Source: Variovorax sp. MHTC-1 (GTDB taxonomy: Bacteria; Pseudomonadota; Gammaproteobacteria; Burkholderiales; Burkholderiaceae_C). Taken from it: a stretch of 64,000 bases of DNA. This document shows, in pieces, positions 1 through 64,000 of the stretch. A program made the position numbers and the translations under genes. Every line of letters starts with the position of its first letter. The first letter of the stretch is position 1. The DNA is taken from assembly GCF_003984645.1 (NCBI RefSeq), contig NZ_RWKI01000007.1:62001-126000 (forward strand), read 5' to 3'. The notes below the pieces were generated by a model. It saw nothing but the letters and a program-made list of their open reading frames with translations, was not told the DNA's origin and ran no database searches.

Positions 1-119
1 AAACGCTGCGCGATGACATCGACAATCAGGCCGGGCCGGTGGTGGCGTTCAAGCAGATCCGGGGGGCAGCGCCGTACAAGTTTGCGGTCCCGCTGCCGCA
101 GTGGTTGAGGCGGGCTTGA
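1..119 (+). CDS. C-terminal fragment of an unidentified protein (cut by window edge)
   Basis: An open frame runs from base 3 to a TGA at 117-119 and gives about 38 residues ending PLPQWLRRA. It shows normal GC-rich codon use and is followed by a short gap before the next gene. The piece is too short to name. It may be the tail of a regulator or sensor given the two signalling-type genes that follow, but that is a guess. Confidence 0.4.
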   Translation, partial: TLRDDIDNQAGPVVAFKQIRGAAPYKFAVPLPQWLRRA

Positions 120-153
120 GCATCGCAGCACAGCCTTTTGCGCGCGCGCCACG

Positions 154-621
154 ATGAGCATCTATGTCGTCGATGATCACGCCATGATGCGCGACGCCAT
201 CGCCATGGTGATGCGCAGGCTGCACCCCCACCGGAACGTCGTGGAAGTCGGATGCCTGGGCGAACTCATGCCGAGCGTGGATGCGATGGGACCACCCGGC
301 TTGATCCTCCTGGACCTGAACCTGCCCGACGCGACGGGTTGCTCCGGGGTTCACAAGGTCAAGCGGCAGTTTCCGAACGTGCCCCTGGCCGTCTATTCGG
401 CGTCGCCTGCCGTTGACGTGGCGGGCGATTGCATCGAGGCCGGCGCCGACATCTACATCGAGAAGACGGCGGGGGCAAGCGAACTCGTCGCCGCTCTTCG
501 CAACTTGCTCTTCGACCTACCGCTCTCGAACCTGCGAGTGGCCCGCGACCAGGGGCGACACCAGATGGCCTTGATCGCAGAGGCCATGGACCCACATGGC
601 TGCCGTCCAGCCTCCAGCTGA
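154..621 (+). CDS. Response regulator, receiver domain only
   Basis: The 155-residue protein has a CheY-like receiver domain over about residues 1-120. Visible are the acidic pair D7-D8, the likely phospho-acceptor D54 in LLDLNLPDA, and a conserved Lys in YIEKTA near residue 103. No HTH or enzymatic output domain follows; the last 35 residues are low-complexity and unlike any known effector. Receiver-only proteins usually act as phosphate relays or by binding a partner. It overlaps the next gene by 26 bases, so the two are probably translated together, and that gene is CheB-like. The partner kinase is not visible here. Confidence 0.8.
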   Translation: MSIYVVDDHAMMRDAIAMVMRRLHPHRNVVEVGCLGELMPSVDAMGPPGLILLDLNLPDATGCSGVHKVKRQFPNVPLAVYSASPAVDVAGDCIEAGADIYIEKTAGASELVAALRNLLFDLPLSNLRVARDQGRHQMALIAEAMDPHGCRPASS

Positions 622-1252
622 GTCATGGCCGCATTCGGCGAGTCCCGCCGGGCAACTGCTCAAGCGCGAACCACGCGACGTCATCGTGATCGGCGCGGCG
701 CTGGGCGGCTTGACAGCGCTCTGCAAGGTCGCCGGCGGCCTGCCGCGCGAGTTCGATGCCGCGATTCTCATCGCGCTGGACATCGCCTCTCAGCCGGCGT
801 CGTCGGTGCAGCAGATACTCGGCAGCTATTCGCAACTGCCGGTCGGCTTTGCAACGCACGGCGCTTCCGTCCTTCGGGGGCGCATCGTGCTGGCGCCTCT
901 GAACCATCACATGCGGATTGCGCAGCCGGGAATCATTGCGCTCGAGGCCTGCGGGGCGCTCTCCGATGCCGGGCCCTCGGTGGACGGGCTGTTCGAGACG
1001 GCCGCTGCCGTGTACGGAAAGCGTGTGATCGGCGTGGTCCTGACCGGCGGCTCCCACGATGGAACGCGCGGATCCACAGCGATCGAGGCAGCGGGCGGTG
1101 TCTGCGTGGTCCAGGACCCCGACGAGGCGGTTGACGCTGACATGCCGTTGAGCGTGATCCGCGGAGACCACCCCGACTATTGCATCAGGCTCGAGCAGAT
1201 GGCGCCCTTGCTGGTGCGGCTGGCAGCCGGCGAGCTGCCGCCCAGAGGGTGA
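596..1252 (+). CDS. CheB-type methylesterase-like protein lacking catalytic residues
   Basis: The 218-residue protein resembles the CheB C-terminal methylesterase domain in length and layout: VIGAALGG (31-38), LAPLNHHMRI (99-108), PSVDGLF (127-133) and VLTGGSHDG (148-156). In active CheB the first motif reads IGASTGG and carries the nucleophilic Ser, which here is Ala35. The usual His of the VQHMP-like segment is also gone (IALDIA, 59-64); only the Asp of the triad (D155) remains. It is therefore probably not an esterase and may be a binding or regulatory relic. There is no chemoreceptor or CheR gene nearby. It overlaps the receiver-only gene upstream, so the pair may be a split CheB. Confidence 0.72.
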   Translation: MAAVQPPAESWPHSASPAGQLLKREPRDVIVIGAALGGLTALCKVAGGLPREFDAAILIALDIASQPASSVQQILGSYSQLPVGFATHGASVLRGRIVLAPLNHHMRIAQPGIIALEACGALSDAGPSVDGLFETAAAVYGKRVIGVVLTGGSHDGTRGSTAIEAAGGVCVVQDPDEAVDADMPLSVIRGDHPDYCIRLEQMAPLLVRLAAGELPPRG

Positions 1253-1418
1253 CGCAGCGCGGCCGTCCGGTGCACGGCCCTGGCCCGTCCGTTCTGCGCT
1301 GCGCGCGACGAGCCCCGGTGCAAGCGGATCACCAAGTGTCGAATCACGCTTACAGACGAGCCGCCCTTTGGCCACAAAGCTATCCGTTCCTGCACACGCG
1401 TGAACAGGAGAAGCGCAG

Positions 1419-2278
1419 ATGTACGTCATCATGGGTGGAACGGGTCACGTCGGCTCGGCGACAGCGACGGCGCTGCTTGCCCGCGGCGAACAGGTAGCGA
1501 TCGTCACGCATGACGCGAACCGCGCTGGCGCGTGGCTGAGGGAGGCGCCGAAATCGTGGAGGCGAACGTCAACGAGGTGGCGTCGCTGCGCGCTGCATTC
1601 CGGCGCGGTAGTCGTGCCTTCCTGCTCAACCCGAACGCCGATACGTCTGCGGACACCGATGCAGTCGAGAGGCGAACGGTCGCGAACATACTGTCCGCGC
1701 TGGACGGGTCGGGGCTGGAGAAGGTCGTCGCGGCATCGACCGGTGGCGCGCAGCCCGGCGATCGCATCGGCGACCTCAACGTCCTGTGGGAACTCGAAGA
1801 AGGGCTGCGCCGGCAACCGATCCCCGCGGCGATCAACCGTGGCGCGTACTACATGAGCAACTGGGACGGCCAGCTCGACGCTGTTCGCAAGACTGGAAAG
1901 CTGCAGACGATGTACCCCGCCGACTTGCTCATCCCGATGGTCGCGCCGCTCGACTTGGGCGAGATCGCAGCGCAGAGACTGGTGTCCACGCCGGACGACA
2001 CCGGCATCCGATATGTGGGGGGCCCGAGACGCTATTCCTCGGCGGGCGTGGCGAAGGCCTTCTCGCAGGCGCTCGGCGTGCCCGTGAGCGTCGATGTCAT
2101 CCCGCGCGACGAGTGGAAAGAGGTGTTCCAGGGCCTCGGCTTCTCCGAGGCTGCTGCGGACTCCTATGCGCGCATGACAGCGGTCAGCCTTGACGGCGGC
2201 TTCGACATGCCCGACGACGCGCTGCGGGGCGCGACGACTCTCGAGGCCCATATCCGCGATCTGCTTGCGAAAGCCTAG
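1419..2278 (+). pseudogene. NmrA/NAD(P)-binding Rossmann protein, frameshifted
   Basis: The N-terminal part (from ATG 1419, after an AGGAG-like site) reads MYVIMGGTGHVGSATATALL, a Rossmann GGTGHVG fold start typical of NmrA-family or SDR a5 proteins. The reading frame is lost near base 1530. The rest of the same family sequence (EIVEANVNEVASLRAAF through LEAHIRDLL) continues in the frame that opens near 1532 and ends at 2278. A 1-base deletion (or 2-base insertion) near 1525-1535 explains this. Rejoined, the product would be about 286 residues, normal for the family. Either the gene is inactivated or there is a base error in the assembly. A separate start at GTG 1532 would lack the cofactor-binding loop. 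Confidence 0.75.
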
Positions 2279-2357
2279 AGGCCGAGCGCAAACCGGCGCG
2301 AAGGTCTCGTCGGCATTGTCGGCGGTCGACCGCCACCGAACTCTAAGGAGCGTATGC

Positions 2358-2786
2358 ATGGAAACACAGGAGTTGCACCGCGGGCGCTTGATCGATCACA
2401 TCCAGCTCGTCGTGAGCGATCTCGCCGCGAGTCGAGCCTTCTACGCGGCTGTCTTCGAGACGCTGAAGATTCCGATGGGCGGCACTGGCAAGGACTATTT
2501 CTGGGCCGACGAGCTTTTCGTCTCGACCGCCGACAGCGCAGCCGCTCAGGGCCGGCTCACCGGGCGCCTCCACCTGGCTTTCCAGTCCGAGGACAAAGCG
2601 ATGGTCGATGCGTTCTACAAGGCCGCGCTCGCGCATGGCGGCACGGACAACGGAGCACCCGGCGAGCGGCCGTATCACCCAGGCTACTACGCCTGTTTCG
2701 TGCTCGACCCCGACGGCAACAACATCGAGGCCGTGTTCCACGGCGAGGCCCGGCGCAGCGCGCCCTCGGTCAAGGTGACGTTCTGA
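2358..2786 (+). CDS. VOC (glyoxalase/bleomycin resistance-type) family protein
   Basis: The 142-residue product has the single-module vicinal oxygen chelate layout: LIDHIQLVVSDLAASRAFYA at the N-terminus, a central HLAFQSEDKAMVDAFYKAAL, and a C-terminal FVLDPDGNNIEAVFH with the usual metal-ligand Glu. A strong AAGGAG at 2345-2350 sets the ATG at 2358; an overlapping ATG at 2354 is in another frame. The substrate cannot be told. It lies 79 bases after the frameshifted NmrA gene and may once have shared its transcript. Confidence 0.85.
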   Translation: METQELHRGRLIDHIQLVVSDLAASRAFYAAVFETLKIPMGGTGKDYFWADELFVSTADSAAAQGRLTGRLHLAFQSEDKAMVDAFYKAALAHGGTDNGAPGERPYHPGYYACFVLDPDGNNIEAVFHGEARRSAPSVKVTF

Positions 2787-2832
2787 TCCTGCGCATCGCA
2801 CGCGGGCAGCGGAGCCGGCATCGGCGCGCTCT

Positions 2833-3489
2833 CTACACCTGAATCAGTCCCCAGCGCAGCGCGACCCAGGTCAGTTCCGCCTGGTTGCTCGCCCCCAGCT
2901 TCTGCTTGACGCGGTACAGGTGCGACCCGACCGTGCTGACCGAAAGGTTCAGCGTGGCGGCTATCTGCGCCACGGTCATGCCGCGGGCGAGCTGGATGAA
3001 GACCGAGAACTCGCGCTCGCTGAGCAGTTCGGCCGGATTGGCATCGCCCTCGATCTGAGCCGTCGCCAGCGCCTGCGCGGTGTGGGCATCGATGTAGCGT
3101 TCTCCGCGCGCCACCGCCTTCACCGCGGCGATCAGCGCCTCGGGGGCGCTGCGCTTGGCCAGGTAGCCCAGCGCGCCAGCGCGCAGCACGCGGCGCGGAT
3201 GCGCGCTGTCCTCGTGCGCCGACAGCGCGAGCACGCGCGCCTTCGGATCGTGGGCGAGCAGGCGCCGCAGGGCTTCGAGGCCGCCCATGCCGGGCATCGA
3301 CAGGTCCATCACCACCACGTCGGGGCGTACCTGCGGGTAGTCGTGGCAGGCCTGCTCGCCGGTGTCGGCTTCGGTCACCACCTCGATCTTCGCGTCGGCC
3401 AGCAGCATGCGAAAGCCCATGCGCACCAGCGCATGGTCGTCGACCAGCATCACCCGGATGGTTGGCGTCTCTTGGTTCGCTTGGGTCAT
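2833..3489 (-). CDS. Two-component response regulator, NarL/LuxR type
   Basis: The 218-residue protein has a receiver domain (about 11-128) with D17-D18, phospho-acceptor D62 in VVMDLSMPG and Lys in YLAKRSAP. A C-terminal LuxR-type HTH (about 150-212) contains LSEREFSVFIQLARGMT and LNLSVSTVGSHLYRVKQKL. Its start overlaps the stop of the kinase gene by 4 bases, so they form one operon and a cognate pair. Because this operon diverges from pqqA, a role in controlling PQQ or methanol oxidation genes is plausible. That is inference. Confidence 0.92.
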   Translation of the reverse strand: MTQANQETPTIRVMLVDDHALVRMGFRMLLADAKIEVVTEADTGEQACHDYPQVRPDVVVMDLSMPGMGGLEALRRLLAHDPKARVLALSAHEDSAHPRRVLRAGALGYLAKRSAPEALIAAVKAVARGERYIDAHTAQALATAQIEGDANPAELLSEREFSVFIQLARGMTVAQIAATLNLSVSTVGSHLYRVKQKLGASNQAELTWVALRWGLIQV

Positions 3490-4865
3490 GGGTTCTCCGC
3501 GCCTGCCGCCGGCAAGGGCAGCCGCACCGTCAATTGGGCGCCGCTGGGCAGCGCAGGTTCAAGTCGCAATTCGCCACCCAGATTCTCGATGCGCTCGGCG
3601 AGCCAGCGCAGGCCATAGTGGCCGCCACCCGTTTCGCCGGCGGCTTCGGGGCCCGGCAGGCCGCGCCCGTCGTCGGTGAGCGAGAGCGTCACCGTTTCTT
3701 CATCGCCCTGCAAGGCAAGCACGATGCGGCGCGCCTGTCCGTGCCGCAGGGCGTTGGTGATGCCCTCCTGCGCGGCGCGGTACAGCACCAGCGCCGCGTC
3801 CGTGTCCAGCGGCACGCGGTCGAGTTCGAGCCCGAGCTTCCATTCGACCTGTACGTCGCCGTGGCTCGTTCGCGTGCGTTCGACCAAGTCCTCGAGCGCG
3901 GCCACCAGCCCGAACTTGTCGAGCACCAGCGGTGTCAGGCGCGGGATGATGCCGTGCATCGCGGTGTAGAGACGCGCCGATTCGTCGGCGATCACCCGCG
4001 CCGCCTGCTCGGCCTGCGGATCGAGCACCTCCATGCGCTGGGCGATCGACAAGGCCATGCTGCGCATCGCAGTGACCGATTGCCCCAACTCGTCGTGCAG
4101 TTCGCGCGCGATCAGCCGGCGCTCCTGTTCGATCTTCTGGTCGACCCAGCGGCCCAGTTCGCGGCTTTCGGACAAGCGGCTCTCCGCCCGCACCGCGCGC
4201 CGCTCGGTCTCGATGTGTTGCTGCAGCATGCCGACCATGCGGTTGAAGGCGGCGCCGATGGCGGCCGCCTCGCTCCCTGGCAGGGCGCGCAGCGCGACGT
4301 CGAAGCGCCCGTTCTCGAGCTGGTTCAGCGCGTGCACGATGTCCGCGAACGGGCGCGTGGCGCGCCCGACCAGCCAGAACACGAGCGCATTGACGATCAG
4401 CAGCAGGCCGAGTGCGCTGAGCATCAGCAGCACGGCGCTGTCCCAGGCATCGAGCACCGCGCGCGACGCGTTGGAGCGCACGATCAGCTTGCCGCCTGGG
4501 AAGGCGATGGACATCTCGTTGGGCGGAGGCGAGACGAGGCCGGCGAACCAATCCGGCGCGTCGCGGCCGGCCTTGTAGACCGAGGTCGGCGAGCTGTACA
4601 GCACTCGCTCCTCGTCATCGAGCAGCGCGATGTCGTTGGAGCGCACGCGGCCCACGCCCTGCAGGAAGGACAGCATCGCCGGCGTGCCCTGGGCGGCGTA
4701 GAGCCAGGCCGTGCGGTTCAGCAGCTGCGCAGCCACGCGATTGGCCGCCACCACTTCCTCCTGCACCGATTCGCGCATCGCGCGCAGCTGCAGCGCGAGC
4801 ATGGCGGCGACGAACAACAGGGTCAGCAGGCTCACGATCAGGTTGATCTTCAGGCGCAGCGTCAT
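3486..4865 (-). CDS. Sensor histidine kinase, NarX/HisKA_3 type
   Basis: The 459-residue membrane sensor has two membrane segments (about 7-27 and 143-167) flanking a periplasmic region of about 115 residues. A HAMP region follows, then a HisKA_3 dimerisation domain with phospho-acceptor His257 in ARELHDELGQS, and an HATPase_c domain with an N-box (QEGITNALRHG), a G1 box (DDGRGLPG) and GLRWLAERI. The ligand is unknown. ATG 4865 overlaps the stop of the upstream hydrolase gene by 4 bases, and its own stop overlaps the regulator start by 4 bases, so the three genes are tightly coupled. Similar kinase/regulator pairs beside PQQ genes control PQQ-dependent dehydrogenases in other proteobacteria. 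Confidence 0.92.
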   Translation of the reverse strand: MTLRLKINLIVSLLTLLFVAAMLALQLRAMRESVQEEVVAANRVAAQLLNRTAWLYAAQGTPAMLSFLQGVGRVRSNDIALLDDEERVLYSSPTSVYKAGRDAPDWFAGLVSPPPNEMSIAFPGGKLIVRSNASRAVLDAWDSAVLLMLSALGLLLIVNALVFWLVGRATRPFADIVHALNQLENGRFDVALRALPGSEAAAIGAAFNRMVGMLQQHIETERRAVRAESRLSESRELGRWVDQKIEQERRLIARELHDELGQSVTAMRSMALSIAQRMEVLDPQAEQAARVIADESARLYTAMHGIIPRLTPLVLDKFGLVAALEDLVERTRTSHGDVQVEWKLGLELDRVPLDTDAALVLYRAAQEGITNALRHGQARRIVLALQGDEETVTLSLTDDGRGLPGPEAAGETGGGHYGLRWLAERIENLGGELRLEPALPSGAQLTVRLPLPAAGAENP

Positions 4866-5902
4866 TGCGGAGGCCCGTCTCCGAAGTGGCCTTGCAGCGC
4901 GTAGCTGTCGAGCGCGGCGACCATCGCAGACGCCATCGCAGGATGCGCCGGATCGTGGCCCGCGCCATCGACCCAGCGAAGCCGGCTGTGCGCGACGCGC
5001 TCGTGCACAGCCTGCGCGCCGTCCGGCCGGCAGACGCGGTCGTCGCGGGAATGCAGCAGCAGGGTGGGCACCTGCGGCAGCGTGCCGAGGCGATCCAGCA
5101 GCGGGGGCGCATCGAGCCAGCAGCGATGGACCAGGTAGTGGCTCTGCACGCGGTAGCGGTCCGCGAGGGCGTCCAGCATCTCTGGCTTGGCGTCGATTTC
5201 GGCAGAGGCCACGGACGTGCCGCCGGCCAGCGTCCGCTCCCAGCGCCACCACGCGAGGGCGAGCTGCCGCTGCAGTTGCGCGCTGCCGGCGCTCGGCGCC
5301 TGCTGCAGCGCACGGGCCAGAAAGCCCAGCATGTCGTGGCGCTGATCGGCCGGCGCCACCGCCGCGAACCGTGCCCAGTCGGCGGGCGCGCGGCCCGACG
5401 GGTCCTGGAAGAAGTTCTCGATCTCCTCGCTCGTTGGAAGGAACACCGAGCGCAGCAGCAGGCCTGCCACCGCCTGCGGCTCGAAACCCGCATAGGCGAG
5501 CGCCAGCGTGGCGCCCCAGGAGCCGCCGGCCACCAGCCAGCGCGGCACCTCGAGCCGCTCGCGCAGCGTGCGCAGGTCTTCCAGCAGCTCGGCCGTGCGG
5601 TTGTGCGCCGTCGCGCCGCGCGGACGGCTGCGGCCTGCGCCGCGCTGGTCGATGCTGATCACGCGAAAGCGCGCCGGATCGAAGAAGCGGCGCAGCAGCG
5701 GCGAGCAGCCCGAACCGGGTCCGCCGTGCAGCACGAGCGCGCAGATGCCCGCCGGATCGCCGCTTTCCTCCACATGCAGCACATGGCCGTGCGATACCGC
5801 CAGTGCATGGGTGCGCAGGGGCGGCGATTCGGGGTACAGGCCGGAAGGAAGCACGTGGCCATGGTAAGCGCCGACCCCTTCGACGCTATTCATGAAAATC
5901 AT
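4862..5902 (-). CDS. Alpha/beta hydrolase, proline iminopeptidase-like
   Basis: The product is up to 346 residues, close to proline iminopeptidase (about 320). Seen are the oxyanion motif HGGPGSG, the nucleophile elbow GGSWGATLALAYAG (GxSxG), the DQRGAGRS block typical of this group, an Asp in HSRDDRVC and a C-terminal His in DGAGHDPAHP. The family removes N-terminal proline from peptides, but some members act on other amides or esters. It is the first gene of the operon with the kinase and regulator, divergent from pqqA. A peptidase here could trim peptides from PqqA processing, which is untested. The start is uncertain: ATGs at 5902 and 5893 lie inside an inverted repeat and lack a good ribosome site, so a start further in is possible. 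Confidence 0.82.
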   Translation of the reverse strand: MIFMNSVEGVGAYHGHVLPSGLYPESPPLRTHALAVSHGHVLHVEESGDPAGICALVLHGGPGSGCSPLLRRFFDPARFRVISIDQRGAGRSRPRGATAHNRTAELLEDLRTLRERLEVPRWLVAGGSWGATLALAYAGFEPQAVAGLLLRSVFLPTSEEIENFFQDPSGRAPADWARFAAVAPADQRHDMLGFLARALQQAPSAGSAQLQRQLALAWWRWERTLAGGTSVASAEIDAKPEMLDALADRYRVQSHYLVHRCWLDAPPLLDRLGTLPQVPTLLLHSRDDRVCRPDGAQAVHERVAHSRLRWVDGAGHDPAHPAMASAMVAALDSYALQGHFGDGPPQ

Positions 5903-5925
5903 GAAGTGCGAATCATGATTTCATG
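5891..5925. promoter_or_regulatory. Inverted repeat between the hydrolase/kinase operon and pqqA (possible operator)
   Basis: CATGAAAATCATG (5891-5903) is followed 10 bases later by CATGATTTCATG (5914-5925), a near-perfect inverted repeat (one T fewer on the right). AATCATGA also occurs twice as a direct repeat (5897 and 5911). It lies about 100 bases before pqqA and over the apparent start of the divergent hydrolase. Its position suits a binding site for a dimeric regulator such as the adjacent LuxR-type protein. Confidence 0.45.
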
Positions 5926-6025
5926 GCTGGAGCGCGGCGGCCCCGCGGTCCAAGATGCGCAAGGGACACCACGGATCCCCGCGGCGGCCACCCGGCGCCG
6001 TGCAACGCTTCCAGGAGACTCACAC

Positions 6026-6100
6026 ATGAAATGGGAAACACCGACGGCCACTGATCTTCGCTTCGGCTTCGAGATCACGATGTACGTCAGCGCCCGCTGA
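6026..6100 (+). CDS. pqqA: PqqA, precursor peptide of pyrroloquinoline quinone
   Basis: This 24-residue peptide (MKWETPTATDL... ending EITMYVSAR) supplies the Glu and Tyr that become PQQ. The required Glu-x-x-x-Tyr spacing is present as E16 and Y20 in EITMY. An AGGAGA ribosome site at 6013-6018 sits 8 bases before the ATG. PqqE crosslinks the two residues while PqqD presents the peptide. It is the first gene of pqqABCDE and is separated from pqqB by a hairpin terminator, which should give extra pqqA transcript. Confidence 0.97.
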   Translation: MKWETPTATDLRFGFEITMYVSAR

Positions 6101-6118
6101 GTGCGCGCCTCGTGACGA

Positions 6119-6148
6119 CCCGCCCCGGCACTCCGGGGCGGGTTGTTT
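6119..6148 (+). terminator. Hairpin terminator/attenuator between pqqA and pqqB
   Basis: A perfect 10-bp stem, CCCGCCCCGG (6119-6128) and CCGGGGCGGG (6133-6142), with a 4-base CACT loop is followed by TTGTTTC. This is a Rho-independent-type structure 18 bases after the pqqA stop. Partial termination here would yield much more pqqA than pqqBCDE message, as PqqA is used up stoichiometrically. Confidence 0.75.
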
Positions 6149-6175
6149 CGACCCCCTTCTTTACCCTTTTTATCG

Positions 6176-7096
6176 ATGCGCATCACTGTTCTGGGCTCGG
6201 CGGCCGGCGGTGGCTTTCCTCAATGGAATTGCAACTGCCGCAACTGCGCAGGGGTGCGCGCCGGCACCGTGCGCGCCAAGCCGCGCACGCAGTCCTCGAT
6301 CTTCGTGCGGCCGGACGAGGGCGACGACGGCGTCCTCTTCAATGCCTCGCCCGACATCCTGGAGCAGATCCGCGGCAACCCGGTGCTGCAGCCGGCGCGC
6401 AAGCTGCGCGACAGCGCCATCGCCGGCGTGGTGCTGATCGACGGGCAGGTCGACCATGCCACCGGTCTCTTCATGCTGCGCGAGCGCGGCGCGCCGCTGC
6501 CGCTGTGGTGCACGGAGCCGGTGGCGGAAGACCTGAGCCAGGGCAATCCTGTGCTGCGCGTGCTGTCGCACTACTGCGGCGTGGCGCGGCATCCGATCGC
6601 GATCGACGGCAGCGCCTTCGAGGTGCCCGGCGTGCCCGATTTGGTCTTTCGCGCCCTGGCGCTGAGCGGCAAGGCGGCGCCGTACTCGCCGCACCGCGAG
6701 CATCCGGTTGCGGGCGACAATATCGGCATCACCATCCGCGACCGCACAAGCGGCAGGAGCGTGTTCTACGCGCCGGGCCTGGGCGCCATCACGCCGCCCG
6801 TGTTCGACGCCATGGCCAATGCCGACGCCGTCATGGTGGATGGCACCTTCTGGACCGACGACGAGATGGTCCGCCTGGGCGTCGGCGCCAAGCGCGCGCG
6901 CGAGATCGGCCATCTGCCGCAGTCGGGCGAGGGCGGCATGATCGAATGGCTCGCGCGGCTGCCTGCGAGCACGCGGCGCATGCTGATCCACATCAACAAC
7001 ACCAATCCCATCCTCGACGAGGACTCCGATGAGCACGCAGCGCTGCAGCGCGCGGGCATCGAGGCCTGCGAGGACGGGATGACGATCCATCTCTGA
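6176..7096 (+). CDS. pqqB: PqqB, metallo-hydrolase-fold oxygenase of PQQ synthesis
   Basis: The 306-residue protein starts [19 protein letters not shown], the usual PqqB N-terminus, and has the C-x-C zinc-type pair (CNCRNC). It also has [10 protein letters not shown], where the classical HxHxDH of metallo-beta-lactamases is altered as is normal for PqqB, and a C-terminal HINNTNPIL. PqqB hydroxylates the crosslinked Glu-Tyr intermediate in the cytoplasm. ATG 6176 was chosen over an in-frame ATG 33 bases earlier because it matches the family start. Confidence 0.95.
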
Positions 7097-7115
7097 GACC
7101 GCGAGCCCACACCCC

Positions 7116-7880
7116 ATGCACGCCGACAGGATCCAGGAGCCGGTTCGCCCGGCCACCGACAGCGGAAAAAGCGCAGCGCCATGGAGCCGCGAGGAATTCG
7201 AGCTGCGGCTGCGCGAGCGCGGGCGCAGCTACCACATCCATCACCCGTTCAACGTCATGCTCAACGGCGGCCGGGCCACACCCGAGCAGGTGCGCGGCTG
7301 GGTGGCGAACCGCTTCTACTACCAGATCGCGATCCCGATCAAGGACGCGGCGGTGCTCTCGAATTGCCCCGACCAGGAAGTGCGGCGCGGCTGGGTGCAG
7401 CGCATCCTGGACCACGACGGCTTCGAGCTCGGCGGCGTGAAGGACGAAGGCGGCATCGAGGCCTGGCTGCGCCTCGCCGAGGCCGTCGGCCTGGCCCGCG
7501 AGGAGGTGCGCGACCTGCGCCACGTGGTGCCCGCCGTGCGCTTTGCGGTCGACGCCTACGTCAACTTCGCGCGCCGCGCGCCGTGGCAGGAGGCGGTGTG
7601 CTCGTCGCTGACCGAACTGTTCGCGCCCGAGATCCACAAGCAGCGCCTCGCCACCTGGCCGGCGCACTATGCGTGGATCGAGCCGGCGGGCTTGGACTAC
7701 TTCCGCAATCGCGTGAGCCAGGCTCGGCGCGACGTGGAGCAGGGCCTGGCGATCACGCTCGATCACTTCGACACCCGCGCGCTGCAGGAGCGCGCGCTGG
7801 AGGTGCTGCAGTTCAAGCTCGACATCCTGTGGGCCATGAACGACGCGATGGCGACGCGCTACGGGGTGAACAGCGCATGA
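7116..7880 (+). CDS. pqqC: PqqC, pyrroloquinoline-quinone synthase
   Basis: The 254-residue oxidase catalyses the last step, ring closure and eight-electron oxidation of AHQQ to PQQ. Family features include [24 protein letters not shown], the His-bearing [20 protein letters not shown] and [11 protein letters not shown]. Length is normal. It lies 19 bases after pqqB and overlaps pqqD by 4 bases (ATGA), consistent with one transcript. Confidence 0.96.
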
Positions 7881-8167
7881 ACGAGATCAAGAAAGTGCTG
7901 AGCGCCGAAAGCAGGCCCCGCATCGGGCCGGGCTTCCGCCTGCAATGGGAGCCGGTGCAGGACTGCCATGTGCTGCTCTATCCCGAGGGCATGGTGCGGC
8001 TCAACGGCAGCGCGGGCGAGATCATGAAGCGCTGCGACGGTGAAAGCAGCGTCGCAGCGATCGTGGCCGATCTGGAGCAGGCCTTCGGCACCACAGGGCT
8101 CGAACCCGAAGTGCGGGGCTTCGTCGAGCTGGCGGCGCAGCAGAACTGGCTGCGCTGGGACGCATGA
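7877..8167 (+). CDS. pqqD: PqqD, PqqA-binding peptide chaperone
   Basis: The 96-residue protein has the family core: [21 protein letters not shown] (beta-strand region), [18 protein letters not shown] and a C-terminal [15 protein letters not shown] helix. It binds PqqA and delivers it to the radical SAM enzyme PqqE. It overlaps both pqqC and pqqE by 4 bases, so translation of the three is coupled. Confidence 0.95.
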
Positions 8168-9309
8168 CGCAGGCACCGCGCCCCGGCCCCCCGCTCTGGC
8201 TGCTGGCCGAGCTGACCTACCGCTGCCCGCTGCATTGCGTGTTCTGCTTCAACCCGGTCGATTTCGCGCAGCAGGACAGCGAGCTCGGCACCGAAGACTG
8301 GCTGCGGGTGCTGCGCGAGGGCCGCGAGCTCGGCGCCGTGCAGTGCGGCCTCTCGGGCGGCGAGCCGCTCCTGCGCGACGACCTGGAGATCATCGTCGCC
8401 GAGGCCAAGCGGCTGGGCTACTACACCAACCTGCTGACCTCCGGCGTGGGCCTCCACGCCGACCGCGCCGCCGCCCTGAAGGCTGCCGGACTGGACCACG
8501 TGCAGCTGTCGTTCCAGGACTCCACGCGCGAGATGAACGACTTCCTCTCGCACACCAAGACCTTCGAGCTGAAGAACCGGGTGGCGAAGATCATCAAGGA
8601 CCAGGGCTGGCCGATGGTGATGAACGTGGTCATCCATCGAATGAACATCGATCACATCGACCGCATCATCGAGATGGCGCAGGAGATGGGCGCCGAGTAC
8701 CTCGAGCTCGCCAACACGCAGTACTACTCGTGGGCCTTCGTGAACCGCGACCAGCTGCTGCCCACGCACGAACAGCTGCGGCACGCCGAGGAAGTGACCG
8801 ACGCGTGGCGCGCCCGGCTGGGCGAGCGCATGCGCATCTTCTTCGTCGCGCCCGACTACCACGAGGGGCGCGCCAAGAAATGCGTCAACGGCTGGGGCAG
8901 CATGTTCCTCACCGTGGCGCCGGACGGCACGGCGCTGCCCTGCCATACCGCGAAGATGCTGCCGGGCCTCGAGTTTCCGAACGTGAAGGCGCGCAGCCTG
9001 CGCGAGATCTGGTTCGAATCGGAAGGCTTCAACCGCTACCGCGGCACCGGCTGGATGAAGGAGCCCTGCGCGAGCTGCGACATGCGCGAGCAGGACCTGG
9101 GCGGCTGCCGCTGCCAGGCCTACCTGCTGGCCAACGACCCGGCCGCGGCAGATCCGGTGTGTGCGAAGAGCCCCGACCACCACCGGGTGGTGGAAGCGGT
9201 GCAGCGCGCAGCGGCGCGCGACCCGGCCGGCCCGGTCGAGCATCCGCTGGTGTTTCGCGATCCCGCCAACTCGCGCCGCCTTGCCGCGCCTGTCACGCCG
9301 GGTGCGTGA
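8164..9309 (+). CDS. pqqE: PqqE, radical SAM PqqA Glu-Tyr crosslinking enzyme
   Basis: The 381-residue enzyme has the radical SAM CxxxCxxC as CPLHCVFC near residues 20-27, LSGGEPLLRDD for SAM binding, and a C-terminal SPASM region. That region has Cys residues in KKCVNGWG, ALPCHTAK and CASCDMREQDLGGCRC, the ligands of auxiliary Fe-S clusters. It forms the C-C bond between Glu and Tyr of PqqA. It is the last clear gene of the pqq operon. No pqqF/G protease gene follows. Confidence 0.96.
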   Translation: MTQAPRPGPPLWLLAELTYRCPLHCVFCFNPVDFAQQDSELGTEDWLRVLREGRELGAVQCGLSGGEPLLRDDLEIIVAEAKRLGYYTNLLTSGVGLHADRAAALKAAGLDHVQLSFQDSTREMNDFLSHTKTFELKNRVAKIIKDQGWPMVMNVVIHRMNIDHIDRIIEMAQEMGAEYLELANTQYYSWAFVNRDQLLPTHEQLRHAEEVTDAWRARLGERMRIFFVAPDYHEGRAKKCVNGWGSMFLTVAPDGTALPCHTAKMLPGLEFPNVKARSLREIWFESEGFNRYRGTGWMKEPCASCDMREQDLGGCRCQAYLLANDPAAADPVCAKSPDHHRVVEAVQRAAARDPAGPVEHPLVFRDPANSRRLAAPVTPGA

Positions 9310-9427
9310 GGCCTGGCCGCGGCGAGCGCTGTCGCGCAAGACCTGGGCAAAAAGCCCTACACGGCCGCTTGCGGCAAAGATGTCTGCTCTCCAAACTGAC
9401 TTTCGGTGTCGGCGAAAGGAGCGCAGC

Positions 9428-9673
9428 GTGCAAGTGCGAACCGACGTGTACCGGGCACAGGGGGACGACGGGCAGATCTACATCGTCTTCCGGCGTACTC
9501 AGATCGTCTCCGTGAAGACCCCGTACGGGCTGGTCAAGAAGCAGCGCGAGCCGAAGTTCTACCTTGGCAACGGTGACTTGCTGGAATGTTCCGGCAGCTA
9601 CGACACCTTCAAGACCGTCGACGGCAAACTGGTGCTTCGACTCATCCCTGCAAAGGCAGGAGCGGTCGGATAG
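9428..9673 (+). CDS. Small hypothetical protein
   Basis: An 81-residue protein begins at GTG 9428 behind a good AAGGAG (9416-9421). It is rich in beta-type residues (VYRAQGDDGQIYIVF, KFYLGNGDLLE, KLVLRLIPA) with no signal peptide, membrane segment or Cys. I do not recognise the family. It stands 12 bases before the ligase-like gene on the same strand and may be cotranscribed with it. Confidence 0.6.
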   Translation: MQVRTDVYRAQGDDGQIYIVFRRTQIVSVKTPYGLVKKQREPKFYLGNGDLLECSGSYDTFKTVDGKLVLRLIPAKAGAVG

Positions 9674-9685
9674 GCTTCGGCGACG

Positions 9686-10351
9686 ATGTCTCATCTGCAG
9701 AAGCTGTCTCCCATGCTCCTGGACGAGCGGCTGCTGGACCTCGAGGAGCCGGGATGGATCTACGAGGTCAAGTACGACGGCTGGCGCCTGATGGCGGAGT
9801 TCGGGGACGGCAAGTGCCAGCTGCGCACCCGCAGGGGCGCCGATGCGACCGGGTGGTTCCCGGAGATCACCAGCGCGCTGGCGGGCATGAAAGGGGGACC
9901 CTACCTCACGGACGGAGAAGGCTGCGTGCTCGACGACCTGGGGCGCAGCGACTTCGACCGATTCCAGGCCCGCGCGCAGCGCAAGGGCTGGTACGAGGGC
10001 GGCGACCCTGTCGTCTACTGCGTCTTCGATCTCCTCGTGGACAAGGGCGTCGACATCACCCGGCTGCCGCTCGTCGAACGCAAGAAGCGGCTGGCCGAGC
10101 TGTTCGCCGTGCCGCCGCCGAGCGTGCTGCTCGTGCACTACTTCGACAACGCGGAGCACGACATCCACCGAGTCTTCCACGAGGAGGTGGTGCCCTTCGA
10201 GCTCGAGGGCCTGGTGGCGAAGAGGCTCGACAGCGTCTACACGCCCGGCACGCGGACCACCGACTGGGTGAAGGTGACGCGGAAGAACGCGATCGCGGCC
10301 CAGCGCGTCAGGCATGCACCGAAGAGCAAGGACATCTCGATCGGCCCGTAG
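9686..10351 (+). CDS. ATP-dependent DNA ligase-like adenylation domain, stand-alone
   Basis: The 221-residue protein carries nucleotidyltransferase motifs in order. Motif I is EVKYDGWR with the AMP-accepting Lys29; motif III is near YCVFDLL, preceded by an acidic LTDGEGCVLDD block; motif IV is EGLVAKRLDS; motif V is DWVKVTR. Length stops right after motif V, so the OB-fold present in LigD and other ATP ligases (another 90 or more residues) is missing, as are the polymerase and phosphoesterase domains of LigD. It could adenylate itself but may need a partner to seal DNA, or it may be a reduced relic. No Ku gene is in the window. Confidence 0.82.
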   Translation: MSHLQKLSPMLLDERLLDLEEPGWIYEVKYDGWRLMAEFGDGKCQLRTRRGADATGWFPEITSALAGMKGGPYLTDGEGCVLDDLGRSDFDRFQARAQRKGWYEGGDPVVYCVFDLLVDKGVDITRLPLVERKKRLAELFAVPPPSVLLVHYFDNAEHDIHRVFHEEVVPFELEGLVAKRLDSVYTPGTRTTDWVKVTRKNAIAAQRVRHAPKSKDISIGP

Positions 10352-10376
10352 GAAGGCGCGACCGGGAGCGGATTGC

Positions 10377-10835
10377 ATGCTGAAGCACGCGCATCTCGAC
10401 AAGGCAGACATTGCCGCGCAGTTGGTCCGGCGAGCGGATGAGTGGATTCGCCGCGCCGAGCCGAAGGATCTGCTGCGCGTCATGCTGCGTGGCGGCCTGA
10501 GCCCGGTGATCGTCGAAGAGGACGGCCGGATACTCACCGGCATCGCTCTGAGCGAGCGCCCGGGCCTGCTTTCCGAGCTTGGAATGATCTGGAAGGACCT
10601 ATCGGCCGCCGAAACGCTCGCGATCTTCGCGCAGGTGTGGGGCGCTTCCGATCCGCCTGCATCCAACGATTCGCAGGAAGCCTGGATCGCTGCAGACCCT
10701 TTGGCCCAAGCCGGAGCACGGCGGTTCCTGCACGACGAAGTCGAAGAGAACATCGCGTTGTTCGGAGCTTGCGTCGATGAATGGCTCGAGCGGCGATGCG
10801 ATGCGCGCGGCGCGCGTGTTCGACCGTTTCTCTGA
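10377..10835 (+). CDS. Hypothetical protein
   Basis: A 152-residue soluble protein of unknown family, mostly helical in appearance (AAQLVRRADEWIRRAE, EAWIAADPLAQAGARRFLHDEVEENIALFGACVDEWLERR). It has no signal peptide or membrane segment and no motif I can name. It follows the ligase-like gene by 25 bases on the same strand, so they probably share a transcript. Confidence 0.6.
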   Translation: MLKHAHLDKADIAAQLVRRADEWIRRAEPKDLLRVMLRGGLSPVIVEEDGRILTGIALSERPGLLSELGMIWKDLSAAETLAIFAQVWGASDPPASNDSQEAWIAADPLAQAGARRFLHDEVEENIALFGACVDEWLERRCDARGARVRPFL

Positions 10836-11033
10836 ATATCGCAGCTGGTCGAAAGCGGTAAGCAGAAAACACAGATGTACGATTTTGTGCAGTGCAGCAC
10901 AAAACGGAAATCGAAGTCTAAACTTTGACGCAGGCCCACGTCATAGGGCGTCCTCGGTGGTTCTGCACGCGCGTTCGCCGCCCTCTTCACTCTGAACCAC
11001 CTTTCTGGTCGTATCAACTTCAGAGGTCATCCA

Positions 11034-11915
11034 ATGGGTATTGGTTTGCACGAATTCAATTTTTTGCGCTACTCGAAGCAACAAAGAGACTTTGACCAAA
11101 CGGTGACGATCGGCAGGCAGGAGCTGCATGTCCCGGATTCGAACGTGCGGGACGCATTTGCACTGAGCGCCGAATACAAGAACGACAAGTATTGCGATCA
11201 GCTCTTGAGAGACCAGTTTGGCGCTGGCCAGGTCGACTCGATCGACTATTCCGAGTACGAAGATGCATCCATCGTCCACGACATGAATTTGCCATTGCCC
11301 GAGCATGTCGCGCGACGCTATGACACCGTCATAGACGGCGGGTGCCTGGAGCACATCTTCAACGTGCCGCAGGCGCTGCTGAACTGCTCCAGGTTTTGCA
11401 AGCCTGGAGCCCAGATCCTGCACATGCTTCCCGCCAGCAACTGCTGCGGCCATGGCTTCTGGCAGTTCTCCCCAGAACTGTTTTTTTCTCTTTATTCCAA
11501 TAGAAACGGGTATAGAGATACGGAGGTGTTCCTCGCGGATCTGTCAAAAACGTCCAAGTGGTTTCGTGTCAAGCCGCCTGGGCCCGGCGAACGGATCAAT
11601 GTGCATTCGACTTCCGAAGCCTATGTGCTTGTCAGGACTGTATTGAAGGAAGGCGCCTTCGATCATTCGGGAGTTCAGCAAAGCGACTATGCATTCGAAT
11701 GGGAAAATGGCGGCCTTGCATCCGAACCTGTCGGCGAGCCGAGCCCAAGGGGCGGGATCGCCCGTTTTCTGAAGCGTTTTCCTCTCTTGCACAAAGTGGC
11801 GGCTTCGGCATATCACATGTACCGACCTGCGGATTCGATGTTGCAGCTGAGTTTGCACAATCCCCATCTGGAGGAACTGCCGGTATCGGCCTTGACTGAT
11901 CGCGCGACGGATTGA
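11034..11915 (+). CDS. SAM-dependent methyltransferase-like protein, AT-richer than neighbours
   Basis: The 293-residue protein contains a methyltransferase-like middle: RRYDTVIDGGCLEHIFNVPQALLNCSRFCKPGA, where the HVF/EHIF block and the KPGA turn match class I enzymes, then a GHGFWQFSPELFFSLYS segment common in sugar or glycan-linked methyltransferases. A classical glycine-rich motif I is not obvious. Codon use and base composition differ from the flanks (runs such as TTTTTTTCTC), and the 200 bases before it are also AT-richer, suggesting acquisition by transfer. It ends 17 bases from the convergent mxaL. Confidence 0.65.
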   Translation: MGIGLHEFNFLRYSKQQRDFDQTVTIGRQELHVPDSNVRDAFALSAEYKNDKYCDQLLRDQFGAGQVDSIDYSEYEDASIVHDMNLPLPEHVARRYDTVIDGGCLEHIFNVPQALLNCSRFCKPGAQILHMLPASNCCGHGFWQFSPELFFSLYSNRNGYRDTEVFLADLSKTSKWFRVKPPGPGERINVHSTSEAYVLVRTVLKEGAFDHSGVQQSDYAFEWENGGLASEPVGEPSPRGGIARFLKRFPLLHKVAASAYHMYRPADSMLQLSLHNPHLEELPVSALTDRATD

Positions 11916-11932
11916 GTTCGATCCGGTGCAGA

Positions 11933-12892
11933 TCAAGGAAGCGGGGACATGGGGCTGAATGATCTTTGGCGCACGCGTAGCCGCAGCAGCCGGCGGCCGC
12001 GCAGCAGCCCGAGATCCGGCGCGAAGCGCCAGGCCAGCAGCAGTAGGGCGAGCAGGGCCGGGATCCAGCGCAGATCCGTGTCCGCCGCCTGGTGCTGCGC
12101 GAAGCGGCGGTCCAGCATGGCCGCCTTCAGCGCATCCGGCGTGTTCAGGCGCAGGTAGTCCACGCCGACGAGCTTGGCCAGCGTTCGCAGATGGTCCTCG
12201 CGCAGCTCGGACAGATGCTCGTGGTTCTGCGTGCCGCCGATGGCGGAGCCCTGCACCACGTCCTCGGGCTTCCAGTAGCCCGCGGGTTCGCCGTTGCTGC
12301 CGGTCTTCGGTATCGGCACCGGCACGTCGCCGCCGATGCCGACCAGCCAGCCCTTCACCTCGCCGGGCGTGACGTCGACCATCGGCGGCGTGTCATTGGC
12401 CCGCAGCGGCGGCGACTCCTGGCCATCGGTGATGAAAACGAATGCGGTGTGCGGACCGATGCTCCGGGCGCCGCGCACGGCCCAGGTCACGCCCTTGCCG
12501 ATGTTGCTGGCGTTGGCCCAGCGCATGCGGGCATCGATGCGCTCGAGCGAGGCGAGCAGCTCTTCGTAGTGGCTGCAGACCTCGATCGGCGCCAGGATCA
12601 CCAGCGAGCGGTAGTCGGCGAAGACGCTCCAGCCCACCTTGGAACCGCATGGCAATGCGGCCAGCGTATCGCGCATGGCTGCGCGCGCCAGCGTCAGCCG
12701 GCTGACCGCGGCATGGTTCAGCTCGACGTCCTCGACGTTCATGCTCTGCGTGATGTCGAAGCTGACCTGCCATTCGAACACCGGGCGCTGCAGCTGCATG
12801 CGCGGCGGCCAGGCCGCCAGTGCGAGCAACAGCAGGGCCGCCATCAGCGGCCAGTTTCCGCTGCTGTGGATGCGGCGCCAGAGAGTGTTCAT
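11933..12892 (-). CDS. mxaL: MxaL-like von Willebrand A domain membrane protein
   Basis: The 319-residue protein has an N-terminal membrane segment, then a vWA domain: FDITQSMNVED takes the place of the MIDAS DxSxS, with Thr for the first Ser, and VFITDGQESPP is the second MIDAS strand. A second membrane segment near 275-293 is followed by a basic tail. In methylotrophs MxaA, MxaK and MxaL serve metal (calcium) insertion into methanol dehydrogenase. It is the last gene of the minus-strand xox/mxa array. A palindromic repeat separates it from mxaK, so its expression may be lower. Confidence 0.78.
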   Translation of the reverse strand: MNTLWRRIHSSGNWPLMAALLLLALAAWPPRMQLQRPVFEWQVSFDITQSMNVEDVELNHAAVSRLTLARAAMRDTLAALPCGSKVGWSVFADYRSLVILAPIEVCSHYEELLASLERIDARMRWANASNIGKGVTWAVRGARSIGPHTAFVFITDGQESPPLRANDTPPMVDVTPGEVKGWLVGIGGDVPVPIPKTGSNGEPAGYWKPEDVVQGSAIGGTQNHEHLSELREDHLRTLAKLVGVDYLRLNTPDALKAAMLDRRFAQHQAADTDLRWIPALLALLLLAWRFAPDLGLLRGRRLLRLRVRQRSFSPMSPLP

Positions 12893-12907
12893 TGGATCGC
12901 CTCAGGT

Positions 12908-13091
12908 CTTGCTCCCTCCCCCTCCGGGGGAGGGCTGGGGTGGGGGCTCTTGGGCCTTTGAATCGGTTGCATGCTTTGTTGAGGCCCGGAGCCGGGGCGA
13001 ACTCCCGGCTCCGGCCTCACACCAAGCGCAACGCCGAAGCAAGCGCCCAGTGCCCCCACCCCAACCCTCCCCCGGAGGGGGAGGGAGCAGG
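12908..13091. repeat. Palindromic intergenic repeat element, short form, inside the mxa array
   Basis: The outer arms CTTGCTCCCTCCCCCTCCGG (from 12908) and CCGGAGGGGGAGGGAGCAGG (to 13091) are near-perfect inverted repeats. Inside lie a second inverted pair (CCCCACCCCAACCCTCCC against GGGAGGGCTGGGGTGGGG) and GAGGCCCGGAGCCGGG against CCCGGCTCCGGCCTC. The same arms recur at 27691-28431, so this is a family of mobile or dispersed palindromes. It fills the gap between mxaK and mxaL and would fold strongly in RNA. Confidence 0.8.
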
Positions 13092-13122
13092 ACCGAAGCC
13101 TCTTCACGCGGCCGTGCCCGGC

Positions 13123-13674
13123 TCATGGCAAATCCCCCGCGACGAATCCCGGAATCCGGACCCGCCGCTGCTCGACCGACTGCTGCTGCTCCGCGGAAAA
13201 GGCTTCCTGCTCTTCCGGCGCCAGGCGCAGCGCGCGCTCCAGGTTGTAGCGCGCATCCCAGTCCTGCGGCGCCACCCGCAGCAGGTCGCGCAATCGCTGC
13301 TTGCCCAGTTCGAACAGCGGCACGGCGCCGGTCTCCTGTGCCAGGCCTTGGCGCAGGTACATGTTGGCCAGGTTGAACAGCGCCTGCTGCGCGACGGCAT
13401 CGCGCTCGCCGTTCTGGATCAGGCCTGCGTAGCCCTTGAGCGCGGCCTCGTGATTGCCGGCTCTCGAGAGGGCCAGCGCCTGCGCCAGCTGCAGCTCTCG
13501 CGCGGAGCGCCGGGGCAGGGCCGCGGCTTCCTTGCCAGCCGGTGCGGCGGCGATGCGGGCGATCTCGGCATTGAGGCTCGTCGCCTGGCGCAGGCGCAAG
13601 TCCCGCTCCAGCGCTGCGCCGGCGCAGCACAGGCTCAGAACGCCGAAGAGCAGGTGTACGGTGCGTCGCTTCAT
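13123..13674 (-). CDS. mxaK: MxaK-like membrane-anchored TPR-type protein
   Basis: The 183-residue protein starts at ATG 13674, overlapping the mxaC stop by 4 bases. A hydrophobic anchor (about 5-20) is followed by helical repeats (AREL..AQALALSRAGNHEAALKGYA, ALFNLANMYLRQGL, DWDARYNLERALRLAPEE) of TPR character. This matches MxaK, one of three proteins needed for metal insertion into methanol dehydrogenase in Methylobacterium. Assignment rests on this architecture and the mxaR-S-A-C-K-L order rather than strong motifs. Confidence 0.75.
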   Translation of the reverse strand: MKRRTVHLLFGVLSLCCAGAALERDLRLRQATSLNAEIARIAAAPAGKEAAALPRRSARELQLAQALALSRAGNHEAALKGYAGLIQNGERDAVAQQALFNLANMYLRQGLAQETGAVPLFELGKQRLRDLLRVAPQDWDARYNLERALRLAPEEQEAFSAEQQQSVEQRRVRIPGFVAGDLP

Positions 13675-14663
13675 CGCCAGCTTTGCAACTGCAGCGCGCG
13701 GCAGGCCAGCAGGCCGGCGCAGCACAGCATCGCAGCAAGGTAGAAGGCGCCGCCATGGTCGCGCCGCGGCACCCGCTCGTGGATGGTCAGGGGGAAGTTC
13801 TGCTGCCGGTCGATCTCGGCCATCGCAGCGGCCATCGCGTTGGAGTCGTCCACCTGGTAGAGCCGGTAGGGCGTCGCCAACGTCTTGAAGAACTCATGCA
13901 GCGCCAGTTCCTCGCCGAGGCCATAGGCGCTCGCTGTGCTGGTGTTGAGGTTGGGCGAGTTCGGGCCGCTGCGCACGTAGATCCAGTAGAGGCCGATCTT
14001 CTCGCGCGCGAGGCCTGCCTGGATGCGTTGCCGCGTCGCTGCGTCGAGCTGGGCGCCGCCGTCCGAGACGATCAGGATCACGCGGCTTCCCGAGTAGCTG
14101 CGGTTCTCGAACTCCTCGATGGCGGCCAGGAGCGCGACACCCATGCGGGTTTCGGGCAGGCCGCGGCCGATGGCGCTGGCGGCGAGCGCGGCCTGTACCG
14201 TGTCCGTCTTCTGCGTGAAGGGCACGACGGCGATCGGCACCGTGCTGAAGGTCATGAAGGCGAAGCGGTTGTCGGGCCGCTTGGCGACGAAGTCACTCAA
14301 CAGGTCGCGCACGACTTTGGCCTTGGGCTCCTGCGACATGCGGCCGGCCGTCTGCAGGCCGTTGGTGTGGACCGTGGCATCCATGCTGCTGCTGCGGTCC
14401 ATCAGGATCAACACCTCGGCGCCGCGGCCGGTGCGCTGCACCTGGGCGCCCGACTGCCCGGGACCGGCGAGGCCGAGCACCGCAAGCGCCATGGCTGCGA
14501 CCGCCAAGCCGCGCCAGAGGAAACCGAGAAGGCGGCCGACTCGGTCGGCCGGCAGCCAGGCCAGGTAGGAGAACTCCAGCGTATCGCTGCGCCTGCGCAA
14601 CAGCGGCAGCAGCGCGAGCGGCAGCAGCAGGAGCATCCAGGGCTGGGCGAAGTCGAAGTGCAT
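13671..14663 (-). CDS. mxaC: MxaC-like vWA domain membrane protein (BatA type)
   Basis: The 330-residue protein has two N-terminal membrane segments (about 8-22 and 45-68), a vWA domain with a complete MIDAS (LMDRSSSMDA as DxSxS, a Thr in MTFST, LIVSDGGAQ) and a C-terminal membrane segment near 305-322. This BatA-like plan is that of MxaC. It probably works with the MoxR ATPase and the DUF58 protein as a membrane chaperone module. Its start lies 8 bases after the mxaA stop and its end overlaps mxaK. Confidence 0.8.
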   Translation of the reverse strand: MHFDFAQPWMLLLLPLALLPLLRRRSDTLEFSYLAWLPADRVGRLLGFLWRGLAVAAMALAVLGLAGPGQSGAQVQRTGRGAEVLILMDRSSSMDATVHTNGLQTAGRMSQEPKAKVVRDLLSDFVAKRPDNRFAFMTFSTVPIAVVPFTQKTDTVQAALAASAIGRGLPETRMGVALLAAIEEFENRSYSGSRVILIVSDGGAQLDAATRQRIQAGLAREKIGLYWIYVRSGPNSPNLNTSTASAYGLGEELALHEFFKTLATPYRLYQVDDSNAMAAAMAEIDRQQNFPLTIHERVPRRDHGGAFYLAAMLCCAGLLACRALQLQSWR

Positions 14664-14671
14664 GGTTCGCC

Positions 14672-15577
14672 TCAGGCCCGGTGGCGCTTCTCCGCATCGC
14701 GCAGGGCACGGCACAGCGGCTTGAGCGGATAGGGAGGGCCGGTCTCTGCAGCATCGGCGTTGCCCGCGAAGAAACGCCTCGTGGACTCGCGGTAGAAATC
14801 CTCGAGCCGCGCCTGCAGCGGGCGCAGATGGGGCGCCTCGGCCAGCAGCCGGGGCAGGCTGGCGCCGTGCACCACGTGCCCGGCGCTCGTGTTCAGCGCG
14901 CGATGCACGACGCGCCAGGCCTGCGCGCTGCCCGGGTCGTCGATGCGCTTGAGTTCGCGCCAGGCCTGCGCGAAAGGAAGGCGCCGCGCTTCGAGCGCAT
15001 TGCGCCAGGCCCACCAGGCGAGCCAGGCCAGCAGCACGGCCAGCAGGGCGGCGAGCGAAAGCCGCAGTTGCCGCTCGATGGCATCGGTCGGAAGCGCAGC
15101 GACCGGCCGGTCCGGGCGCAGCGGCTGCAGATCGCCGCGGCCGAAGGCTTCCGGCGGCGTCAGCGGTGCGATGCTGACCGGCCATGCGGGCAGCGCGAGT
15201 GTCGGGCCCGAGGCGGTGGCGATGCGCAGGGCCGGCAGCGCGATGGCGCTCAGCGCGCGCGGCGCGTTGATGAGCTGGTAGTCGACGACCAGCCAGCGCC
15301 GTCCCCGCGCATCGGTTTCGATCCGCGCCGTCCTGCGCTCCAGCCAGAGGTCGATCCGTCCCGGCGCCGGCAGGGCGCTGGGCTCGAGCGGCCGGTCCGC
15401 GAGCTCGAGCAGCACGCGCTGCGTCAATACGTCGCCCAGCACATGGCCGAAGCTGCGCGGTTGCTCGACCGTCGCGGCGACGGTGGGGCCCGCGAACTTG
15501 GCCGGATCTGCACTCAGCGCGAGGCCACTGGCGGCGCCGAGCGCCAGCGCCAGCAGCGCCGCCCGGACGGCCTTCAT
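14672..15577 (-). CDS. mxaA: MxaA-like membrane protein
   Basis: The 301-residue protein has a signal sequence (MKAVRAALLALALGAASGLALS), a periplasmic beta-rich domain of about 150 residues, one membrane segment (about 173-190, LLAVLLAWLAWWAW) and a cytoplasmic domain of about 110 residues. This is the arrangement of MxaA, required for calcium loading of MxaF-type methanol dehydrogenase. ATG 15577 overlaps the stop of mxaS by 4 bases, so it is coupled to that gene. Confidence 0.77.
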   Translation of the reverse strand: MKAVRAALLALALGAASGLALSADPAKFAGPTVAATVEQPRSFGHVLGDVLTQRVLLELADRPLEPSALPAPGRIDLWLERRTARIETDARGRRWLVVDYQLINAPRALSAIALPALRIATASGPTLALPAWPVSIAPLTPPEAFGRGDLQPLRPDRPVAALPTDAIERQLRLSLAALLAVLLAWLAWWAWRNALEARRLPFAQAWRELKRIDDPGSAQAWRVVHRALNTSAGHVVHGASLPRLLAEAPHLRPLQARLEDFYRESTRRFFAGNADAAETGPPYPLKPLCRALRDAEKRHRA

Positions 15578-16452
15578 GCCGCCGTCTCCAGGAAGTAGCG
15601 GGTGAGGGCTTCGGCGTCGAAGCGGCCGTGCAAATGGAAGGGCGGCATGCCGTGCGCGTCGAACAGCGTCCTGAGCTCGGCGCGCCGTTCTGCAACAGCG
15701 TCGCGCCATCGGGCGCGCAGCGATTCGCGCATCCACAGGCTGCGCCGCACGCCGCTTTCCGCATCGCTGAGGGCGACCAGCGCGCGCGCGGGCGGCGGCT
15801 CGGTTTCGGCCGGGTCCCAGACCACCACCGGGACGACGCAGGCCGGCGCCAGCTGCCGCAGCAGCTCGCCGAGCGCAGCGATCGGCCAGTGGAAATCGGA
15901 GGCGAGGAAAACCAGGCCGCCGCGGCCGACCAGGCGCTCGGTCGTGCGGCGCAGGCCGGCGAGTGCGCTGCTGCTGCCGTGCGGCACCGTGCCCGGCGCC
16001 GCGCGGCAGTCGCGCAGCATGCGCGCCATCAGGCTGCCGGTGCCGCGGCTGTGGCGCGCGGGCACGAACAGATCCTCGCGCTCGCGCTGGTCGAAGGCCA
16101 GCAGGCCCACCGTGTCGCCGCTGCGGAATGCGCTGTAGCCCAGCGCCTCCGCCAGATCGGCCACGACCTCGAGCTTGCGCCTCGCGGCGCCGAAATGCAT
16201 CGAGGCCGAGACATCCACCACCAGATGCACCGGGATCGCCACGCGCAGCCGATGGATGCGCACCAGCCAGTCGCCGCGACCTTCGCGCACGCTGGCGCGC
16301 AGATCGATGCGCCGCGGATCGGGATGGTCGAAGAGGCGCCGGTGCGCGGCGAACTCCTGTCCGCTGCCCTGGCTCAGGCCGCGCTGCGCGCCCGGGCGCC
16401 AGCCGCCGAAGCGGCGCGGCAGCTGGTAGTGGAATTCGTCGACGCGCTCCAT
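15574..16452 (-). CDS. mxaS: MxaS-like DUF58 protein
   Basis: The 292-residue soluble protein starts MERVDEFHYQLPRR. DUF58 features are seen: RRIDLRASVREG, then a vWA-like strand LVVDVSASMHFG (DxSxS), GLLAFDQRE and a later LASDFHW. DUF58 proteins pair with MoxR ATPases; the order moxR-DUF58-mxaA-vWA is that of mxaRSAC. It follows the ATPase gene by 15 bases. Confidence 0.82.
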   Translation of the reverse strand: MERVDEFHYQLPRRFGGWRPGAQRGLSQGSGQEFAAHRRLFDHPDPRRIDLRASVREGRGDWLVRIHRLRVAIPVHLVVDVSASMHFGAARRKLEVVADLAEALGYSAFRSGDTVGLLAFDQREREDLFVPARHSRGTGSLMARMLRDCRAAPGTVPHGSSSALAGLRRTTERLVGRGGLVFLASDFHWPIAALGELLRQLAPACVVPVVVWDPAETEPPPARALVALSDAESGVRRSLWMRESLRARWRDAVAERRAELRTLFDAHGMPPFHLHGRFDAEALTRYFLETAA

Positions 16453-16467
16453 CGCTGGCTCGGTGAT

Positions 16468-17487
16468 TCAGGGGGCGGCGATCTTGTCCATGATCTGTGC
16501 CACCAGCGCCTCCGACAGCTCGGCCCGGCGCAGCTCGTAGACCGGCGTGAAGAAGATGCGGTGCCCGAGCACCGAGGGCAGCACGGCCGCCAGGTCCGCC
16601 GGCTCCAGGTGCGTGCGACCCTCGAGCCAGGCCACGGTGCGCGCCGCCCGCAGCAGCGCGCTCATGCCGCGCGGGCTGGCGCCGGCGAGGATCAGGCGGT
16701 CCATGTCCACGCCATCGAGCCGGATGCCGAACTTCTGCGGCGTCTCGCTGGCTTCCCAGAGATCGAGCACATAGCGCTCGATGGTCTGGCTGGCGCGCAC
16801 CGTGCGCTGCACCTGTGCGCCGATGGCGTTGAGCCGGTCCCACGGCAGGATGGCGGACGCCACCTTGTCGATCAGGCCCTCGGTGTCGTGGAAGGCGGTG
16901 TCGAACACCAGCGACTGGCGGATGGCGCGGTCGGCGGGCTTGGGCATGTTCAGCTCGAACATGAAGCGGTCGCGCGCCGCGGATGCCAGCTCGAAGGTCT
17001 CCTCCCGCTCGACCTTGTTGCGGTCGGCGAACACCGTCATGTGCGGAAAGCTGTACTCGCGGTCGAAGGCGGAGACGGTGCGCTCGGCCATGGCGCGCAG
17101 CAGCAGCGACTGCACCTGCGGCCGGGCCCGGTTGATCTCGTTGAAGAAGAAGGTGACCAGGCGCTCGCCGTGGCGCAGCAGCGGTCCGGGGTCGATGCGC
17201 GGCCGGCCTTGGGCATCGACATAGGTGTGATAGACCAGGTCGCCCGGCATCAGGTCGACCGTGCCCTCGACGCGCTCGAAATCGCCGCCGATGGCGCGCG
17301 AGAAGGCGCGCAGCACCGTGGTCTTGCCGACGCCGACGTCGCCTTCGAGCAGTACGTGGCCGCGCGCGAACAGCGCGACGTTGATGAGGCGGATCGTCTG
17401 CGCCTGCCCGATCACCGCTTTCGCGACCTCGGCTTCGACGCGCAGCGCGAGTTGGCGCCAGTCTTCGAGTTGTTCTTGGGAGCCCAT
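16468..17487 (-). CDS. mxaR: MoxR-type AAA+ ATPase (MxaR)
   Basis: The 339-residue ATPase has Walker A GDVGVGKTT (about 49-57), Walker B FFFNEINRA and GASPRGMSALLRAAR in the C-terminal lid region. Members act with vWA proteins to insert cofactors or metals into large enzymes. In methylotrophs MxaR sits in the mxa operon, as here upstream of mxaS-A-C-K-L. It follows the mxaD-like gene by 19 bases. Confidence 0.88.
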   Translation of the reverse strand: MGSQEQLEDWRQLALRVEAEVAKAVIGQAQTIRLINVALFARGHVLLEGDVGVGKTTVLRAFSRAIGGDFERVEGTVDLMPGDLVYHTYVDAQGRPRIDPGPLLRHGERLVTFFFNEINRARPQVQSLLLRAMAERTVSAFDREYSFPHMTVFADRNKVEREETFELASAARDRFMFELNMPKPADRAIRQSLVFDTAFHDTEGLIDKVASAILPWDRLNAIGAQVQRTVRASQTIERYVLDLWEASETPQKFGIRLDGVDMDRLILAGASPRGMSALLRAARTVAWLEGRTHLEPADLAAVLPSVLGHRIFFTPVYELRRAELSEALVAQIMDKIAAP

Positions 17488-17506
17488 GGTGTCGGTTCCG
17501 GCGCCG

Positions 17507-18052
17507 CTACTTCGACTCGATCAGCTTCTTCAGGTTGTCGAGCCCGCTGCGGTAGACGCCGGTGACGGCCTTCAGCGCGGCCTCGTCGTTCTGCTCCGGC
17601 GGCGGGTTGTTGTTCGGAAAGCCGCGATAGAAGGCGCCGCGCCACTCGACCGTCGACTTGCCGCCGTCCGCGACGACCGAGAGCGTGGAGGTGTAGTTCG
17701 TCACCGGCAGCGCGCCGCCGTCCTTGGCGCGGTAGCCGTACTTCTTCTGCGCATCGTCGTAGCTTTCGAGTGTCTCGACGAGCGTGCCGCCGTCCTTGAG
17801 CTTGAGGCTTCTCACCGAGCCTACGGCGTTGCCCTTGTCGGCGGGGCTTTCGGCCACGGCCGGATGCCAGTCCTTCAGCGCGTTGAAGTTCTTGATCGCA
17901 GCCCAGACGGCATCCGCCGGCGCCTCGATGGTGACTTTTTCCGTCACCTTCTGGCGCGTCGGCCCGTGGGCCAGGCTGGAGGCCGATGCGGCGAGAAGCA
18001 GGGACGCAACGAGGATCGGGAAGGCCCGTCGGCGGGAAGCGTATGTCGGCAT
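17507..18052 (-). CDS. mxaD: MxaD-like SRPBCC family periplasmic protein
   Basis: The 181-residue protein has an N-terminal signal peptide (through ASASSLAHG, about 29) and an SRPBCC/START-type fold: VTIEAPADAVWAAIKNFNAL near 40-59, a central YGYRAKDGG, and a C-terminal helix GLDNLKKLIESK. MxaD of Methylobacterium belongs to this family and helps electron transfer between methanol dehydrogenase and its cytochrome. ATG 18052 follows a GGAA-containing site. The position just before mxaR supports the name. Confidence 0.75.
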   Translation of the reverse strand: MPTYASRRRAFPILVASLLLAASASSLAHGPTRQKVTEKVTIEAPADAVWAAIKNFNALKDWHPAVAESPADKGNAVGSVRSLKLKDGGTLVETLESYDDAQKKYGYRAKDGGALPVTNYTSTLSVVADGGKSTVEWRGAFYRGFPNNNPPPEQNDEAALKAVTGVYRSGLDNLKKLIESK

Positions 18053-18087
18053 GGGTGTTCCGTGATGGGTAGGTGGTGCGAAAGTCT

Positions 18088-19071
18088 TCAGGGATCGGCC
18101 GGCGCGCCGATGAAGGCGCCGAAGCCGCGGCTGTTCTTGCCCGTGGCGATGGTCTGGAGCTTGCGTCCGCTTTCGGCCTCCAGCACCTGCACGTTGTCGT
18201 CCATCCAGTTCACGACATAGACGCGGCCGGCGTGCGCGGCGATGCCCTCCGGGTAGGCGAAGCCGGGGAGGGTGCGCAGCACGCGCAGCGAATCGGCATC
18301 GACCACGCTGACGCTGTCGTCGCGCTGGTTGGTCACGTACAGCAGCGCGCCGCCCTGCGCCAGCGCCGCGCCGTAAGGGGCCTTGCCGACCTTCACGGTC
18401 GCGACGACGGCCGGCCGCCGCGTGTCGCGCACGTCGATCACCGAGATGTCGTCGCTCTGCACGTTGAGCGCATAGAGCCTTGCGCGCGCCGCGTCGTAGA
18501 GCAGCGCGAAGGGATGGCTGCCGACGCGAACGCGCGCCAGCACCCGCCGCGCTGTCGTGTCGATCACCGCCACGCTGTCGTCGTCGCGCTCGGCCACGAA
18601 CACGGTGGCCTCGTCGGTGTGCGCGGCCACGCCGGCCGGCGCGCGGCCCACCGGAATCGAGGCCAGGGGCGGCGCGGCCCCGCTGGCATGCGCGTCGAAC
18701 ACCAGCAGCCGGCCGGCGTACCAGTCGGCCACGTACAGCTGCCGGCCGTCGCCCGAGATGTCGAGGCCTACCGGCCCGTCTCCCGCTGGAAGCGTGCTCA
18801 CGACCTTCTGCTGGCGCATGTCGATGACCGAGATGGTCTTGCTGTCGGGGTTGGAGACGAAGGCGCGGCCGGCACGGCCCGACGCCACCACGCCGGCCGG
18901 CGACCGGCCGACCGCGACCGTGGCCACCACCTGCTGCGACGCAAGGTCGATCACCGACACGTCGTGGCTTCCCTGGTTGGTGATGTAGGCGAAGGGCGAG
19001 GCGCCGGCCGTGGTGCACAGCAGGAGGGCAGCGACCCATCCGCTGCGCACGGGTGTTGCGGCGCCCCTCAT
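18088..19071 (-). CDS. Exported YVTN-type beta-propeller protein
   Basis: The 327-residue protein has a signal peptide (to about 24) followed by seven or so repeats of the form VSVIDLASQQVVATVAVGRSP and VSVVDADSLRVLRTLPG, the YVTN/NHL-like propeller pattern. Such proteins accompany PQQ-dependent dehydrogenases and may bind the enzyme or its cytochrome, but a biochemical role is not established. A second, different propeller gene lies across the divergent promoter at 24640. It is probably cotranscribed with the xox genes. Confidence 0.85.
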   Translation of the reverse strand: MRGAATPVRSGWVAALLLCTTAGASPFAYITNQGSHDVSVIDLASQQVVATVAVGRSPAGVVASGRAGRAFVSNPDSKTISVIDMRQQKVVSTLPAGDGPVGLDISGDGRQLYVADWYAGRLLVFDAHASGAAPPLASIPVGRAPAGVAAHTDEATVFVAERDDDSVAVIDTTARRVLARVRVGSHPFALLYDAARARLYALNVQSDDISVIDVRDTRRPAVVATVKVGKAPYGAALAQGGALLYVTNQRDDSVSVVDADSLRVLRTLPGFAYPEGIAAHAGRVYVVNWMDDNVQVLEAESGRKLQTIATGKNSRGFGAFIGAPADP

Positions 19072-19092
19072 GGCTGTGCGCGTCGGCGCCGT

Positions 19093-19467
19093 TCAGCGCC
19101 CGTTGGCCGGGCCGATGAAGCAGCCCTTTTTCACCTTGGCCTGGAGCGCGCGGTAGCGCTTGATATCGGCCTGGAGCTGTTCCGAATCGCGGATGTAGCC
19201 GCCGCGCTCGCCGCCGATGGTGGTGGCCTTGCTCGCGGTGCTCAGCTGCACGTAGTTCGCGTACTTCACCTCCTTGGCGAGCGCATCGAGCGCGCACGAG
19301 CACTTGTTGATCATCTCGAAGGTGCCGGCGCCTGGATGCGCGGCCATGCATTCCTGCACGTAGAGCACGCGGTCCACGGTGGGGAAGTCGTTCGCGGGCG
19401 AGGCGGCGTGCACGGCCATCGGCAGGCCGAGCAAGCACAGGAGGCGGAGCGTGTTCTTCATTGGCAT
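19093..19467 (-). CDS. Small exported protein of the xox cluster, unknown function
   Basis: The 124-residue protein has a signal peptide (LLCLLGLPMAVHA, cleavage about residue 21) and a mature part with four Cys: VQECMAAHP, NKCSCALD and KKGCFIG. Together these could make two disulfides or bind metal. No known domain is recognised. It lies between the propeller gene and another unknown exported protein, all facing the same way behind xoxJ. ATG 19461 is an alternative start. Confidence 0.7.
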   Translation of the reverse strand: MPMKNTLRLLCLLGLPMAVHAASPANDFPTVDRVLYVQECMAAHPGAGTFEMINKCSCALDALAKEVKYANYVQLSTASKATTIGGERGGYIRDSEQLQADIKRYRALQAKVKKGCFIGPANGR

Positions 19468-19494
19468 GCGCTGGAGTTCGTTCGAGGCGGCGCG

Positions 19495-20178
19495 TCAGCG
19501 CGCCGGCGCCTGGGCGCCGTCGATGAGAAGTTCCTCGACGAGCAGGGGTTTGGCGATCAGGCCTTCGCCCCGGATCTGGGTCCGGATGCCATAGACACCT
19601 CCGGGCACGGCGGTCGAGAGCAGGAAGCGGTAGTTCTTCTTCGCGAACTTTTCGTACCTCGGCCGGTTCGGGTCGTCCAGGAAGGGGCTGAACACGATCT
19701 CCTTGCCCTTCACCGCGCGCCCCTGGTAGCGAATCGTCACGTCGCGCACTTCGGCGCCCTGGTAGATCGCCATGCGCAGGCGCTTGCGGAAATGATTCTC
19801 GGAGCCGCCCGTGAGGCGCTTCATCTCGCGCACGTCATGCTCGAGGAAGTAAAGGATGACGGGGTTGCCTTCGGCCGCCGCCACCTCTGGCACCTGCAGC
19901 TTGCGCGCGCCGCTCAGGAATGCGCCCTTGGCATCGCAGCAGCTGCCGTCGGCCTTGGCGCTCAAAGCCACGGTGACGCTGTCGGCGAAAGCATCTTCCA
20001 GGCTGCCTGTCTTGCTGAAGGTGTAGCGCAGCAGGGTGGGCGGCTGCAAGGTCTGCAGCTGCGGCGTCATGAACAGCAGGCGCTCCGCGGGCGAGAAGTC
20101 GGGCTTGTCGCCCTCGGCCTGCGAGGCCAGGGGCGAGACGAGCAAGGCGCAGAGCGAGGCGGCGATGGCGAAGCGCAT
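19495..20178 (-). CDS. Exported protein of the xox cluster, unknown function
   Basis: The 227-residue protein (from ATG 20178) has a signal peptide ending near ASQAEG (about 22) and a mature beta-rich domain with KADGSCCDAKG, a vicinal Cys pair, and conserved-looking FLEHDVREMKRLTGGSENHFRKRLR. This combination is not an enzyme family I can name. It is placed ten bases after xoxJ and should be on the xoxFGJ message, so a role in enzyme maturation or metal handling is possible. An in-frame ATG 39 bases upstream would overlap xoxJ. Confidence 0.72.
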   Translation of the reverse strand: MRFAIAASLCALLVSPLASQAEGDKPDFSPAERLLFMTPQLQTLQPPTLLRYTFSKTGSLEDAFADSVTVALSAKADGSCCDAKGAFLSGARKLQVPEVAAAEGNPVILYFLEHDVREMKRLTGGSENHFRKRLRMAIYQGAEVRDVTIRYQGRAVKGKEIVFSPFLDDPNRPRYEKFAKKNYRFLLSTAVPGGVYGIRTQIRGEGLIAKPLLVEELLIDGAQAPAR

Positions 20179-20188
20179 GGAATTCGGC

Positions 20189-21079
20189 TCAGTTGTTGGG
20201 CGCCCCGAACGATGCATCGACCAGCGGGACCCCGTATTCCTTGAGGATCGCCTGGATCTCGGGCGCCTTGGATTCGATCAGCCCCTCGACCTGCTGCTTC
20301 CATTCGCGTTCGCCGTAGCGCACGCCCATGGCCATCTGGTAGTCGAGCCGGATTCCTTTTTCGGACTTCAGCGGCACCACGACCAAGGCCGGGTTCTTGA
20401 CCCGCTGGGCGAAGAATCCGGCGATCGGACCCCAGACGACCACGGCGTCGAGCTTGCCCCCGGCCAGGTCCCGCTCGACGATCTCACCCGGATACTGCGC
20501 CGGGTCGGCGCTCATGAGCTTGTAGGGCACGCCTTGTTCGAGCAGGCCGTGCCGGCCGAGCCATTGCGAGGCCGGCGAGCGGTCGTAGATGCCGATGCGC
20601 AGCGACTTCAGCTTGGCCGGATCGAGCTTGAGGAAATCCTCTGCCGAGGCGACATGGTCCATTCCCTTGCCCTTCGGGAAGACGAGCGCGTAGGTCGAGC
20701 GGTAGTACGGCTTGGTGACCGAGACCTCGTCGAGCCCGACGGGCACGCCCATCACGATGTCGCAGGGATAGTCCTGTCCCGGCAGCTTGAAGCGCAGCGT
20801 GTTGCGGAAGAAGGCCAGCCGCTGCGGGAACGAGTAGTAGGTGACCGGAAGTCCGAGCGCCTTGCCGAACAGCTCGGCGATGCGGTTCTCGATGCCCTCG
20901 CCCTTGGTGTTGGAGAAGGGCATGTTGTTCGGATCCTGGCACACGCGCAGCGCCTTGCGCGCCGGCGTGTCCTGGGCGATGGCGGGAATCAGCGCGCAGC
21001 AGCATGCCGCGCCCACGACGCCCGCGCGCAGACGGGCGCCGAAGGGCCGCGGCCTGCCAGCAGGCTGCCGGTCGGTCAT
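20189..21079 (-). CDS. xoxJ: XoxJ, periplasmic solute-binding-like methanol dehydrogenase accessory protein
   Basis: The 296-residue protein has a twin-Cys signal region and a periplasmic binding protein fold. MxaJ/XoxJ marks are ALRVCQDPNNMPFSNTKGEGIEN near 44-66 and DIVMGVPVGLDEVSVTKPYYRSTYALV. XoxJ is encoded with xoxF and xoxG and is thought to help fold or activate the dehydrogenase in the periplasm. Its start overlaps the xoxG stop by 4 bases (ATGA). Confidence 0.92.
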   Translation of the reverse strand: MTDRQPAGRPRPFGARLRAGVVGAACCCALIPAIAQDTPARKALRVCQDPNNMPFSNTKGEGIENRIAELFGKALGLPVTYYSFPQRLAFFRNTLRFKLPGQDYPCDIVMGVPVGLDEVSVTKPYYRSTYALVFPKGKGMDHVASAEDFLKLDPAKLKSLRIGIYDRSPASQWLGRHGLLEQGVPYKLMSADPAQYPGEIVERDLAGGKLDAVVVWGPIAGFFAQRVKNPALVVVPLKSEKGIRLDYQMAMGVRYGEREWKQQVEGLIESKAPEIQAILKEYGVPLVDASFGAPNN

Positions 21080-21480
21080 TTGATTTCTTCCACTCTGGCG
21101 CGCGTGATCGCGCCGTCGGATCGGCCCTTGAGGTAGGCGTAGAGCTGGTTGATGTTGTCCATCACCGCAGGGTTGTTGCCGAAGCTCTGCATGCCCTTGT
21201 CGAGCTTTCCGTCGCGCACGATCTTGATGAACTCTTCCTTCTTCAGCGTCTTCAGGCTGTTGATGAGAGAAGGGCCGACCATGCCTTCCTGGTTGGGGCC
21301 GTGGCAGCGATCGCAGGCGGCGGAGCGCCAGGCGCGAAATCCCTTCATGGTTTCCGGGTCCACCTTGTAGCCCTCCGTCACCTTGTAGGGCGCGGGGTCT
21401 GTCGCGGCGACAGCCATGGTGCAGGCCACGCCCGCGAGCAGAAGAAGGGAAGGCAGCAACGTTGACGAACGAAATTTCAT
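21076..21480 (-). CDS. xoxG: XoxG-type c-type cytochrome
   Basis: The 134-residue protein has a signal peptide (to about ATA, residue 26) and a single haem motif CDRCH (56-60); a likely axial Met is in GMQSFG. It is the expected electron acceptor of XoxF. It is shorter than many XoxG/cytochrome cL proteins, but lies directly behind xoxF (100 bases) and before xoxJ in the standard order. Confidence 0.88.
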   Translation of the reverse strand: MKFRSSTLLPSLLLLAGVACTMAVAATDPAPYKVTEGYKVDPETMKGFRAWRSAACDRCHGPNQEGMVGPSLINSLKTLKKEEFIKIVRDGKLDKGMQSFGNNPAVMDNINQLYAYLKGRSDGAITRARVEEIK

Positions 21481-21580
21481 GGCTCCTGGGTCTCCGATAT
21501 CTTTGGAAAGGTAAAGGGGGAGAGCCCTCTCATGAGTGCTCTCCCGGTCCGCCCGCCTATCGCGGCTTGCGGCTTGCGGC

Positions 21581-23407
21581 TCAGTTCGGCAGCGCGAACA
21601 CAGTCAGCGAGCCGCCGAGCTCGGTGTACTGGCTCAGCTCCTTGTAGCCGCCGACAGCGCCGAGCCCTTCGGTGCTCTTCTCCGGATCGATGCCTGCCGC
21701 CATGCCGATGCCGGCCCAGCCGCCGATGCCCGAGAGCACGCCGATGTACTGCTTGCCCTTGTTCTCATAGGTGAACACGTTGCCGATGATGCCGGAAGGG
21801 GTCTTGAACTTGAAGAGCTCCTTGGTGATGTCCTTGGCATCGACGCACTTGAGGTAGCCCTCCAGCGTGCCGTAGCAGGAGATGCCGCCCGCGGTGTTCA
21901 GCGAGCCGCTCCATACCGAGAACTTCTCCGCCTTGCTCTGCACGATCTTGCCGGTGCCGGCATCCCAGGTGATGTAGTTGCCCATGCCACCGTGGCTGCC
22001 CGGCGTGGGATACATGGAGAGCGTGGCACCCACGTAGGGCTGGCCGGCCGTGTATTCGACCTTGAACGGCTCGTAGTCCATGCAGACGTGGTTCGTCGGC
22101 ACGTAGAAGAGCTTGGTGTTGGGGTCGTAGGAAGCCGGCTGCTGGTCCTTGGTGCCCAGTGCCGCGGGGCAGATGCCCTTGGTATTGACATCGGGGCCGT
22201 TCTTTGCGGTCGAGTACTTGGCCACCACCTGCGGCCGGCCGGTCTTCATGTCGACGTGCGTGGCCCAGTTCACCTTGGGGTCGAATTTCTCGGCCACCAG
22301 CAGCGCACCGGTCACGCGGTCGAGCGTGTAGGCGAAGCCGTTGCGGTCGAAGTGCACCAGCGCCTTGGTCGGCTTGCCCTTGACGTTGATGTCCGCCAGG
22401 ATCATTTCGTTGATGCCGTCGAAGTCCCATTCGTCGAACGGCGTCATCTGGTAGACCCAGTTGACCTTGCCGGTGTCCACGTCGCGCGACCAGATGCTCA
22501 TCGACCACTTGTTGTCGCCGGGGCGCTGCGATGGATTCCAGGTCGACGGATTTCCGGTGCCGTAGTACACCGCGTTGGTCGCCTTGTCGTAGCTGTACCA
22601 GCCCCAGGTGGTGCCGCCGCCGATCTTCCACTGGTCGCCCTGCCAGGTCTTCAGCGAGGAGTCCTTGCCGACCGGCGCGAGCTTGCCGTCGGTCCAGGTC
22701 ATGGTCTTCGCAGGGTCCATCAGCATCTCTTCGTCCGGCCCGGTGCTGTAGCCCTTCCAGGCCAGCTTGCCGTCCGAGATGTTGTAGGCCGCCAGGAAGC
22801 CGCGCACGCCGAACTCGCCGCCGCTGATGCCGGTGATGACCTTGTCCTTGAAGACATGGGGCGCATTGGTGTTGGTGGCGCCGACCTTCGGATCGCCGTT
22901 CTTCACCGACCACACCACCTTGCCGGTCTTGGCGTCGAGCGCGACCAGGGTGGTGTCGGCCTGCTGCAGGAAGACCTTGCCCTCGGCATAGGCCAGGCCG
23001 CGGTTCACCGTGTCGCAGCACATGACCGCAATCACCGACTGGTCCTGCTTCGGCTCGTACTTCCACAGGATCTTCTGTGTATCCACATCGAGCGCGAACA
23101 CCTTGTTCGGGAAGGGCGAATGCAGGTACATCGCGCCGTCGACCACCAGGGGCGAGCCCTCGTGGCCGCGCAGCACGCCGGTGGAGAAGGTCCACGCGAC
23201 CTGCATCTTGCCGACGTTGCTCTTGGTGATCTGCTTCAACTTGCTGTAGCGCTGGTTGAACATGTCGCCCGATTGCATCGCCCAGTTCTTCGAGTTGGCG
23301 ACGTTCTTCTCTACATCGGCATTGGCAAGCGCCAAAGCCGGAAGAGCAAGCATCGCGACGCCGACATGCCGTACGAGACGGCCGACGATCTGCCTGGAAA
23401 ACTTCAT
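21581..23407 (-). CDS. xoxF: XoxF, lanthanide-type PQQ methanol dehydrogenase
   Basis: The 608-residue quinoprotein has a signal peptide (cleavage about 28-30) and an eight-bladed PQQ propeller. The vicinal disulfide is C130-C131 in AVMCCDT; metal and PQQ ligands are E198 (GGEFG) and N286 (GNPSTWN); catalytic Asp328 is followed by Asp330 in the motif WDFDG. The second Asp distinguishes lanthanide-dependent XoxF from calcium MxaF, which has WDYAG there. It oxidises methanol in the periplasm and passes electrons to XoxG. GAGGAG 7-12 bases upstream fixes ATG 23407. No mxaI small-subunit gene follows, as is normal for XoxF. Confidence 0.96.
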
Positions 23408-23889
23408 AAATGTCTCCTCACATTTGACAGTGGGTATCGAACACGAATTGGCAGCAGCCTTCGGATCTATTCGATCGGTTTGGCGAAGGCTGCGGACCGC
23501 AACATCCATGCCCACCATGCCGCAACGCAATCGCCGGTCTCGTCGATGCGGCTTCGATCGGCAGGGTACGCTGTCTCTTCGGCGGATGCCGGTTTCGGGC
23601 GCTGCAAGAGGACGATCGGACCTAGGGAAATCCCCAGCGTTGGATGCCTTCGCCGCGCCGCACGTCACGCATCGCCGCGGCAGTGCGCCGCGTGCGCATC
23701 CAAATTTGACGCAAAGTGTCTCGCGCCAAGTGCCGATGTCGAGCGCCGAGGGGCGGCAGAGGCGCTTGCTCAGGCAAATGTGTAGGACGGATTCCAGTAA
23801 AACCCTGAGGCGGGCAGAGGCACAGAATTTGCGATTCGATGACAACCGGCACATACATTGAGACAGCTCGACGCATCCCTTCGGCCTCC
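23408..23889. promoter_or_regulatory. Divergent intergenic region between xoxF and the PQQ-associated ABC genes
   Basis: About 480 bases without a convincing gene separate xoxF (minus) from the ABC ATPase (plus) and must hold both promoters. The xoxF-proximal 60 bases carry its ribosome site. No clear paired -35/-10 boxes or operator were identified with confidence. A short in-frame extension of the ATPase gene to ATG 23839 is possible. Confidence 0.5.
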
Positions 23890-24603
<714 letters not shown>

Positions 24604-24639
24604 AACTCGCCGACCCCGAAAACAAAGATGGAGACATGC

Positions 24640-25635
24640 ATGCAAAGACCTTCCCTTCCGATCCTGCGCACGCGGCTTCGCACCGCCGCCGGCGCACTGG
24701 CGCTGGCGGCCGCGAGCCAGGCCGTGCTGGCGCAGGGCACCGCCTACGTGTCGAGCGAGAAAGACAACGCGCTGACGGTGATCGACCTGGCAACGCTCGC
24801 CGTCAAAGGCACGATCCCCACCTGCAAGCGCGCGCGCCATCTCCAGCTGACGCCCGAGCGCCAGCTCATGGTCGCCTGCACCGACTCCAACGAGGCCGAC
24901 CTGATCGACCCGGCCAGCGGCAAGTCGGTGCGCCGCATCCCGCTGGGCGACGAGCCCGAGGCCTTCGATCTGTCGCCCGACGGCAAGGTCATCTATGTCT
25001 CCAACGAGGACGCGGGCGAGGCCAGCTTCATCGATGCGGCCAGCGGCAAGAAGCTGCGCGCCGTGAAGGTGGGCGCGGAACCGGAAGGCGTCAAGGTGAG
25101 CGCCGATGGCAAGACCCTGTACGTCACCTCCGAGGTGGCGAGCCTGGTGCATGTGATCGACACCGCGAGCGGCAAGGTCGTCAAGAACATCCGGGTCGGC
25201 AAGCGGCCGCGGCGCATGGCGATCACGCCCGACGGCAAGGAGCTGTGGATCACCAACGAGCTGGGCGCCACCGTCAGCATCGTCTCGACCGCCACCAACG
25301 AGGTGATCGACACCGTGAAGTTCGAGCTCAAGGGTGCGCGCGCCGAGGACATCACGCCGGTCGGCATCCAGATGACGAAGGACGGCCGGCGGGCCTTCGT
25401 CGGCCTCGGGCGCGCGAACCACGTCGCCTTCGTCGATGTGGCCAGCCGCAAGGTCGGCCCGCTGGTGCTGGTCGGCAAGCGCGCCTGGAACGTCGCGCTC
25501 GACAAGGCAGAGGCGCGGCTCTACGTCGTCAACGGGCTCTCCGACGACGTGACGGTGGTCGATGTGGCCGGCGCCAAGGCGATCAAGAGCGTTCCGGTCG
25601 GACGCGTGCCCTACGGACTCGTGATCGTGGAATGA
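24640..25635 (+). CDS. PQQ-associated YVTN beta-propeller protein
   Basis: The 331-residue protein has a signal peptide (to VLAQG, about 28) and seven propeller repeats: NALTVIDLATLAVKGTIP, GKVIYVSNEDAGEASFIDAASGK, GKTLYVTSEVASLVHVIDTASGK and similar. Proteins of this type occur with the ABC genes beside PQQ dehydrogenases. A GGAGA site favours ATG 24640 over ATG 24628. The stop overlaps the next gene's start by 4 bases, so it is in one operon with the transporter. Confidence 0.88.
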   Translation: MQRPSLPILRTRLRTAAGALALAAASQAVLAQGTAYVSSEKDNALTVIDLATLAVKGTIPTCKRARHLQLTPERQLMVACTDSNEADLIDPASGKSVRRIPLGDEPEAFDLSPDGKVIYVSNEDAGEASFIDAASGKKLRAVKVGAEPEGVKVSADGKTLYVTSEVASLVHVIDTASGKVVKNIRVGKRPRRMAITPDGKELWITNELGATVSIVSTATNEVIDTVKFELKGARAEDITPVGIQMTKDGRRAFVGLGRANHVAFVDVASRKVGPLVLVGKRAWNVALDKAEARLYVVNGLSDDVTVVDVAGAKAIKSVPVGRVPYGLVIVE

Positions 25636-26810
25636 GGACGCGCACACCGCTTTCCCGGCTCTCGCTCGCATGGCTGGCGGCGCTTCTCGCCGCGCCTGCG
25701 CCGGCGGCCGCGGCGGTGCTCAAGGCCACCCTGATCACGCCGGCGGACGATGCCCGCATGGAGCGTTCGCGCATCGAGCGCGCCTACCTCGGACATCCGG
25801 GCGGCGCGCTCGCGGAGGGCCTGGAGCTGGCCGTCGACGAGGCCAGGTTCGAGCTGGAGGCCGCGGGCGCGGAGGTGGCGCTGGCCAGCGCGCCGGCCGC
25901 TTCGGTCGATGCGGCGCGCGCCGCGGCCGTGGCGGCCGAGAAGAACGGCGCCGCGGTGCTGCTGACCGACCTGCCCGCCGAATGGACGCTGGCGGTTGCC
26001 GATGCGGTGAAGCTGCCGGTGCTGAATCTGAGCGACGCGTCCGACCGCTTGCGCCAGCAGGATTGCCGCGCCCGCCTGTTCCATCTGATTCCGAGCGAGC
26101 GCATGCGCAGCGATGCGCTGGCCCAGACGCTGGTGTCCCGCAAATGGAGCAAGCTGCTCCTGCTGGTGGGCAGCAGCGCCCAGGATGCCTCGCGCGCGGC
26201 GACGGCGCAGGCGTCGATCAAGCGCTACGGACTGCAACTGGTGGGCAGCAAGCCGTTCAAGCTGTCGGCCGACCCGCGCGAGCGCGACCTGGCCAACCCG
26301 CTGCTGCTGACCGCGGGCAGCAGCTACGACGCCGTCTGGGTGGTCGACAGCGACGGTGAATTCGCCCGCACGCTGCCCTATCGCACCGTGCTGCCGCGCC
26401 CGGTGGTGGGCGACGGCGGCCTGGTGGCGCTGGCCTGGCACGCGCAGTTCGAGCGCTACGGTGCGCCGCAGGTTGCGCGGCGCTTCGCCAAGGCGGCGAA
26501 GCGGCCGATGACCGCGCACGACTGGGCCGCGTGGATGGCCGGCAAGACGCTGACGGCCGTGGCGATCGCCGCGCCCAAGGGTTCGAACGGTGCCTGGGCC
26601 CAGGCCTTGGCGAAGAGCGCCCTGGATGGCTCAAAGGGCACCGGCCTGAGCTTCCGCGCCTGGGACGGCCAGCTGCGCCAGCCCATGCTGCTCACCGACG
26701 GGCAGGGCGTGATTTCGCAGGCGCCGGCCGAAGGCCTGCTGCACCCCCGCAACGTGCTCGACACGCTGGGCGCGGATGCGCCGGAGAAGCTATGTCCGAA
26801 CGCGCGCTGA
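25632..26810 (+). CDS. PQQ-associated ABC transporter substrate-binding protein
   Basis: The 392-residue protein has a signal peptide (to about PAAAAVL, 27) and a type I periplasmic binding fold: LKATLITPADDARMERSRIERAYLG, ALAEGLELAVDEARFELEAAG and ASIKRYGLQLVGSKPFKL. It resembles the branched-chain amino-acid-type binders specific to PQQ-linked catabolic loci. A binding protein together with an ABC-2 type permease is unusual, since ABC-2 systems are normally exporters. It overlaps its upstream neighbour by 4 bases and the permease by 19. Confidence 0.85.
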   Translation: MRTRTPLSRLSLAWLAALLAAPAPAAAAVLKATLITPADDARMERSRIERAYLGHPGGALAEGLELAVDEARFELEAAGAEVALASAPAASVDAARAAAVAAEKNGAAVLLTDLPAEWTLAVADAVKLPVLNLSDASDRLRQQDCRARLFHLIPSERMRSDALAQTLVSRKWSKLLLLVGSSAQDASRAATAQASIKRYGLQLVGSKPFKLSADPRERDLANPLLLTAGSSYDAVWVVDSDGEFARTLPYRTVLPRPVVGDGGLVALAWHAQFERYGAPQVARRFAKAAKRPMTAHDWAAWMAGKTLTAVAIAAPKGSNGAWAQALAKSALDGSKGTGLSFRAWDGQLRQPMLLTDGQGVISQAPAEGLLHPRNVLDTLGADAPEKLCPNAR

Positions 26811-27670
26811 AAACCCCGCAGGACGCGAGCGTCGAGCCGATGGCGCGGCGCGGGCTGGGCCACGCCTTGCAGGCGATGCGCGCCATCGTGCTGCGCGAGC
26901 TGTACAAGTTCTCGCAGCAAACGGGACGGCTGGTGTCGGCGCTGGTTCGGCCGCTGCTGTGGCTGGCCGTGTTCGCCGCGGGCTTTCGCAACGTCTTCGG
27001 CGTCGCGATCGTCGAGCCCTACGACACCTACATTCCGTACGACGTGTACATCGTGCCGGGGCTGGTCGGCATGGTGCTGCTGTTCAACGGCATGCAGTCC
27101 TCGCTCGCGATGGTCTACGACCGCGAGATGGGCCTGATGCGCCTGCTGCTCACCGCGCCGCTGCCGCGGCCCTGGCTGCTGTTCTCCAAGCTGTGCGCCA
27201 CCGCGCTGCTGTCGGTGCTGCAGGCGATCGCCTTCGTGGCGGTGGCCGCGGCGATCGGCACCGAACTGCCGCTGTTGTCGCTCGCCGGCCTGCATGCGCT
27301 CGCGGCGCTGGCGGCCGGCGCGCTCATGCTGGGCGCGCTCGGGCTGCTGCTGTCGGTGCACATCAAGCAGCTGGAGAACTTCGCCGGCACGATGAACTTC
27401 GTCATCTTCCCGATGTACTTCCTGTCGACCGCGCTCTATCCGCTGTGGAAGCTGCAGGAGTCGGGCGCCGAATGGGTGTACCAGCTGGCGCGTTTCAATC
27501 CCTTCACCTACGCGGTGGAGTGGATCCGCTTCGCTCTCTACGGCAAGGACCCGGGTCTCGCGCCCTATGTCGTGCTCGGCTGCCTGGTCGTCTTCTTCGG
27601 CCTCGCCTGCTGGGGCTACGACCCGCAGCGCGGCTTTGGCGGGCTGACCAAGCGGGGAGGCGGCGGATGA
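26792..27670 (+). CDS. PQQ-associated ABC-2 type permease
   Basis: The 292-residue membrane protein has six predicted helices (LLWLAVFAAGF, VPGLVGMVLLFNGM, LLSVLQAIAFVAVAAAI, AALAAGALMLGALGLLL, FVIFPMYFLSTALYPLW, VVLGCLVVFFGLACWGY) and the ABC2_membrane pattern near YDREMGLMRLLLTAPLPRP. It pairs with the ATPase at 23890. It starts inside the 3' end of the binding-protein gene (19-base overlap), pointing to coupling. The operon ends here in front of a long inverted repeat. Confidence 0.88.
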   Translation: MSERALKTPQDASVEPMARRGLGHALQAMRAIVLRELYKFSQQTGRLVSALVRPLLWLAVFAAGFRNVFGVAIVEPYDTYIPYDVYIVPGLVGMVLLFNGMQSSLAMVYDREMGLMRLLLTAPLPRPWLLFSKLCATALLSVLQAIAFVAVAAAIGTELPLLSLAGLHALAALAAGALMLGALGLLLSVHIKQLENFAGTMNFVIFPMYFLSTALYPLWKLQESGAEWVYQLARFNPFTYAVEWIRFALYGKDPGLAPYVVLGCLVVFFGLACWGYDPQRGFGGLTKRGGGG

Positions 27671-27690
27671 GACACCTGATGCCGGTCTTG

Positions 27691-28431
27691 GACTTGCTCC
27701 CTCCCCCTCTGGGAGAGGGTTGGGGTGGGGGCACTGGGCCTTTGGATCGTTGCTGTTCTTTGCTGAGGCCGGAGCCGGGAGTTCGCCCCGGCGGGCGAGT
27801 CACTTTCTTTGTCTCGCCAAAGAAAGTAACCAAAGAAAGGCGACCCCACTGTCTGCGACCCCGCAGCAAAGCTCCGGGGCAACCTGCGGTGCTCGCGCAG
27901 CCGGCCTGCCGCAGAACTCGCTACGTTCACTTCGTTCACTGCGCTCAAACAGCTGCGGCAAGTCAGATCACGAAGCACGCCTGTCCTTCGGCAGGCGTGC
28001 GGCCGGCTGCGCTCCGCTCCTCGGCGCAGCCAGAGGGGCGGGGAACGGGGACAGGCCTTTGCTTCGCTCGGCCGGTTGAATACCAACAGCCAACCCAAAC
28101 CACAAGGACGCGCCATGGCGCGTTCTTGTTCAATCCCCTCTGGGCGTGCCGAGGAGCGCAGCTTCAGGCGGATAAAGGGCCGCGCGTGTTTGAGCCGAAG
28201 GCGAGTTTGCGCGGACCCCGCCTGAAGCGAGCACCGCAGGTTGCCCGGAACGAAGTGGAGGGACACGCACAGTGGGGTCGCCTTCTTTTGCTTACTTTTC
28301 TTGGCGAGACAAGAAAAGTGAGTCGCCCGCCGGGGCGAACTCCCGGCTCCGACCTCGGAACAGGCGCAACGCCGAAGCAAGCCAACGGTGCCCCCACCCC
28401 AACCCTCCCCCAGAGGGGGAGGGAGCAAGTC
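27691..28431. repeat. 0.74-kb imperfect inverted repeat, long form of the palindromic repeat family
   Basis: This is the 800-base stretch without a gene between the ABC permease and the next CDS. Its ends GACTTGCTCCCTCCCCCTCT and AGAGGGGGAGGGAGCAAGTC are inverted copies. Further matching pairs run inward: the GGTTGGGGTGGGGGCAC block, GGAGCCGGGAGTTCGCCCCG, TTCTTTGTCTCGCCAAAGAA-like, AGGCGACCCCACTGT and GGCAACCTGCGGTGCTC. The arms together cover about 200 bases on each side. The outer arms match 12908-13091. No transposase frame is present, so it looks like a non-autonomous or MITE-like element, or two facing copies around unrelated DNA. Confidence 0.8.
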
Positions 28432-28484
28432 AGGGCGCGGCCGCCCGCGGCTCGCACCGCAGCCCGAAGCACGGAGCCTACTCA

Positions 28485-29480
28485 ATGAGCCCGCACGATC
28501 GCCTCGATCGGCGCCGCTGGCTGCGCCAGGCAGGCGCGCTGGCGCTGGGCTCTCTGCCGCTGGGCGCCGCGATGGCTTCCACCGAGCCCTTTCCTTCGCG
28601 CGCGGTCACGCTGTGGGTACCCTGGCCCGCCGGCGGCGCAACCGACATCTCGCTGCGGCTGCTGGCCGAGCTGGCCTCGGCCTGGCTCGGCCAGCCGGTC
28701 CTCACTGAGAACCGCGGCGGCGCGGCCGGCACGCTGGCCATGCCGGTGCTGCAGCAGGCGCGGCCCGACGGCTACACCGTCGCCCAGATGCCGCAGACGG
28801 TCTTTCGCGTGCCGCACACGCAGAAGGTGCTGTGGGATCCGATCCGCGACGTGACGCCGATCCTCCAGGTGTCCAGCGTCACCTTCGGCGTGCTGGTAGC
28901 GGCCGGCAGTCCCGTGCGTTCGCTCGACGACCTGTTCGCGTTCGCACGCGCGCATCCCGGCGAGCTGACCATCGCCACCAACGGCATCGGCACCACGCCG
29001 CACATGGTGCTCCAGGAGCTGTTCACCGCCCGCGGCCTGCGCTACATCCACGTGCCCTACAAGGGCACGGCCGAACAGTTGAACGCGATCGCCGGCGGGC
29101 AGGTGATGGCCGGCGTCAACTCCACCGGCTTCGGCCCGGCGGTGGACACGGGCACGCTGCGGCTGCTGGCGACCTTCGGCGCGGAGCGCTCGAAACGCTG
29201 GCCCGAGGTGCCGGTGCTGCGCGAGTTCGGCTTCGACATCGTGGCCAAGTCGCCCTTCGGCCTGGCGGGCCCGCGCGGCCTGCCGCCCAGGGCGGTGACG
29301 GTGCTGCACGACGCCTTCAAGAAGGCGATGTTCGACCAGCGCTTCAAGGACGAGCTGGCCAAGTACGACCAGGAGGTGGACTACCTCGGCCCCGAGGCCT
29401 ACGCGCAGTCCTGCCGCGAGATCTTCGCGCAGGAGCGCGCCATGGTGGACAAGCTGGGCCTTGGCCGCACCGGCAGCTGA
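28485..29480 (+). CDS. Bug/TctC family tripartite tricarboxylate transporter substrate-binding protein
   Basis: The 331-residue protein has an N-terminal signal (RRRWLRQAGALALGSLPLG, Tat-like RR) and the TctC core: VTLWVPWPAGGATDISLRLL, a repeated VTENRGGAAGTLA-like block, GLRYIHVPYKGTAEQLNAIAGGQV and LRLLATFGAERSKRWPEVPVL. No tctA/tctB membrane genes are near, so it is one of the many orphan Bug proteins of Burkholderiales; the ligand is unknown. It stands between the inverted repeat and convergent cbbR, so no functional link to the cbb genes can be claimed. Confidence 0.88.
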   Translation: MSPHDRLDRRRWLRQAGALALGSLPLGAAMASTEPFPSRAVTLWVPWPAGGATDISLRLLAELASAWLGQPVLTENRGGAAGTLAMPVLQQARPDGYTVAQMPQTVFRVPHTQKVLWDPIRDVTPILQVSSVTFGVLVAAGSPVRSLDDLFAFARAHPGELTIATNGIGTTPHMVLQELFTARGLRYIHVPYKGTAEQLNAIAGGQVMAGVNSTGFGPAVDTGTLRLLATFGAERSKRWPEVPVLREFGFDIVAKSPFGLAGPRGLPPRAVTVLHDAFKKAMFDQRFKDELAKYDQEVDYLGPEAYAQSCREIFAQERAMVDKLGLGRTGS

Positions 29481-29511
29481 AAGGAGCCGCATCGGTAGGC
29501 CATCGCCATGC

Positions 29512-30486
29512 TCAGGCGCGCGCCGCGCTGCGTTTGCGCGTCGGCTTGCGCACCACCGGCAAAGGGCCGAGCTGCTGCTGGATCTGCGCCTGGCCGTGCG
29601 TACGCAGGTAGTCCTCGAAGGCCAGCGCGACCTGCGGCAGCTGCCGCGACGCAAGGTGCATGACGTACCAGTCCCGCACGATCGGATTGCCCGGCACGGG
29701 CAGCAGGCCGAGCAGGCCCGCGTTCATCTCGAGCACGCAGGTGTGCATCGACAAAAAGGCAATGCCGAAGCCCGCGGCGCACATCTGCTTGATGGCCTCG
29801 TTGCTCGACAGCTCGGAGCCGATGCGCAGCGGCAGTCCGTTGTCCTTGAAGAAGCGCTCGACGGTGGTGCGCGTGCCCGAGCCGCGTTCGCGCACCAGCA
29901 TGCGCGTGTCCGACAGCAGCGCGAGGCTGGGCTTGGGCGCCGACATCAGCGGATGGCCGGGCGCTGCGAGAAAGGCCATCGGATGCTTGGCAAAGGCGCT
30001 CGAATCGGTCTTCAGCTCGGCGGGCGGGCGGCCCATGATCGCGACGTCGATCTCCTGGCCGGCCAGCATGCGCACTATCTCGTCGCGATTGCCGACCTGG
30101 AGCTTGAGCTTGACCTTCGGATGCTCCTTGGCGAAGTTCACAAGGATGGGAGGCAGCAGGTACTCGGCCGTGGTGATGGCGCCGACGCGCAGCGTTCCGG
30201 AGAAGACGCCCTGCAGCGTGGCCATTTCTTCGCCGGCCTCGCGCCACAGGTCGAGGATGCGCCCCGCATAGCCGGCCAGCAGCTCGCCGGCCTCGGTCAG
30301 CCGGATGCCGCGGCCGGTGCGCTGCAAGAGCGGCGTGCCGGCGGATTCTTCGAGCGTTCCGATCTGGATCGATACCGCGGGCTGCGTGAGATGCATCTCG
30401 TCGGCCGCCAGCGACACGCTGCCGAGCCGGGCCACCGCGTGGAAGGTGTTGAGCTGGCGAAAGCTCGCGTGCTTGGAAAGAGGCAT
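29512..30486 (-). CDS. cbbR: CbbR, LysR-type regulator of the Calvin cycle operon
   Basis: The 324-residue LysR protein has an N-terminal HTH (SFRQLNTFHAVARLGSVSLAADEMHLTQPAVSIQI) and a co-inducer domain (TLRVGAITTAEYLLPPILVNF). CbbR normally binds the cbbR-cbbL gap and activates cbb genes in response to metabolites such as phosphoenolpyruvate or ribulose bisphosphate. The divergent position in front of cbbL makes the assignment firm. The gene ends convergently with the TctC-type gene. Confidence 0.93.
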   Translation of the reverse strand: MPLSKHASFRQLNTFHAVARLGSVSLAADEMHLTQPAVSIQIGTLEESAGTPLLQRTGRGIRLTEAGELLAGYAGRILDLWREAGEEMATLQGVFSGTLRVGAITTAEYLLPPILVNFAKEHPKVKLKLQVGNRDEIVRMLAGQEIDVAIMGRPPAELKTDSSAFAKHPMAFLAAPGHPLMSAPKPSLALLSDTRMLVRERGSGTRTTVERFFKDNGLPLRIGSELSSNEAIKQMCAAGFGIAFLSMHTCVLEMNAGLLGLLPVPGNPIVRDWYVMHLASRQLPQVALAFEDYLRTHGQAQIQQQLGPLPVVRKPTRKRSAARA

Positions 30487-32073
<1,587 letters not shown>

Positions 32074-32097
32074 CCCGGTCCACGAGGAGAGACAGAC

Positions 32098-32517
32098 ATG
32101 CGAATCACGCAAGGCACCTTTTCATTCCTGCCTGACTTGAGCGACGAGCAGATCAAGCGCCAGGTCGAGTATTGCCTCGGAAAGGGCTGGGCGATCGGCA
32201 TCGAGTACACCGACGACCCGCATCCGCGCAACACCTTCTGGGAGATGTTCGGCAATCCGATGTTCGACATCCAGGATCCGGCCGGCGTCATGCTCGAGCT
32301 CGCGGCCTGCCGCAAGACCTTCGGGCAGCAGTACATCCGCGTCACGGCCTTCGACTCGACGCACGGAACCGAGTCGGTCGTGATGTCCTTCATCGTCAAC
32401 CGGCCGGCCGACGAGCCCGGCTTCCGCCTGATCCGCACCGAGGAGCCGGGCCGCACCATCCGCTACAGCATCGAGAGCTATGCCGTGCAGGCGCGGCCCG
32501 AAGGCGCGCGGTATTGA
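32098..32517 (+). CDS. cbbS: Ribulose-bisphosphate carboxylase small subunit, red-type
   Basis: The 139-residue subunit starts [19 protein letters not shown] and has the family [29 protein letters not shown]. Its long C-terminal extension ([30 protein letters not shown]) is typical of red-type small subunits, which form a central beta-barrel in the L8S8 enzyme. It follows cbbL by 24 bases with a GAGGAGAG ribosome site. Confidence 0.97.
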
Positions 32518-32543
32518 GCCCGGGCCCGACGCGAGACAACCGC

Positions 32544-33464
32544 ATGGATACCGCCCAGTCCGCCGACTCCGCCACCGCGCCGAGGCAGCTCTTCGAGTCC
32601 TCGGGCGTGAAGGCCCTGCTCGACCAGCTCGATGCCGAGCTGATCGGCCTGGCGCCGGTCAAGGGCCGCATCCGCGACATCGCCGCGCTGCTCCTGATCG
32701 ACAGGCTGCGCCAGGCGCAGGGACTGCAATCGCAGCCGCCCTCGCTGCACATGTCCTTCACCGGCAATCCCGGCACCGGCAAGACCACGGTGGCGATGCG
32801 CATGGCCGAAGTGCTCAAGCAGCTGGGCTACGTCCGCAAGGGTCACCTGGTGGCGGTGACGCGCGACGACCTGGTGGGCCAGTTCATCGGCCACACGGCG
32901 CCCAAGACCCGGGAGGTGATCAAGAAGGCCATGGGCGGCGTGCTGTTCATCGACGAGGCCTACTACCTCTACCGGCCGGAGAACGAACGCGACTATGGAC
33001 AGGAATCGATCGAGATCCTGCTGCAGGTGATGGAGAACCAGCGCGACGACCTGGTGGTGATTCTTGCGGGCTACAAGGACCGCATGGAGACCTTCTTCGG
33101 CAGCAATCCGGGCATGGCCTCGCGCATCGCGCATCACATCGACTTTCCGGACTACAGCGAGGCCGAGCTGATGCAGATTGCGCAGCTGATGCTCGAGCGG
33201 CTGAACTACAGCTTCGACGAGGGCGCGGCATCCACTTTCGCGCGCTATGTGAGCCTGCGCCGGCGGCAGCCGCATTTCGCCAACGCGCGATCGGTGCGCA
33301 ATGCGCTGGACCGCATCCGGCTGCGCCACGCCACGCGGCTGTTCGCGAGCGAAGAAGCTCTCTCGCGCGAACAGCTCTGCACGCTGGAAGCGCAGGACAT
33401 CCTGGCGAGCCGCGTGTTCGATCCGCGGCCGGACGCCGCGCCTGCCGAAGGAGTGCGTGCATGA
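32544..33464 (+). CDS. cbbX: CbbX, red-type Rubisco activase
   Basis: The 306-residue AAA+ ATPase has Walker [10 protein letters not shown] (about 74-82), Walker [12 protein letters not shown] (about 133-143) and a sensor region [11 protein letters not shown]. CbbX removes inhibitory sugar phosphates from red-type Rubisco by pulling on the large-subunit C-terminus. It follows cbbS by 26 bases and overlaps cbbY by 4. Confidence 0.96.
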
Positions 33465-34213
33465 GCATCGAAGCCCTCGTGTTCGACGTCGACGGCACCC
33501 TGGCCGACACCGAGGAGGTGCATCGCCGCGCCTTCAACCTGGCCTTCGAAGAGCTCGGCCTGGACTGGCGCTGGGAGCGCGCCGAGTACCGGGCCCTGCT
33601 CGCGGTGACGGGCGGCAAGGAGCGGCTGCGGGCCTACATCGATGGCCTGGCCTCGAGTGCCCCCGAGAAGAAGCGCCTGCACGAGCGGGTGCCGGAGCTC
33701 CACGCCGCGAAGACGCGGCACTACACCGACATCGCCCGGCAGGGCGGCATCGAGCTGCGTCCCGGCGTGGCGCGCCTGCTCGACGAGGCGCTCGGCGCGG
33801 GCTTGCGCCTGGCGATCGCCAGCACCACGACGGCCGTCAACATCGACGCCTTGCTGCTGGCGACGCTGGGCCCGGGCGGCTTGTCGATGTTCGACGTGAT
33901 CGCCTGCGGCGACCAGGTGCGCGCGAAGAAGCCGGCGCCCGACATCTACCGGCTCGCGCTCGACACCATGGGCGTGCCGCCCGAGCGGGCGATCGCGGTC
34001 GAGGACTCGGCCAACGGCGTGCGCTCGGCCGTCGCTGCCGGCCTGTGGACGGTGGTCACGCCCACGTTCTGGACCGAAGGCAGCGACTTCAGCGGCGCCG
34101 GGCTGGTCCTGCCCAGTCTCGCGGACGCATCGCTCGGCGTCGAGGAACTCACGCGCAGGGCCACCGCGGTGCGGCCGCCGAATGCGGTTCAAGCGCTCTA
34201 CCGGGGGGCATGA
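33461..34213 (+). CDS. cbbY: CbbY, HAD-family xylulose-1,5-bisphosphate phosphatase
   Basis: The 250-residue HAD hydrolase has motif [15 protein letters not shown], motif II IASTTT, the motif III Lys region AKKPAPDIY and motif [10 protein letters not shown]. CbbY removes xylulose-1,5-bisphosphate, a misfire inhibitor of Rubisco, which suits its place next to cbbX. ATG overlaps the cbbX stop (ATGA). Confidence 0.92.
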
Positions 34214-34214
34214 G

Positions 34215-34925
34215 ATGCGGCAGAACGAAATCTCTGCGCGGCCCGGCTCCGCCTCGACCATGCGGATCGCGCCCAGCCTGTTGTCGGCGGACTTCGCGCG
34301 CCTGGGCGAGGAGGTGAGGGCGGTCATCGAAGCCGGCGCCGATCTGATCCATTTCGACGTGATGGACAACCACTATGTCCCGAATCTGACAGTCGGCCCA
34401 CTGGTGTGCCAGGCCATCAAGCCCTACGCCACGGTGCCCATCGATGTGCATCTGATGGTCAAGCCGGTCGATGCGCTGATCCCGATGTTCGCCGAGGCCG
34501 GCGCCTCGATCATCTCCTTCCACCCCGAGGCCAGCGAGCATGTGGACCGCACCATTCGCCTGATCAAGGCCAGCGGCTGCAAGGCCGGCCTCGTGCTCAA
34601 CCCGGCGACGCCGCTGCAGGTGCTCGACCATGTGCTGGACCAGCTCGATCTGGTACTGCTGATGTCGGTCAACCCCGGCTTCGGCGGACAGAGCTTCATC
34701 GAGAGCGTGCTGCCGAAGATCGAGGCGGCGCGCCGCCGCATCGACGCGAGCGGCCGCGACATCTGGCTCGAGGTCGATGGCGGCGTGAAGGCCGACAACG
34801 CCCGGCGCATCGGCGCCGCGGGCGCCGACACGCTGGTGGCAGGCTCGGCGGTGTTCGCCGGCGGCCGCTATCGCGAGGCGATCGAGGCTATCCGCACGCG
34901 GGCGCTGGCGGGGTGCGCCGCATGA
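34215..34925 (+). CDS. cbbE: Ribulose-phosphate 3-epimerase
   Basis: The 236-residue TIM-barrel enzyme has family blocks [34 protein letters not shown] with the metal-ligand Asp, [20 protein letters not shown] and [10 protein letters not shown]. It interconverts ribulose-5-phosphate and xylulose-5-phosphate. Two starts are possible: ATG 34215, one base after the cbbY stop and used here, or ATG 34260. The stop overlaps cbbZ by 4 bases. Confidence 0.95.
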
Positions 34926-35629
34926 AGGATCTGCGCGCCATCGACGCCATCGCCTTCGACCTCGACGGCACGCTGGTCGACAGCGCGCCGGACATCCGGG
35001 ATGCCTTGAATGCCGCGCTCGGCGAGGCGGGCCTGGAGGGCTTCGAGCTGGACACCGTGCGCGCATGGATCGGCGACGGCCCCGACGCGTTGATCGCGCA
35101 CGCCTTGTGCTGCCACGGCTTCGACGCCGACGAAGCACCGCACGCGCGGCTGCGCAAGACCTTCGATGCAGCCACGCTGGCCGCGCCATTGCAATCCGGT
35201 CGCGTCTTCCACGGCATCGCCGAGCTGGTCGCCGGGCTGGCCCGGCGGCTGCCGATGGTGGTGGTCACCAACAAGCCGACGCCCCTGGCACGCGCTGTGC
35301 TGGATGCGGCCGGACTGCTGCCTTTTCTGAGCGGGGTCCATGGCGCCGACGCCGCCGACCAGCGCAAGCCGGCGCCTTTCCTGCTGCTGGCCGCAGCGCA
35401 TCGGCTCGGCGTGGCGCCTGCGCGCCTGCTGATGGTCGGCGACGCGCCGCCCGACCTGCTCGCCGCGAGGGCTGCCGGATGTCCGGCTGCGCTGGCGGCA
35501 TGGGGCTACGGCGGGTGCGCGGTCGCGGATGTCTTGCCGGGGGCGTGGCGGCTGGCGACGCCGCAGCAATTGCTGCTGACCGCATGCGAGTCGCGCGCCA
35601 TGCGCAGCCAAGAGATGACAAGCAACTAG
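34922..35629 (+). CDS. cbbZ: Phosphoglycolate phosphatase
   Basis: The 235-residue HAD hydrolase has motif [15 protein letters not shown], motif [14 protein letters not shown], a Lys in RKPAPFLLL and motif [13 protein letters not shown]. It removes phosphoglycolate made by the oxygenase activity of Rubisco. It overlaps cbbE by 4 bases. The C-terminal 20 residues are poorly conserved in character. Confidence 0.92.
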
Positions 35630-35638
35630 GAGATCGAC

Positions 35639-36712
35639 ATGCCAATCGCAGGCAAGGCCACGCTGACCCAGTACATCATCGAGGAACGCCGCCGACATCC
35701 GGGCGCCACCGGGGCGCTGAATGCCGTCATCACGGACGTTTCGCTCGCCTGCAAGGCGATATCGCGCAAGGTGGCGCTGGGCGCGCTCGCGGACATGCTC
35801 GGCAGCGCCAGCAGCCACAACGTGCAGGGCGAGGAGCAGAAGACGCTCGACGTGCTGAGCAACGACATGTTCCTGCGCACCAACGAGTGGGGCGGCCACG
35901 TGGCGGGCATGGTGTCCGAGGAGATGGAGGCGCCCTACGTGCCGCCGCAACAGCAGCCGCGCGGCAAGTACCTGCTGCTGTTCGACCCGCTGGACGGCTC
36001 GTCGAACATCGACGTCAACGTGGCGGTAGGCAGCATCTTCTCGATCCTGCGCGCGCCCTCGCCCGAGCGCGACGCCAGGCCGGAGGACTTTCTGCAGCCC
36101 GGCGTGCAGCAGGTCGGCGCCGGCTATGCGATCTACGGGCCGTCGACGATGCTGGTGCTGACGCTGGGCAACGGCACGCATGCCTTCACGCTCGATCCGC
36201 AGCTGGGCGAATGGGTGCTGAGCCATCCGAACCTGCGCATTCCCGCGCGGACCAGCGAGTTCGCGATCAACGCGTCGAACAGCCGCTTCTGGGAGCCGGC
36301 GGTGAAGCGCTATGTCGACGAATGCCTGGCCGGCCGGGAAGGCCCGCGCGGCATCGACTTCAACATGCGCTGGATCGCCTCGCTGGTGGCCGAGACGCAC
36401 CGCATCCTGATGCGCGGCGGCGTGTTCATGTATCCGCGCGACAGCAAGGAAGCGGGCCGGGCGGGGCGCTTGCGCCTGCTCTACGAGGCGAACCCGATCT
36501 CCTTCCTGATCGAGCAGGCCGGCGGCATGGCCAGCACCGGCCGCCGGCGCCTGATGACGGTCGAGCCGGAGGCTATCCACCAGCGCATCGGCCTGGTCTT
36601 CGGCTCGTCCGAAGAGGTGGCGCGCGTGGAGGCCTACCACGCCGAAGCGCCGCAGGACACCTACCAGGCGCCGCTGTTCGGCAAGCGCGGCCTGTTCGCG
36701 ACCGCGGCCTGA
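35639..36712 (+). CDS. cbbF: Fructose-1,6-bisphosphatase class I
   Basis: The 357-residue enzyme has family blocks EEQKTLDVLSNDMF, VSEEMEAPY, the metal site FDPLDGSSNIDVNVAVGSIFS and YEANPISFLIEQAGGMAS. In the CBB operon it hydrolyses fructose- and probably sedoheptulose-bisphosphate. It follows cbbZ by 9 bases with an AGGAGA ribosome site. Confidence 0.95.
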   Translation: MPIAGKATLTQYIIEERRRHPGATGALNAVITDVSLACKAISRKVALGALADMLGSASSHNVQGEEQKTLDVLSNDMFLRTNEWGGHVAGMVSEEMEAPYVPPQQQPRGKYLLLFDPLDGSSNIDVNVAVGSIFSILRAPSPERDARPEDFLQPGVQQVGAGYAIYGPSTMLVLTLGNGTHAFTLDPQLGEWVLSHPNLRIPARTSEFAINASNSRFWEPAVKRYVDECLAGREGPRGIDFNMRWIASLVAETHRILMRGGVFMYPRDSKEAGRAGRLRLLYEANPISFLIEQAGGMASTGRRRLMTVEPEAIHQRIGLVFGSSEEVARVEAYHAEAPQDTYQAPLFGKRGLFATAA

Positions 36713-36757
36713 ACGGCGCCGGGCCGTCCGCACGAATTCTTCATTCCCGAGGCCACC

Positions 36758-37636
36758 ATGTCAGCCAAACATCCCATCGTTGCCATCACCGGCTCCTCCG
36801 GCGCCGGCACCACTTCGGTCACCCGAACCTTCGAGAACATCTTCCGCCGCGAGAGCGTCCAGGCAGCGATCGTCGAGGGCGACAGCTTCCACCGCTACGA
36901 CCGCAACGCCATGAAAGCGGCGATGGCCGAGGAAGAGGCCACCGGCAACCGGAACTTCAGCCATTTCGGCGAGGACGCCAACCTGTTCGCCGAGCTCGAA
37001 GCGCTGTTTCGCGACTACGGCGAAGCGGGCGTCGGCCGCAGCCGGAAGTATCTGCATGACGGGCACGAGGCGGCGCCCTACGAGCAGGAGCCCGGCACCT
37101 TCACGCCGTGGGAAACGCTGCCGGCGAGCGAACTGCTGTTCTACGAAGGCCTGCATGGCGGCGTCACCACCGACAAGGTCGACATCGCGCGCCATGTCGA
37201 CCTGCTGATCGGCGTGGTGCCGGTGATCAACCTCGAATGGATCCAGAAGCTGCATCGCGACAAGAGCACGCGCGGCTACTCCACCGAGGCCGTGACCGAC
37301 GTGATCCTGCGCCGCATGCACGAGTACGTGCACTACATCTGCCCGCAGTTCACGCGCACCCACATCAATTTCCAGCGGGTGCCGGTGGTCGACACCTCCG
37401 ATCCTTTCATCGCGCGCACCATCCCGAGCCCCGACGAAAGCCTGGTGGTGATCCGCTTCGCCAACCCGACGGGCTTCGACTTTCCCTATCTGCTGAGCAT
37501 GCTGCACGACTCCTTCATGTCGCGCGCCAACACGCTGGTGGTGCCGGGGGGAAAGATGGAGCTCGCCATGCAGCTGATCTTCACGCCGATGATCCTGCGC
37601 CTCATGGAGCGCCGCAAGAAGGCGTATGCCATCTAG
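36758..37636 (+). CDS. cbbP: Phosphoribulokinase
   Basis: The 292-residue proteobacterial-type kinase has the P-loop [11 protein letters not shown] (about 12-22), [11 protein letters not shown] with the catalytic Asp, FYEGLHGG (Walker B-like) and a C-terminal [17 protein letters not shown]. It phosphorylates ribulose-5-phosphate to the Rubisco substrate. It follows cbbF by 45 bases. Together with cbbL it makes a working CBB cycle very likely. Confidence 0.97.
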
Positions 37637-37646
37637 GAACTTCGTC

Positions 37647-39683
37647 ATGACCACTGAAAACCTCGTCTTGCGCACGCAGTGCGCCAACGCCATCCGCGCG
37701 CTGGCCATGGACGCCGTGCAGGCCGCCAACTCGGGCCATCCGGGCATGCCGATGGGCATGGCCGACATCGCCGAGGCCTTGTGGCGGCATCGCCTGCGGC
37801 ACGATCCGGCCCACCCGCGGTGGATCGACCGCGACCGCTTCGTCGTCTCCAACGGGCACGGCTCGATGCTGCTGTATGCGCTGCTGCACCTGAGCGGCTA
37901 CGCGCTGCCGATGGAGGAACTGCGGCGCTTTCGCCAGCTGCATTCGCGCACGCCCGGGCATCCCGAGGTCGGTGTCACGCCCGGGGTCGAGACCACCACC
38001 GGACCGCTCGGGCAGGGCATCAGCAATGCTGTCGGCATGGCGCTGGCGGAGAAGCTGCTGGCCGAGGAGTTCAACCGGCCCGGCCATCCGGTGATCGATC
38101 ACCGCACCTATGTGTTCCTCGGCGACGGCTGCCTGATGGAAGGCATCAGCCACGAGGCCTGTTCGCTCGCGGGCACCTGGCGGCTGAACAAGCTCGTGGC
38201 CTTCTACGACGACAACGGAATTTCCATCGACGGCGAGGTCAGCGGCTGGTTCGGCGACGACACGCCGGGCCGCTTCGAAGCCTATGGCTGGACCGTGCTG
38301 CGCGATGTCGACGGCCATGACGCGCAGGCCCTGGACGCGGCCATCGCCGAGGCCGCGGCCGCCGACCGGCCGGTGCTGGTGTGCTGCAAGACGCGCATTG
38401 GCCACGGCTCGCCGAATCGAGCGGGCACCGCGAAGGCGCACGGCGAGGCGCTGGGCGAAGCCGAGATCGCGCTCACGCGGCAGGCGCTGGGCTGGAGCGC
38501 GCCGCCCTTCGAACTGCCGCCCCGGGTCGCGCAGGCCTGGTCGGCGCGCGAGTCGGGCGCCGCGCTGCACGCGGCGTGGCAGGCGCGCTTTGCCGCCTAT
38601 GCGCAGGAATATCCGGCGCTCGCGCGCGAGCTGCTGCGCCGCCATCGCAGCGACGCACCGCTCCCCGCACAGGTCGAGGCGGCGCTGGCTTCGGCGGCAG
38701 CGGCCGCGGAACAAAAGCAGGCGGCCGTCGCCACGCGCAAGGCCTCGCAGCAGGTGCTCGACGAGCTCGGGCCGGCGATGCCGGAACTGATCGGCGGCTC
38801 GGCCGACCTCACCGGCTCGAACCTGACCGACTGGAAAGGGCACCGCGCGCTCAAGGGCGCGGGCACCGGCAACCACGTGCATTACGGCGTGCGCGAGTTC
38901 GGCATGGCGGCGATCATGAACGGGCTGGCGCTGCACGGCGGCTTCCGCCCCTTCGGCGGCACCTTCCTGACCTTCTCCGACTACGCGCGCAACGGCGTGC
39001 GCATGTCGGCGCTGATGAAGCTGCCGGTCATCTACGTCTTCACGCACGACTCGATCGGGCTCGGCGAAGACGGGCCTACGCACCAGCCGGTCGAGCATGC
39101 CTCGAGCCTGCGCCTGATTCCGAACGTGGATGTCTGGCGGCCTGCGGACGCCACCGAAACGGCCGTCGCCTGGCGGCAGGCGCTGCGCCGCACGGACGGG
39201 CCGAGCTGCCTGCTGCTGACGCGCCAGGCGCTGCCGCACGCAGGCGGCGGCGAGCGCATCGAATCAATCGCGCGCGGTGCGTACGTGCTGCAGCGTCCGG
39301 AAGCGGAGCGCATTGCCTTGCTCGCGAGCGGCTCGGAGCTCGCAGTGGCTCGGGGCGCTGCGGCCTTGCTGGCGCGGGAGGGCATCGCGGCCCGCGTGGT
39401 TTCGGTGCCCTGCATGGACGTGTTCGAGCGCCAGCCTGCGGACTGGCGCCATGCGGTGATTCCGCGCCATTTGCCGCGCCTCGCGGTGGAGGCCGGCAGC
39501 ACCGGCCTGTGGTGGAAGTTCGTCGGCGAGCACGGCGACGTGGTCGGGCTCGACCGCTTCGGCGAGTCGGCACCGGCCGGCGAGCTGTTCAAGCTGTTCG
39601 GCATCACTGCCGAGGCGGTGGCCGAGCGCGCCCGGCGCCTGCTGGCGCGCGTCTCGCATGCCGGCGTGAGGGAGACCGCATGA
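37647..39683 (+). CDS. cbbT: Transketolase
   Basis: The 678-residue ThDP enzyme has [12 protein letters not shown], the ThDP/Mg block [13 protein letters not shown]...DDNGISIDG, the transketolase His in GHGSPN, and [20 protein letters not shown] in the pyrimidine domain. It shuttles two-carbon units in the regenerative phase. ATG 37647 follows an AGGA site and lies 10 bases after cbbP. Confidence 0.96.
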
Positions 39684-39714
39684 GGCGCTATACCCACTTC
39701 AACAGGAGCCTGCC

Positions 39715-40737
39715 ATGGCCATGATTTCACTGCGCCGGCTGCTGGACCACGCGGCAGAGCGCCAGTACGGCGTGCCGGCCTTCAACGTCAACAACCTGGA
39801 GCAGATCCAGGCCATCATGCAGGCGGCCAGGAAGACCGACAGCCCGGTCATCCTGCAAGCTTCGGCCGGCGCGCGCAAATATGCCGGCGAGCCTTTCCTG
39901 CGCAAGATGGTCGAGGCCGCCGTGGAGATGTACCCCGAGATCCCGGTCGTGATGCACCAGGACCACGGCGCCAGTCCGTCTATGTGCATGCAGGCCATCC
40001 GCTCGGGCTTCACCAGCGTGATGATGGACGGATCGCTGATGGAGGACGCCAAGACCCCGGCCAGCTACGACTACAACGTCGGCGTGACTCGCCGGGTGGT
40101 GGAGATGGCGCATGCGGTCGGCGTCTCGGTCGAGGGCGAACTGGGTTGCCTCGGATCGCTGGAGTCCGGCATGGCCGGCGAGGAAGACGGCAGCGGCGCC
40201 GAGGGCGTGCTCTCGCACGACCAGCTGCTGACCGACCCGCAGCAGGCGGCGGACTTCGTCGCCAGCACCGGCGTCGATGCCCTCGCCATCGCCATCGGCA
40301 CCTCGCACGGCGCCTACAAGTTCAGCCGCAAGCCGACCGGCGACATCCTCGCGATCGACCGCATCAAGGACATCCATGCGCGCATTCCGCAGACGCACCT
40401 GGTGATGCACGGCTCCTCGTCGGTGCCGCAGGAATGGCTGGCGGTGATTCGCGAATTCGGCGGCGAGATCAAGGAGACCTACGGCGTGCCGGTCGAGGAG
40501 ATCCAGGAGGGCATCCGCCACGGCGTGCGCAAGATCAACATCGACACCGACATCCGGCTGGCCATGACGGGCGCCATGCGCCGCGCCATGGGCCGCGATC
40601 GCAGCGAGTTCGATCCGCGGAAGTTCCTGAAGGACGCCACCGCCGCCGCGCGTGATCTCTGCATCGATCGCTTCCAGGCTTTCGGGAGCGCCGGGATGGC
40701 GGGCAGGGTCAGGCCGGCGGTACTGGGGGAGCGCTGA
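39715..40737 (+). CDS. cbbA: Fructose-bisphosphate aldolase class II, Calvin cycle subtype
   Basis: The 340-residue aldolase has [16 protein letters not shown], the zinc-ligand region [41 protein letters not shown] and [14 protein letters not shown]. It joins dihydroxyacetone phosphate with glyceraldehyde-3-phosphate or erythrose-4-phosphate. It is the last gene of the cluster; cbbG and cbbK, often placed before it in related bacteria, are absent. Forty bases near its 3' end recur at about 41328 as part of a duplicated junction. Confidence 0.96.
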
Positions 40738-40828
40738 AGCGCGCCGAGGAACTCAGCGCGCTGCGTCCACCTCGATCTCGACGCGCCGGCTCGGCGCCAG
40801 GCAGGCGATGAGCTCCTCGTGTTTCTAA
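40734..40828 (-). pseudogene. Duplicated 3' fragment of the OmpA-type lipoprotein gene
   Basis: About 95 bases after the cbbA stop match, with few changes, the 3' end of the OmpA-type gene at about 41365-41458 (ending EELIACLAP..RRVEIEVDA on the minus strand). The copy has no upstream coding part, so it is a truncated remnant. Together with the cbbA tail copy at 41328 it marks an old tandem duplication. Confidence 0.7.
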
Positions 40829-41021
40829 AGGGTCGGGGCAGGGCAGTGCTCGGTGCGCACAGCGGCGTTGGCGCGCGGTGGCATTGGCCAGGGCGGAGAA
40901 GGTTGGAGTCATTGGGAAGCTCCGCGCGGGCGCTGTCCTTCAGACGCTGCCTGTGAGCGCCTGCACGTCGACGCTGCGGTAGCTGGGCAGGATGTCGCCC
41001 AGTTCTTCAAAGGCGACAGAG

Positions 41022-41294
41022 ATGCCCACAGATCCGAGTACTCCAATTTCAGACGGCCATTCATTTGCCTACCGCGGGTTTCGTTTCGCGCTCGCAGCAG
41101 AGCCAATGAACGGCAGCATGTATCGGCCGGTCGCGGTCCTGCTCGATGGCCCCGTGGACCTCACGGAAGCCGAGTTGCCGAACGACACCGACGAAATTGC
41201 CTACCGCACGGAGGCAGAGGCGCTGCGTCACGCCGAGCAGCAGGCGATGCGGTGGGTGCACGACCGGACGGGCACCGGGCAGGCGCAGTTTTGA
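41022..41294 (+). CDS. Small hypothetical protein
   Basis: The 90-residue protein begins at ATG 41022 (AAGGCGACAGAG upstream); an in-frame ATG at 40992 is less likely. Features are GHSFAYRGFRFALAAEP, a short beta-type stretch, and a charged helix YRTEAEALRHAEQQAMRWVHDR. There is no signal peptide. I do not recognise a characterised family. It sits between the two copies of the cbbA/ompA duplicated junction, so it may have arrived with that rearrangement. Confidence 0.6.
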   Translation: MPTDPSTPISDGHSFAYRGFRFALAAEPMNGSMYRPVAVLLDGPVDLTEAELPNDTDEIAYRTEAEALRHAEQQAMRWVHDRTGTGQAQF

Positions 41295-41327
41295 ACGAGA
41301 GCGCGAACATCACCCTGCTGCGCCGCG

Positions 41328-41458
41328 ATCCGCGGAAGTTCCTGAAGACGCCACCGCCGCCGCGCTGAAGCGCGCCGAGGAGCTCAGCGCTCTGCGTCCA
41401 CCTCGATCTCGACGCGACGGTTCGGCGCCAGGCAGGCGATGAGCTCCTCGCGCTTCTT
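41328..41458. repeat. Second copy of the cbbA-tail/ompA-tail junction
   Basis: Bases from about 41328 copy CGATCCGCGGAAGTTCCTGA and the following GCCACCGCCGCCGCG of cbbA (40611-40650, one G missing), then run directly into the ompA 3' end. The first copy (40611-40828) keeps about 83 bases of the cbbA end between these two parts. This is a direct repeat with an internal deletion in one copy. Confidence 0.72.
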
Positions 41459-42217
41459 CTGCTCGCATTGCACCTTGGGCTCGGTCTCGCCCTTGCCCTG
41501 CACCTGCATGCCCCGCGCCGGCACACCGGCTTGCACCAGATGATCGCGCACGGTCGTGGCGCGCGCGAGCGACAGCTGTTCGTTGAAGGAGGTCGATCCC
41601 AGACGATCCGTGTGGCCGGTGATGCGAATCCGGCTGGTTTCGCGCGCGCCGCGCAGGCCGGCGGCCAGCGCATCTAGCTCTCGCCGGCCCTGCGGTAGCA
41701 GGTCGGCCGGTCCGGAGCGGCCGAAAGCGAAGAGCGCATCGGCCGACAGTTCGACCCGTTGCGGCATTGGTGTCTTCTCGGCAATGCGCTCGACGGAAGG
41801 CGAAGCCACCTTCAACAGCTCGGCGCAATCCGCCGGCAGCCAGTGGAAGCTCTGAGCCCGCAGCGCCGTGTCGTAGATCACCTTGAATTGGCACGTCTTC
41901 ACGCCGCCCGGGACGCGGAAGTTGAAGATGTAGTCCCACTCGCGGACCCCGAACAGGCTTTCGCGGAAGTGGGGCCGGCCCACGAGGTCGTAGAGCTGGT
42001 CCTTGGTGACGCCGGGCGCGATGCGGCGCAGGTTGTCGAGGTTCGGAAAGGTGCCTTCCTTCAGCCAGGCGTCTTTCCCGATGTCGGGGAAGACGACTTC
42101 GCCTGCGCGGCCGTCGTCCGAGATGTTCTTGCTGACCGTGGACGTGCCGCAGCCTGCCAGCGACAACAGTGCCGCGATCGCCAGCGCTGCGCCGGCCGCT
42201 TTGATTTGCTTGTTCAT
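41384..42217 (-). CDS. OmpA-type outer-membrane lipoprotein with BamE/SmpA-like domain
   Basis: The 277-residue protein has a lipoprotein signal with lipobox LAGC (Cys23). A BamE/SmpA-like segment follows (FPNLDNLRRIAPGVTKDQLYDLVGRPHF, about 58-85), and then a C-terminal OmpA peptidoglycan-binding domain (about 165-275) with ITGHTDRLGSTSFNEQLSLARA and NRRVEIEV. It should anchor in the outer membrane and touch the cell wall. It lies 32 bases downstream of the trimeric autotransporter gene on the same strand, so it may be a helper for that adhesin, comparable to SadB/TpgA-like partners. Confidence 0.85.
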   Translation of the reverse strand: MNKQIKAAGAALAIAALLSLAGCGTSTVSKNISDDGRAGEVVFPDIGKDAWLKEGTFPNLDNLRRIAPGVTKDQLYDLVGRPHFRESLFGVREWDYIFNFRVPGGVKTCQFKVIYDTALRAQSFHWLPADCAELLKVASPSVERIAEKTPMPQRVELSADALFAFGRSGPADLLPQGRRELDALAAGLRGARETSRIRITGHTDRLGSTSFNEQLSLARATTVRDHLVQAGVPARGMQVQGKGETEPKVQCEQKKREELIACLAPNRRVEIEVDAER

Positions 42218-42249
42218 GAATGGTCTTGAAAATGATTGCGATCGGGTGC

Positions 42250-45200
42250 TTACCAGTGGAAGCCCATGCCGGCGGCGACGCCGACCTTGCCGCGCGAGTT
42301 GGCCGTGCCGCTGAACTTGACGATCCACCGGCCGTTGTCTGCCAGCTTCGACACGCCAAGCGCCACTGCGGCCTGGCCATCGAAGCCTGCGACACCCGCG
42401 GCCACCATGCTTTTGCCGGGGATGGCAGCCTGCGGCAGGTTGGCCATCGCCATCGCGCCCGCCGCGGCGGCGTTGGCCTCTCGGCTTACCTTGTCGAGGT
42501 TGGCCTGGACCTGGCCGAGCTTGGCGTCCGTGTACTGATTGGCGGCCGCCAGGCCGGCGTTCAGCTGATTCACGTTGACCGCATCGTTGCCTGCCACGCC
42601 GTCGGCGACGTTGTGGACAGTCACCGGGGCGTTCGTGTTCGTGCCGCCCAGCGTCACGCTGTTGTAGTTGGTGGTGCCGTCCGCGTTGGTCTCGTACTTC
42701 ACCGCGGACTGGTCGATGTTGGTCACCGTCGTCTGCACCGCCTTCAGTTGCGACACGTTGACCGCGTCGCTGTCCAGCGAACCCGCCGCCACCCCGGTGA
42801 TCTGGCGGAACTGGCCATTGGAAGCATCGCCCACCGACACCGCCGACAGCGTGCTGGTGGTCGCGTTGATGGCCGCGGTCTGCGAGGTGGAAGCACCCGT
42901 GGGCACATAGCCGGCCGCACCGGCCGCAGTGGAAGCGACCGAGCCGGCGCCTAGGGCCACGCCACCGGCCTGGGTCACGCTGGTGCCTGCGCCGATCGCA
43001 ACGCCCTGAACCGCTGCCGCGGAAGACTGGGTGCCGATCGCGATGGAGTCCGCCCGGTGCGAAGTCGCACCCTGGCCGACGGCCACGCCGCCCGGGGCGG
43101 TCTGCTGAACCACGGCGCCGTTGCCGATGCCCACCCCGTTGTCGCCGTTGACCACCGTCTGCGGGCCGACCGCCACCGACTCGGCACCGATGGCCAGCGA
43201 ATCCATTGCGGTGGAGTTCGCATGGAAGTACTGGAGCGGCGTGACCGCGAAGGATTGCAGCGCGCCGCTGAGCTGGCGCACGGTGACTGCGTCCTGCGCC
43301 TGCGTGCCGTCGGCCACGTTGGTGATCTGACGGTACGTGGTGGCGCTGCCGACCGAGAGAGCACCCAGCAGCGTGCGGTCGGTGGTGTTGTATTCGATCA
43401 GGCTGCTGCCGGCCGGGATGCTGCCGGTCGAGGGCGCCACGAAGCGGTCGGAGATGGAGCCTGAACCGAGTGCAACTGCCCCGTCGACGGTGGCACTGGC
43501 ATCCTTGCCCGAAGCGATGGCGTCGGCGCCTGTCGCGCCGAGGTTGTCCTCGTTGCCGCCACCGGTGGAGTTGACGCTGTAGTACTTGGTCTTGCTACCG
43601 GCCACCGTGGTGTTCAGCTGGGTCAGGTTGACAGCATCAGTAGCGGCCGTGCCGGCTGCCACGTTCGTGATCTGCGTGCCACCGGCATTGATGCCCGTGG
43701 TCGTTACGCTCGGGCCTCCCACGATGGTCAAGCCGTTGTTGTCGATCCTGGTGTTGCCTGTGGTTACGGAGTTGAAGGTCGGATCTGCCACCACATCAAC
43801 CCTGATCTGGTTGCCCGTGCGCGTGACGGTCGTATTGCTGCCGTTGGCGAAGTCTGCCGTTGCGCCTGGTGCAATGTTTTGCGGCGTCGCCTCGCCATTG
43901 GCACTCAGGTTCCATCCCTTGCCCGCTGTTGTTGCCGCCGCCTCGATCGCCTGATTGGTCTGGTACAGCTGGCTGCCGTTGATCGCATCGGTGCTGGTTG
44001 CCGACAGCCGGCCCGCCGCCACGTTGGTGATCGTGCGTTCGCCGCCCACCGTGCCGACGCTGACCGTGCCCACGGGCGTGATGCCCTGGAAGTTGTAGGT
44101 CGTGCCGTTGATCGTCGTGCTGGGCGTGCCGACGGCTGTTGCCGTGGCCGAGCCCGCACCCAGCGCCACGCTGTTGGCCGTGCTGGCCGTGGCGCCCAAG
44201 CCCATGGCCACACTGGAGGCACCTGCGGCCGTTGCGCCCTTGCCCGACGCGATGGCGTCGGCGCCGGTCGCACCGAGGTTGTCCTCGTTGCCGCCACCGG
44301 TGGAGTTGACGCTGTAGTACTTGGTCTTGCTACCGGCCACCGTGGTGTTCAGCTGGGTCAGGTTGACAGCATCAGTAGCGGCCGTGCCGGCTGCCACGTT
44401 CGTGATCTGCGTGCCACCGGCATTGATGCCCGTGGTCGTTACGCTCGGGCCTCCCACGATGGTCAAGCCGTTGTTGTCGATCCTGGTGTTGCCTGTGGTT
44501 ACGGAGTTGAAGGTCGGATCTGCCACCACATCAACCCTGATCTGGTTGCCCGTGCGCGTGACGGTCGTATTGCTGCCGTTGGCGAAGTCTGCCGTTGCGC
44601 CTGGTGCAATGTTTTGCGGCGTCGCCTCGCCATTGGCACTCAGGTTCCATCCCTTGCCCGCTGTTGTTGCCGCCGCCTCGATCGCCTGATTGGTCTGGTA
44701 CAGCTGGCTGCCGTTGATCGCATCGGTGCTGGTTGCCGACAGCCGGCCCGCCGCCACGTTGGTGATCGTGCGTTCGCCGCCCACCGTGCCGACGCTGACC
44801 GTGCTCGTCGGCGCGATGCCCTGGAAGTTGTAGGTCGTGCCGTTGATCGTCGTGCTGGGCGTGCCGACGGCTGTTGCCGTGACCGAACCGGAGCCCAGCG
44901 CCACGTCGCGCGCGTTGTTCGCGACCGCTGTGTCGCCGAAGGCGACCGCGCCCGCTGCCAGCGCCTTGCTGGTGCTGCCTATCGCCACGCTGCCCTGTCC
45001 GACCACGGTGTTCTGGTAGCCGATGCCCACCGCGCCCTGCGCTGCCGCGCCGGCCACGCTCACCCCCTGGCCGCCGCCGCCCACCATGTTGGTGTTGCCC
45101 ATGGCGACCGAGCCGTTGCCGGTGGCGGTGTTGTCCATGCCCTGCGCCACCGCGCCATCGCCGGTGGCGGTGTTCGGGTCGCCGATCGCCACTGCGCCGT

Positions 45201-47427
45201 TGCCGTTGGCGACGTTGCCCGAACCGATGGAGACCGCCCGCCCGCCGGTGGCGGTGACGTTGGTGCCGATCGCCACCGCTTCGGCCGAATCGGCCCGCGC
45301 ATTGCTGCCGACCGCGATGGTGTTCAAGGCCGAGGCGCTGGCCAGTCGGCCCATTGCGATCGCCTCGGTTTGGGTCGCGGACGACTCTCCGCCGATGGCG
45401 ATGGCATTGGTGCCCGCCGCGTTGGCGCCCGCGGTCGCGTTGCCGCCCAGCGCCACAGCACCGGTGCCCGAGGCGCGCACGGCGGTCGCGGCGTCGGTTC
45501 CGCCCGAGCCGAGTGCGGTGGCGTTGGCGGCTGTCGCGCCGGCCCGTGTTCCGACTGCCACCGCATCCGCGCCGGTTGCCCGGCTGACGATCCCCAGTGC
45601 GACAGCGCGATCCTGCGATGCCGTCACATCCGTGCCAATGGCGATCGCGCCCGCCGCGGTCGCGCCCGCTCCCACAAGCGTGCGCGCACCGAGGTTGATG
45701 GAATTTATCTCGGAGGCGATCGACTGGAACCCGATCGCGATGCCGTTCCGGCCGGCTGCGCTGGCGTTGGTGCCTTGCGAGATGGCATCCAGTGCGGAAG
45801 CAGTGGCGTTGGTACCGATGGCGATCGCCCTCTCCAGGCTCGCATTCGCGTTCACACCGATCGACGTCGTCGCGCTGGCCGCGACGCCGATGCCTGCATT
45901 GGTGCCGATGGCGATATTGTCGTCGCCGCTGACCAAGCTGCCTGCCGCAGCCTTCAAGGTCCCATCGTAGGCGACCGAACCATCGCCTGTGCCGAAGGCC
46001 ACGTTGCGCGTTCCCGTGACGCCTGAACCCGCGCCACGCATCACGCTCGCAGTGCCGCCGCCGATGGCGGTGTTGAGTGCGCCGGTAACCAGCGCCCCGG
46101 ATGCGACACCCATTGCGACTGAACCGGTATTGGCAGCCGTCGAGCCCGCACCGGCACCCTGGCCGACCGCAACGGTGCTGGTACCCATCGCGAGCGCTTG
46201 CGCCCCGAGCGCAAGCGAACTATTTCCTATCGCGCGAGCGGCGTTGCCGACGGCGGTGGCTGCGTCGTCGGTTGCCTCTGCCTGATTGCCTAGCGCGACG
46301 GTGCGAAGCCCAAGCGCTTTGCTACTCCATCCCCCGGCAAATGCAAAGTCGGCGCCGGCCGTGGCGCTGACGCCGACCGCAGTGGAGTTCGCTCCCGAGG
46401 CATTGGCGAAGGTGCCCAACGCGCTGGCGCCAGCTGCGGTGGCAGTGGCGGCAGCGCCCAGCGCGACCGCATTGATGTTGCTAGCGACCGTGCTGGTACC
46501 TACCGCGACTGCAGATGTCGAGGTCGCATTCGCGTTCAGGCCGATCGACGTCGTCCCGCTGACCGTGACGCCGATGCCGGCGTTGGTGCCGATGGCGATA
46601 TTGTCGTTGCCGCTGACCAGGCTGCCTGCCGAAGCCTTCAAGGTCCCGGCGTAGGTTATCGAGCCGTCGCCCGTGCCGAAGGCGACGTTGCGCGTACCCG
46701 TGACGCCCGAACCCGCGCCCCGGGTCACGCTCTCAACGCCACCGCCAATGGCGGTGTTCTGCGCGCCGGAGACAAATTGTCCCGCGGCAATACCCACGGC
46801 GACCGAACCCGTATTGGCGCTCGTCGAGGCCGCACCGGCCGCTTGGCCGACCGCAACTGTGCCATCCCCGATCGCCCGAGCGGTCGCGCCGAGAGCGGTG
46901 GCTGAGTAGCCGCTGGCCCCGGCTTGGAGGCCGATTGCAATGGCACGCTCCCCACTAGAGTTCACGTCTGTTCCGATGGCAATTGCCGACTCCGCGGACG
47001 CTCCGGTTCCCGTGGTGCGCGAACCCACATAAATGGCGTTAGTGGCTGAGGCAAGGGCGCTGATGCCAAGGCTCGTGGCATTTATCCCCGTACTCCAGGC
47101 GTTGAAACCTATTGCCGTGGCTCCGCCGAAAGTCGCCCGGGACTCTTGACCGGCGCACGTCAAGCTGCCGCTGTAGGAGTAGTAGGGCGCTGCAGTGCAG
47201 AGCGCCTGCGCCTGCGCCATCGAGGCCCATCCCATCCCGCCCATCGCCAGCAGCGCGCTCATGATCCCGGCGCGCAGGCGGCTCGGCCGGCGCGATGCAG
47301 TCACGCCACCTGCAGCGGCAACTGCCACGCGGCTGCTGCCGCGCTTGCCGCGCGCGCGAGTGGTTTCGGGCGCAGCGACCCAGGCGCCGATGGATTCGTT
47401 CCAAACAGTGAAATAGCTCTGGTTCAT
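42250..47427 (-). CDS. Trimeric autotransporter adhesin (YadA/Hia type)
   Basis: The 1725-residue protein begins with an extended signal peptide region (MNQSYFTVWNESIGAWVAAPE, then the hydrophobic core near 50-72). A long head of degenerate 14-residue YadA-type repeats (AIAIGT..., AVALG...) runs to about residue 860. Then come neck/stalk modules (SATSTDAINGSQLYQTNQAI, TDAVNLTQLN, DSDAVNVSQLKAV), and finally a short coiled coil and a beta-barrel anchor ending with aromatic W (KVGVAAGMGFHW). It mediates adhesion or autoaggregation at the cell surface as a trimer. Two almost identical 245-codon stalk units show recent duplication. Confidence 0.95.
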   Translation of the reverse strand: MNQSYFTVWNESIGAWVAAPETTRARGKRGSSRVAVAAAGGVTASRRPSRLRAGIMSALLAMGGMGWASMAQAQALCTAAPYYSYSGSLTCAGQESRATFGGATAIGFNAWSTGINATSLGISALASATNAIYVGSRTTGTGASAESAIAIGTDVNSSGERAIAIGLQAGASGYSATALGATARAIGDGTVAVGQAAGAASTSANTGSVAVGIAAGQFVSGAQNTAIGGGVESVTRGAGSGVTGTRNVAFGTGDGSITYAGTLKASAGSLVSGNDNIAIGTNAGIGVTVSGTTSIGLNANATSTSAVAVGTSTVASNINAVALGAAATATAAGASALGTFANASGANSTAVGVSATAGADFAFAGGWSSKALGLRTVALGNQAEATDDAATAVGNAARAIGNSSLALGAQALAMGTSTVAVGQGAGAGSTAANTGSVAMGVASGALVTGALNTAIGGGTASVMRGAGSGVTGTRNVAFGTGDGSVAYDGTLKAAAGSLVSGDDNIAIGTNAGIGVAASATTSIGVNANASLERAIAIGTNATASALDAISQGTNASAAGRNGIAIGFQSIASEINSINLGARTLVGAGATAAGAIAIGTDVTASQDRAVALGIVSRATGADAVAVGTRAGATAANATALGSGGTDAATAVRASGTGAVALGGNATAGANAAGTNAIAIGGESSATQTEAIAMGRLASASALNTIAVGSNARADSAEAVAIGTNVTATGGRAVSIGSGNVANGNGAVAIGDPNTATGDGAVAQGMDNTATGNGSVAMGNTNMVGGGGQGVSVAGAAAQGAVGIGYQNTVVGQGSVAIGSTSKALAAGAVAFGDTAVANNARDVALGSGSVTATAVGTPSTTINGTTYNFQGIAPTSTVSVGTVGGERTITNVAAGRLSATSTDAINGSQLYQTNQAIEAAATTAGKGWNLSANGEATPQNIAPGATADFANGSNTTVTRTGNQIRVDVVADPTFNSVTTGNTRIDNNGLTIVGGPSVTTTGINAGGTQITNVAAGTAATDAVNLTQLNTTVAGSKTKYYSVNSTGGGNEDNLGATGADAIASGKGATAAGASSVAMGLGATASTANSVALGAGSATATAVGTPSTTINGTTYNFQGITPVGTVSVGTVGGERTITNVAAGRLSATSTDAINGSQLYQTNQAIEAAATTAGKGWNLSANGEATPQNIAPGATADFANGSNTTVTRTGNQIRVDVVADPTFNSVTTGNTRIDNNGLTIVGGPSVTTTGINAGGTQITNVAAGTAATDAVNLTQLNTTVAGSKTKYYSVNSTGGGNEDNLGATGADAIASGKDASATVDGAVALGSGSISDRFVAPSTGSIPAGSSLIEYNTTDRTLLGALSVGSATTYRQITNVADGTQAQDAVTVRQLSGALQSFAVTPLQYFHANSTAMDSLAIGAESVAVGPQTVVNGDNGVGIGNGAVVQQTAPGGVAVGQGATSHRADSIAIGTQSSAAAVQGVAIGAGTSVTQAGGVALGAGSVASTAAGAAGYVPTGASTSQTAAINATTSTLSAVSVGDASNGQFRQITGVAAGSLDSDAVNVSQLKAVQTTVTNIDQSAVKYETNADGTTNYNSVTLGGTNTNAPVTVHNVADGVAGNDAVNVNQLNAGLAAANQYTDAKLGQVQANLDKVSREANAAAAGAMAMANLPQAAIPGKSMVAAGVAGFDGQAAVALGVSKLADNGRWIVKFSGTANSRGKVGVAAGMGFHW
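43506..44880. repeat. Tandem in-frame duplication inside the adhesin stalk
   Basis: The stretch about 43506-44145 recurs at about 44241-44880, an offset of 735 bases (245 codons), with only a handful of differences (for example around the ends). Each unit encodes a stalk module from the VGGERTITNVAAGRL neck to the GGGNEDNLGATGADAIASGK segment. Near-identity at the DNA level means the event or gene conversion is recent. Confidence 0.85.
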
Positions 47428-47950
47428 GACACCTCGACAGGTAAAACAATATTATTAAATGTTACAGAAGCAACGATTTACTTCGCTGGAATGTTAAGAG
47501 AAATGGAAATGCGACAACAGCGCCGGCTGCGAATTTGTCAATGTTTGACATTCGCTACTCAATTTTGGTAGTTGTTGTAGTGGGAAATGCTTAAGGCCAT
47601 TTGACTATTTGTAATGGCAACGTTTTATGGATCCCTAAGACTGCTGGCAGGGCTATGTGCTTTATTTCCCACATCCAGCGCAAGGGGTCCGCAATGGGCA
47701 ACCCAATTCACATGGGAATTAATGGCTACATGGGGCGGGCATTTTTTTGCGCTGCCATGGAACAGGTAGCCCACTGAGTCCCGGACATCGCAACTTCATC
47801 ACGCAAGGCCCGCTTGCGGCAGCCCACCCGTGCATGTCCGAAGACCTTCACTCGGTATGCTCCGGCACGGCTTGACCCGGTGGCCAAGTACAAAGCGATG
47901 CTTCTGGTCTGCGGTTTCGAGCTGCAGCTGTTCCTGCCAAAGCTTCACCG
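47428..47950. promoter_or_regulatory. Intergenic region between the adhesin and the diguanylate cyclase genes
   Basis: About 520 bases, clearly AT-richer than the surroundings near the adhesin start (ATTATTAAATGTTACAGAAG and onward), separate the two divergent genes. It must hold the adhesin promoter. Short open frames in it have no ribosome sites or recognisable product. I could not place promoter boxes with confidence. Confidence 0.45.
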
Positions 47951-50728
47951 ATGCGCCTTCCAGTTCTTCGCCTTCCTCGCCTCGGGCTGCGCGCCCGGCT
48001 GTCCGTCGGCATGGTCGCGATCGTTCTGCTGATCGCGCTGGGGGTCACCACTGCCGCGCTCCATTTCGTCAAGCGCAACATGCAGGCGGCCATCGCGAAC
48101 GAAGAGTTCGAGCGGATCTCCGCCATCGCAGAGGCGGTGGACCAGAAGTTCCTGAGCCGGCGCACCTTGCTCAGGACCTTCGGCGACAGCGTGGAGGCGC
48201 ATCACCTGTCGGACACAGCGCTGCTGCAGGCCTTCGTCAAGCAGCACAAGTCGCTGAAGGAGGCGTTCGCCAATATCGCCTTCGTGGACCTGAACGGCGA
48301 CATCGTGGCGGGCATCAACGGCCCGCCGCAGGCGAGCATCAACATCAAGGACCGCGAATACTTCCGGCAGACGGTGGCCACCAAGGCGGGTGTCATCTCC
48401 CAGCCCTACCGCAATCGCTTGAACGGCCAGGCGCAGGTCGCCATGACCGAGCCGGTGTTCGACACGCGAGGCGAGGTGGTCTACGTCATCTCCGGAGCCG
48501 TCAACCTCGGCGAGCAGAACTTCCTCGGCGAACTGGCCAACGTCAAGTTCGGCCAAACCGGGTACATGTTCATCACGAACACCGACGGCATCGTGGTCGA
48601 CCACCCCGACAAGTCCCGGATCCTGCAGCGCGCCGACGCCGCGGATGGGCGCAATCCCGCGACGGAGCGCGCCCTGGCCGGATTCGAGGGCACGATGGAG
48701 GCGACCGACCGTACCGGCCTGCGCGGGCTCTACGCCTTCAAGCGCCTCGGGCAAACCAACTGGGTGCTCGGATGCATCTACCCGCGGGACGAGGCCTTTG
48801 CCCAGGTGGAGGACATCGAGCGCTACACGTGGGCCGGCGCCTTGCTTCTCGCGGTGCTGGTGGGCGGGCTCGCGTTCGCGGTCATGCGCTCGCAGCTCGC
48901 GCCCTTATCGCGGCTGCACGAGCACATGAAGGTCTCGCGCACAGCCTCGAACTACGTTCCCATGAAGGAGCTTCCGCCAGGGGACGAGATCGGCGATCTT
49001 TCGCGCACCTTCGATGCACTGATGCTTGAGCGCCAGACCTCGCAGGAGCGGCTGCAATCGAGCGAAAGATTCCTGCGCGACGTGACCGACAACCTGCCGG
49101 CCGTGGTCGGCTACTTCGATCGCGACCAGCGCTGCCTTTTCGGCAACAAGGCCGGGCTCGCCGTGCGGGGCAGGACGCAGGCCGAACTCGGCACCTTCAC
49201 GATGAAGGAGTCGCTGCCCGACGCGGTCTACCGGCAACTCGTTCCAGAGGTGGCCAAGGTATTGACGGGCACGGCGACGCGCTACGTGGGCACCTACGAG
49301 CGCAACGGGAGAGAGGCCTTCTTCGAGTGCCACCTGGTGCCCGACATCCGCCAAGGCGGCGAGGTGGTCGGCTACTACGTGATGACCTTCGACATCACGC
49401 GCCAGAAGGTGGCCGAGCGCGAGCGCGCCGCGGGCGAGGCCCGCATCCGCACCATCACGGACAACCTGCCGGCACTGGTGTCGCACGTCGACGCTTCGCT
49501 GCACTACACCTTCGTCAATGCACACGTGCGCGCGCTGCACGACAACGCCGAACTGGTGGGCCGGCTCATGGCCGACGTGCGCGGCATCGAAGACTTCAAG
49601 ATCGTCGAGCCCTATGTGCGCCGCGTGCTGGCCGGGGAAGCGGTGACCTTCGAGAAGACGGGCTACAGCACGCGCGGGGTCAGCCAGAACTGGTTCCAGT
49701 CCCACTACATTCCCGACCGCGATGCGGCAGGCGTGGTGCAGGGCTTCTACGCGATGACTTTCGACGTGACCGAGCGCAAGCGAGCCGAGATCCGCAGCGC
49801 CGAGAGCGAGCAGCGCCTGCGCGGCTTGACCGACAACGTGCCGGCGCTTCTGACCGAGCTGGACCTGGACGAACGGGTGGTCTTCTGCAATGGCCGCTAC
49901 CAGAGCTGGCTCGGCATACCGCCGGCTTCGATCATGAACCGGCCCATCCGCGAGGCCGTCGGCGATGCCCATTACGAGATGCGCAAGCCGCTGCTGGCGC
50001 GGGCCTTCGCCGGGGAGGAGGTCTCCTTCGAGCAGACGGCCAAGCTGCTGGTCGGCGAGCGAACCCTGCAGACGACCTACCTGCCGCAGAGGAATGCAGA
50101 GGGCGAGGTCGTCGGCCTGTACATCCTGGCGAACGACGTCAGCGACCTGAAGCAGAAGCAGATGCAGCTGGACACCCTCGCGCGCGAAGACGCGCTCACC
50201 GGCTTGCCGAACCGCCGCTCGTTCGAAGAGCACGTGCGCGAGGCGATGGCAAGGTCCCGGCGGTCTGGCATTCCGATCTGTCTCATGTTCCTGGACATCG
50301 ACTACTTCAAGTCGATCAACGATTCGCTGGGCCATGCAGCGGGCGACGGAGTGCTCAAGGAATTCGGCCGCCGGCTCAAGGAGAGCGTGCGCGAGACGGA
50401 TATGGCGGCGCGCTATGCCGGCGACGAATTCGTGATCCTGCTCGAAGGAATTGCCGGCGCCGACGAGGCGCAGCTGGTTGCCGCCAAGGTGCTGGCCGCC
50501 ATGCGTCCGGCCTTCGTTCTCTCCAGCCGCACATTGCAGGTCACGACCAGCATCGGCATCGTGCTCTCGGAAGAAGGCGAGGACGATTTCGCTTCCTTGC
50601 TGGCATGCGCCGACTCCGCCCTGTACGCGGCAAAGAAAGACGGAAGAAACCGATTCACGATGGCTGCTTCGAGATCCGAAACCCAGCGCGACTCCTCGTG
50701 GTCGCGCCAAGAGTCCCTTGCCCGGTGA
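47951..50728 (+). CDS. Diguanylate cyclase with periplasmic sensor and PAS domains
   Basis: The 925-residue protein has an N-terminal membrane helix (about 20-42), a periplasmic dCache-like sensor (about 43-295) and a second helix (about 298-318). HAMP follows, then three PAS-like modules each starting LTDNVPALL/VTDNLPAVV/ITDNLPALV, then a GGDEF domain with RYAGDEFVILLEG (AGDEF in place of GGDEF, usually still active). An RETD inhibitory I-site lies just before it. It makes cyclic di-GMP in response to an unknown signal. Its stop overlaps the EAL gene start. Confidence 0.93.
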   Translation: MRLPVLRLPRLGLRARLSVGMVAIVLLIALGVTTAALHFVKRNMQAAIANEEFERISAIAEAVDQKFLSRRTLLRTFGDSVEAHHLSDTALLQAFVKQHKSLKEAFANIAFVDLNGDIVAGINGPPQASINIKDREYFRQTVATKAGVISQPYRNRLNGQAQVAMTEPVFDTRGEVVYVISGAVNLGEQNFLGELANVKFGQTGYMFITNTDGIVVDHPDKSRILQRADAADGRNPATERALAGFEGTMEATDRTGLRGLYAFKRLGQTNWVLGCIYPRDEAFAQVEDIERYTWAGALLLAVLVGGLAFAVMRSQLAPLSRLHEHMKVSRTASNYVPMKELPPGDEIGDLSRTFDALMLERQTSQERLQSSERFLRDVTDNLPAVVGYFDRDQRCLFGNKAGLAVRGRTQAELGTFTMKESLPDAVYRQLVPEVAKVLTGTATRYVGTYERNGREAFFECHLVPDIRQGGEVVGYYVMTFDITRQKVAERERAAGEARIRTITDNLPALVSHVDASLHYTFVNAHVRALHDNAELVGRLMADVRGIEDFKIVEPYVRRVLAGEAVTFEKTGYSTRGVSQNWFQSHYIPDRDAAGVVQGFYAMTFDVTERKRAEIRSAESEQRLRGLTDNVPALLTELDLDERVVFCNGRYQSWLGIPPASIMNRPIREAVGDAHYEMRKPLLARAFAGEEVSFEQTAKLLVGERTLQTTYLPQRNAEGEVVGLYILANDVSDLKQKQMQLDTLAREDALTGLPNRRSFEEHVREAMARSRRSGIPICLMFLDIDYFKSINDSLGHAAGDGVLKEFGRRLKESVRETDMAARYAGDEFVILLEGIAGADEAQLVAAKVLAAMRPAFVLSSRTLQVTTSIGIVLSEEGEDDFASLLACADSALYAAKKDGRNRFTMAASRSETQRDSSWSRQESLAR

Positions 50729-51468
50729 AATCCGAACACATCAGCGACGCCGTCGCTTCCGTCATCGGCCCGGACTTCACGATCGCGTTCCAGCCGATCG
50801 TGGACCTCGAACTGCGGGAAGTATTCGCGCACGAGGCGCTCGTTCGAGGCCTTCACGGTGAAGGGGCGTACGAGGTGCTCGGCAAGGTGCAAGCGCATCA
50901 TCGCTTTGCCTTCCACGAGGCATGCCGCGTGAAGTCGATCGAGATGGCATCGATGCTCGGCATGCGATCCAGGCTCAGCCTCAACGTGGCCCCCAACGAC
51001 ATTGCGGGACCGGCGGAATGTTTCCATACCGCGATTCGCACCGCCGAGCGAGTCGGCTTTCCCGTCGATCGCCTGATGTTCGAACTCACCGAAGGCGAAC
51101 CCGTCGCCGACCTCCCGGCGCTGGCCGCGACCTTCCGCAGCTTCCAGCGCTTCGGATTCACCTCCGCCATCGACGACTTCGGCGCTGCCTATGCAGGATT
51201 CGAACTGCTGGCTGCTTTTCAGCCGGACGTCGTCAAGCTCGATGTGAGCTTCGTTCGCGACATCCATCTGAGTGCCGTGCGCTTCACGATCGTGAAGGGC
51301 TTCGTCGCGATATGCGACGAGCTTCGCATCCAGGTGATTGCAGAAGGCGTGGAAGCTCCGGAAGAGGTGGATGTGCTTCGCCGGCTCGGCGTGCGCCTGT
51401 TCCAGGGCTTCTTGTTCGCACGCCCCGGCACCGCCGTGCTGCCGGAGGTTGCCTGGGATGCGGCCTGA
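50725..51468 (+). CDS. EAL-domain cyclic di-GMP phosphodiesterase
   Basis: The 247-residue protein is a lone EAL domain with the catalytic set present: EALVRG (ExLxR), LNVAPND, FELTEGEP, IDDFGAAYAGFE (DDFG), VKLDVSFVRDI, IAEGVE and QGFLFARP. It should hydrolyse cyclic di-GMP. The start is GTG 50725, overlapping the cyclase stop by 4 bases, so maker and breaker of the second messenger are coupled. Confidence 0.9.
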   Translation: MKSEHISDAVASVIGPDFTIAFQPIVDLELREVFAHEALVRGLHGEGAYEVLGKVQAHHRFAFHEACRVKSIEMASMLGMRSRLSLNVAPNDIAGPAECFHTAIRTAERVGFPVDRLMFELTEGEPVADLPALAATFRSFQRFGFTSAIDDFGAAYAGFELLAAFQPDVVKLDVSFVRDIHLSAVRFTIVKGFVAICDELRIQVIAEGVEAPEEVDVLRRLGVRLFQGFLFARPGTAVLPEVAWDAA

Positions 51469-51500
51469 CATTCACGCGACGGCCATGCGACGCGGCTCCA

Positions 51501-52433
51501 TTACCTCGACTTCGACGCGCGCCTGAGACAGCCGATGAGCTGTTCACAGGCCGGTGTCCGCATCCGGCTTCGCATCGTGATGATGCCCACCGGCGGCAAT
51601 TCGATCGGCACCTTGACGCGCAGCGTCTTGGCAAGGCCCTCGCGCTCCAGGAATCGCGCGACGGTTCGCGCGACGAAGGCGATCGCCGCGCGTTCGCGCA
51701 CGAAGGTGAGCGTCACCAGAAAGGACGCGGACTCGATCAGATCCACCGGCGGATTGAGCCCGTGCTTGTAGAACATCTGATTGAGCTTGATGCGCGATGA
51801 AGCCCACGGAGGCGGCACCACCCAGGGCAAGGCTGCGAGGTCCTCCCAGGTCGGCCTGGGCTTGTGCGCCAGCGGGTGGTCCGGCCGGCCGATGATGCTC
51901 ATCGGCTCGTCGTACAGCCGCTCGGTTTCGAGGTCGGGCGCCGCGTAGCCGGGCTCGAGGCGGCCGACGAACAGGTCCAGTTCACCCACCCGCAGGCGCG
52001 GCAAAAGCCGGGTGAGATCGCCTTCCTCGATGGCGACCGTGGTCTGCGCGGAACGTGCCTTCAGCAGTTCGACCGCGCGCGACAGCAGCCCCGGCGTGGC
52101 CACCACCATCGCACCCACGCTGACGCGACCGGCGGCCCCGCTGGCCACCGCGGCGATCTCGTCGCGCGTGCGGCCGTAGTCGGCCAGCACGGAGCGCGCA
52201 AAGCGGACGACCGAGTCGCCGTACGGCGTCGGCTCGGTGCCGCGCGTCGAGCGCACGAACAGATCGAGGCCGAACATGCGCTCGATCTCGGCCAGCGTCT
52301 TGGAAACAGCCGGCTGCGTGAGCGAGAGGAACTCCGCGGCCCGGCCGAGGTGGCGGAACTGATCGAGTGCGATCAGCAGCTGAAGGTGCTTCAGCTTGAG
52401 GTTGGAGCGCAGCACGCGGTCGATGTCGCTCAC
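51501..52433 (-). CDS. LysR-family regulator, GbpR-like
   Basis: The 310-residue protein has an N-terminal HTH (LKLKHLQLLIALDQFRHLGRAAEFLSLTQPAVSKTLAEIE) and a substrate domain with VSVGAMVVATPGLLSRAVELLKA. The sequence style is that of GbpR-type regulators of sugar uptake. It is divergent from a TctC-type gene and a UxaA-type dehydratase gene, which it probably controls through the 130-base gap at 52434-52562. Confidence 0.9.
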   Translation of the reverse strand: MSDIDRVLRSNLKLKHLQLLIALDQFRHLGRAAEFLSLTQPAVSKTLAEIERMFGLDLFVRSTRGTEPTPYGDSVVRFARSVLADYGRTRDEIAAVASGAAGRVSVGAMVVATPGLLSRAVELLKARSAQTTVAIEEGDLTRLLPRLRVGELDLFVGRLEPGYAAPDLETERLYDEPMSIIGRPDHPLAHKPRPTWEDLAALPWVVPPPWASSRIKLNQMFYKHGLNPPVDLIESASFLVTLTFVRERAAIAFVARTVARFLEREGLAKTLRVKVPIELPPVGIITMRSRMRTPACEQLIGCLRRASKSR

Positions 52434-52562
52434 GATCGATACATGCCGAATTGGTTAAGAAGACAGTCCATAACTTCATTGGATTGTAATGATCGGTCCC
52501 TCAACAATGCAGCGAGTTACCGCCCCTTCGCACGCTTCCCCACGACAAGATCAGGAGACAAG

Positions 52563-53552
52563 ATGGCTTCCACTCGCCGCCAGTTCGTCCTCGGCAGCCT
52601 CGGTGCTTCCGCCGCCGCTCTTTCCACGTTCCCGCGCGCCGCCCTTGCGGCCGGCTACCCCGAGCGGCCGATCACCTTCATCTGTCCCTGGCCGCCCGGC
52701 GGCACGGCCGACGTGACGATGCGCGCGCTCTGCGTTGCGGCGGCAAGGCAGCTCGGGCAGCCCGTCGTGGTCGACAACCGGGCCGGCGCCTCCGGCATGC
52801 TGGGCATGAAGGCCCTGGCCGGCGCCAAGCCCGACGGCTACACGATCGGCCAGGTCCCGATCTCGGTGACGCGCTTCTCCCAACTCGGCACGGTGCAGCT
52901 CGATCCGCTGAAGGACCTGAGCTTCATTGCACGCACCTCGGGCCAGACCTTCGGCATCGCGGTGCGCCCCGATGCGCCCTGGAAGACGCTCAAGGAATTC
53001 GCCGCCGCGGCCAAGGCCCATCCGGGCAAGCTGACCTACGGCAGCGCCGGCATCGGCGGTGCCACGCATGTCGGCATGGAAGAGTTCGCGCTCGCCGCCG
53101 GCGTGCAGTTCAACCACATCCCGTACAAGGGCGGGGCGCCGGCGCTGCAGGACCTGCTCGGCGGCCAGATCGATGCGCTGGCCGACTCCAGCTCCTGGGC
53201 GCCGCACGTGAAGGCCGGCAAGCTTCGCCTGCTGGCCACCTGGGGCGAGAAGCGCACGCAGGATTTCCCCGATGTGCCGACGCTCAGGGAGCAGGGCTTC
53301 GACGTCGTGGTCGATGCGCCCAACGGCGTCGGCGCGCCCAAGGGCCTGGAGCCTGCCGTCGAGCGGCGCCTGCGCGAAGCGTTCAAGGCCGCCGCCGCCA
53401 GTGCCGAGTTCATCGCAGCCTGCGGCAGGATCGATGCGCCGCTGATGTACCTGGACGGGCCCGACTACGAGAAGTACGTCGCCGCCACGTACCGCAAGGA
53501 AACCGAGCTGATCGAGCGCTTGAAGCTCAAAGAGTTGATGGCCAAGGGCTGA
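52563..53552 (+). CDS. Bug/TctC family substrate-binding protein
   Basis: The 329-residue protein has a signal region (RRQFVLGSLGASAAALSTFPRA, Tat-like) and TctC blocks ITFICPWPPGGTADVTMRAL, VVVDNRAGASGMLGMKALAG, VQFNHIPYKGGAPALQDLLGGQI and LRLLATWGEKRTQDFPDVPTL. An AGGAGACAAG ribosome site precedes ATG 52563. Placed 4 bases before the dehydratase gene, it probably captures a sugar acid; transporter membrane genes are not here. Confidence 0.9.
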   Translation: MASTRRQFVLGSLGASAAALSTFPRAALAAGYPERPITFICPWPPGGTADVTMRALCVAAARQLGQPVVVDNRAGASGMLGMKALAGAKPDGYTIGQVPISVTRFSQLGTVQLDPLKDLSFIARTSGQTFGIAVRPDAPWKTLKEFAAAAKAHPGKLTYGSAGIGGATHVGMEEFALAAGVQFNHIPYKGGAPALQDLLGGQIDALADSSSWAPHVKAGKLRLLATWGEKRTQDFPDVPTLREQGFDVVVDAPNGVGAPKGLEPAVERRLREAFKAAAASAEFIAACGRIDAPLMYLDGPDYEKYVAATYRKETELIERLKLKELMAKG

Positions 53553-53556
53553 ACGC

Positions 53557-55092
53557 ATGACAAGCATCCCGCCCGCGTCGCCGCTGATCCGGCTGCATGC
53601 CAACGACAACGTGCTGATCGCGCGCGCGCCGATCGCGCTGGGGCAGGAGCTGCCCGGGCTGGGCTTGCGCATGCGCGCACAGGTGCCGGCCGGCCACAAG
53701 ATCGCCGCGCAGCGCATCGCCGCCGGCGAGCGGGTGAAGAAGTACGACACGGTGATCGGCGCTGCCATGCGCGACATCGAGGCCGGCGAGCATGTGCACT
53801 CGCACAACCTGGCGTTGATCGACTTCGACCGCGACCCCGGCTTCTGCGAGGACGTGCGCCCGATCGACTACGTGCCCGAGGCGGAGCGCGCCACCTTCAT
53901 GGGCATCGTGCGGCCCGACGGACGCGTGGCGACGCGCAACTTCATCGGCATCCTGGCGTCGGTCAACTGCTCGGCGACCGTCATCAAGCACATCGCCGCC
54001 CACTTCACGCCCGAGCGCCTGGCCGCGTTTCCGAATGTCGACGGCGTCGCTGCGTTCGCGCAGACCAGCGGCTGCGGCATGTCCTCGCCGAGCGAGCACT
54101 TCGACGTGCTGCGGCGCACGATCGCCGGCTACGCGCGCCACCCCAACCTGGCAGGCGTGCTGATCGTCGGGCTGGGCTGCGAGCGCAACCAGGTCGCTGA
54201 TCTGGTCGCATCGCAAGGCCTCGCGCCGGGATCGAACATGCGCACGCTGGTGATGCAGGACACCGGCGGCACGCGCGCCACCATTGCGGCCGGCATCGCG
54301 GCGATCGAAGCCATGCTGCCGGCGGCCAACGCGGTGAAGCGCCAGCCGGTGAGCGCGAGCCACCTGAAGATCGGCCTCGAATGCGGCGGCTCCGACGGCT
54401 TCTCGGGCATCACCGCCAATCCGGCCCTCGGCGCGGCCATGGACATCCTGGTGCGCCACGGCGGCACCGCGATCCTGTCGGAAACGCCGGAGATCCATGG
54501 CGTCGAGTACATGCTCACGCGCCGCGCCGTGAGTCCCGAGGTGGGGCAGAAGCTCCTCGATCGCCTGGCCTGGTGGGAGGCGTACACGCGCGGCCACAAC
54601 GGCCAGTTCAACGGCGTGGTCGGCCCCGGCAACCAGGCCGGTGGCCTGGCCAACATCTTCGAGAAGTCGCTCGGCTCGGCCATGAAGGGCGGCACCACGC
54701 CGCTGCAGGCGGTCTACGAATACGCCGAGCCCATCGACACGGCCGGCTTCGTTTTCATGGATTCGCCGGGCTACGACCCGGTGGCCTCGACGGGACAGAT
54801 CGCGAGCGGCGCCAACCTCATCTGCTTCACGACAGGGCGCGGCTCGATGTTCGGCTCCAAGCCGGCGCCGACGATCAAGCTCGCCAGCAACACGCCGATG
54901 TACACGCGCCTCGAGGAGGACATGGACATCAATTGCGGCCTGGTGCTCGACGGCGAGCTGGACGTCCAGCAGATGGGCCGGCGCATCTTCGAGCACATCT
55001 TGCGTTCCGCTTCCGGCGAGCCGACCAAGAGCGAGCTGCTGGGCCTGGGCGACCATGAGTTCGTGCCTTGGCATTTGGGCATCGTGAGCTGA
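53557..55092 (+). CDS. UxaA/GarD family altronate- or galactarate-type dehydratase
   Basis: The 511-residue protein has an N-terminal SAF domain (about 10-90; LHANDNVLIARAPIALGQELPG, VKKYDTVIG) and the D-galactarate dehydratase/altronate hydrolase body: FMGIVRPDGRVATRNFIGIL, QTSGCGMSSPSEHFDVL, LKIGLECGGSDGFSGITANPALG and a C-terminal iron-site Cys region. These iron enzymes dehydrate sugar acids to 2-keto-3-deoxy products. Whether the substrate is altronate, galactarate or another acid cannot be read from sequence. Confidence 0.88.
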   Translation: MTSIPPASPLIRLHANDNVLIARAPIALGQELPGLGLRMRAQVPAGHKIAAQRIAAGERVKKYDTVIGAAMRDIEAGEHVHSHNLALIDFDRDPGFCEDVRPIDYVPEAERATFMGIVRPDGRVATRNFIGILASVNCSATVIKHIAAHFTPERLAAFPNVDGVAAFAQTSGCGMSSPSEHFDVLRRTIAGYARHPNLAGVLIVGLGCERNQVADLVASQGLAPGSNMRTLVMQDTGGTRATIAAGIAAIEAMLPAANAVKRQPVSASHLKIGLECGGSDGFSGITANPALGAAMDILVRHGGTAILSETPEIHGVEYMLTRRAVSPEVGQKLLDRLAWWEAYTRGHNGQFNGVVGPGNQAGGLANIFEKSLGSAMKGGTTPLQAVYEYAEPIDTAGFVFMDSPGYDPVASTGQIASGANLICFTTGRGSMFGSKPAPTIKLASNTPMYTRLEEDMDINCGLVLDGELDVQQMGRRIFEHILRSASGEPTKSELLGLGDHEFVPWHLGIVS

Positions 55093-55191
55093 CGCGCAGG
55101 CGCTGCGCTACACTCCGCGCCGCTTGCAGCACGTATCGATCGCTGCGCCGCCATCGGCAACATGGCGAAATCAACCCAAGGAAAAATTCAA

Positions 55192-55548
55192 GTGAACCGT
55201 ATCGAACTGGTCGAAAAGATCGCCACCGCACACAAGGTCAGCAAGGCTGAAGCCGCCCGCATTCTGGAAACGGTCACCGGCTCCATCGTCGCTGCAGTGA
55301 AGAAGGGCGACCCGGTCCAGCTCATCGGCTTCGGAACCTTCAAGCAGGTGGCACGCGCCGCACGCACGGGCTTCAATCCTCAAGCCGGCGCCAAGATCAA
55401 GATCGCAGCGCAGAAGGTGCCGAAGTTCGTTCCGGGTGCAGCGTTCAAGGCGGCCATCGACCCCAAGGCTGCAAAGCGCAAGGCCGAGAAGGCAGCTGCC
55501 AAGCCTGCCGCCAAGAAGGCTGCGCCGGCGAAGAAGGCCAAGAAGTAG
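55192..55548 (+). CDS. HU-family DNA-binding protein with lysine/alanine-rich tail
   Basis: The HU fold starts at GTG 55192 (NRIELVEKIATAHKVSKAEAARILETV, then VQLIGFGTFKQVARAARTGFNPQAGAKIKIAAQ), preceded by an AAGGA site, and matches normal HU N-termini. An in-frame ATG at 55162 would add ten residues. After the HU domain (about 95 residues) comes a basic tail of alternating Lys and Ala (KAAAKPAAKKAAPAKKAKK), as in histone H1-like extensions seen in some Burkholderiales HU proteins. It compacts or bends DNA. Confidence 0.9.
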   Translation: MNRIELVEKIATAHKVSKAEAARILETVTGSIVAAVKKGDPVQLIGFGTFKQVARAARTGFNPQAGAKIKIAAQKVPKFVPGAAFKAAIDPKAAKRKAEKAAAKPAAKKAAPAKKAKK

Positions 55549-55679
55549 GCTGCGCAGCGGCGCCGTCAACGCGAGATCGTGGATGCGTTGACCGAGGCGC
55601 TGCGCCGCCCGCGTCGCAAAGCCATAGGCACCTGGTTTCATCCAGGACGGATTGAAGGAGGGTGTGCCTATGATGGGGA

Positions 55680-56468
55680 ATGAACACCGCCCCAGAATCC
55701 GACCCGGCCGTCGGCCCCGTGCAATTGCCCCACAGCCCCTTGCCGGCGTATTACCGGGACGAGGTCGAGCATCAGCGCTTCCTGCGCCGCATCTTCGACG
55801 AAACGGCGAGCGACTATGACCGCATCGAGCGTGTCCTGGCGATGGGCACCGGACCCGCATACCGGAGGATGGCGCTGCAGCGCGCCGGCCTGGCCCCAGG
55901 CGACAAGGTCGTCGACGTCGGCATCGGAACCGGCTTGCTGGCACGCGAGGCGTGTGCCCGGATCGGCGCGGCAGGAAGCCTTGTCGGCATCGATCCGAGT
56001 CCCGGCATGCTGAAACAGGTCGCGTTGCGCGGGATCCAGCTCAGGGTCGGGCGAGCGGAGGAGCTGCCGTGCGCCGACGGCGAGGCCGATTTCCTCAGCC
56101 TGGGATATGCGTTCAGGCATGTGTCCGATGTCGGCAAGGCCTTTGCAGAGTTCCATCGGGTGCTGCGCCCCGGCGGCAAATTGCTGGTGCTCGAGATCAG
56201 CCGGCCCGAAAGCCGAATCGGCAACGCGCTGCTCAAGGCATACATGCGAATCCTCGTTCCCGTCATCGCACGCATCGTTGCGCGCGAACGTTCAACGTCC
56301 GAACTGTGGCGCTACTACTGGGACACGATCGAAGCCTGCATCGCACCGGCCCAGATCATCGCGGCACTCGAGGCGGCCGGTTTCGAGGCGGTGCGGCGGC
56401 ATACGGAGCTCGGCATCTTTTCCGAGTACAGCGCCGTCAAGCCCGAGTCATCCGGGCCGCTCAAGTAG
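55680..56468 (+). CDS. UbiE/COQ5-like class I SAM methyltransferase
   Basis: The 262-residue enzyme has motif I VVDVGIGTGLLAREA, an acidic SAM site VGIDPSPGML, and the UbiE-style FDETASDYDRIERVLAMG start and YAFRHVSDVGKAFAEFHRVLRPGGKLLVLEIS. The WRYYWDTIEACIAPAQI C-terminal part is close to UbiE. Substrate is unknown: a quinone-type ring or a natural product intermediate. It converges on the flavin-dependent halogenase-like gene 20 bases away. Confidence 0.85.
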   Translation: MNTAPESDPAVGPVQLPHSPLPAYYRDEVEHQRFLRRIFDETASDYDRIERVLAMGTGPAYRRMALQRAGLAPGDKVVDVGIGTGLLAREACARIGAAGSLVGIDPSPGMLKQVALRGIQLRVGRAEELPCADGEADFLSLGYAFRHVSDVGKAFAEFHRVLRPGGKLLVLEISRPESRIGNALLKAYMRILVPVIARIVARERSTSELWRYYWDTIEACIAPAQIIAALEAAGFEAVRRHTELGIFSEYSAVKPESSGPLK

Positions 56469-56488
56469 CAGTGCGGGGATGCGGGCGC

Positions 56489-57814
56489 TCAGTCCGCTTT
56501 CAGGATGGTCTCGCCGCGCAGCGGGCCCATGTCGCGAATGTTGAAGCGATGGCGCTTCCAGCCGGCATAGGTGCGGCGCCAGTTGAGCAGGGACACGAAG
56601 TAGTAGACCACCTTGAACATCAACAACGAGCGGCGGTAGGCCCGCCCGTGGTGGATGTCGGCAGCCAGCAGGGACATCAGGCCCTGCTTCACCTTGAAGA
56701 TGTTCTGCGGGTGCATGAACATGTCGCGGATCATCGGGTTCGTGACGCGGTAGATGAACCACGAGTAGTCGCGCGGCCCCACGCGCATGCGCTTCTCCAG
56801 TGCCGCCCTGGCCGCCGGCAGTTCGGCCGGCCGGTCGAGCGCCATCCGCACCAGCCGCGCGCCGTCGAAGGCGCTCTGCATCGCGAGGAACACGCCCGAC
56901 GAGAACATCGGGTCGATGAAGGTGTAGGCATCGCCCACCATCAGGTAGCCATCGCCGGTGGCATGCGTGCTGGAGTACGCGAAGTTGCCCGTGGCATGGA
57001 CCTTGTCGTCGACGAGCGATGCATCCTTCAGGCGGTCGTGCAGCTCCGGGCACATCGCGATGGTGTCGAAGAAATAGTCCTTCAGCGGCTTGTCGCGCGC
57101 CTTCAGGTAGTAGGCCCAGCAGACGGCGCCGACGCTGGTCGTGCCGTCGGCCAGCGGAATGAACCAGAACCAGCCGTGCTCGAACCAGCAGATGCTGATG
57201 TTGCCCTCGCGCTTGCCCGTAAGCCGCCGCGCGCCGCGAAAGTGGCCGAAGAGCGCGGTGCTGTTGTGGTCCGGGTTCTTCTTCTTGCACTTGAACTTGT
57301 TGGCCAGGACCGTGTCGCGGCCGCTGGCATCGACGACGAAGCGCGCCCGCCATGTGCGCCTGGCGCCGTCGCCGAGCAGCGCCTGCACCGTCGCGCCGGT
57401 GTCGTCGAAATCGACTTCGCACACCTTCGCGCCTTCGATGGCCAGCGCGCCCACCTTGGCGGCGTTGCGAAACAGCAGCTCGTCGAGCTCCGAACGGCGA
57501 ACCTGCCAGGCCGAGTCCTTGGACGGATCCCAGCCTTCGGAAAAGTCGACATAGCTGCAGTAGTCGAGGTCCGGCGACACGAACTCGATGCCGAACTTCG
57601 GCATGCCGATTTTCTCGACCTCCTCGCGCACGCCGAGCTTGTCGAACAGTTCCACATTGCCCGGCAGCAGCGATTCGCCGATGTGGAAGCGCGGGTGATG
57701 TTCCTTCTCGAGCAGAACCACGCGCCGCCCTTCGCGCGCGAGCAGCGCCGCGATGGTCGAGCCCGCAGGTCCTCCGCCGACGACGAGCACATCGCATTCC
57801 TGAACTGTCTGCAT
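56489..57814 (-). CDS. Flavin-dependent halogenase-like FAD oxidoreductase
   Basis: The 441-residue protein starts MQTVQECDVLVVGGGPAGSTIAALL (FAD dinucleotide fold, GGGPAG) after a GAAGGAG site that sets ATG 57814. Other features are ARFVVDASGRDTVLAN, a WFWFIPLADG block that satisfies the halogenase WxWxIP pattern, and GDAYTFIDPMFSSGV. It belongs to the tryptophan-halogenase-like FAD group, whose members chlorinate or brominate aromatics, or act as geranylgeranyl-reductase-like oxidoreductases. The catalytic Lys of proven halogenases cannot be confirmed by eye. No biosynthetic genes other than the convergent methyltransferase adjoin it. Confidence 0.8.
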   Translation of the reverse strand: MQTVQECDVLVVGGGPAGSTIAALLAREGRRVVLLEKEHHPRFHIGESLLPGNVELFDKLGVREEVEKIGMPKFGIEFVSPDLDYCSYVDFSEGWDPSKDSAWQVRRSELDELLFRNAAKVGALAIEGAKVCEVDFDDTGATVQALLGDGARRTWRARFVVDASGRDTVLANKFKCKKKNPDHNSTALFGHFRGARRLTGKREGNISICWFEHGWFWFIPLADGTTSVGAVCWAYYLKARDKPLKDYFFDTIAMCPELHDRLKDASLVDDKVHATGNFAYSSTHATGDGYLMVGDAYTFIDPMFSSGVFLAMQSAFDGARLVRMALDRPAELPAARAALEKRMRVGPRDYSWFIYRVTNPMIRDMFMHPQNIFKVKQGLMSLLAADIHHGRAYRRSLLMFKVVYYFVSLLNWRRTYAGWKRHRFNIRDMGPLRGETILKAD

Positions 57815-58018
57815 GGGGTCGGTTTCTCCTTCGGGATCGCGCATTGTCGAGGCCCCGCATTGTGCCGCCCTCGGCATGCACCGACCTTGATGCGACGAAG
57901 CTTCACCGCATTTTCCCTACGCGAGACTTCGCCTCGCGCCCACACCGTCGATTGCGCCCCGAACTGAAATTGGCGCCTCAGCGCGGCGCCGTGCCGCCAG
58001 CAACATCAGGAGCATGAA

Positions 58019-58420
58019 ATGGCAACCGACAACGTCAGGACTTCCTCGGGGCTCGCCGATGAGGCCGAGCGAACTGCGCAAGAGGCGCTTGAAGCCGCGC
58101 AAGGGTACGCGCGAGAAAGCGGTCGCATTGCCAGGGACGCCATTCCTTCAATTCGTTCGAACGTCGAAGACGCCGAGGAAGACGCCAAGGAGATCGCCAA
58201 GGACACGGCCCTCACCGGCCGCGCCTATGCCCGGAACGCCGTGAATTCGACCGGCCGGAAGATCCGGGACTTCAAGGGCCAGGTCACCCACGCCAAGGAC
58301 AGCTGCCTGCACTACATCGCGGAAGAACCGGTCCGCGCATCGCTTGCCGCGGCGGCAACCGGCGCAGTGCTCATGACGCTGCTTCTTTCGCTCGCGCGAG
58401 GCGGCCGCTCGATCAAGTAG
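58019..58420 (+). CDS. DUF883/ElaB-YqjD-like membrane-anchored protein
   Basis: The 133-residue protein has a charged, helical N-terminal two thirds (EAERTAQEALEAAQGYARES, EDAEEDAKEIAKD) and a C-terminal membrane segment (ASLAAAATGAVLMTLLLSLA). The layout and YIAEEPVRA just before the membrane helix match the DUF883 family, stationary-phase proteins that tether ribosomes to the membrane in E. coli. It ends one base from the convergent gene. Confidence 0.85.
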   Translation: MATDNVRTSSGLADEAERTAQEALEAAQGYARESGRIARDAIPSIRSNVEDAEEDAKEIAKDTALTGRAYARNAVNSTGRKIRDFKGQVTHAKDSCLHYIAEEPVRASLAAAATGAVLMTLLLSLARGGRSIK

Positions 58421-58421
58421 G

Positions 58422-59285
58422 TTACGAGCTGACCCTGTTGTCCAGCAGCACGATCGCCTCGCCGACGAGCTTGCCGTCCGCGGTGATCCGCGGATTCCTC
58501 AGCAGCGTGCCATCCGGGCCCAGCTGATAGCCGGTTGCGAACACCGAGTTCTGCACATTCCCACCGATCGCCCACGCGACCTCGGGCCCGACGGCCACGA
58601 CGATGTCGCAATGGCTCGGCAACTCGGGATTGTTCGAGGCATTGAGGTATTCGTCGTAGCTCGCCGGCTTCTCGCGCCAGCTTCCGATGATGTCGCCCGC
58701 CTGGGGCTTGGCCTTGTCGAGCCGAACGCCCCAGAAGGGCGCGGTCAGGTCGCCGCTCGCGTTCTTCTTGATCGCATCCCACATGTACGCAGCATGGCCG
58801 ATCGACTCGTGGAAGGACTTGTATTCGTCGAACTCGCTGGCCGCGGTCCTCACCATCAGCGAGATCGCCACCGCCGACCAGGGCTGCATGGCGGCCTTGC
58901 CGGTGAGCGGCTTGCCGAACGCTTTCCACATCTCGCCGATGAAGCCGCTGAAGGGCGCCTTCGCCTCCTTGCCGCCGCCTCTGTCGAAGCGCAGCCATTG
59001 CTCGACGGCGGCGGCAACGAGCGCCTCCCGCGCCGGAGAGCCCGGGTCGCGCAAGGTGGGTTGCTCGGGCGGCTGCCAGTCGAATTTGGTGATCGGCAAT
59101 GCGGCCTTGATGAAGCCCTCGGTCGACTTCCCATCGACCGCGGTGCGGACGTGATGCCAACCCTCCGGTCCGTCTTCCAGGTCATCGACGGCCTGCCCGA
59201 GGAAGACGGGACCGATCAGCGTGTCGGGCTCGGCCCTGGCCTCGGACCGCACGTTGATCGTTTCGACGTTGACGAGTTTCTGCAT
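58422..59285 (-). CDS. SH3-like plus DUF2272 domain protein
   Basis: The 287-residue protein starts at ATG 59285 after AAGGAG. The first 75 residues look like a bacterial SH3 domain (VNVRSEARAEPDTLIGPVFLGQAV, GWHHVRTAVDGKSTEGFI). The rest matches DUF2272 (SAVAISLMVRTAA, FHESIGHAAYMWDAI, AGDIIGSWREKP, HCDIVVAVGPEVAWAIGGN), a CHAP/NlpC-like fold with SH3-like partner, suggesting peptidoglycan or peptide hydrolysis. It has no signal peptide, so it may act in the cytosol or be exported by another route. Confidence 0.75.
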   Translation of the reverse strand: MQKLVNVETINVRSEARAEPDTLIGPVFLGQAVDDLEDGPEGWHHVRTAVDGKSTEGFIKAALPITKFDWQPPEQPTLRDPGSPAREALVAAAVEQWLRFDRGGGKEAKAPFSGFIGEMWKAFGKPLTGKAAMQPWSAVAISLMVRTAASEFDEYKSFHESIGHAAYMWDAIKKNASGDLTAPFWGVRLDKAKPQAGDIIGSWREKPASYDEYLNASNNPELPSHCDIVVAVGPEVAWAIGGNVQNSVFATGYQLGPDGTLLRNPRITADGKLVGEAIVLLDNRVSS

Positions 59286-59432
59286 CTGAAGCTCCTTGTG
59301 GCCAGACGAGTTGACCACGAAGCCGCGGGTGTAGCCAGTCGCAAATGGCTGACAAGCAGCTCGAGATCGGCGGGCATCCGAAAAGGCTCGGCGCTGACTG
59401 CGCAGGGAACGAGAGGATGGGATTTTCGCGGC

Positions 59433-60128
59433 ATGAGCAGCCACGACGCCTCCGCAGCTCCCGCCCCACGGCCTGGCGTGTTGCTGGTACCCGGCTGGGA
59501 CGATGGCCGCGGGCAGTACCGAAGGCTGGCGCGCGAGCTTTCGAGCCGGGGCTGGATCTGCCGCACGGTCGATCTGCCGAATCCATCGTGGTCCGCCGCG
59601 GAGCGGGAGACGGTGACACGCGCAGACAACCTCGAGGACGTGGTGCGCGCCTACGACGCGCTCGCGCGCGAACCGGCCGTGGTTCAGGATGCGATCATCC
59701 TCGTCGGCGTCAGCTATGGCGGCTACCTCGCGGCTTTCGCGAGCGCGATGCGTCCTGTACGCCGGCTGGTGCTGCGCGCGCCGGCGCTCTACCGAGACGA
59801 GGACTGGACGCTACCCAAGGAGCAGCTCGACAAGCAGGACCTGTCGGTCTATCGCCTCCTGAGGCTGCGCCCGGTGGACAACCGGGCGCTGGCGGCCTGC
59901 GCCGCCTTCCAGGGCGAAGTGCTGGTCATCGAATCCGGGCACGACGACACCGTGCCGCACCCGGTCATCGAGAACTACCTGTCGGCCTTCGAGCAGGCCC
60001 GGTCGGTCGATGCCGAAGTGCTCGAAGGCGCCGACCACGCCTTGTCGCATCCCGACTGGGAACGCGACTTCCTTCTGCGTCTGGTCGGATGGCTGGCAGG
60101 GCGGGCCTCCGGGGTTCAGAAGCCGTAG
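59433..60128 (+). CDS. Alpha/beta hydrolase
   Basis: The 231-residue protein has GVLLVPGWDDGRGQYRRLA at the N-terminus, the nucleophile elbow VGVSYGGYLAAF (GxSxG), an Asp in IESGHDDTVPHPV and a His in GADHALSHP. This is a complete Ser-Asp-His triad, with the size of small carboxylesterase/dienelactone-type hydrolases. The substrate is unknown. It overlaps the 3' end of the convergent PRC-barrel gene by 13 bases. Confidence 0.85.
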   Translation: MSSHDASAAPAPRPGVLLVPGWDDGRGQYRRLARELSSRGWICRTVDLPNPSWSAAERETVTRADNLEDVVRAYDALAREPAVVQDAIILVGVSYGGYLAAFASAMRPVRRLVLRAPALYRDEDWTLPKEQLDKQDLSVYRLLRLRPVDNRALAACAAFQGEVLVIESGHDDTVPHPVIENYLSAFEQARSVDAEVLEGADHALSHPDWERDFLLRLVGWLAGRASGVQKP

Positions 60129-60463
60129 TACTTGTTCACGCTGCTGTTGTAGGCCTCGTCGTAGTCGGGTACGTCGTCGGTCGCATAGCGCGGCGCTCCT
60201 TCGAGCTTCGCCTTGTCCAACGGGACGACGTAGCCGTCCTGCGACGTGTCGTACTTCAGCATGTCCCAGGGAATCGGGTAGCGGTCGGTGCCGATTCCCA
60301 GGAAGCCGCCGAACTCCATCACCGCATAGCGGACCTGGCCGGATATCTTGTCGATCATGAGATCGTCGATCGTGCCGAGCTTGTCGCCGCCCGCGTTATA
60401 GACGCTGGTGCCTTCGACGCGTTCCGAAGAGATCACGTCATGGATCGAAGTGGTGGTGGTCAT
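60116..60463 (-). CDS. PRC-barrel domain protein
   Basis: The 115-residue protein starts at ATG 60463 after a GGAG site. It has a single PRC-barrel: VISSERVEGTSVYNAGGDKLGTIDDLMIDK, VRYAVMEFGGFLGIGTDRYPIPWD and YVVPLDKAKLEGAP. Such free-standing barrels in proteobacteria are often linked to stress or envelope functions, but the exact role is unknown. An in-frame earlier start would lack a ribosome site. Confidence 0.88.
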   Translation of the reverse strand: MTTTTSIHDVISSERVEGTSVYNAGGDKLGTIDDLMIDKISGQVRYAVMEFGGFLGIGTDRYPIPWDMLKYDTSQDGYVVPLDKAKLEGAPRYATDDVPDYDEAYNSSVNKYYGF

Positions 60464-60637
60464 GCAAATGCTCCGGGAAATCGACCGGCACGGCTGGGTA
60501 TGCCGGTCAACGCTTCCAAAGCCCAGCACAACAGGTATCGCGTGCTCGATGACGCTACTGGATCAGCCCGGTGGCCGTGTTCCTGTAGGTGGATCCTCGC
60601 GGAGCGGGCCGGACGCACCCGGGCGCACCGGCGGATT

Positions 60638-61594
60638 TCAAAGCCTGCCGCCCAGCTCCCCCTGCCTGAAACGCCGCACGTCGCGTGCCGGCGGGGCGCC
60701 GAACATCCGGCTGTACTCGCGGCTGAACTGCGAAGGGCTTTCGTAGCCGACCTTGTAGCCGGCCTCCGCCGCGTCCACCACGTCGCTGAAGAGCAGGCGG
60801 CGCGCTTCCTGCAGGCGCAGCTGCTTCTGGTATTGCAGCGGACTCATCGCGGTCACGGCCTTGAAGTGGTGGTGCAGGGACGACACGCTCATGTGCGCGG
60901 CCCGCGCCATGTCCTCCAGCTTCAGCGGAGCGGTGCTGTGTTCCCGCAGCCAGGCGATGGCGCGGCAGATCCGCTGGCTATGGCTGCCCGCGACCGCCAG
61001 CTGGCCGAGCCGCCAGCCGTTCTCGGCCTTCAGCAGGCGGTAGTAGATCTCCCGGATGACCAGCGGCGCGAGGGCAGGGACGTCCTCGCGGGTGTCGAGC
61101 AGGCGGATCAGGCGCATCACTGCGTCCAGCAGTTCGATGGAGGTCTCGCCGGTGAAGATGCCTCGCGCCGCTGCCTTCGGCGGCTTGACGTGGTCCGCCT
61201 CCAGCATCATCGTCGCGATCGCCGTGGGATCGATGTCGAGGCGCAGGGCCAGGTAGGGCGCTTCGGGGGTCGCATCGATGACCTGGCCGGTCACCGGGAG
61301 GTTCTGCGACACCACGAGATGGCTGGACGAGTCGTAGACGAACAGCTCGTCGCCGAGCATGACGCGCTTGCTCCCTTGCGCAATGAGGCAGAAGGCGGGG
61401 TCGTAAGCGCCGTGGAGCGGCTCGCCGACGCGCGTGGATCGGAACACCGCCAGGCCGGGAACGGCAGTGGGGTTCGTGCCCTCGGCGACGGCGAAGCGCT
61501 CGATCAGCGCGGCGAGTTCGGCGCGCCGCAGGACCAGCTGCAGCTGCTGGTCCGGACGTTCGCGGGCGGTGGCGGCAGTGGAGACGGTGCTCAT
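60638..61594 (-). CDS. AraC-family transcriptional regulator
   Basis: The protein of about 318 residues has an N-terminal AraC_N cupin-like domain (GLAVFRSTRVGEPLHGAYDPAFCLIAQGSKRVMLGDELFVY) and a C-terminal double HTH (ICRAIAWLREHSTAPLKLEDMARAAHMSVSSLHHHF, AAEAGYKVGYESPSQFSREYSRMFG). It is divergent from the FMN reductase gene and probably regulates it. ATG 61600 is an equally possible start. Confidence 0.92.
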   Translation of the reverse strand: MSTVSTAATARERPDQQLQLVLRRAELAALIERFAVAEGTNPTAVPGLAVFRSTRVGEPLHGAYDPAFCLIAQGSKRVMLGDELFVYDSSSHLVVSQNLPVTGQVIDATPEAPYLALRLDIDPTAIATMMLEADHVKPPKAAARGIFTGETSIELLDAVMRLIRLLDTREDVPALAPLVIREIYYRLLKAENGWRLGQLAVAGSHSQRICRAIAWLREHSTAPLKLEDMARAAHMSVSSLHHHFKAVTAMSPLQYQKQLRLQEARRLLFSDVVDAAEAGYKVGYESPSQFSREYSRMFGAPPARDVRRFRQGELGGRL

Positions 61595-61789
61595 GTCCAT
61601 AGCTTAGGCAAGCCCGTTGGATTTGTCTCGCGCGGCCGGCCGCGTCTGGACGATCGGGCAAGAACTTGCGGCGATCCTGCAAGCGGCGAGGCCTGCTTCT
61701 GCTCGGCTTCGTCCCGAATCCCGAGCGGACTGCATGAAGATGGTTTCGCTGTTCAAATCCGGCTTCCGCAACCCACAGGAAAAAGTATC

Positions 61790-62350
61790 GTGAGCTCATT
61801 GGACATCGTCGGCCTCTGCGGCAGCCTGCGCGCCGACTCCGTCAACCGGATGGCGCTGAACCTGGCTGCATCGCTGATGCCGGACGGCATGCGAATGGAA
61901 GCCGTCGAATGGCGCGAGATCCCGCCTTTCGACGGCGACGTATTGGCCAAGGGCCTGCCGCCGGCCGTGCTGGCGCTGCGCGAGCGCATCCGCCGCGCCG
62001 ACGGCGTGCTCATCGCCACGCCCGAATACAACTTCTCGATCCCGGGCGTGTTCAAGAACGTGCTCGACTGGGTGAGCCGCGGCGAGGACCAGCCCTTCGC
62101 GAACAAGCCGGTGGCCATTCTTTCCGCCTCGCCCGGCCCGGTCGGTGGCGCGCGCGTTCAGTACGACCTGCGCCGCGTGATGCTGTTCATGAATGCCATG
62201 GTGCTGGCGAAGCCCGAGGTGTTCATCGGCGGCGCGGGCGCCAAGTTCGACGCCGCCGGCCAGTGCACCGACGAGACCACCCGCAAGTTCGTCGGCGACC
62301 AGATGCGCGCCTTCGACAAGTGGGTCAGTGCAGTAAAGCGCATGAGCTAA
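61790..62350 (+). CDS. NAD(P)H-dependent FMN reductase
   Basis: The 186-residue flavodoxin-fold protein starts at GTG 61790 after ACAGGA. It has DIVGLCGSLRADSVNRMALNL, LIATPEYNFSIPGVFKNVLDWVSR and AILSASPGPVGGARVQYDLRR, the signature blocks of the NADPH-dependent FMN reductase/quinone reductase family. Likely a redox-stress or quinone-reducing enzyme. It overlaps the convergent small gene by 26 bases. Confidence 0.9.
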   Translation: MSSLDIVGLCGSLRADSVNRMALNLAASLMPDGMRMEAVEWREIPPFDGDVLAKGLPPAVLALRERIRRADGVLIATPEYNFSIPGVFKNVLDWVSRGEDQPFANKPVAILSASPGPVGGARVQYDLRRVMLFMNAMVLAKPEVFIGGAGAKFDAAGQCTDETTRKFVGDQMRAFDKWVSAVKRMS

Positions 62351-62594
62351 TGTCGGTCGCGTCCAGCACGATGGGTGCGGAGGGCGCGGCCCGGTAGCGC
62401 TCAACGGCCTTGGCCTCGATGCAGTCGAAGTAGTTCTCGCAGGTTTCGGTCAGGTCGCCGTCGTGGGTTGGGGACAGGCCGCGCAATGCGGCTTCGGAGA
62501 TATGGGCAATGATGCGGGGGCCGTCGAGGCCGTCGGGATAGATGGCGAACCGGACGGTTTTCGTCTCGGTGCAATGGATGGCTTCGCAGTACAT
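62325..62594 (-). CDS. Small hypothetical protein
   Basis: The 89-residue protein starts MYCEAIHCTETKTVRFAIYPDG and has a central helix (CENYFDCIEAKAVERYRAAP) and five or so Cys. No known family or signal peptide is recognised. The start could be up to 15 codons earlier at ATGs near 62639. The 3' end overlaps the FMN reductase gene on the other strand, which lowers confidence. Confidence 0.55.
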   Translation of the reverse strand: MYCEAIHCTETKTVRFAIYPDGLDGPRIIAHISEAALRGLSPTHDGDLTETCENYFDCIEAKAVERYRAAPSAPIVLDATDISSCALLH

Positions 62595-62715
62595 GAAAGT
62601 CTCTGGGCTCTCTTTTTTCGTGTGCATGGATTTCATGTCGTTGCAAACGAAATGCCTCACGGCATACTTCGCGACCGGGAGAAAGAATGCGCCTACAGAG
62701 AAGTCCCTCTTGCCG

Positions 62716-63153
62716 ATGAACGACCCCTTCGATCTGCAACGCTTCGTCGACGCCCAGGACGCCGTGATCGACCGCGTCCGCGATGAGCTGCGCAACGGCC
62801 GGAAACGCAGCCACTGGATGTGGTTCGTCTTTCCGCAGCTCGCTGGCCTCGGCCGCAGCGAGATGGCTCGGCACTACGCGATCGCATCGCTGGACGAAGC
62901 GCGCGCCTACCTCGCGCATCCGCTGCTCGGGCCGCGCCTGCGCGAATGCGGCGCGCTGGTGCTGGCCGTTCAGGGGCGCATGATCGGCGAAATCTTCGGC
63001 GCGCCGGACGATCTCAAGTTCTGGTCGTCGATGACGCTGTTTCTCCAGGCCGACCCGTCGCAGGCGGTGTTCCGCGACTGCCTGCACAAGTATTTCGGTG
63101 GCCGGTCCGATCAGGGAACCTTGTCCCTGATCGAGAGCGGCCATGGCGGCTGA
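62716..63153 (+). CDS. DUF1810 family protein
   Basis: The 145-residue protein has the family pattern DPFDLQRFVDAQDAV, RSHWMWFVFPQLAGLGRSEMARHYAI, HPLLGPRLRECGALVLAVQGR, IFGAPDDLKFWSSMTLF and CLHKYFGG. The family is calpastatin-like in name only; molecular function is unknown, though some relatives act in ADP-ribose or NAD-type chemistry. Length is full. It overlaps the next gene by 11 bases. Confidence 0.9.
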   Translation: MNDPFDLQRFVDAQDAVIDRVRDELRNGRKRSHWMWFVFPQLAGLGRSEMARHYAIASLDEARAYLAHPLLGPRLRECGALVLAVQGRMIGEIFGAPDDLKFWSSMTLFLQADPSQAVFRDCLHKYFGGRSDQGTLSLIESGHGG

Positions 63154-64000
63154 TCCTTCGATGCGGCGGGCGCGGGGCGGCTGGGGCAGGGCGGGTGCGT
63201 GGCTGGTTTGGCTCGCGCTCGCGCTTCTCGTCACGGGCTGCGCCGGACTGCCGGCGATCGTCGAGCGTCCGCCGTCCTTCACCCTGGCCGATACGGCGGA
63301 CACGCCGCTCGCGCGCATGGCCACCAAGGGCGCGCCCGACGTGCAGCTGAGCGGCTTCCGGCTGCTGCCGATGCCTGCGTATTCGATGCACGCGCGCCTC
63401 GAGCTCGCGCGCCGGGCGCAGCGCAGCATCGACATCCAATACTACCTGGTGCAGAACGACGAGACCGGCCGCTACCTGCTGCGTACCCTGCGCGATGCGG
63501 CCGAGCGCGGCGTGCGTGTGCGCGTTCTCATCGACGACCTCTACACCGCCGGCGCCGACGAGCTGCTGGCCGGCCTAGGCGCCCATGCGAACGTGGAGGT
63601 GCGCCTGTTCAACCCCTTCCCGGCGGGCCGCGACCGTCTCGCCACGCGGCTCGCGGCCTCGCTGTTCGACATCGACCGCATTCATCGCCGGATGCACAAC
63701 AAGCTCTTCGTCGCCGACAACGCGATGGCGGTTGTCGGCGGGCGCAACATCGCCAACGAATACTTCCTGCGCGACGCCGGGTCGAACTTCATCGACATCG
63801 ACACGCTGGTGACGGGCGCGGTGGTGCCGAGGCTCTCCTCGCTGTTCGACGTCTACTGGAACAGCCCTTACGTGTATCCCGTCCAGTCGCTGGCCGCCGT
63901 CGGCGGCTCGCTGCGGCAACTGCGCGAGCGCTTCGAAGAGCTGACCTGGGATGCGGCCATCTGGATGCCCTCGGCGCCGATCGAGCGCGACCTGCTGGGC
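63143..64000 (+). CDS. Phospholipase D family lipoprotein (truncated by window end)
   Basis: The open frame from ATG 63143 runs past the last base, giving 286 residues. A lipoprotein signal ends at LVTGC (Cys33). The PLD repeat follows: RSIDIQYYLVQNDETGRYLLRTL, VRVRVLIDDLYTAGADELLAGL, and the first HKD motif with His185, Lys187 and Asp192 in MHNKLFVADN, then GGRNIANEYF. Full-length relatives have a second HKD motif downstream. It probably acts on phospholipids at the envelope, like cardiolipin synthase-type or PLD lipoproteins. It overlaps DUF1810 by 11 bases. Confidence 0.9.
   Translation, partial: MAADPSMRRARGGWGRAGAWLVWLALALLVTGCAGLPAIVERPPSFTLADTADTPLARMATKGAPDVQLSGFRLLPMPAYSMHARLELARRAQRSIDIQYYLVQNDETGRYLLRTLRDAAERGVRVRVLIDDLYTAGADELLAGLGAHANVEVRLFNPFPAGRDRLATRLAASLFDIDRIHRRMHNKLFVADNAMAVVGGRNIANEYFLRDAGSNFIDIDTLVTGAVVPRLSSLFDVYWNSPYVYPVQSLAAVGGSLRQLRERFEELTWDAAIWMPSAPIERDLLG

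Follow-up and report, generated by a model that had tools for sequence, protein, structure and literature searches.

The mxaRSACKL accessory cassette of a Variovorax xoxF locus most likely serves XoxF maturation

The route by which a trivalent lanthanide enters the active site of periplasmic XoxF is, to our knowledge, an open question. Genes of the MxaRSACKL type are linked, in one study, to calcium insertion into the dehydrogenase (PMC6028718). In Variovorax sp. MHTC-1, such genes follow xoxFGJ, which raises the question of what a set associated with the calcium enzyme does next to XoxF. Here, the window denotes the whole 64,000-nucleotide stretch of this genome that was analyzed.

Gene content and naming of the xoxF-to-mxaL locus

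The locus is a single, close-packed row on the minus strand, running from 23407 to 11933 and comprising xoxF-G-J, two genes of unknown function, a YVTN propeller gene, mxaD, and mxaR-S-A-C-K-L (Table 1). The first-pass annotation had placed seven genes, D, R, S, A, C, K and L, behind xoxFGJ on the same strand, and all seven are found there. The gaps do not exceed 100 bases, except for the 230 bases in front of mxaL, suggesting that the row is one operon. A scan returned no promoter-like sites and nine terminator-like sites, close to the mean of 7.0 in shuffled sequence and so uninformative. Neighbours of the xox row are a set of PQQ_ABC transporter genes and an operon of the Calvin cycle.

Table 1. 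Features of the xoxF-to-mxaL row in the window (some of the family xoxF loci are truncated at the end of a contig or stretch)
Feature	Position	Strand	Evidence and remarks
xoxF, XoxF5-like, 608 aa, motif DEWDFDG	21581..23407	-	TIGR03075, 727 bits; closest solved structures 6dam, 6oc5
xoxG, cytochrome c	21076..21480	-	PF13442; called at 23/23 family xoxF loci
xoxJ, periplasmic binding-protein-like	20189..21079	-	Position and conservation, 22/23 family xoxF loci; no Pfam match at 1e-5
u240, conserved secreted-type, function unknown	19495..20178	-	No Pfam/NCBIfam match at 0.01; 18/23 family xoxF loci; alignment A2
u124, small conserved protein, function unknown	19093..19467	-	No Pfam/NCBIfam match at 0.01; 20/23 family xoxF loci
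YVTN beta-propeller protein	18088..19071	-	TIGR02276; adjoins mxaD in 7/12 mxaFI loci
mxaD, SRPBCC protein	17507..18052	-	PF10604, 122 bits; mxaD after mxaL in 12/12 mxaFI loci
mxaR, MoxR-type AAA+ ATPase	16468..17487	-	PF07726, PF17863; Walker A GDVGVGKT
mxaS, DUF58 protein	15574..16452	-	PF01882
mxaA	14672..15577	-	Profile match in the expected place, 12/12 mxaFI loci; alignment A3
mxaC, VWA-domain membrane protein	13671..14663	-	PF13519; D-x-S-x-S near-invariant
mxaK	13123..13674	-	Position, 12/12 mxaFI loci; weak BatC TPR match far under cut-off
Palindromic stretch, mxaK/mxaL gap	12905..13094		190 bp; 54-nt arms, 89% complementary
mxaL, VWA-like, motif DITQSMNV	11933..12892	-	Alignment A1, n=18

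The six genes R-S-A-C-K-L are collinear on one strand, and profiles built from the window genes and their relatives recovered the identical order, bounded by mxaI and mxaD, at 12 of 12 mxaFI loci, so that the mxa names rest on synteny together with similarity. At E 0.01, no Pfam family matched mxaA, mxaK or mxaL, and a PDB search by sequence yielded no match for u240. The conserved residues of the family are present, including the D-x-S-x-S of MxaC, the near-invariant Walker A residues of MxaR, and the D-x-T-x-S of MxaL, with D, T and S invariant in the 18 aligned sequences; membrane topology of MxaA, C, K and L was judged by eye. That a Bat-type operon had been misnamed as mxa was rejected on the basis of the collinearity with mxaFI loci and the scores of the BatA, BatB and BatC models (Leptospira type), which reached 31, 16 and 16 bits against cut-offs of 380, 350 and 175.

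The R-S-A-C-K-L genes have the same order and strand in the mxaFJGIRSACKLD operon of Methylobacterium and Methylophilaceae, which also includes mxaD, with a YVTN gene beside it in part of the mxaFI loci (Table 1). The window differs in lacking mxaF and mxaI, in the placement of the set behind xoxFGJ, and in the position of mxaD, before mxaR instead of after mxaL. A survey of synteny in related genomes, as the first-pass annotation had proposed, found all 11 of the named Variovorax loci to have an identical gene order (YVTN matches being counted only from 150 bits), which excludes a chance neighbourhood.

Two observations complement the annotation. The YVTN gene and mxaD also accompany the xox unit in genomes without an MxaL match, a correction to the earlier description, which also missed the palindromic stretch between mxaK and mxaL. 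The core words of this stretch were not found in the same gap in 11 of 11 Variovorax loci.

Methanol dehydrogenases and their co-occurrence with the cassette

No match to MxaI (PF02315) was detected in the genome of the window (5.88 Mb, 125 contigs, completeness 100) or in 14 control genomes. The search itself works, since the same model detects MxaI in 4 of 300 order genomes and in 8 of 299 phylum genomes. TIGR03075 finds two PQQ alcohol dehydrogenases in the genome, XoxF and a quinohemoprotein-type enzyme, the latter encoded in an open frame of 725 aa that contains NWDYTA and, at its C terminus, the haem-type motif CVFCH. By these searches, the absence of mxaF and mxaI, initially claimed from the window, extends to the genome as assembled, and an mxaFI locus elsewhere, named at the outset as a finding that would refute the initial claim, did not turn up.

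The XoxF motif DEWDFDG at residue 325 contains the extra Asp of the lanthanide enzymes, which we take to be the one two residues after the catalytic Asp. The nearest solved relatives, 6dam (962 bits) and 6oc5 (913 bits), are both titled lanthanide-dependent methanol dehydrogenase XoxF, and the best chain not so named scored 651 bits; these nearest enzymes presumably belong to XoxF clade 5. Among XoxF from loci without mxaI, 65 of 67 have the lanthanide Asp, the remaining two being cut before the motif, and all 12 MxaF have Ala at this position. According to a published study, the extra Asp predicts lanthanide dependence (PMC12628762).

Occurrence was compared in genus, family, order and phylum samples, all draws from larger groups, with split matches, such as the XoxF of G101, counted once. 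Among 200 family genomes, none had MxaI, 26 had XoxF (at least 80% identity) and 23 had MxaL (E < 1e-40). MxaL was found in 22 of the 26 genomes with XoxF and in only one of the 174 without it (Fisher p 3e-24), this one being G104, which is 76% complete. The pairing holds without the nine genomes in which MxaL and XoxF lie within 20 kb (p 7e-16), and in 13 genomes the cassette and xoxF are both present but were not seen as neighbours (on different contigs in nine). In the genus sample (n=99), XoxF and MxaL were each found in 27 genomes, and the two sets are identical.

These 13 genomes bear on the reading of the cassette as a passenger that travels with a methylotrophy island, or as a regulatory system acting on lanthanide uptake, sensing or envelope stress, which other MoxR-VWA operons may also do. 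Such a reading could draw on the varied targets of MoxR-VWA systems, on the weak BatA and BatC matches and on the transporter set and Calvin-cycle operon next to the xox row. We nevertheless regard it as improbable, given that the co-occurrence persists where adjacency is not seen and that the cassette consists of the genes known from the accessory set of mxaFI.

XoxF does not in general require the cassette, as it occurs without an MxaL match in 4 of the 26 family genomes and, in the order sample, in 17 of 33 genomes with XoxF. At the order level, at most seven MxaL candidates and at most four XoxF candidates were scored in each genome, so that absences are weaker than presences there. Of 36 order genomes with XoxF matches, three were left out, their only match being a 51% MxaF beside mxaI. 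In five order genomes with MxaL and without MxaI (G200, G352, G417, G446, G475), no XoxF was detected at 1e-150; four of these are small genomes of one family (f26, probably Methylophilaceae), in which a distant XoxF may be missed.

Selection and descent of the cassette

The first-pass annotation had also suggested that the set might be held over from a lost calcium enzyme, that is, that an ancestral mxaFI operon lost its catalytic genes while the unused accessory genes persisted. The cassette does share homology and gene order with the accessory set of mxaFI, and the same pattern has been taken this way in Sphaerotilus, where partial mxa sets, listed for 6 of 20 genomes, are regarded as remnants (PMC13300288). 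As described there, this Burkholderiales relative resembles the window in combining mxa accessory genes and XoxF5 with no MxaFI, but its sets are partial, whereas that of the window is complete. Against this reading, MxaI is absent from all 200 family genomes while MxaL tracks XoxF, all cassette genes are open in the window, and dN/dS of R-S-A-C-K-L compared with five relatives is 0.05-0.37, well under 1 and indicative of purifying selection. In locus L116, the aligned mxaL stretch contains one stop codon, at residue 301 of 314, where the protein tail ends.

The phylogeny points in the same direction. On a tree of 102 of the 143 cassettes, with hand-chosen rows, the cassettes linked to mxaFI fall into a single group (SH-aLRT 96), and the window's cassette lies outside it. 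Neither mark of an MxaFI cassette, an mxaF/mxaI pair in the genome or grouping with the mxaFI-linked cassettes, was thus found for the set in the window. In clade tests on 47 of these cassettes, with groups named after the first tree had been seen, a clade of window-type and Methylophilaceae-like mxaFI cassettes was rejected (p 2e-5), as was one of window-type and the other mxaFI cassettes (p 8e-4). The trees are quick and unrooted, with warnings for long branches and uneven letter make-up. The survey, selection and tree led us to set the remnant reading aside as very improbable, with the exception of a very old common origin of the two cassette types, since the tests did not reject a clade of window-type cassettes with the full set of 12 linked to mxaFI (p 0.062).

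Sets of this kind in the company of XoxF and without MxaFI have been published before, for Methylophilaceae in 2014 and for Sphaerotilus in 2026. In the former report, extra mxaRSACKL clusters belong to the core genome together with xoxFJG, strains JLW8 and 301, both without mxaFI, have two copies, and strain 13 has one extra set three genes from a laterally acquired xoxFJG (PMC4109929). As portrayed there, these clusters resemble the window in that the accessory set is kept without mxaFI in XoxF-reliant organisms, but they mostly lie elsewhere on the chromosome and lack mxaD, whereas the window's set stands in the xoxF row with mxaD. On our tree, the extra cassettes of the fetched Methylophilaceae-like family form a branch of their own. 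New here are the pairing of the cassette with XoxF in the family and the genus, and the test against the remnant reading.

Proposed role in XoxF maturation and alternative clients

Co-occurrence, conserved linkage and purifying selection support the role with XoxF suggested initially, and in this lineage the cassette most likely serves XoxF maturation. It is highly probable that the cassette is dedicated to XoxF; that metal loading is the exact step has about even chances, and the metal loaded would be the lanthanide. In the mechanism we propose, the cytoplasmic AAA+ ATPase MxaR and MxaS would drive a complex in the membrane, made up of MxaA, MxaK and the two VWA proteins MxaC and MxaL. This complex would remodel apo-XoxF/PQQ in the periplasm and thereby allow loading of the lanthanide, with MxaD and the YVTN protein acting at or after this step. 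We consider this explanation as a whole, a maturation module for lanthanide XoxF based on MoxR-VWA remodelling, to be fairly likely.

A parallel would be NorQ/NorD, which serves iron insertion into nitric oxide reductase; two papers describe metal insertion by this MoxR-VWA pair and by others of the kind (PMC13036017, PMC9976466). As depicted there, they share with the window a MoxR AAA+ protein, a VWA partner and a metalloenzyme client, but the mxa set has a periplasmic client, two VWA-type proteins and, in addition, the DUF58 protein, MxaA and MxaK. In an evolved Methylorubrum extorquens that needs the lanthanide enzyme ExaF, the mxa accessory genes and mxaI are up while mxaF is off (PMC8969499). 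Other reports argue against a role with XoxF: in M. extorquens with lanthanum, mxa genes including R-S-A-C-K-L go down and xoxFGJ up (PMC6414531), a review states that XoxF does not require mxaACKLD and mxaRSEH (PMC11845868), and a strain of Methylosinus that lost over 6 kb around its mxa cluster uses XoxF to grow on lanthanides (PMC7104280).

Neighbourhoods in relatives suggest an alternative, in which the cassette is a general periplasmic helper that loads or remodels several quinone-cofactor dehydrogenases, XoxF being the commonest client. A contig scan of the best 80 of 356 relatives, favouring near kin and covering 10 kb on each side, placed xoxF inside the stretch fetched at 32 of the 80 named loci and MxaI at none, which counts in favour of dedication to XoxF; seven loci with xoxF cut by the stretch end were scored as xoxF through 71-72% identity, and L136 (31%) was scored as none. 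All six R-S-A-C-K-L genes were called in 129 of the 143 cassettes, and loci truncated at the end of a contig or stretch stayed in the counts. In stretches longer than 12 kb, 74 cassettes have neither xoxF nor mxaI, and no common neighbour covers more than 8 of these 74 loci. A mauB-like gene lies downstream of the cassette in five Paraburkholderia loci, followed in the one scanned, L149, by genes resembling mauE and mauA and by genes for cytochromes and an aldehyde dehydrogenase, so that in this group a methylamine-dehydrogenase-type cluster takes the place of xoxF, contrary to dedication to XoxF. Furthermore, pqqE-like genes, named by eye, are found near four other cassettes, and the window's own genome encodes the quinohemoprotein-type alcohol dehydrogenase. 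The co-occurrence in the genus and family is, however, with XoxF as such, and the amine-dehydrogenase neighbourhood is confined to one related group and possibly reflects one event. A general helper is therefore unlikely in our estimate, and so is the corresponding range of clients, XoxF, MxaFI and perhaps quinohemoprotein alcohol dehydrogenases or tryptophylquinone amine dehydrogenases.

If many soil and root bacteria depend on MxaRSACKL for XoxF, the view that the MxaACKL calcium machinery is not needed, as stated in the review (PMC11845868), would be lineage-specific, and the remnant label of the Sphaerotilus paper would fail for these bacteria. The locus would also offer a simple genetic system for finding the lanthanide inserter, with one gene row, one methanol dehydrogenase and no MxaFI background.

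A residue signature separating lanthanide from calcium cassettes was sought and not found in MxaA, C, K or L. At the cut-offs used, cassettes linked to mxaFI and the others could not be told apart by any residue of these four, so there is no sequence pointer to a metal switch in these proteins; three positions of MxaR and one of MxaS differ between the two sets, all conservatively.

A bolder, tentative extension, which we consider possible but doubtful, is that an ATP-driven lanthanide loader evolved in matched pairs with XoxF and that MxaFI is a later borrower of the XoxF machine. It derives from the many changes of XoxF linkage on the cassette tree (11, or at least nine by starred branches), which also count in favour of dedication to XoxF, and from the pairing of XoxF subgroups and cassette types in the Variovorax sample. 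XoxF 95-98% identical to that of the window always occurs with cassette type A (21 genomes, its own included), and XoxF at 83-86% identity always occurs with cassette type B (6 genomes).

The xox gene row and its PQQ dehydrogenases

The first-pass annotation, which had placed an mxa accessory set behind xoxFGJ with no gene for MxaF or MxaI, is right in this observation. The row reads xoxF, xoxG, xoxJ, u240, u124, a YVTN propeller gene, mxaD, mxaR, mxaS, mxaA, mxaC, mxaK and mxaL, with several genes overlapping and intergenic gaps of at most 100 bases, except for 230 bases before mxaL. With MxaL 89-90% identical, Variovorax sp. CF079 and V. paradoxus ISL-79 are the closest named relatives at this locus. 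Gene names agree with domain searches wherever a family exists; MxaA, MxaK and MxaL have no Pfam family match, and the profiles that we built for them match at the expected place in 12/12 mxaFI loci. The gap before mxaL holds a palindrome whose core words are absent from the mxaK-mxaL spot in 11 Variovorax relatives; the older start of mxaL may lie at an ATG that overlaps the stop of mxaK.

Profile searches of the whole genome (5.88 Mb), as the annotation had proposed, gave no match to PF02315 (MxaI), and TIGR03075 matched only two PQQ alcohol dehydrogenases, namely, XoxF and an enzyme with a 725-aa frame on another contig (locus L005, G000:C104). The nearest solved structures to this XoxF are XoxF 6dam and 6oc5, and the lanthanide Asp is present; the second enzyme is of the quinohemoprotein type, with a haem-type C-terminal part and Thr at the lanthanide-Asp place. 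PF02315 works elsewhere: it detects MxaI in 4 order genomes (300 sampled) and 8 phylum genomes (299 sampled), and mxaI-R-S-A-C-K-L-D occur in order at each of these 12 loci. The lanthanide Asp is found in 65 of the 67 XoxF from fetched loci without mxaI (the remaining two end before the motif), and Ala occupies this place in all 12 MxaF adjoining mxaI.

Features of the xox locus and of one Paraburkholderia locus
Feature	Position	Strand	Content or setting
xoxF-to-mxaL row	23407 to 11933	minus	
u240 and u124	19093-20178	minus	secreted-type proteins; u240 with invariant residues
Palindrome	12905-13094		190 bp, 54-nt arms; between mxaK and mxaL, within the 230-base gap
PQQ_ABC set	23839-27670	plus	ATPase, propeller, binding protein, PedC-type permease; divergent from xoxF
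LysR regulator and Calvin-cycle genes	29512-40737		RuBisCO large subunit, rpe, fructose bisphosphatase, phosphoribulokinase, transketolase, aldolase; xox row about 6 kb away
Methylamine-dehydrogenase region, L149	13812-19419		heavy chain, light chain, mauE, cytochrome and aldehyde dehydrogenase genes after the cassette

The mxaRSACKL cassette across genomes

Across the surveyed genomes, the cassette follows XoxF, not MxaFI. Among 200 genomes of the family, MxaI was found in none, XoxF (at least 80% identity, excluding 44-45% matches in G097 and G198) in 26, and MxaL (excluding weak matches in G014 and G129) in 23; XoxF and MxaL occur together in 22 genomes from 17 genera by group codes (Fisher p 3e-24). 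If the nine genomes with the two genes no more than 20 kb apart are dropped, the four counts become 13, 4, 1 and 173 (p 7e-16); both tests take genomes as independent, which genomes are not. In the genus sample of 99 genomes, XoxF and MxaL are each present in the same 27 (excluding a 48% XoxF match in G821 and a 5e-4 MxaL match in G848), an identity that is partly one inherited event because the two genes are linked in the genus. These comprise 21 genomes, including the window's own, with XoxF at least 95% and MxaL at least 78% identical to the window's, and six with XoxF 83-86% and MxaL 44-47% identical. MxaL was detected in 25 of the 300 order genomes, four of them with MxaI; 16 of the other 21 encode XoxF.

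The xox unit of the family is xoxF-G-J-u240-u124, with u240 and u124 accompanying xoxFGJ in 18 and 20 of 23 loci, respectively, including genomes without an MxaL match; both genes are conserved and match no family, and u240 has, by sequence, no solved structure. The YVTN and mxaD genes were called after the unit in 6 of the 23 loci, some of whose stretches stop before that point; two genomes without an MxaL match (G058 and G170) have the unit with YVTN and mxaD. The mxaRSACKL set is a second, movable module beside this unit, located behind xoxF in Variovorax and, elsewhere, divergent from xoxF, near it, or not near it. Among the 80 named loci kept, the best 80 of 356 relatives, xoxF lies within the stretch in 32 and MxaI in none, and the survey of synteny, likewise proposed at first pass, recovered the window's gene order in all 11 Variovorax among the named loci kept.

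Three genomes (G060, G172 and G081; loci L066, L067, L069 and L071-L073) carry both cassette types, in separate places away from xoxF. In locus L118, the xox row of a contig binned as Desulfovibrionaceae resembles that of Variovorax, with mxaR directly after u124 and no space for YVTN and mxaD; this assignment seems likely to be a mis-binning.

Origin and putative role of the cassette

The accessory set could have been held over from a lost calcium enzyme elsewhere, as the first-pass annotation considered alongside a role with XoxF, and partial mxa sets without MxaFI in Sphaerotilus are called remnants (excerpts of PMC13300288). In a quick, unrooted tree of R, S, A, C and L from 102 hand-picked rows, flagged for long branches and uneven letter make-up, a branch with SH-aLRT 96 has all 12 mxaFI-linked cassettes on the same side, and the window's cassette groups with Variovorax, next with those of Methylibium, Ideonella and Piscinibacter, apart from the mxaFI-linked ones. 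XoxF linkage requires 11 changes on the cassette tree, or at least 9 counting by starred branches. In clade tests on 47 rows, with the groups defined once the first tree had been inspected and the trees again quick, unrooted and under the same warnings, a clade of window-type cassettes with the four Methylophilaceae-like mxaFI cassettes was rejected (p 2e-5), as was one with the other eight (p 8e-4); a clade with all 12 was not rejected (p 0.062). On these results, the window's set does not derive from within the mxaFI group, but the deep branching order is not fixed. The dN/dS values are 0.05-0.37 for R-S-A-C-K-L and 0.08-0.16 for xoxF (compared with four Variovorax loci and one other locus), and 0.19-0.40 for mxaD (against the four Variovorax only). 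The window's set is unlikely to be a remnant of a lost mxaFI operon, and the co-occurrence favors the role with XoxF.

The most plausible reading of the set is a module for XoxF maturation in these Burkholderiales. Excerpts of PMC4109929 place MxaRSACKL alongside XoxFJG in the Methylophilaceae core genome (Lake Washington); strains that lack mxaFI have two copies, and one set of strain 13 lies three genes away from a xoxFJG cluster. MoxR AAA+ ATPases and their VWA partners remodel metalloenzymes, NorQ/NorD being one studied metal-insertion pair (PMC13036017, in part), and calcium insertion into MxaFI is stated as the role of MxaA, C, K and L (PMC6028718, in part). By analogy with both, we infer that MxaRSACKL would load lanthanide into XoxF, the most likely, although unproven, maturation step. 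A general need of XoxF for the set is opposed by the XoxF genomes without an MxaL match (4/26 in the family, 17/33 in the order), by M. extorquens, in which the mxa genes go down when lanthanum is present (PMC6414531, in part), and by a Methylosinus missing part of its mxa cluster (PMC7104280, in part), whereas the increase of mxa accessory genes in evolved M. extorquens using ExaF with mxaF off counts for a role with lanthanide enzymes (PMC8969499, in part). A review, on the authority of another from 2014, considers these genes not required for XoxF (PMC11845868, in part). In a literature search mostly outside subscription papers, we found no mutant study of mxaRSACKL with XoxF and no survey tying the set to XoxF beyond Methylophilaceae and Sphaerotilus.

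Surrounding genes

The PQQ_ABC set lies, at least in part, beside xoxF in six further genomes of the family (L078, L082, L084, L085, L095 and L102). The nearby Calvin-cycle genes are consistent with CO2 fixation fed by methanol oxidation, as reported for Bradyrhizobium (excerpts of PMC12628762). In one Paraburkholderia group (L149, L137, L155, L160 and L170), the cassette is followed by a mauB-like gene for the heavy chain of methylamine dehydrogenase.
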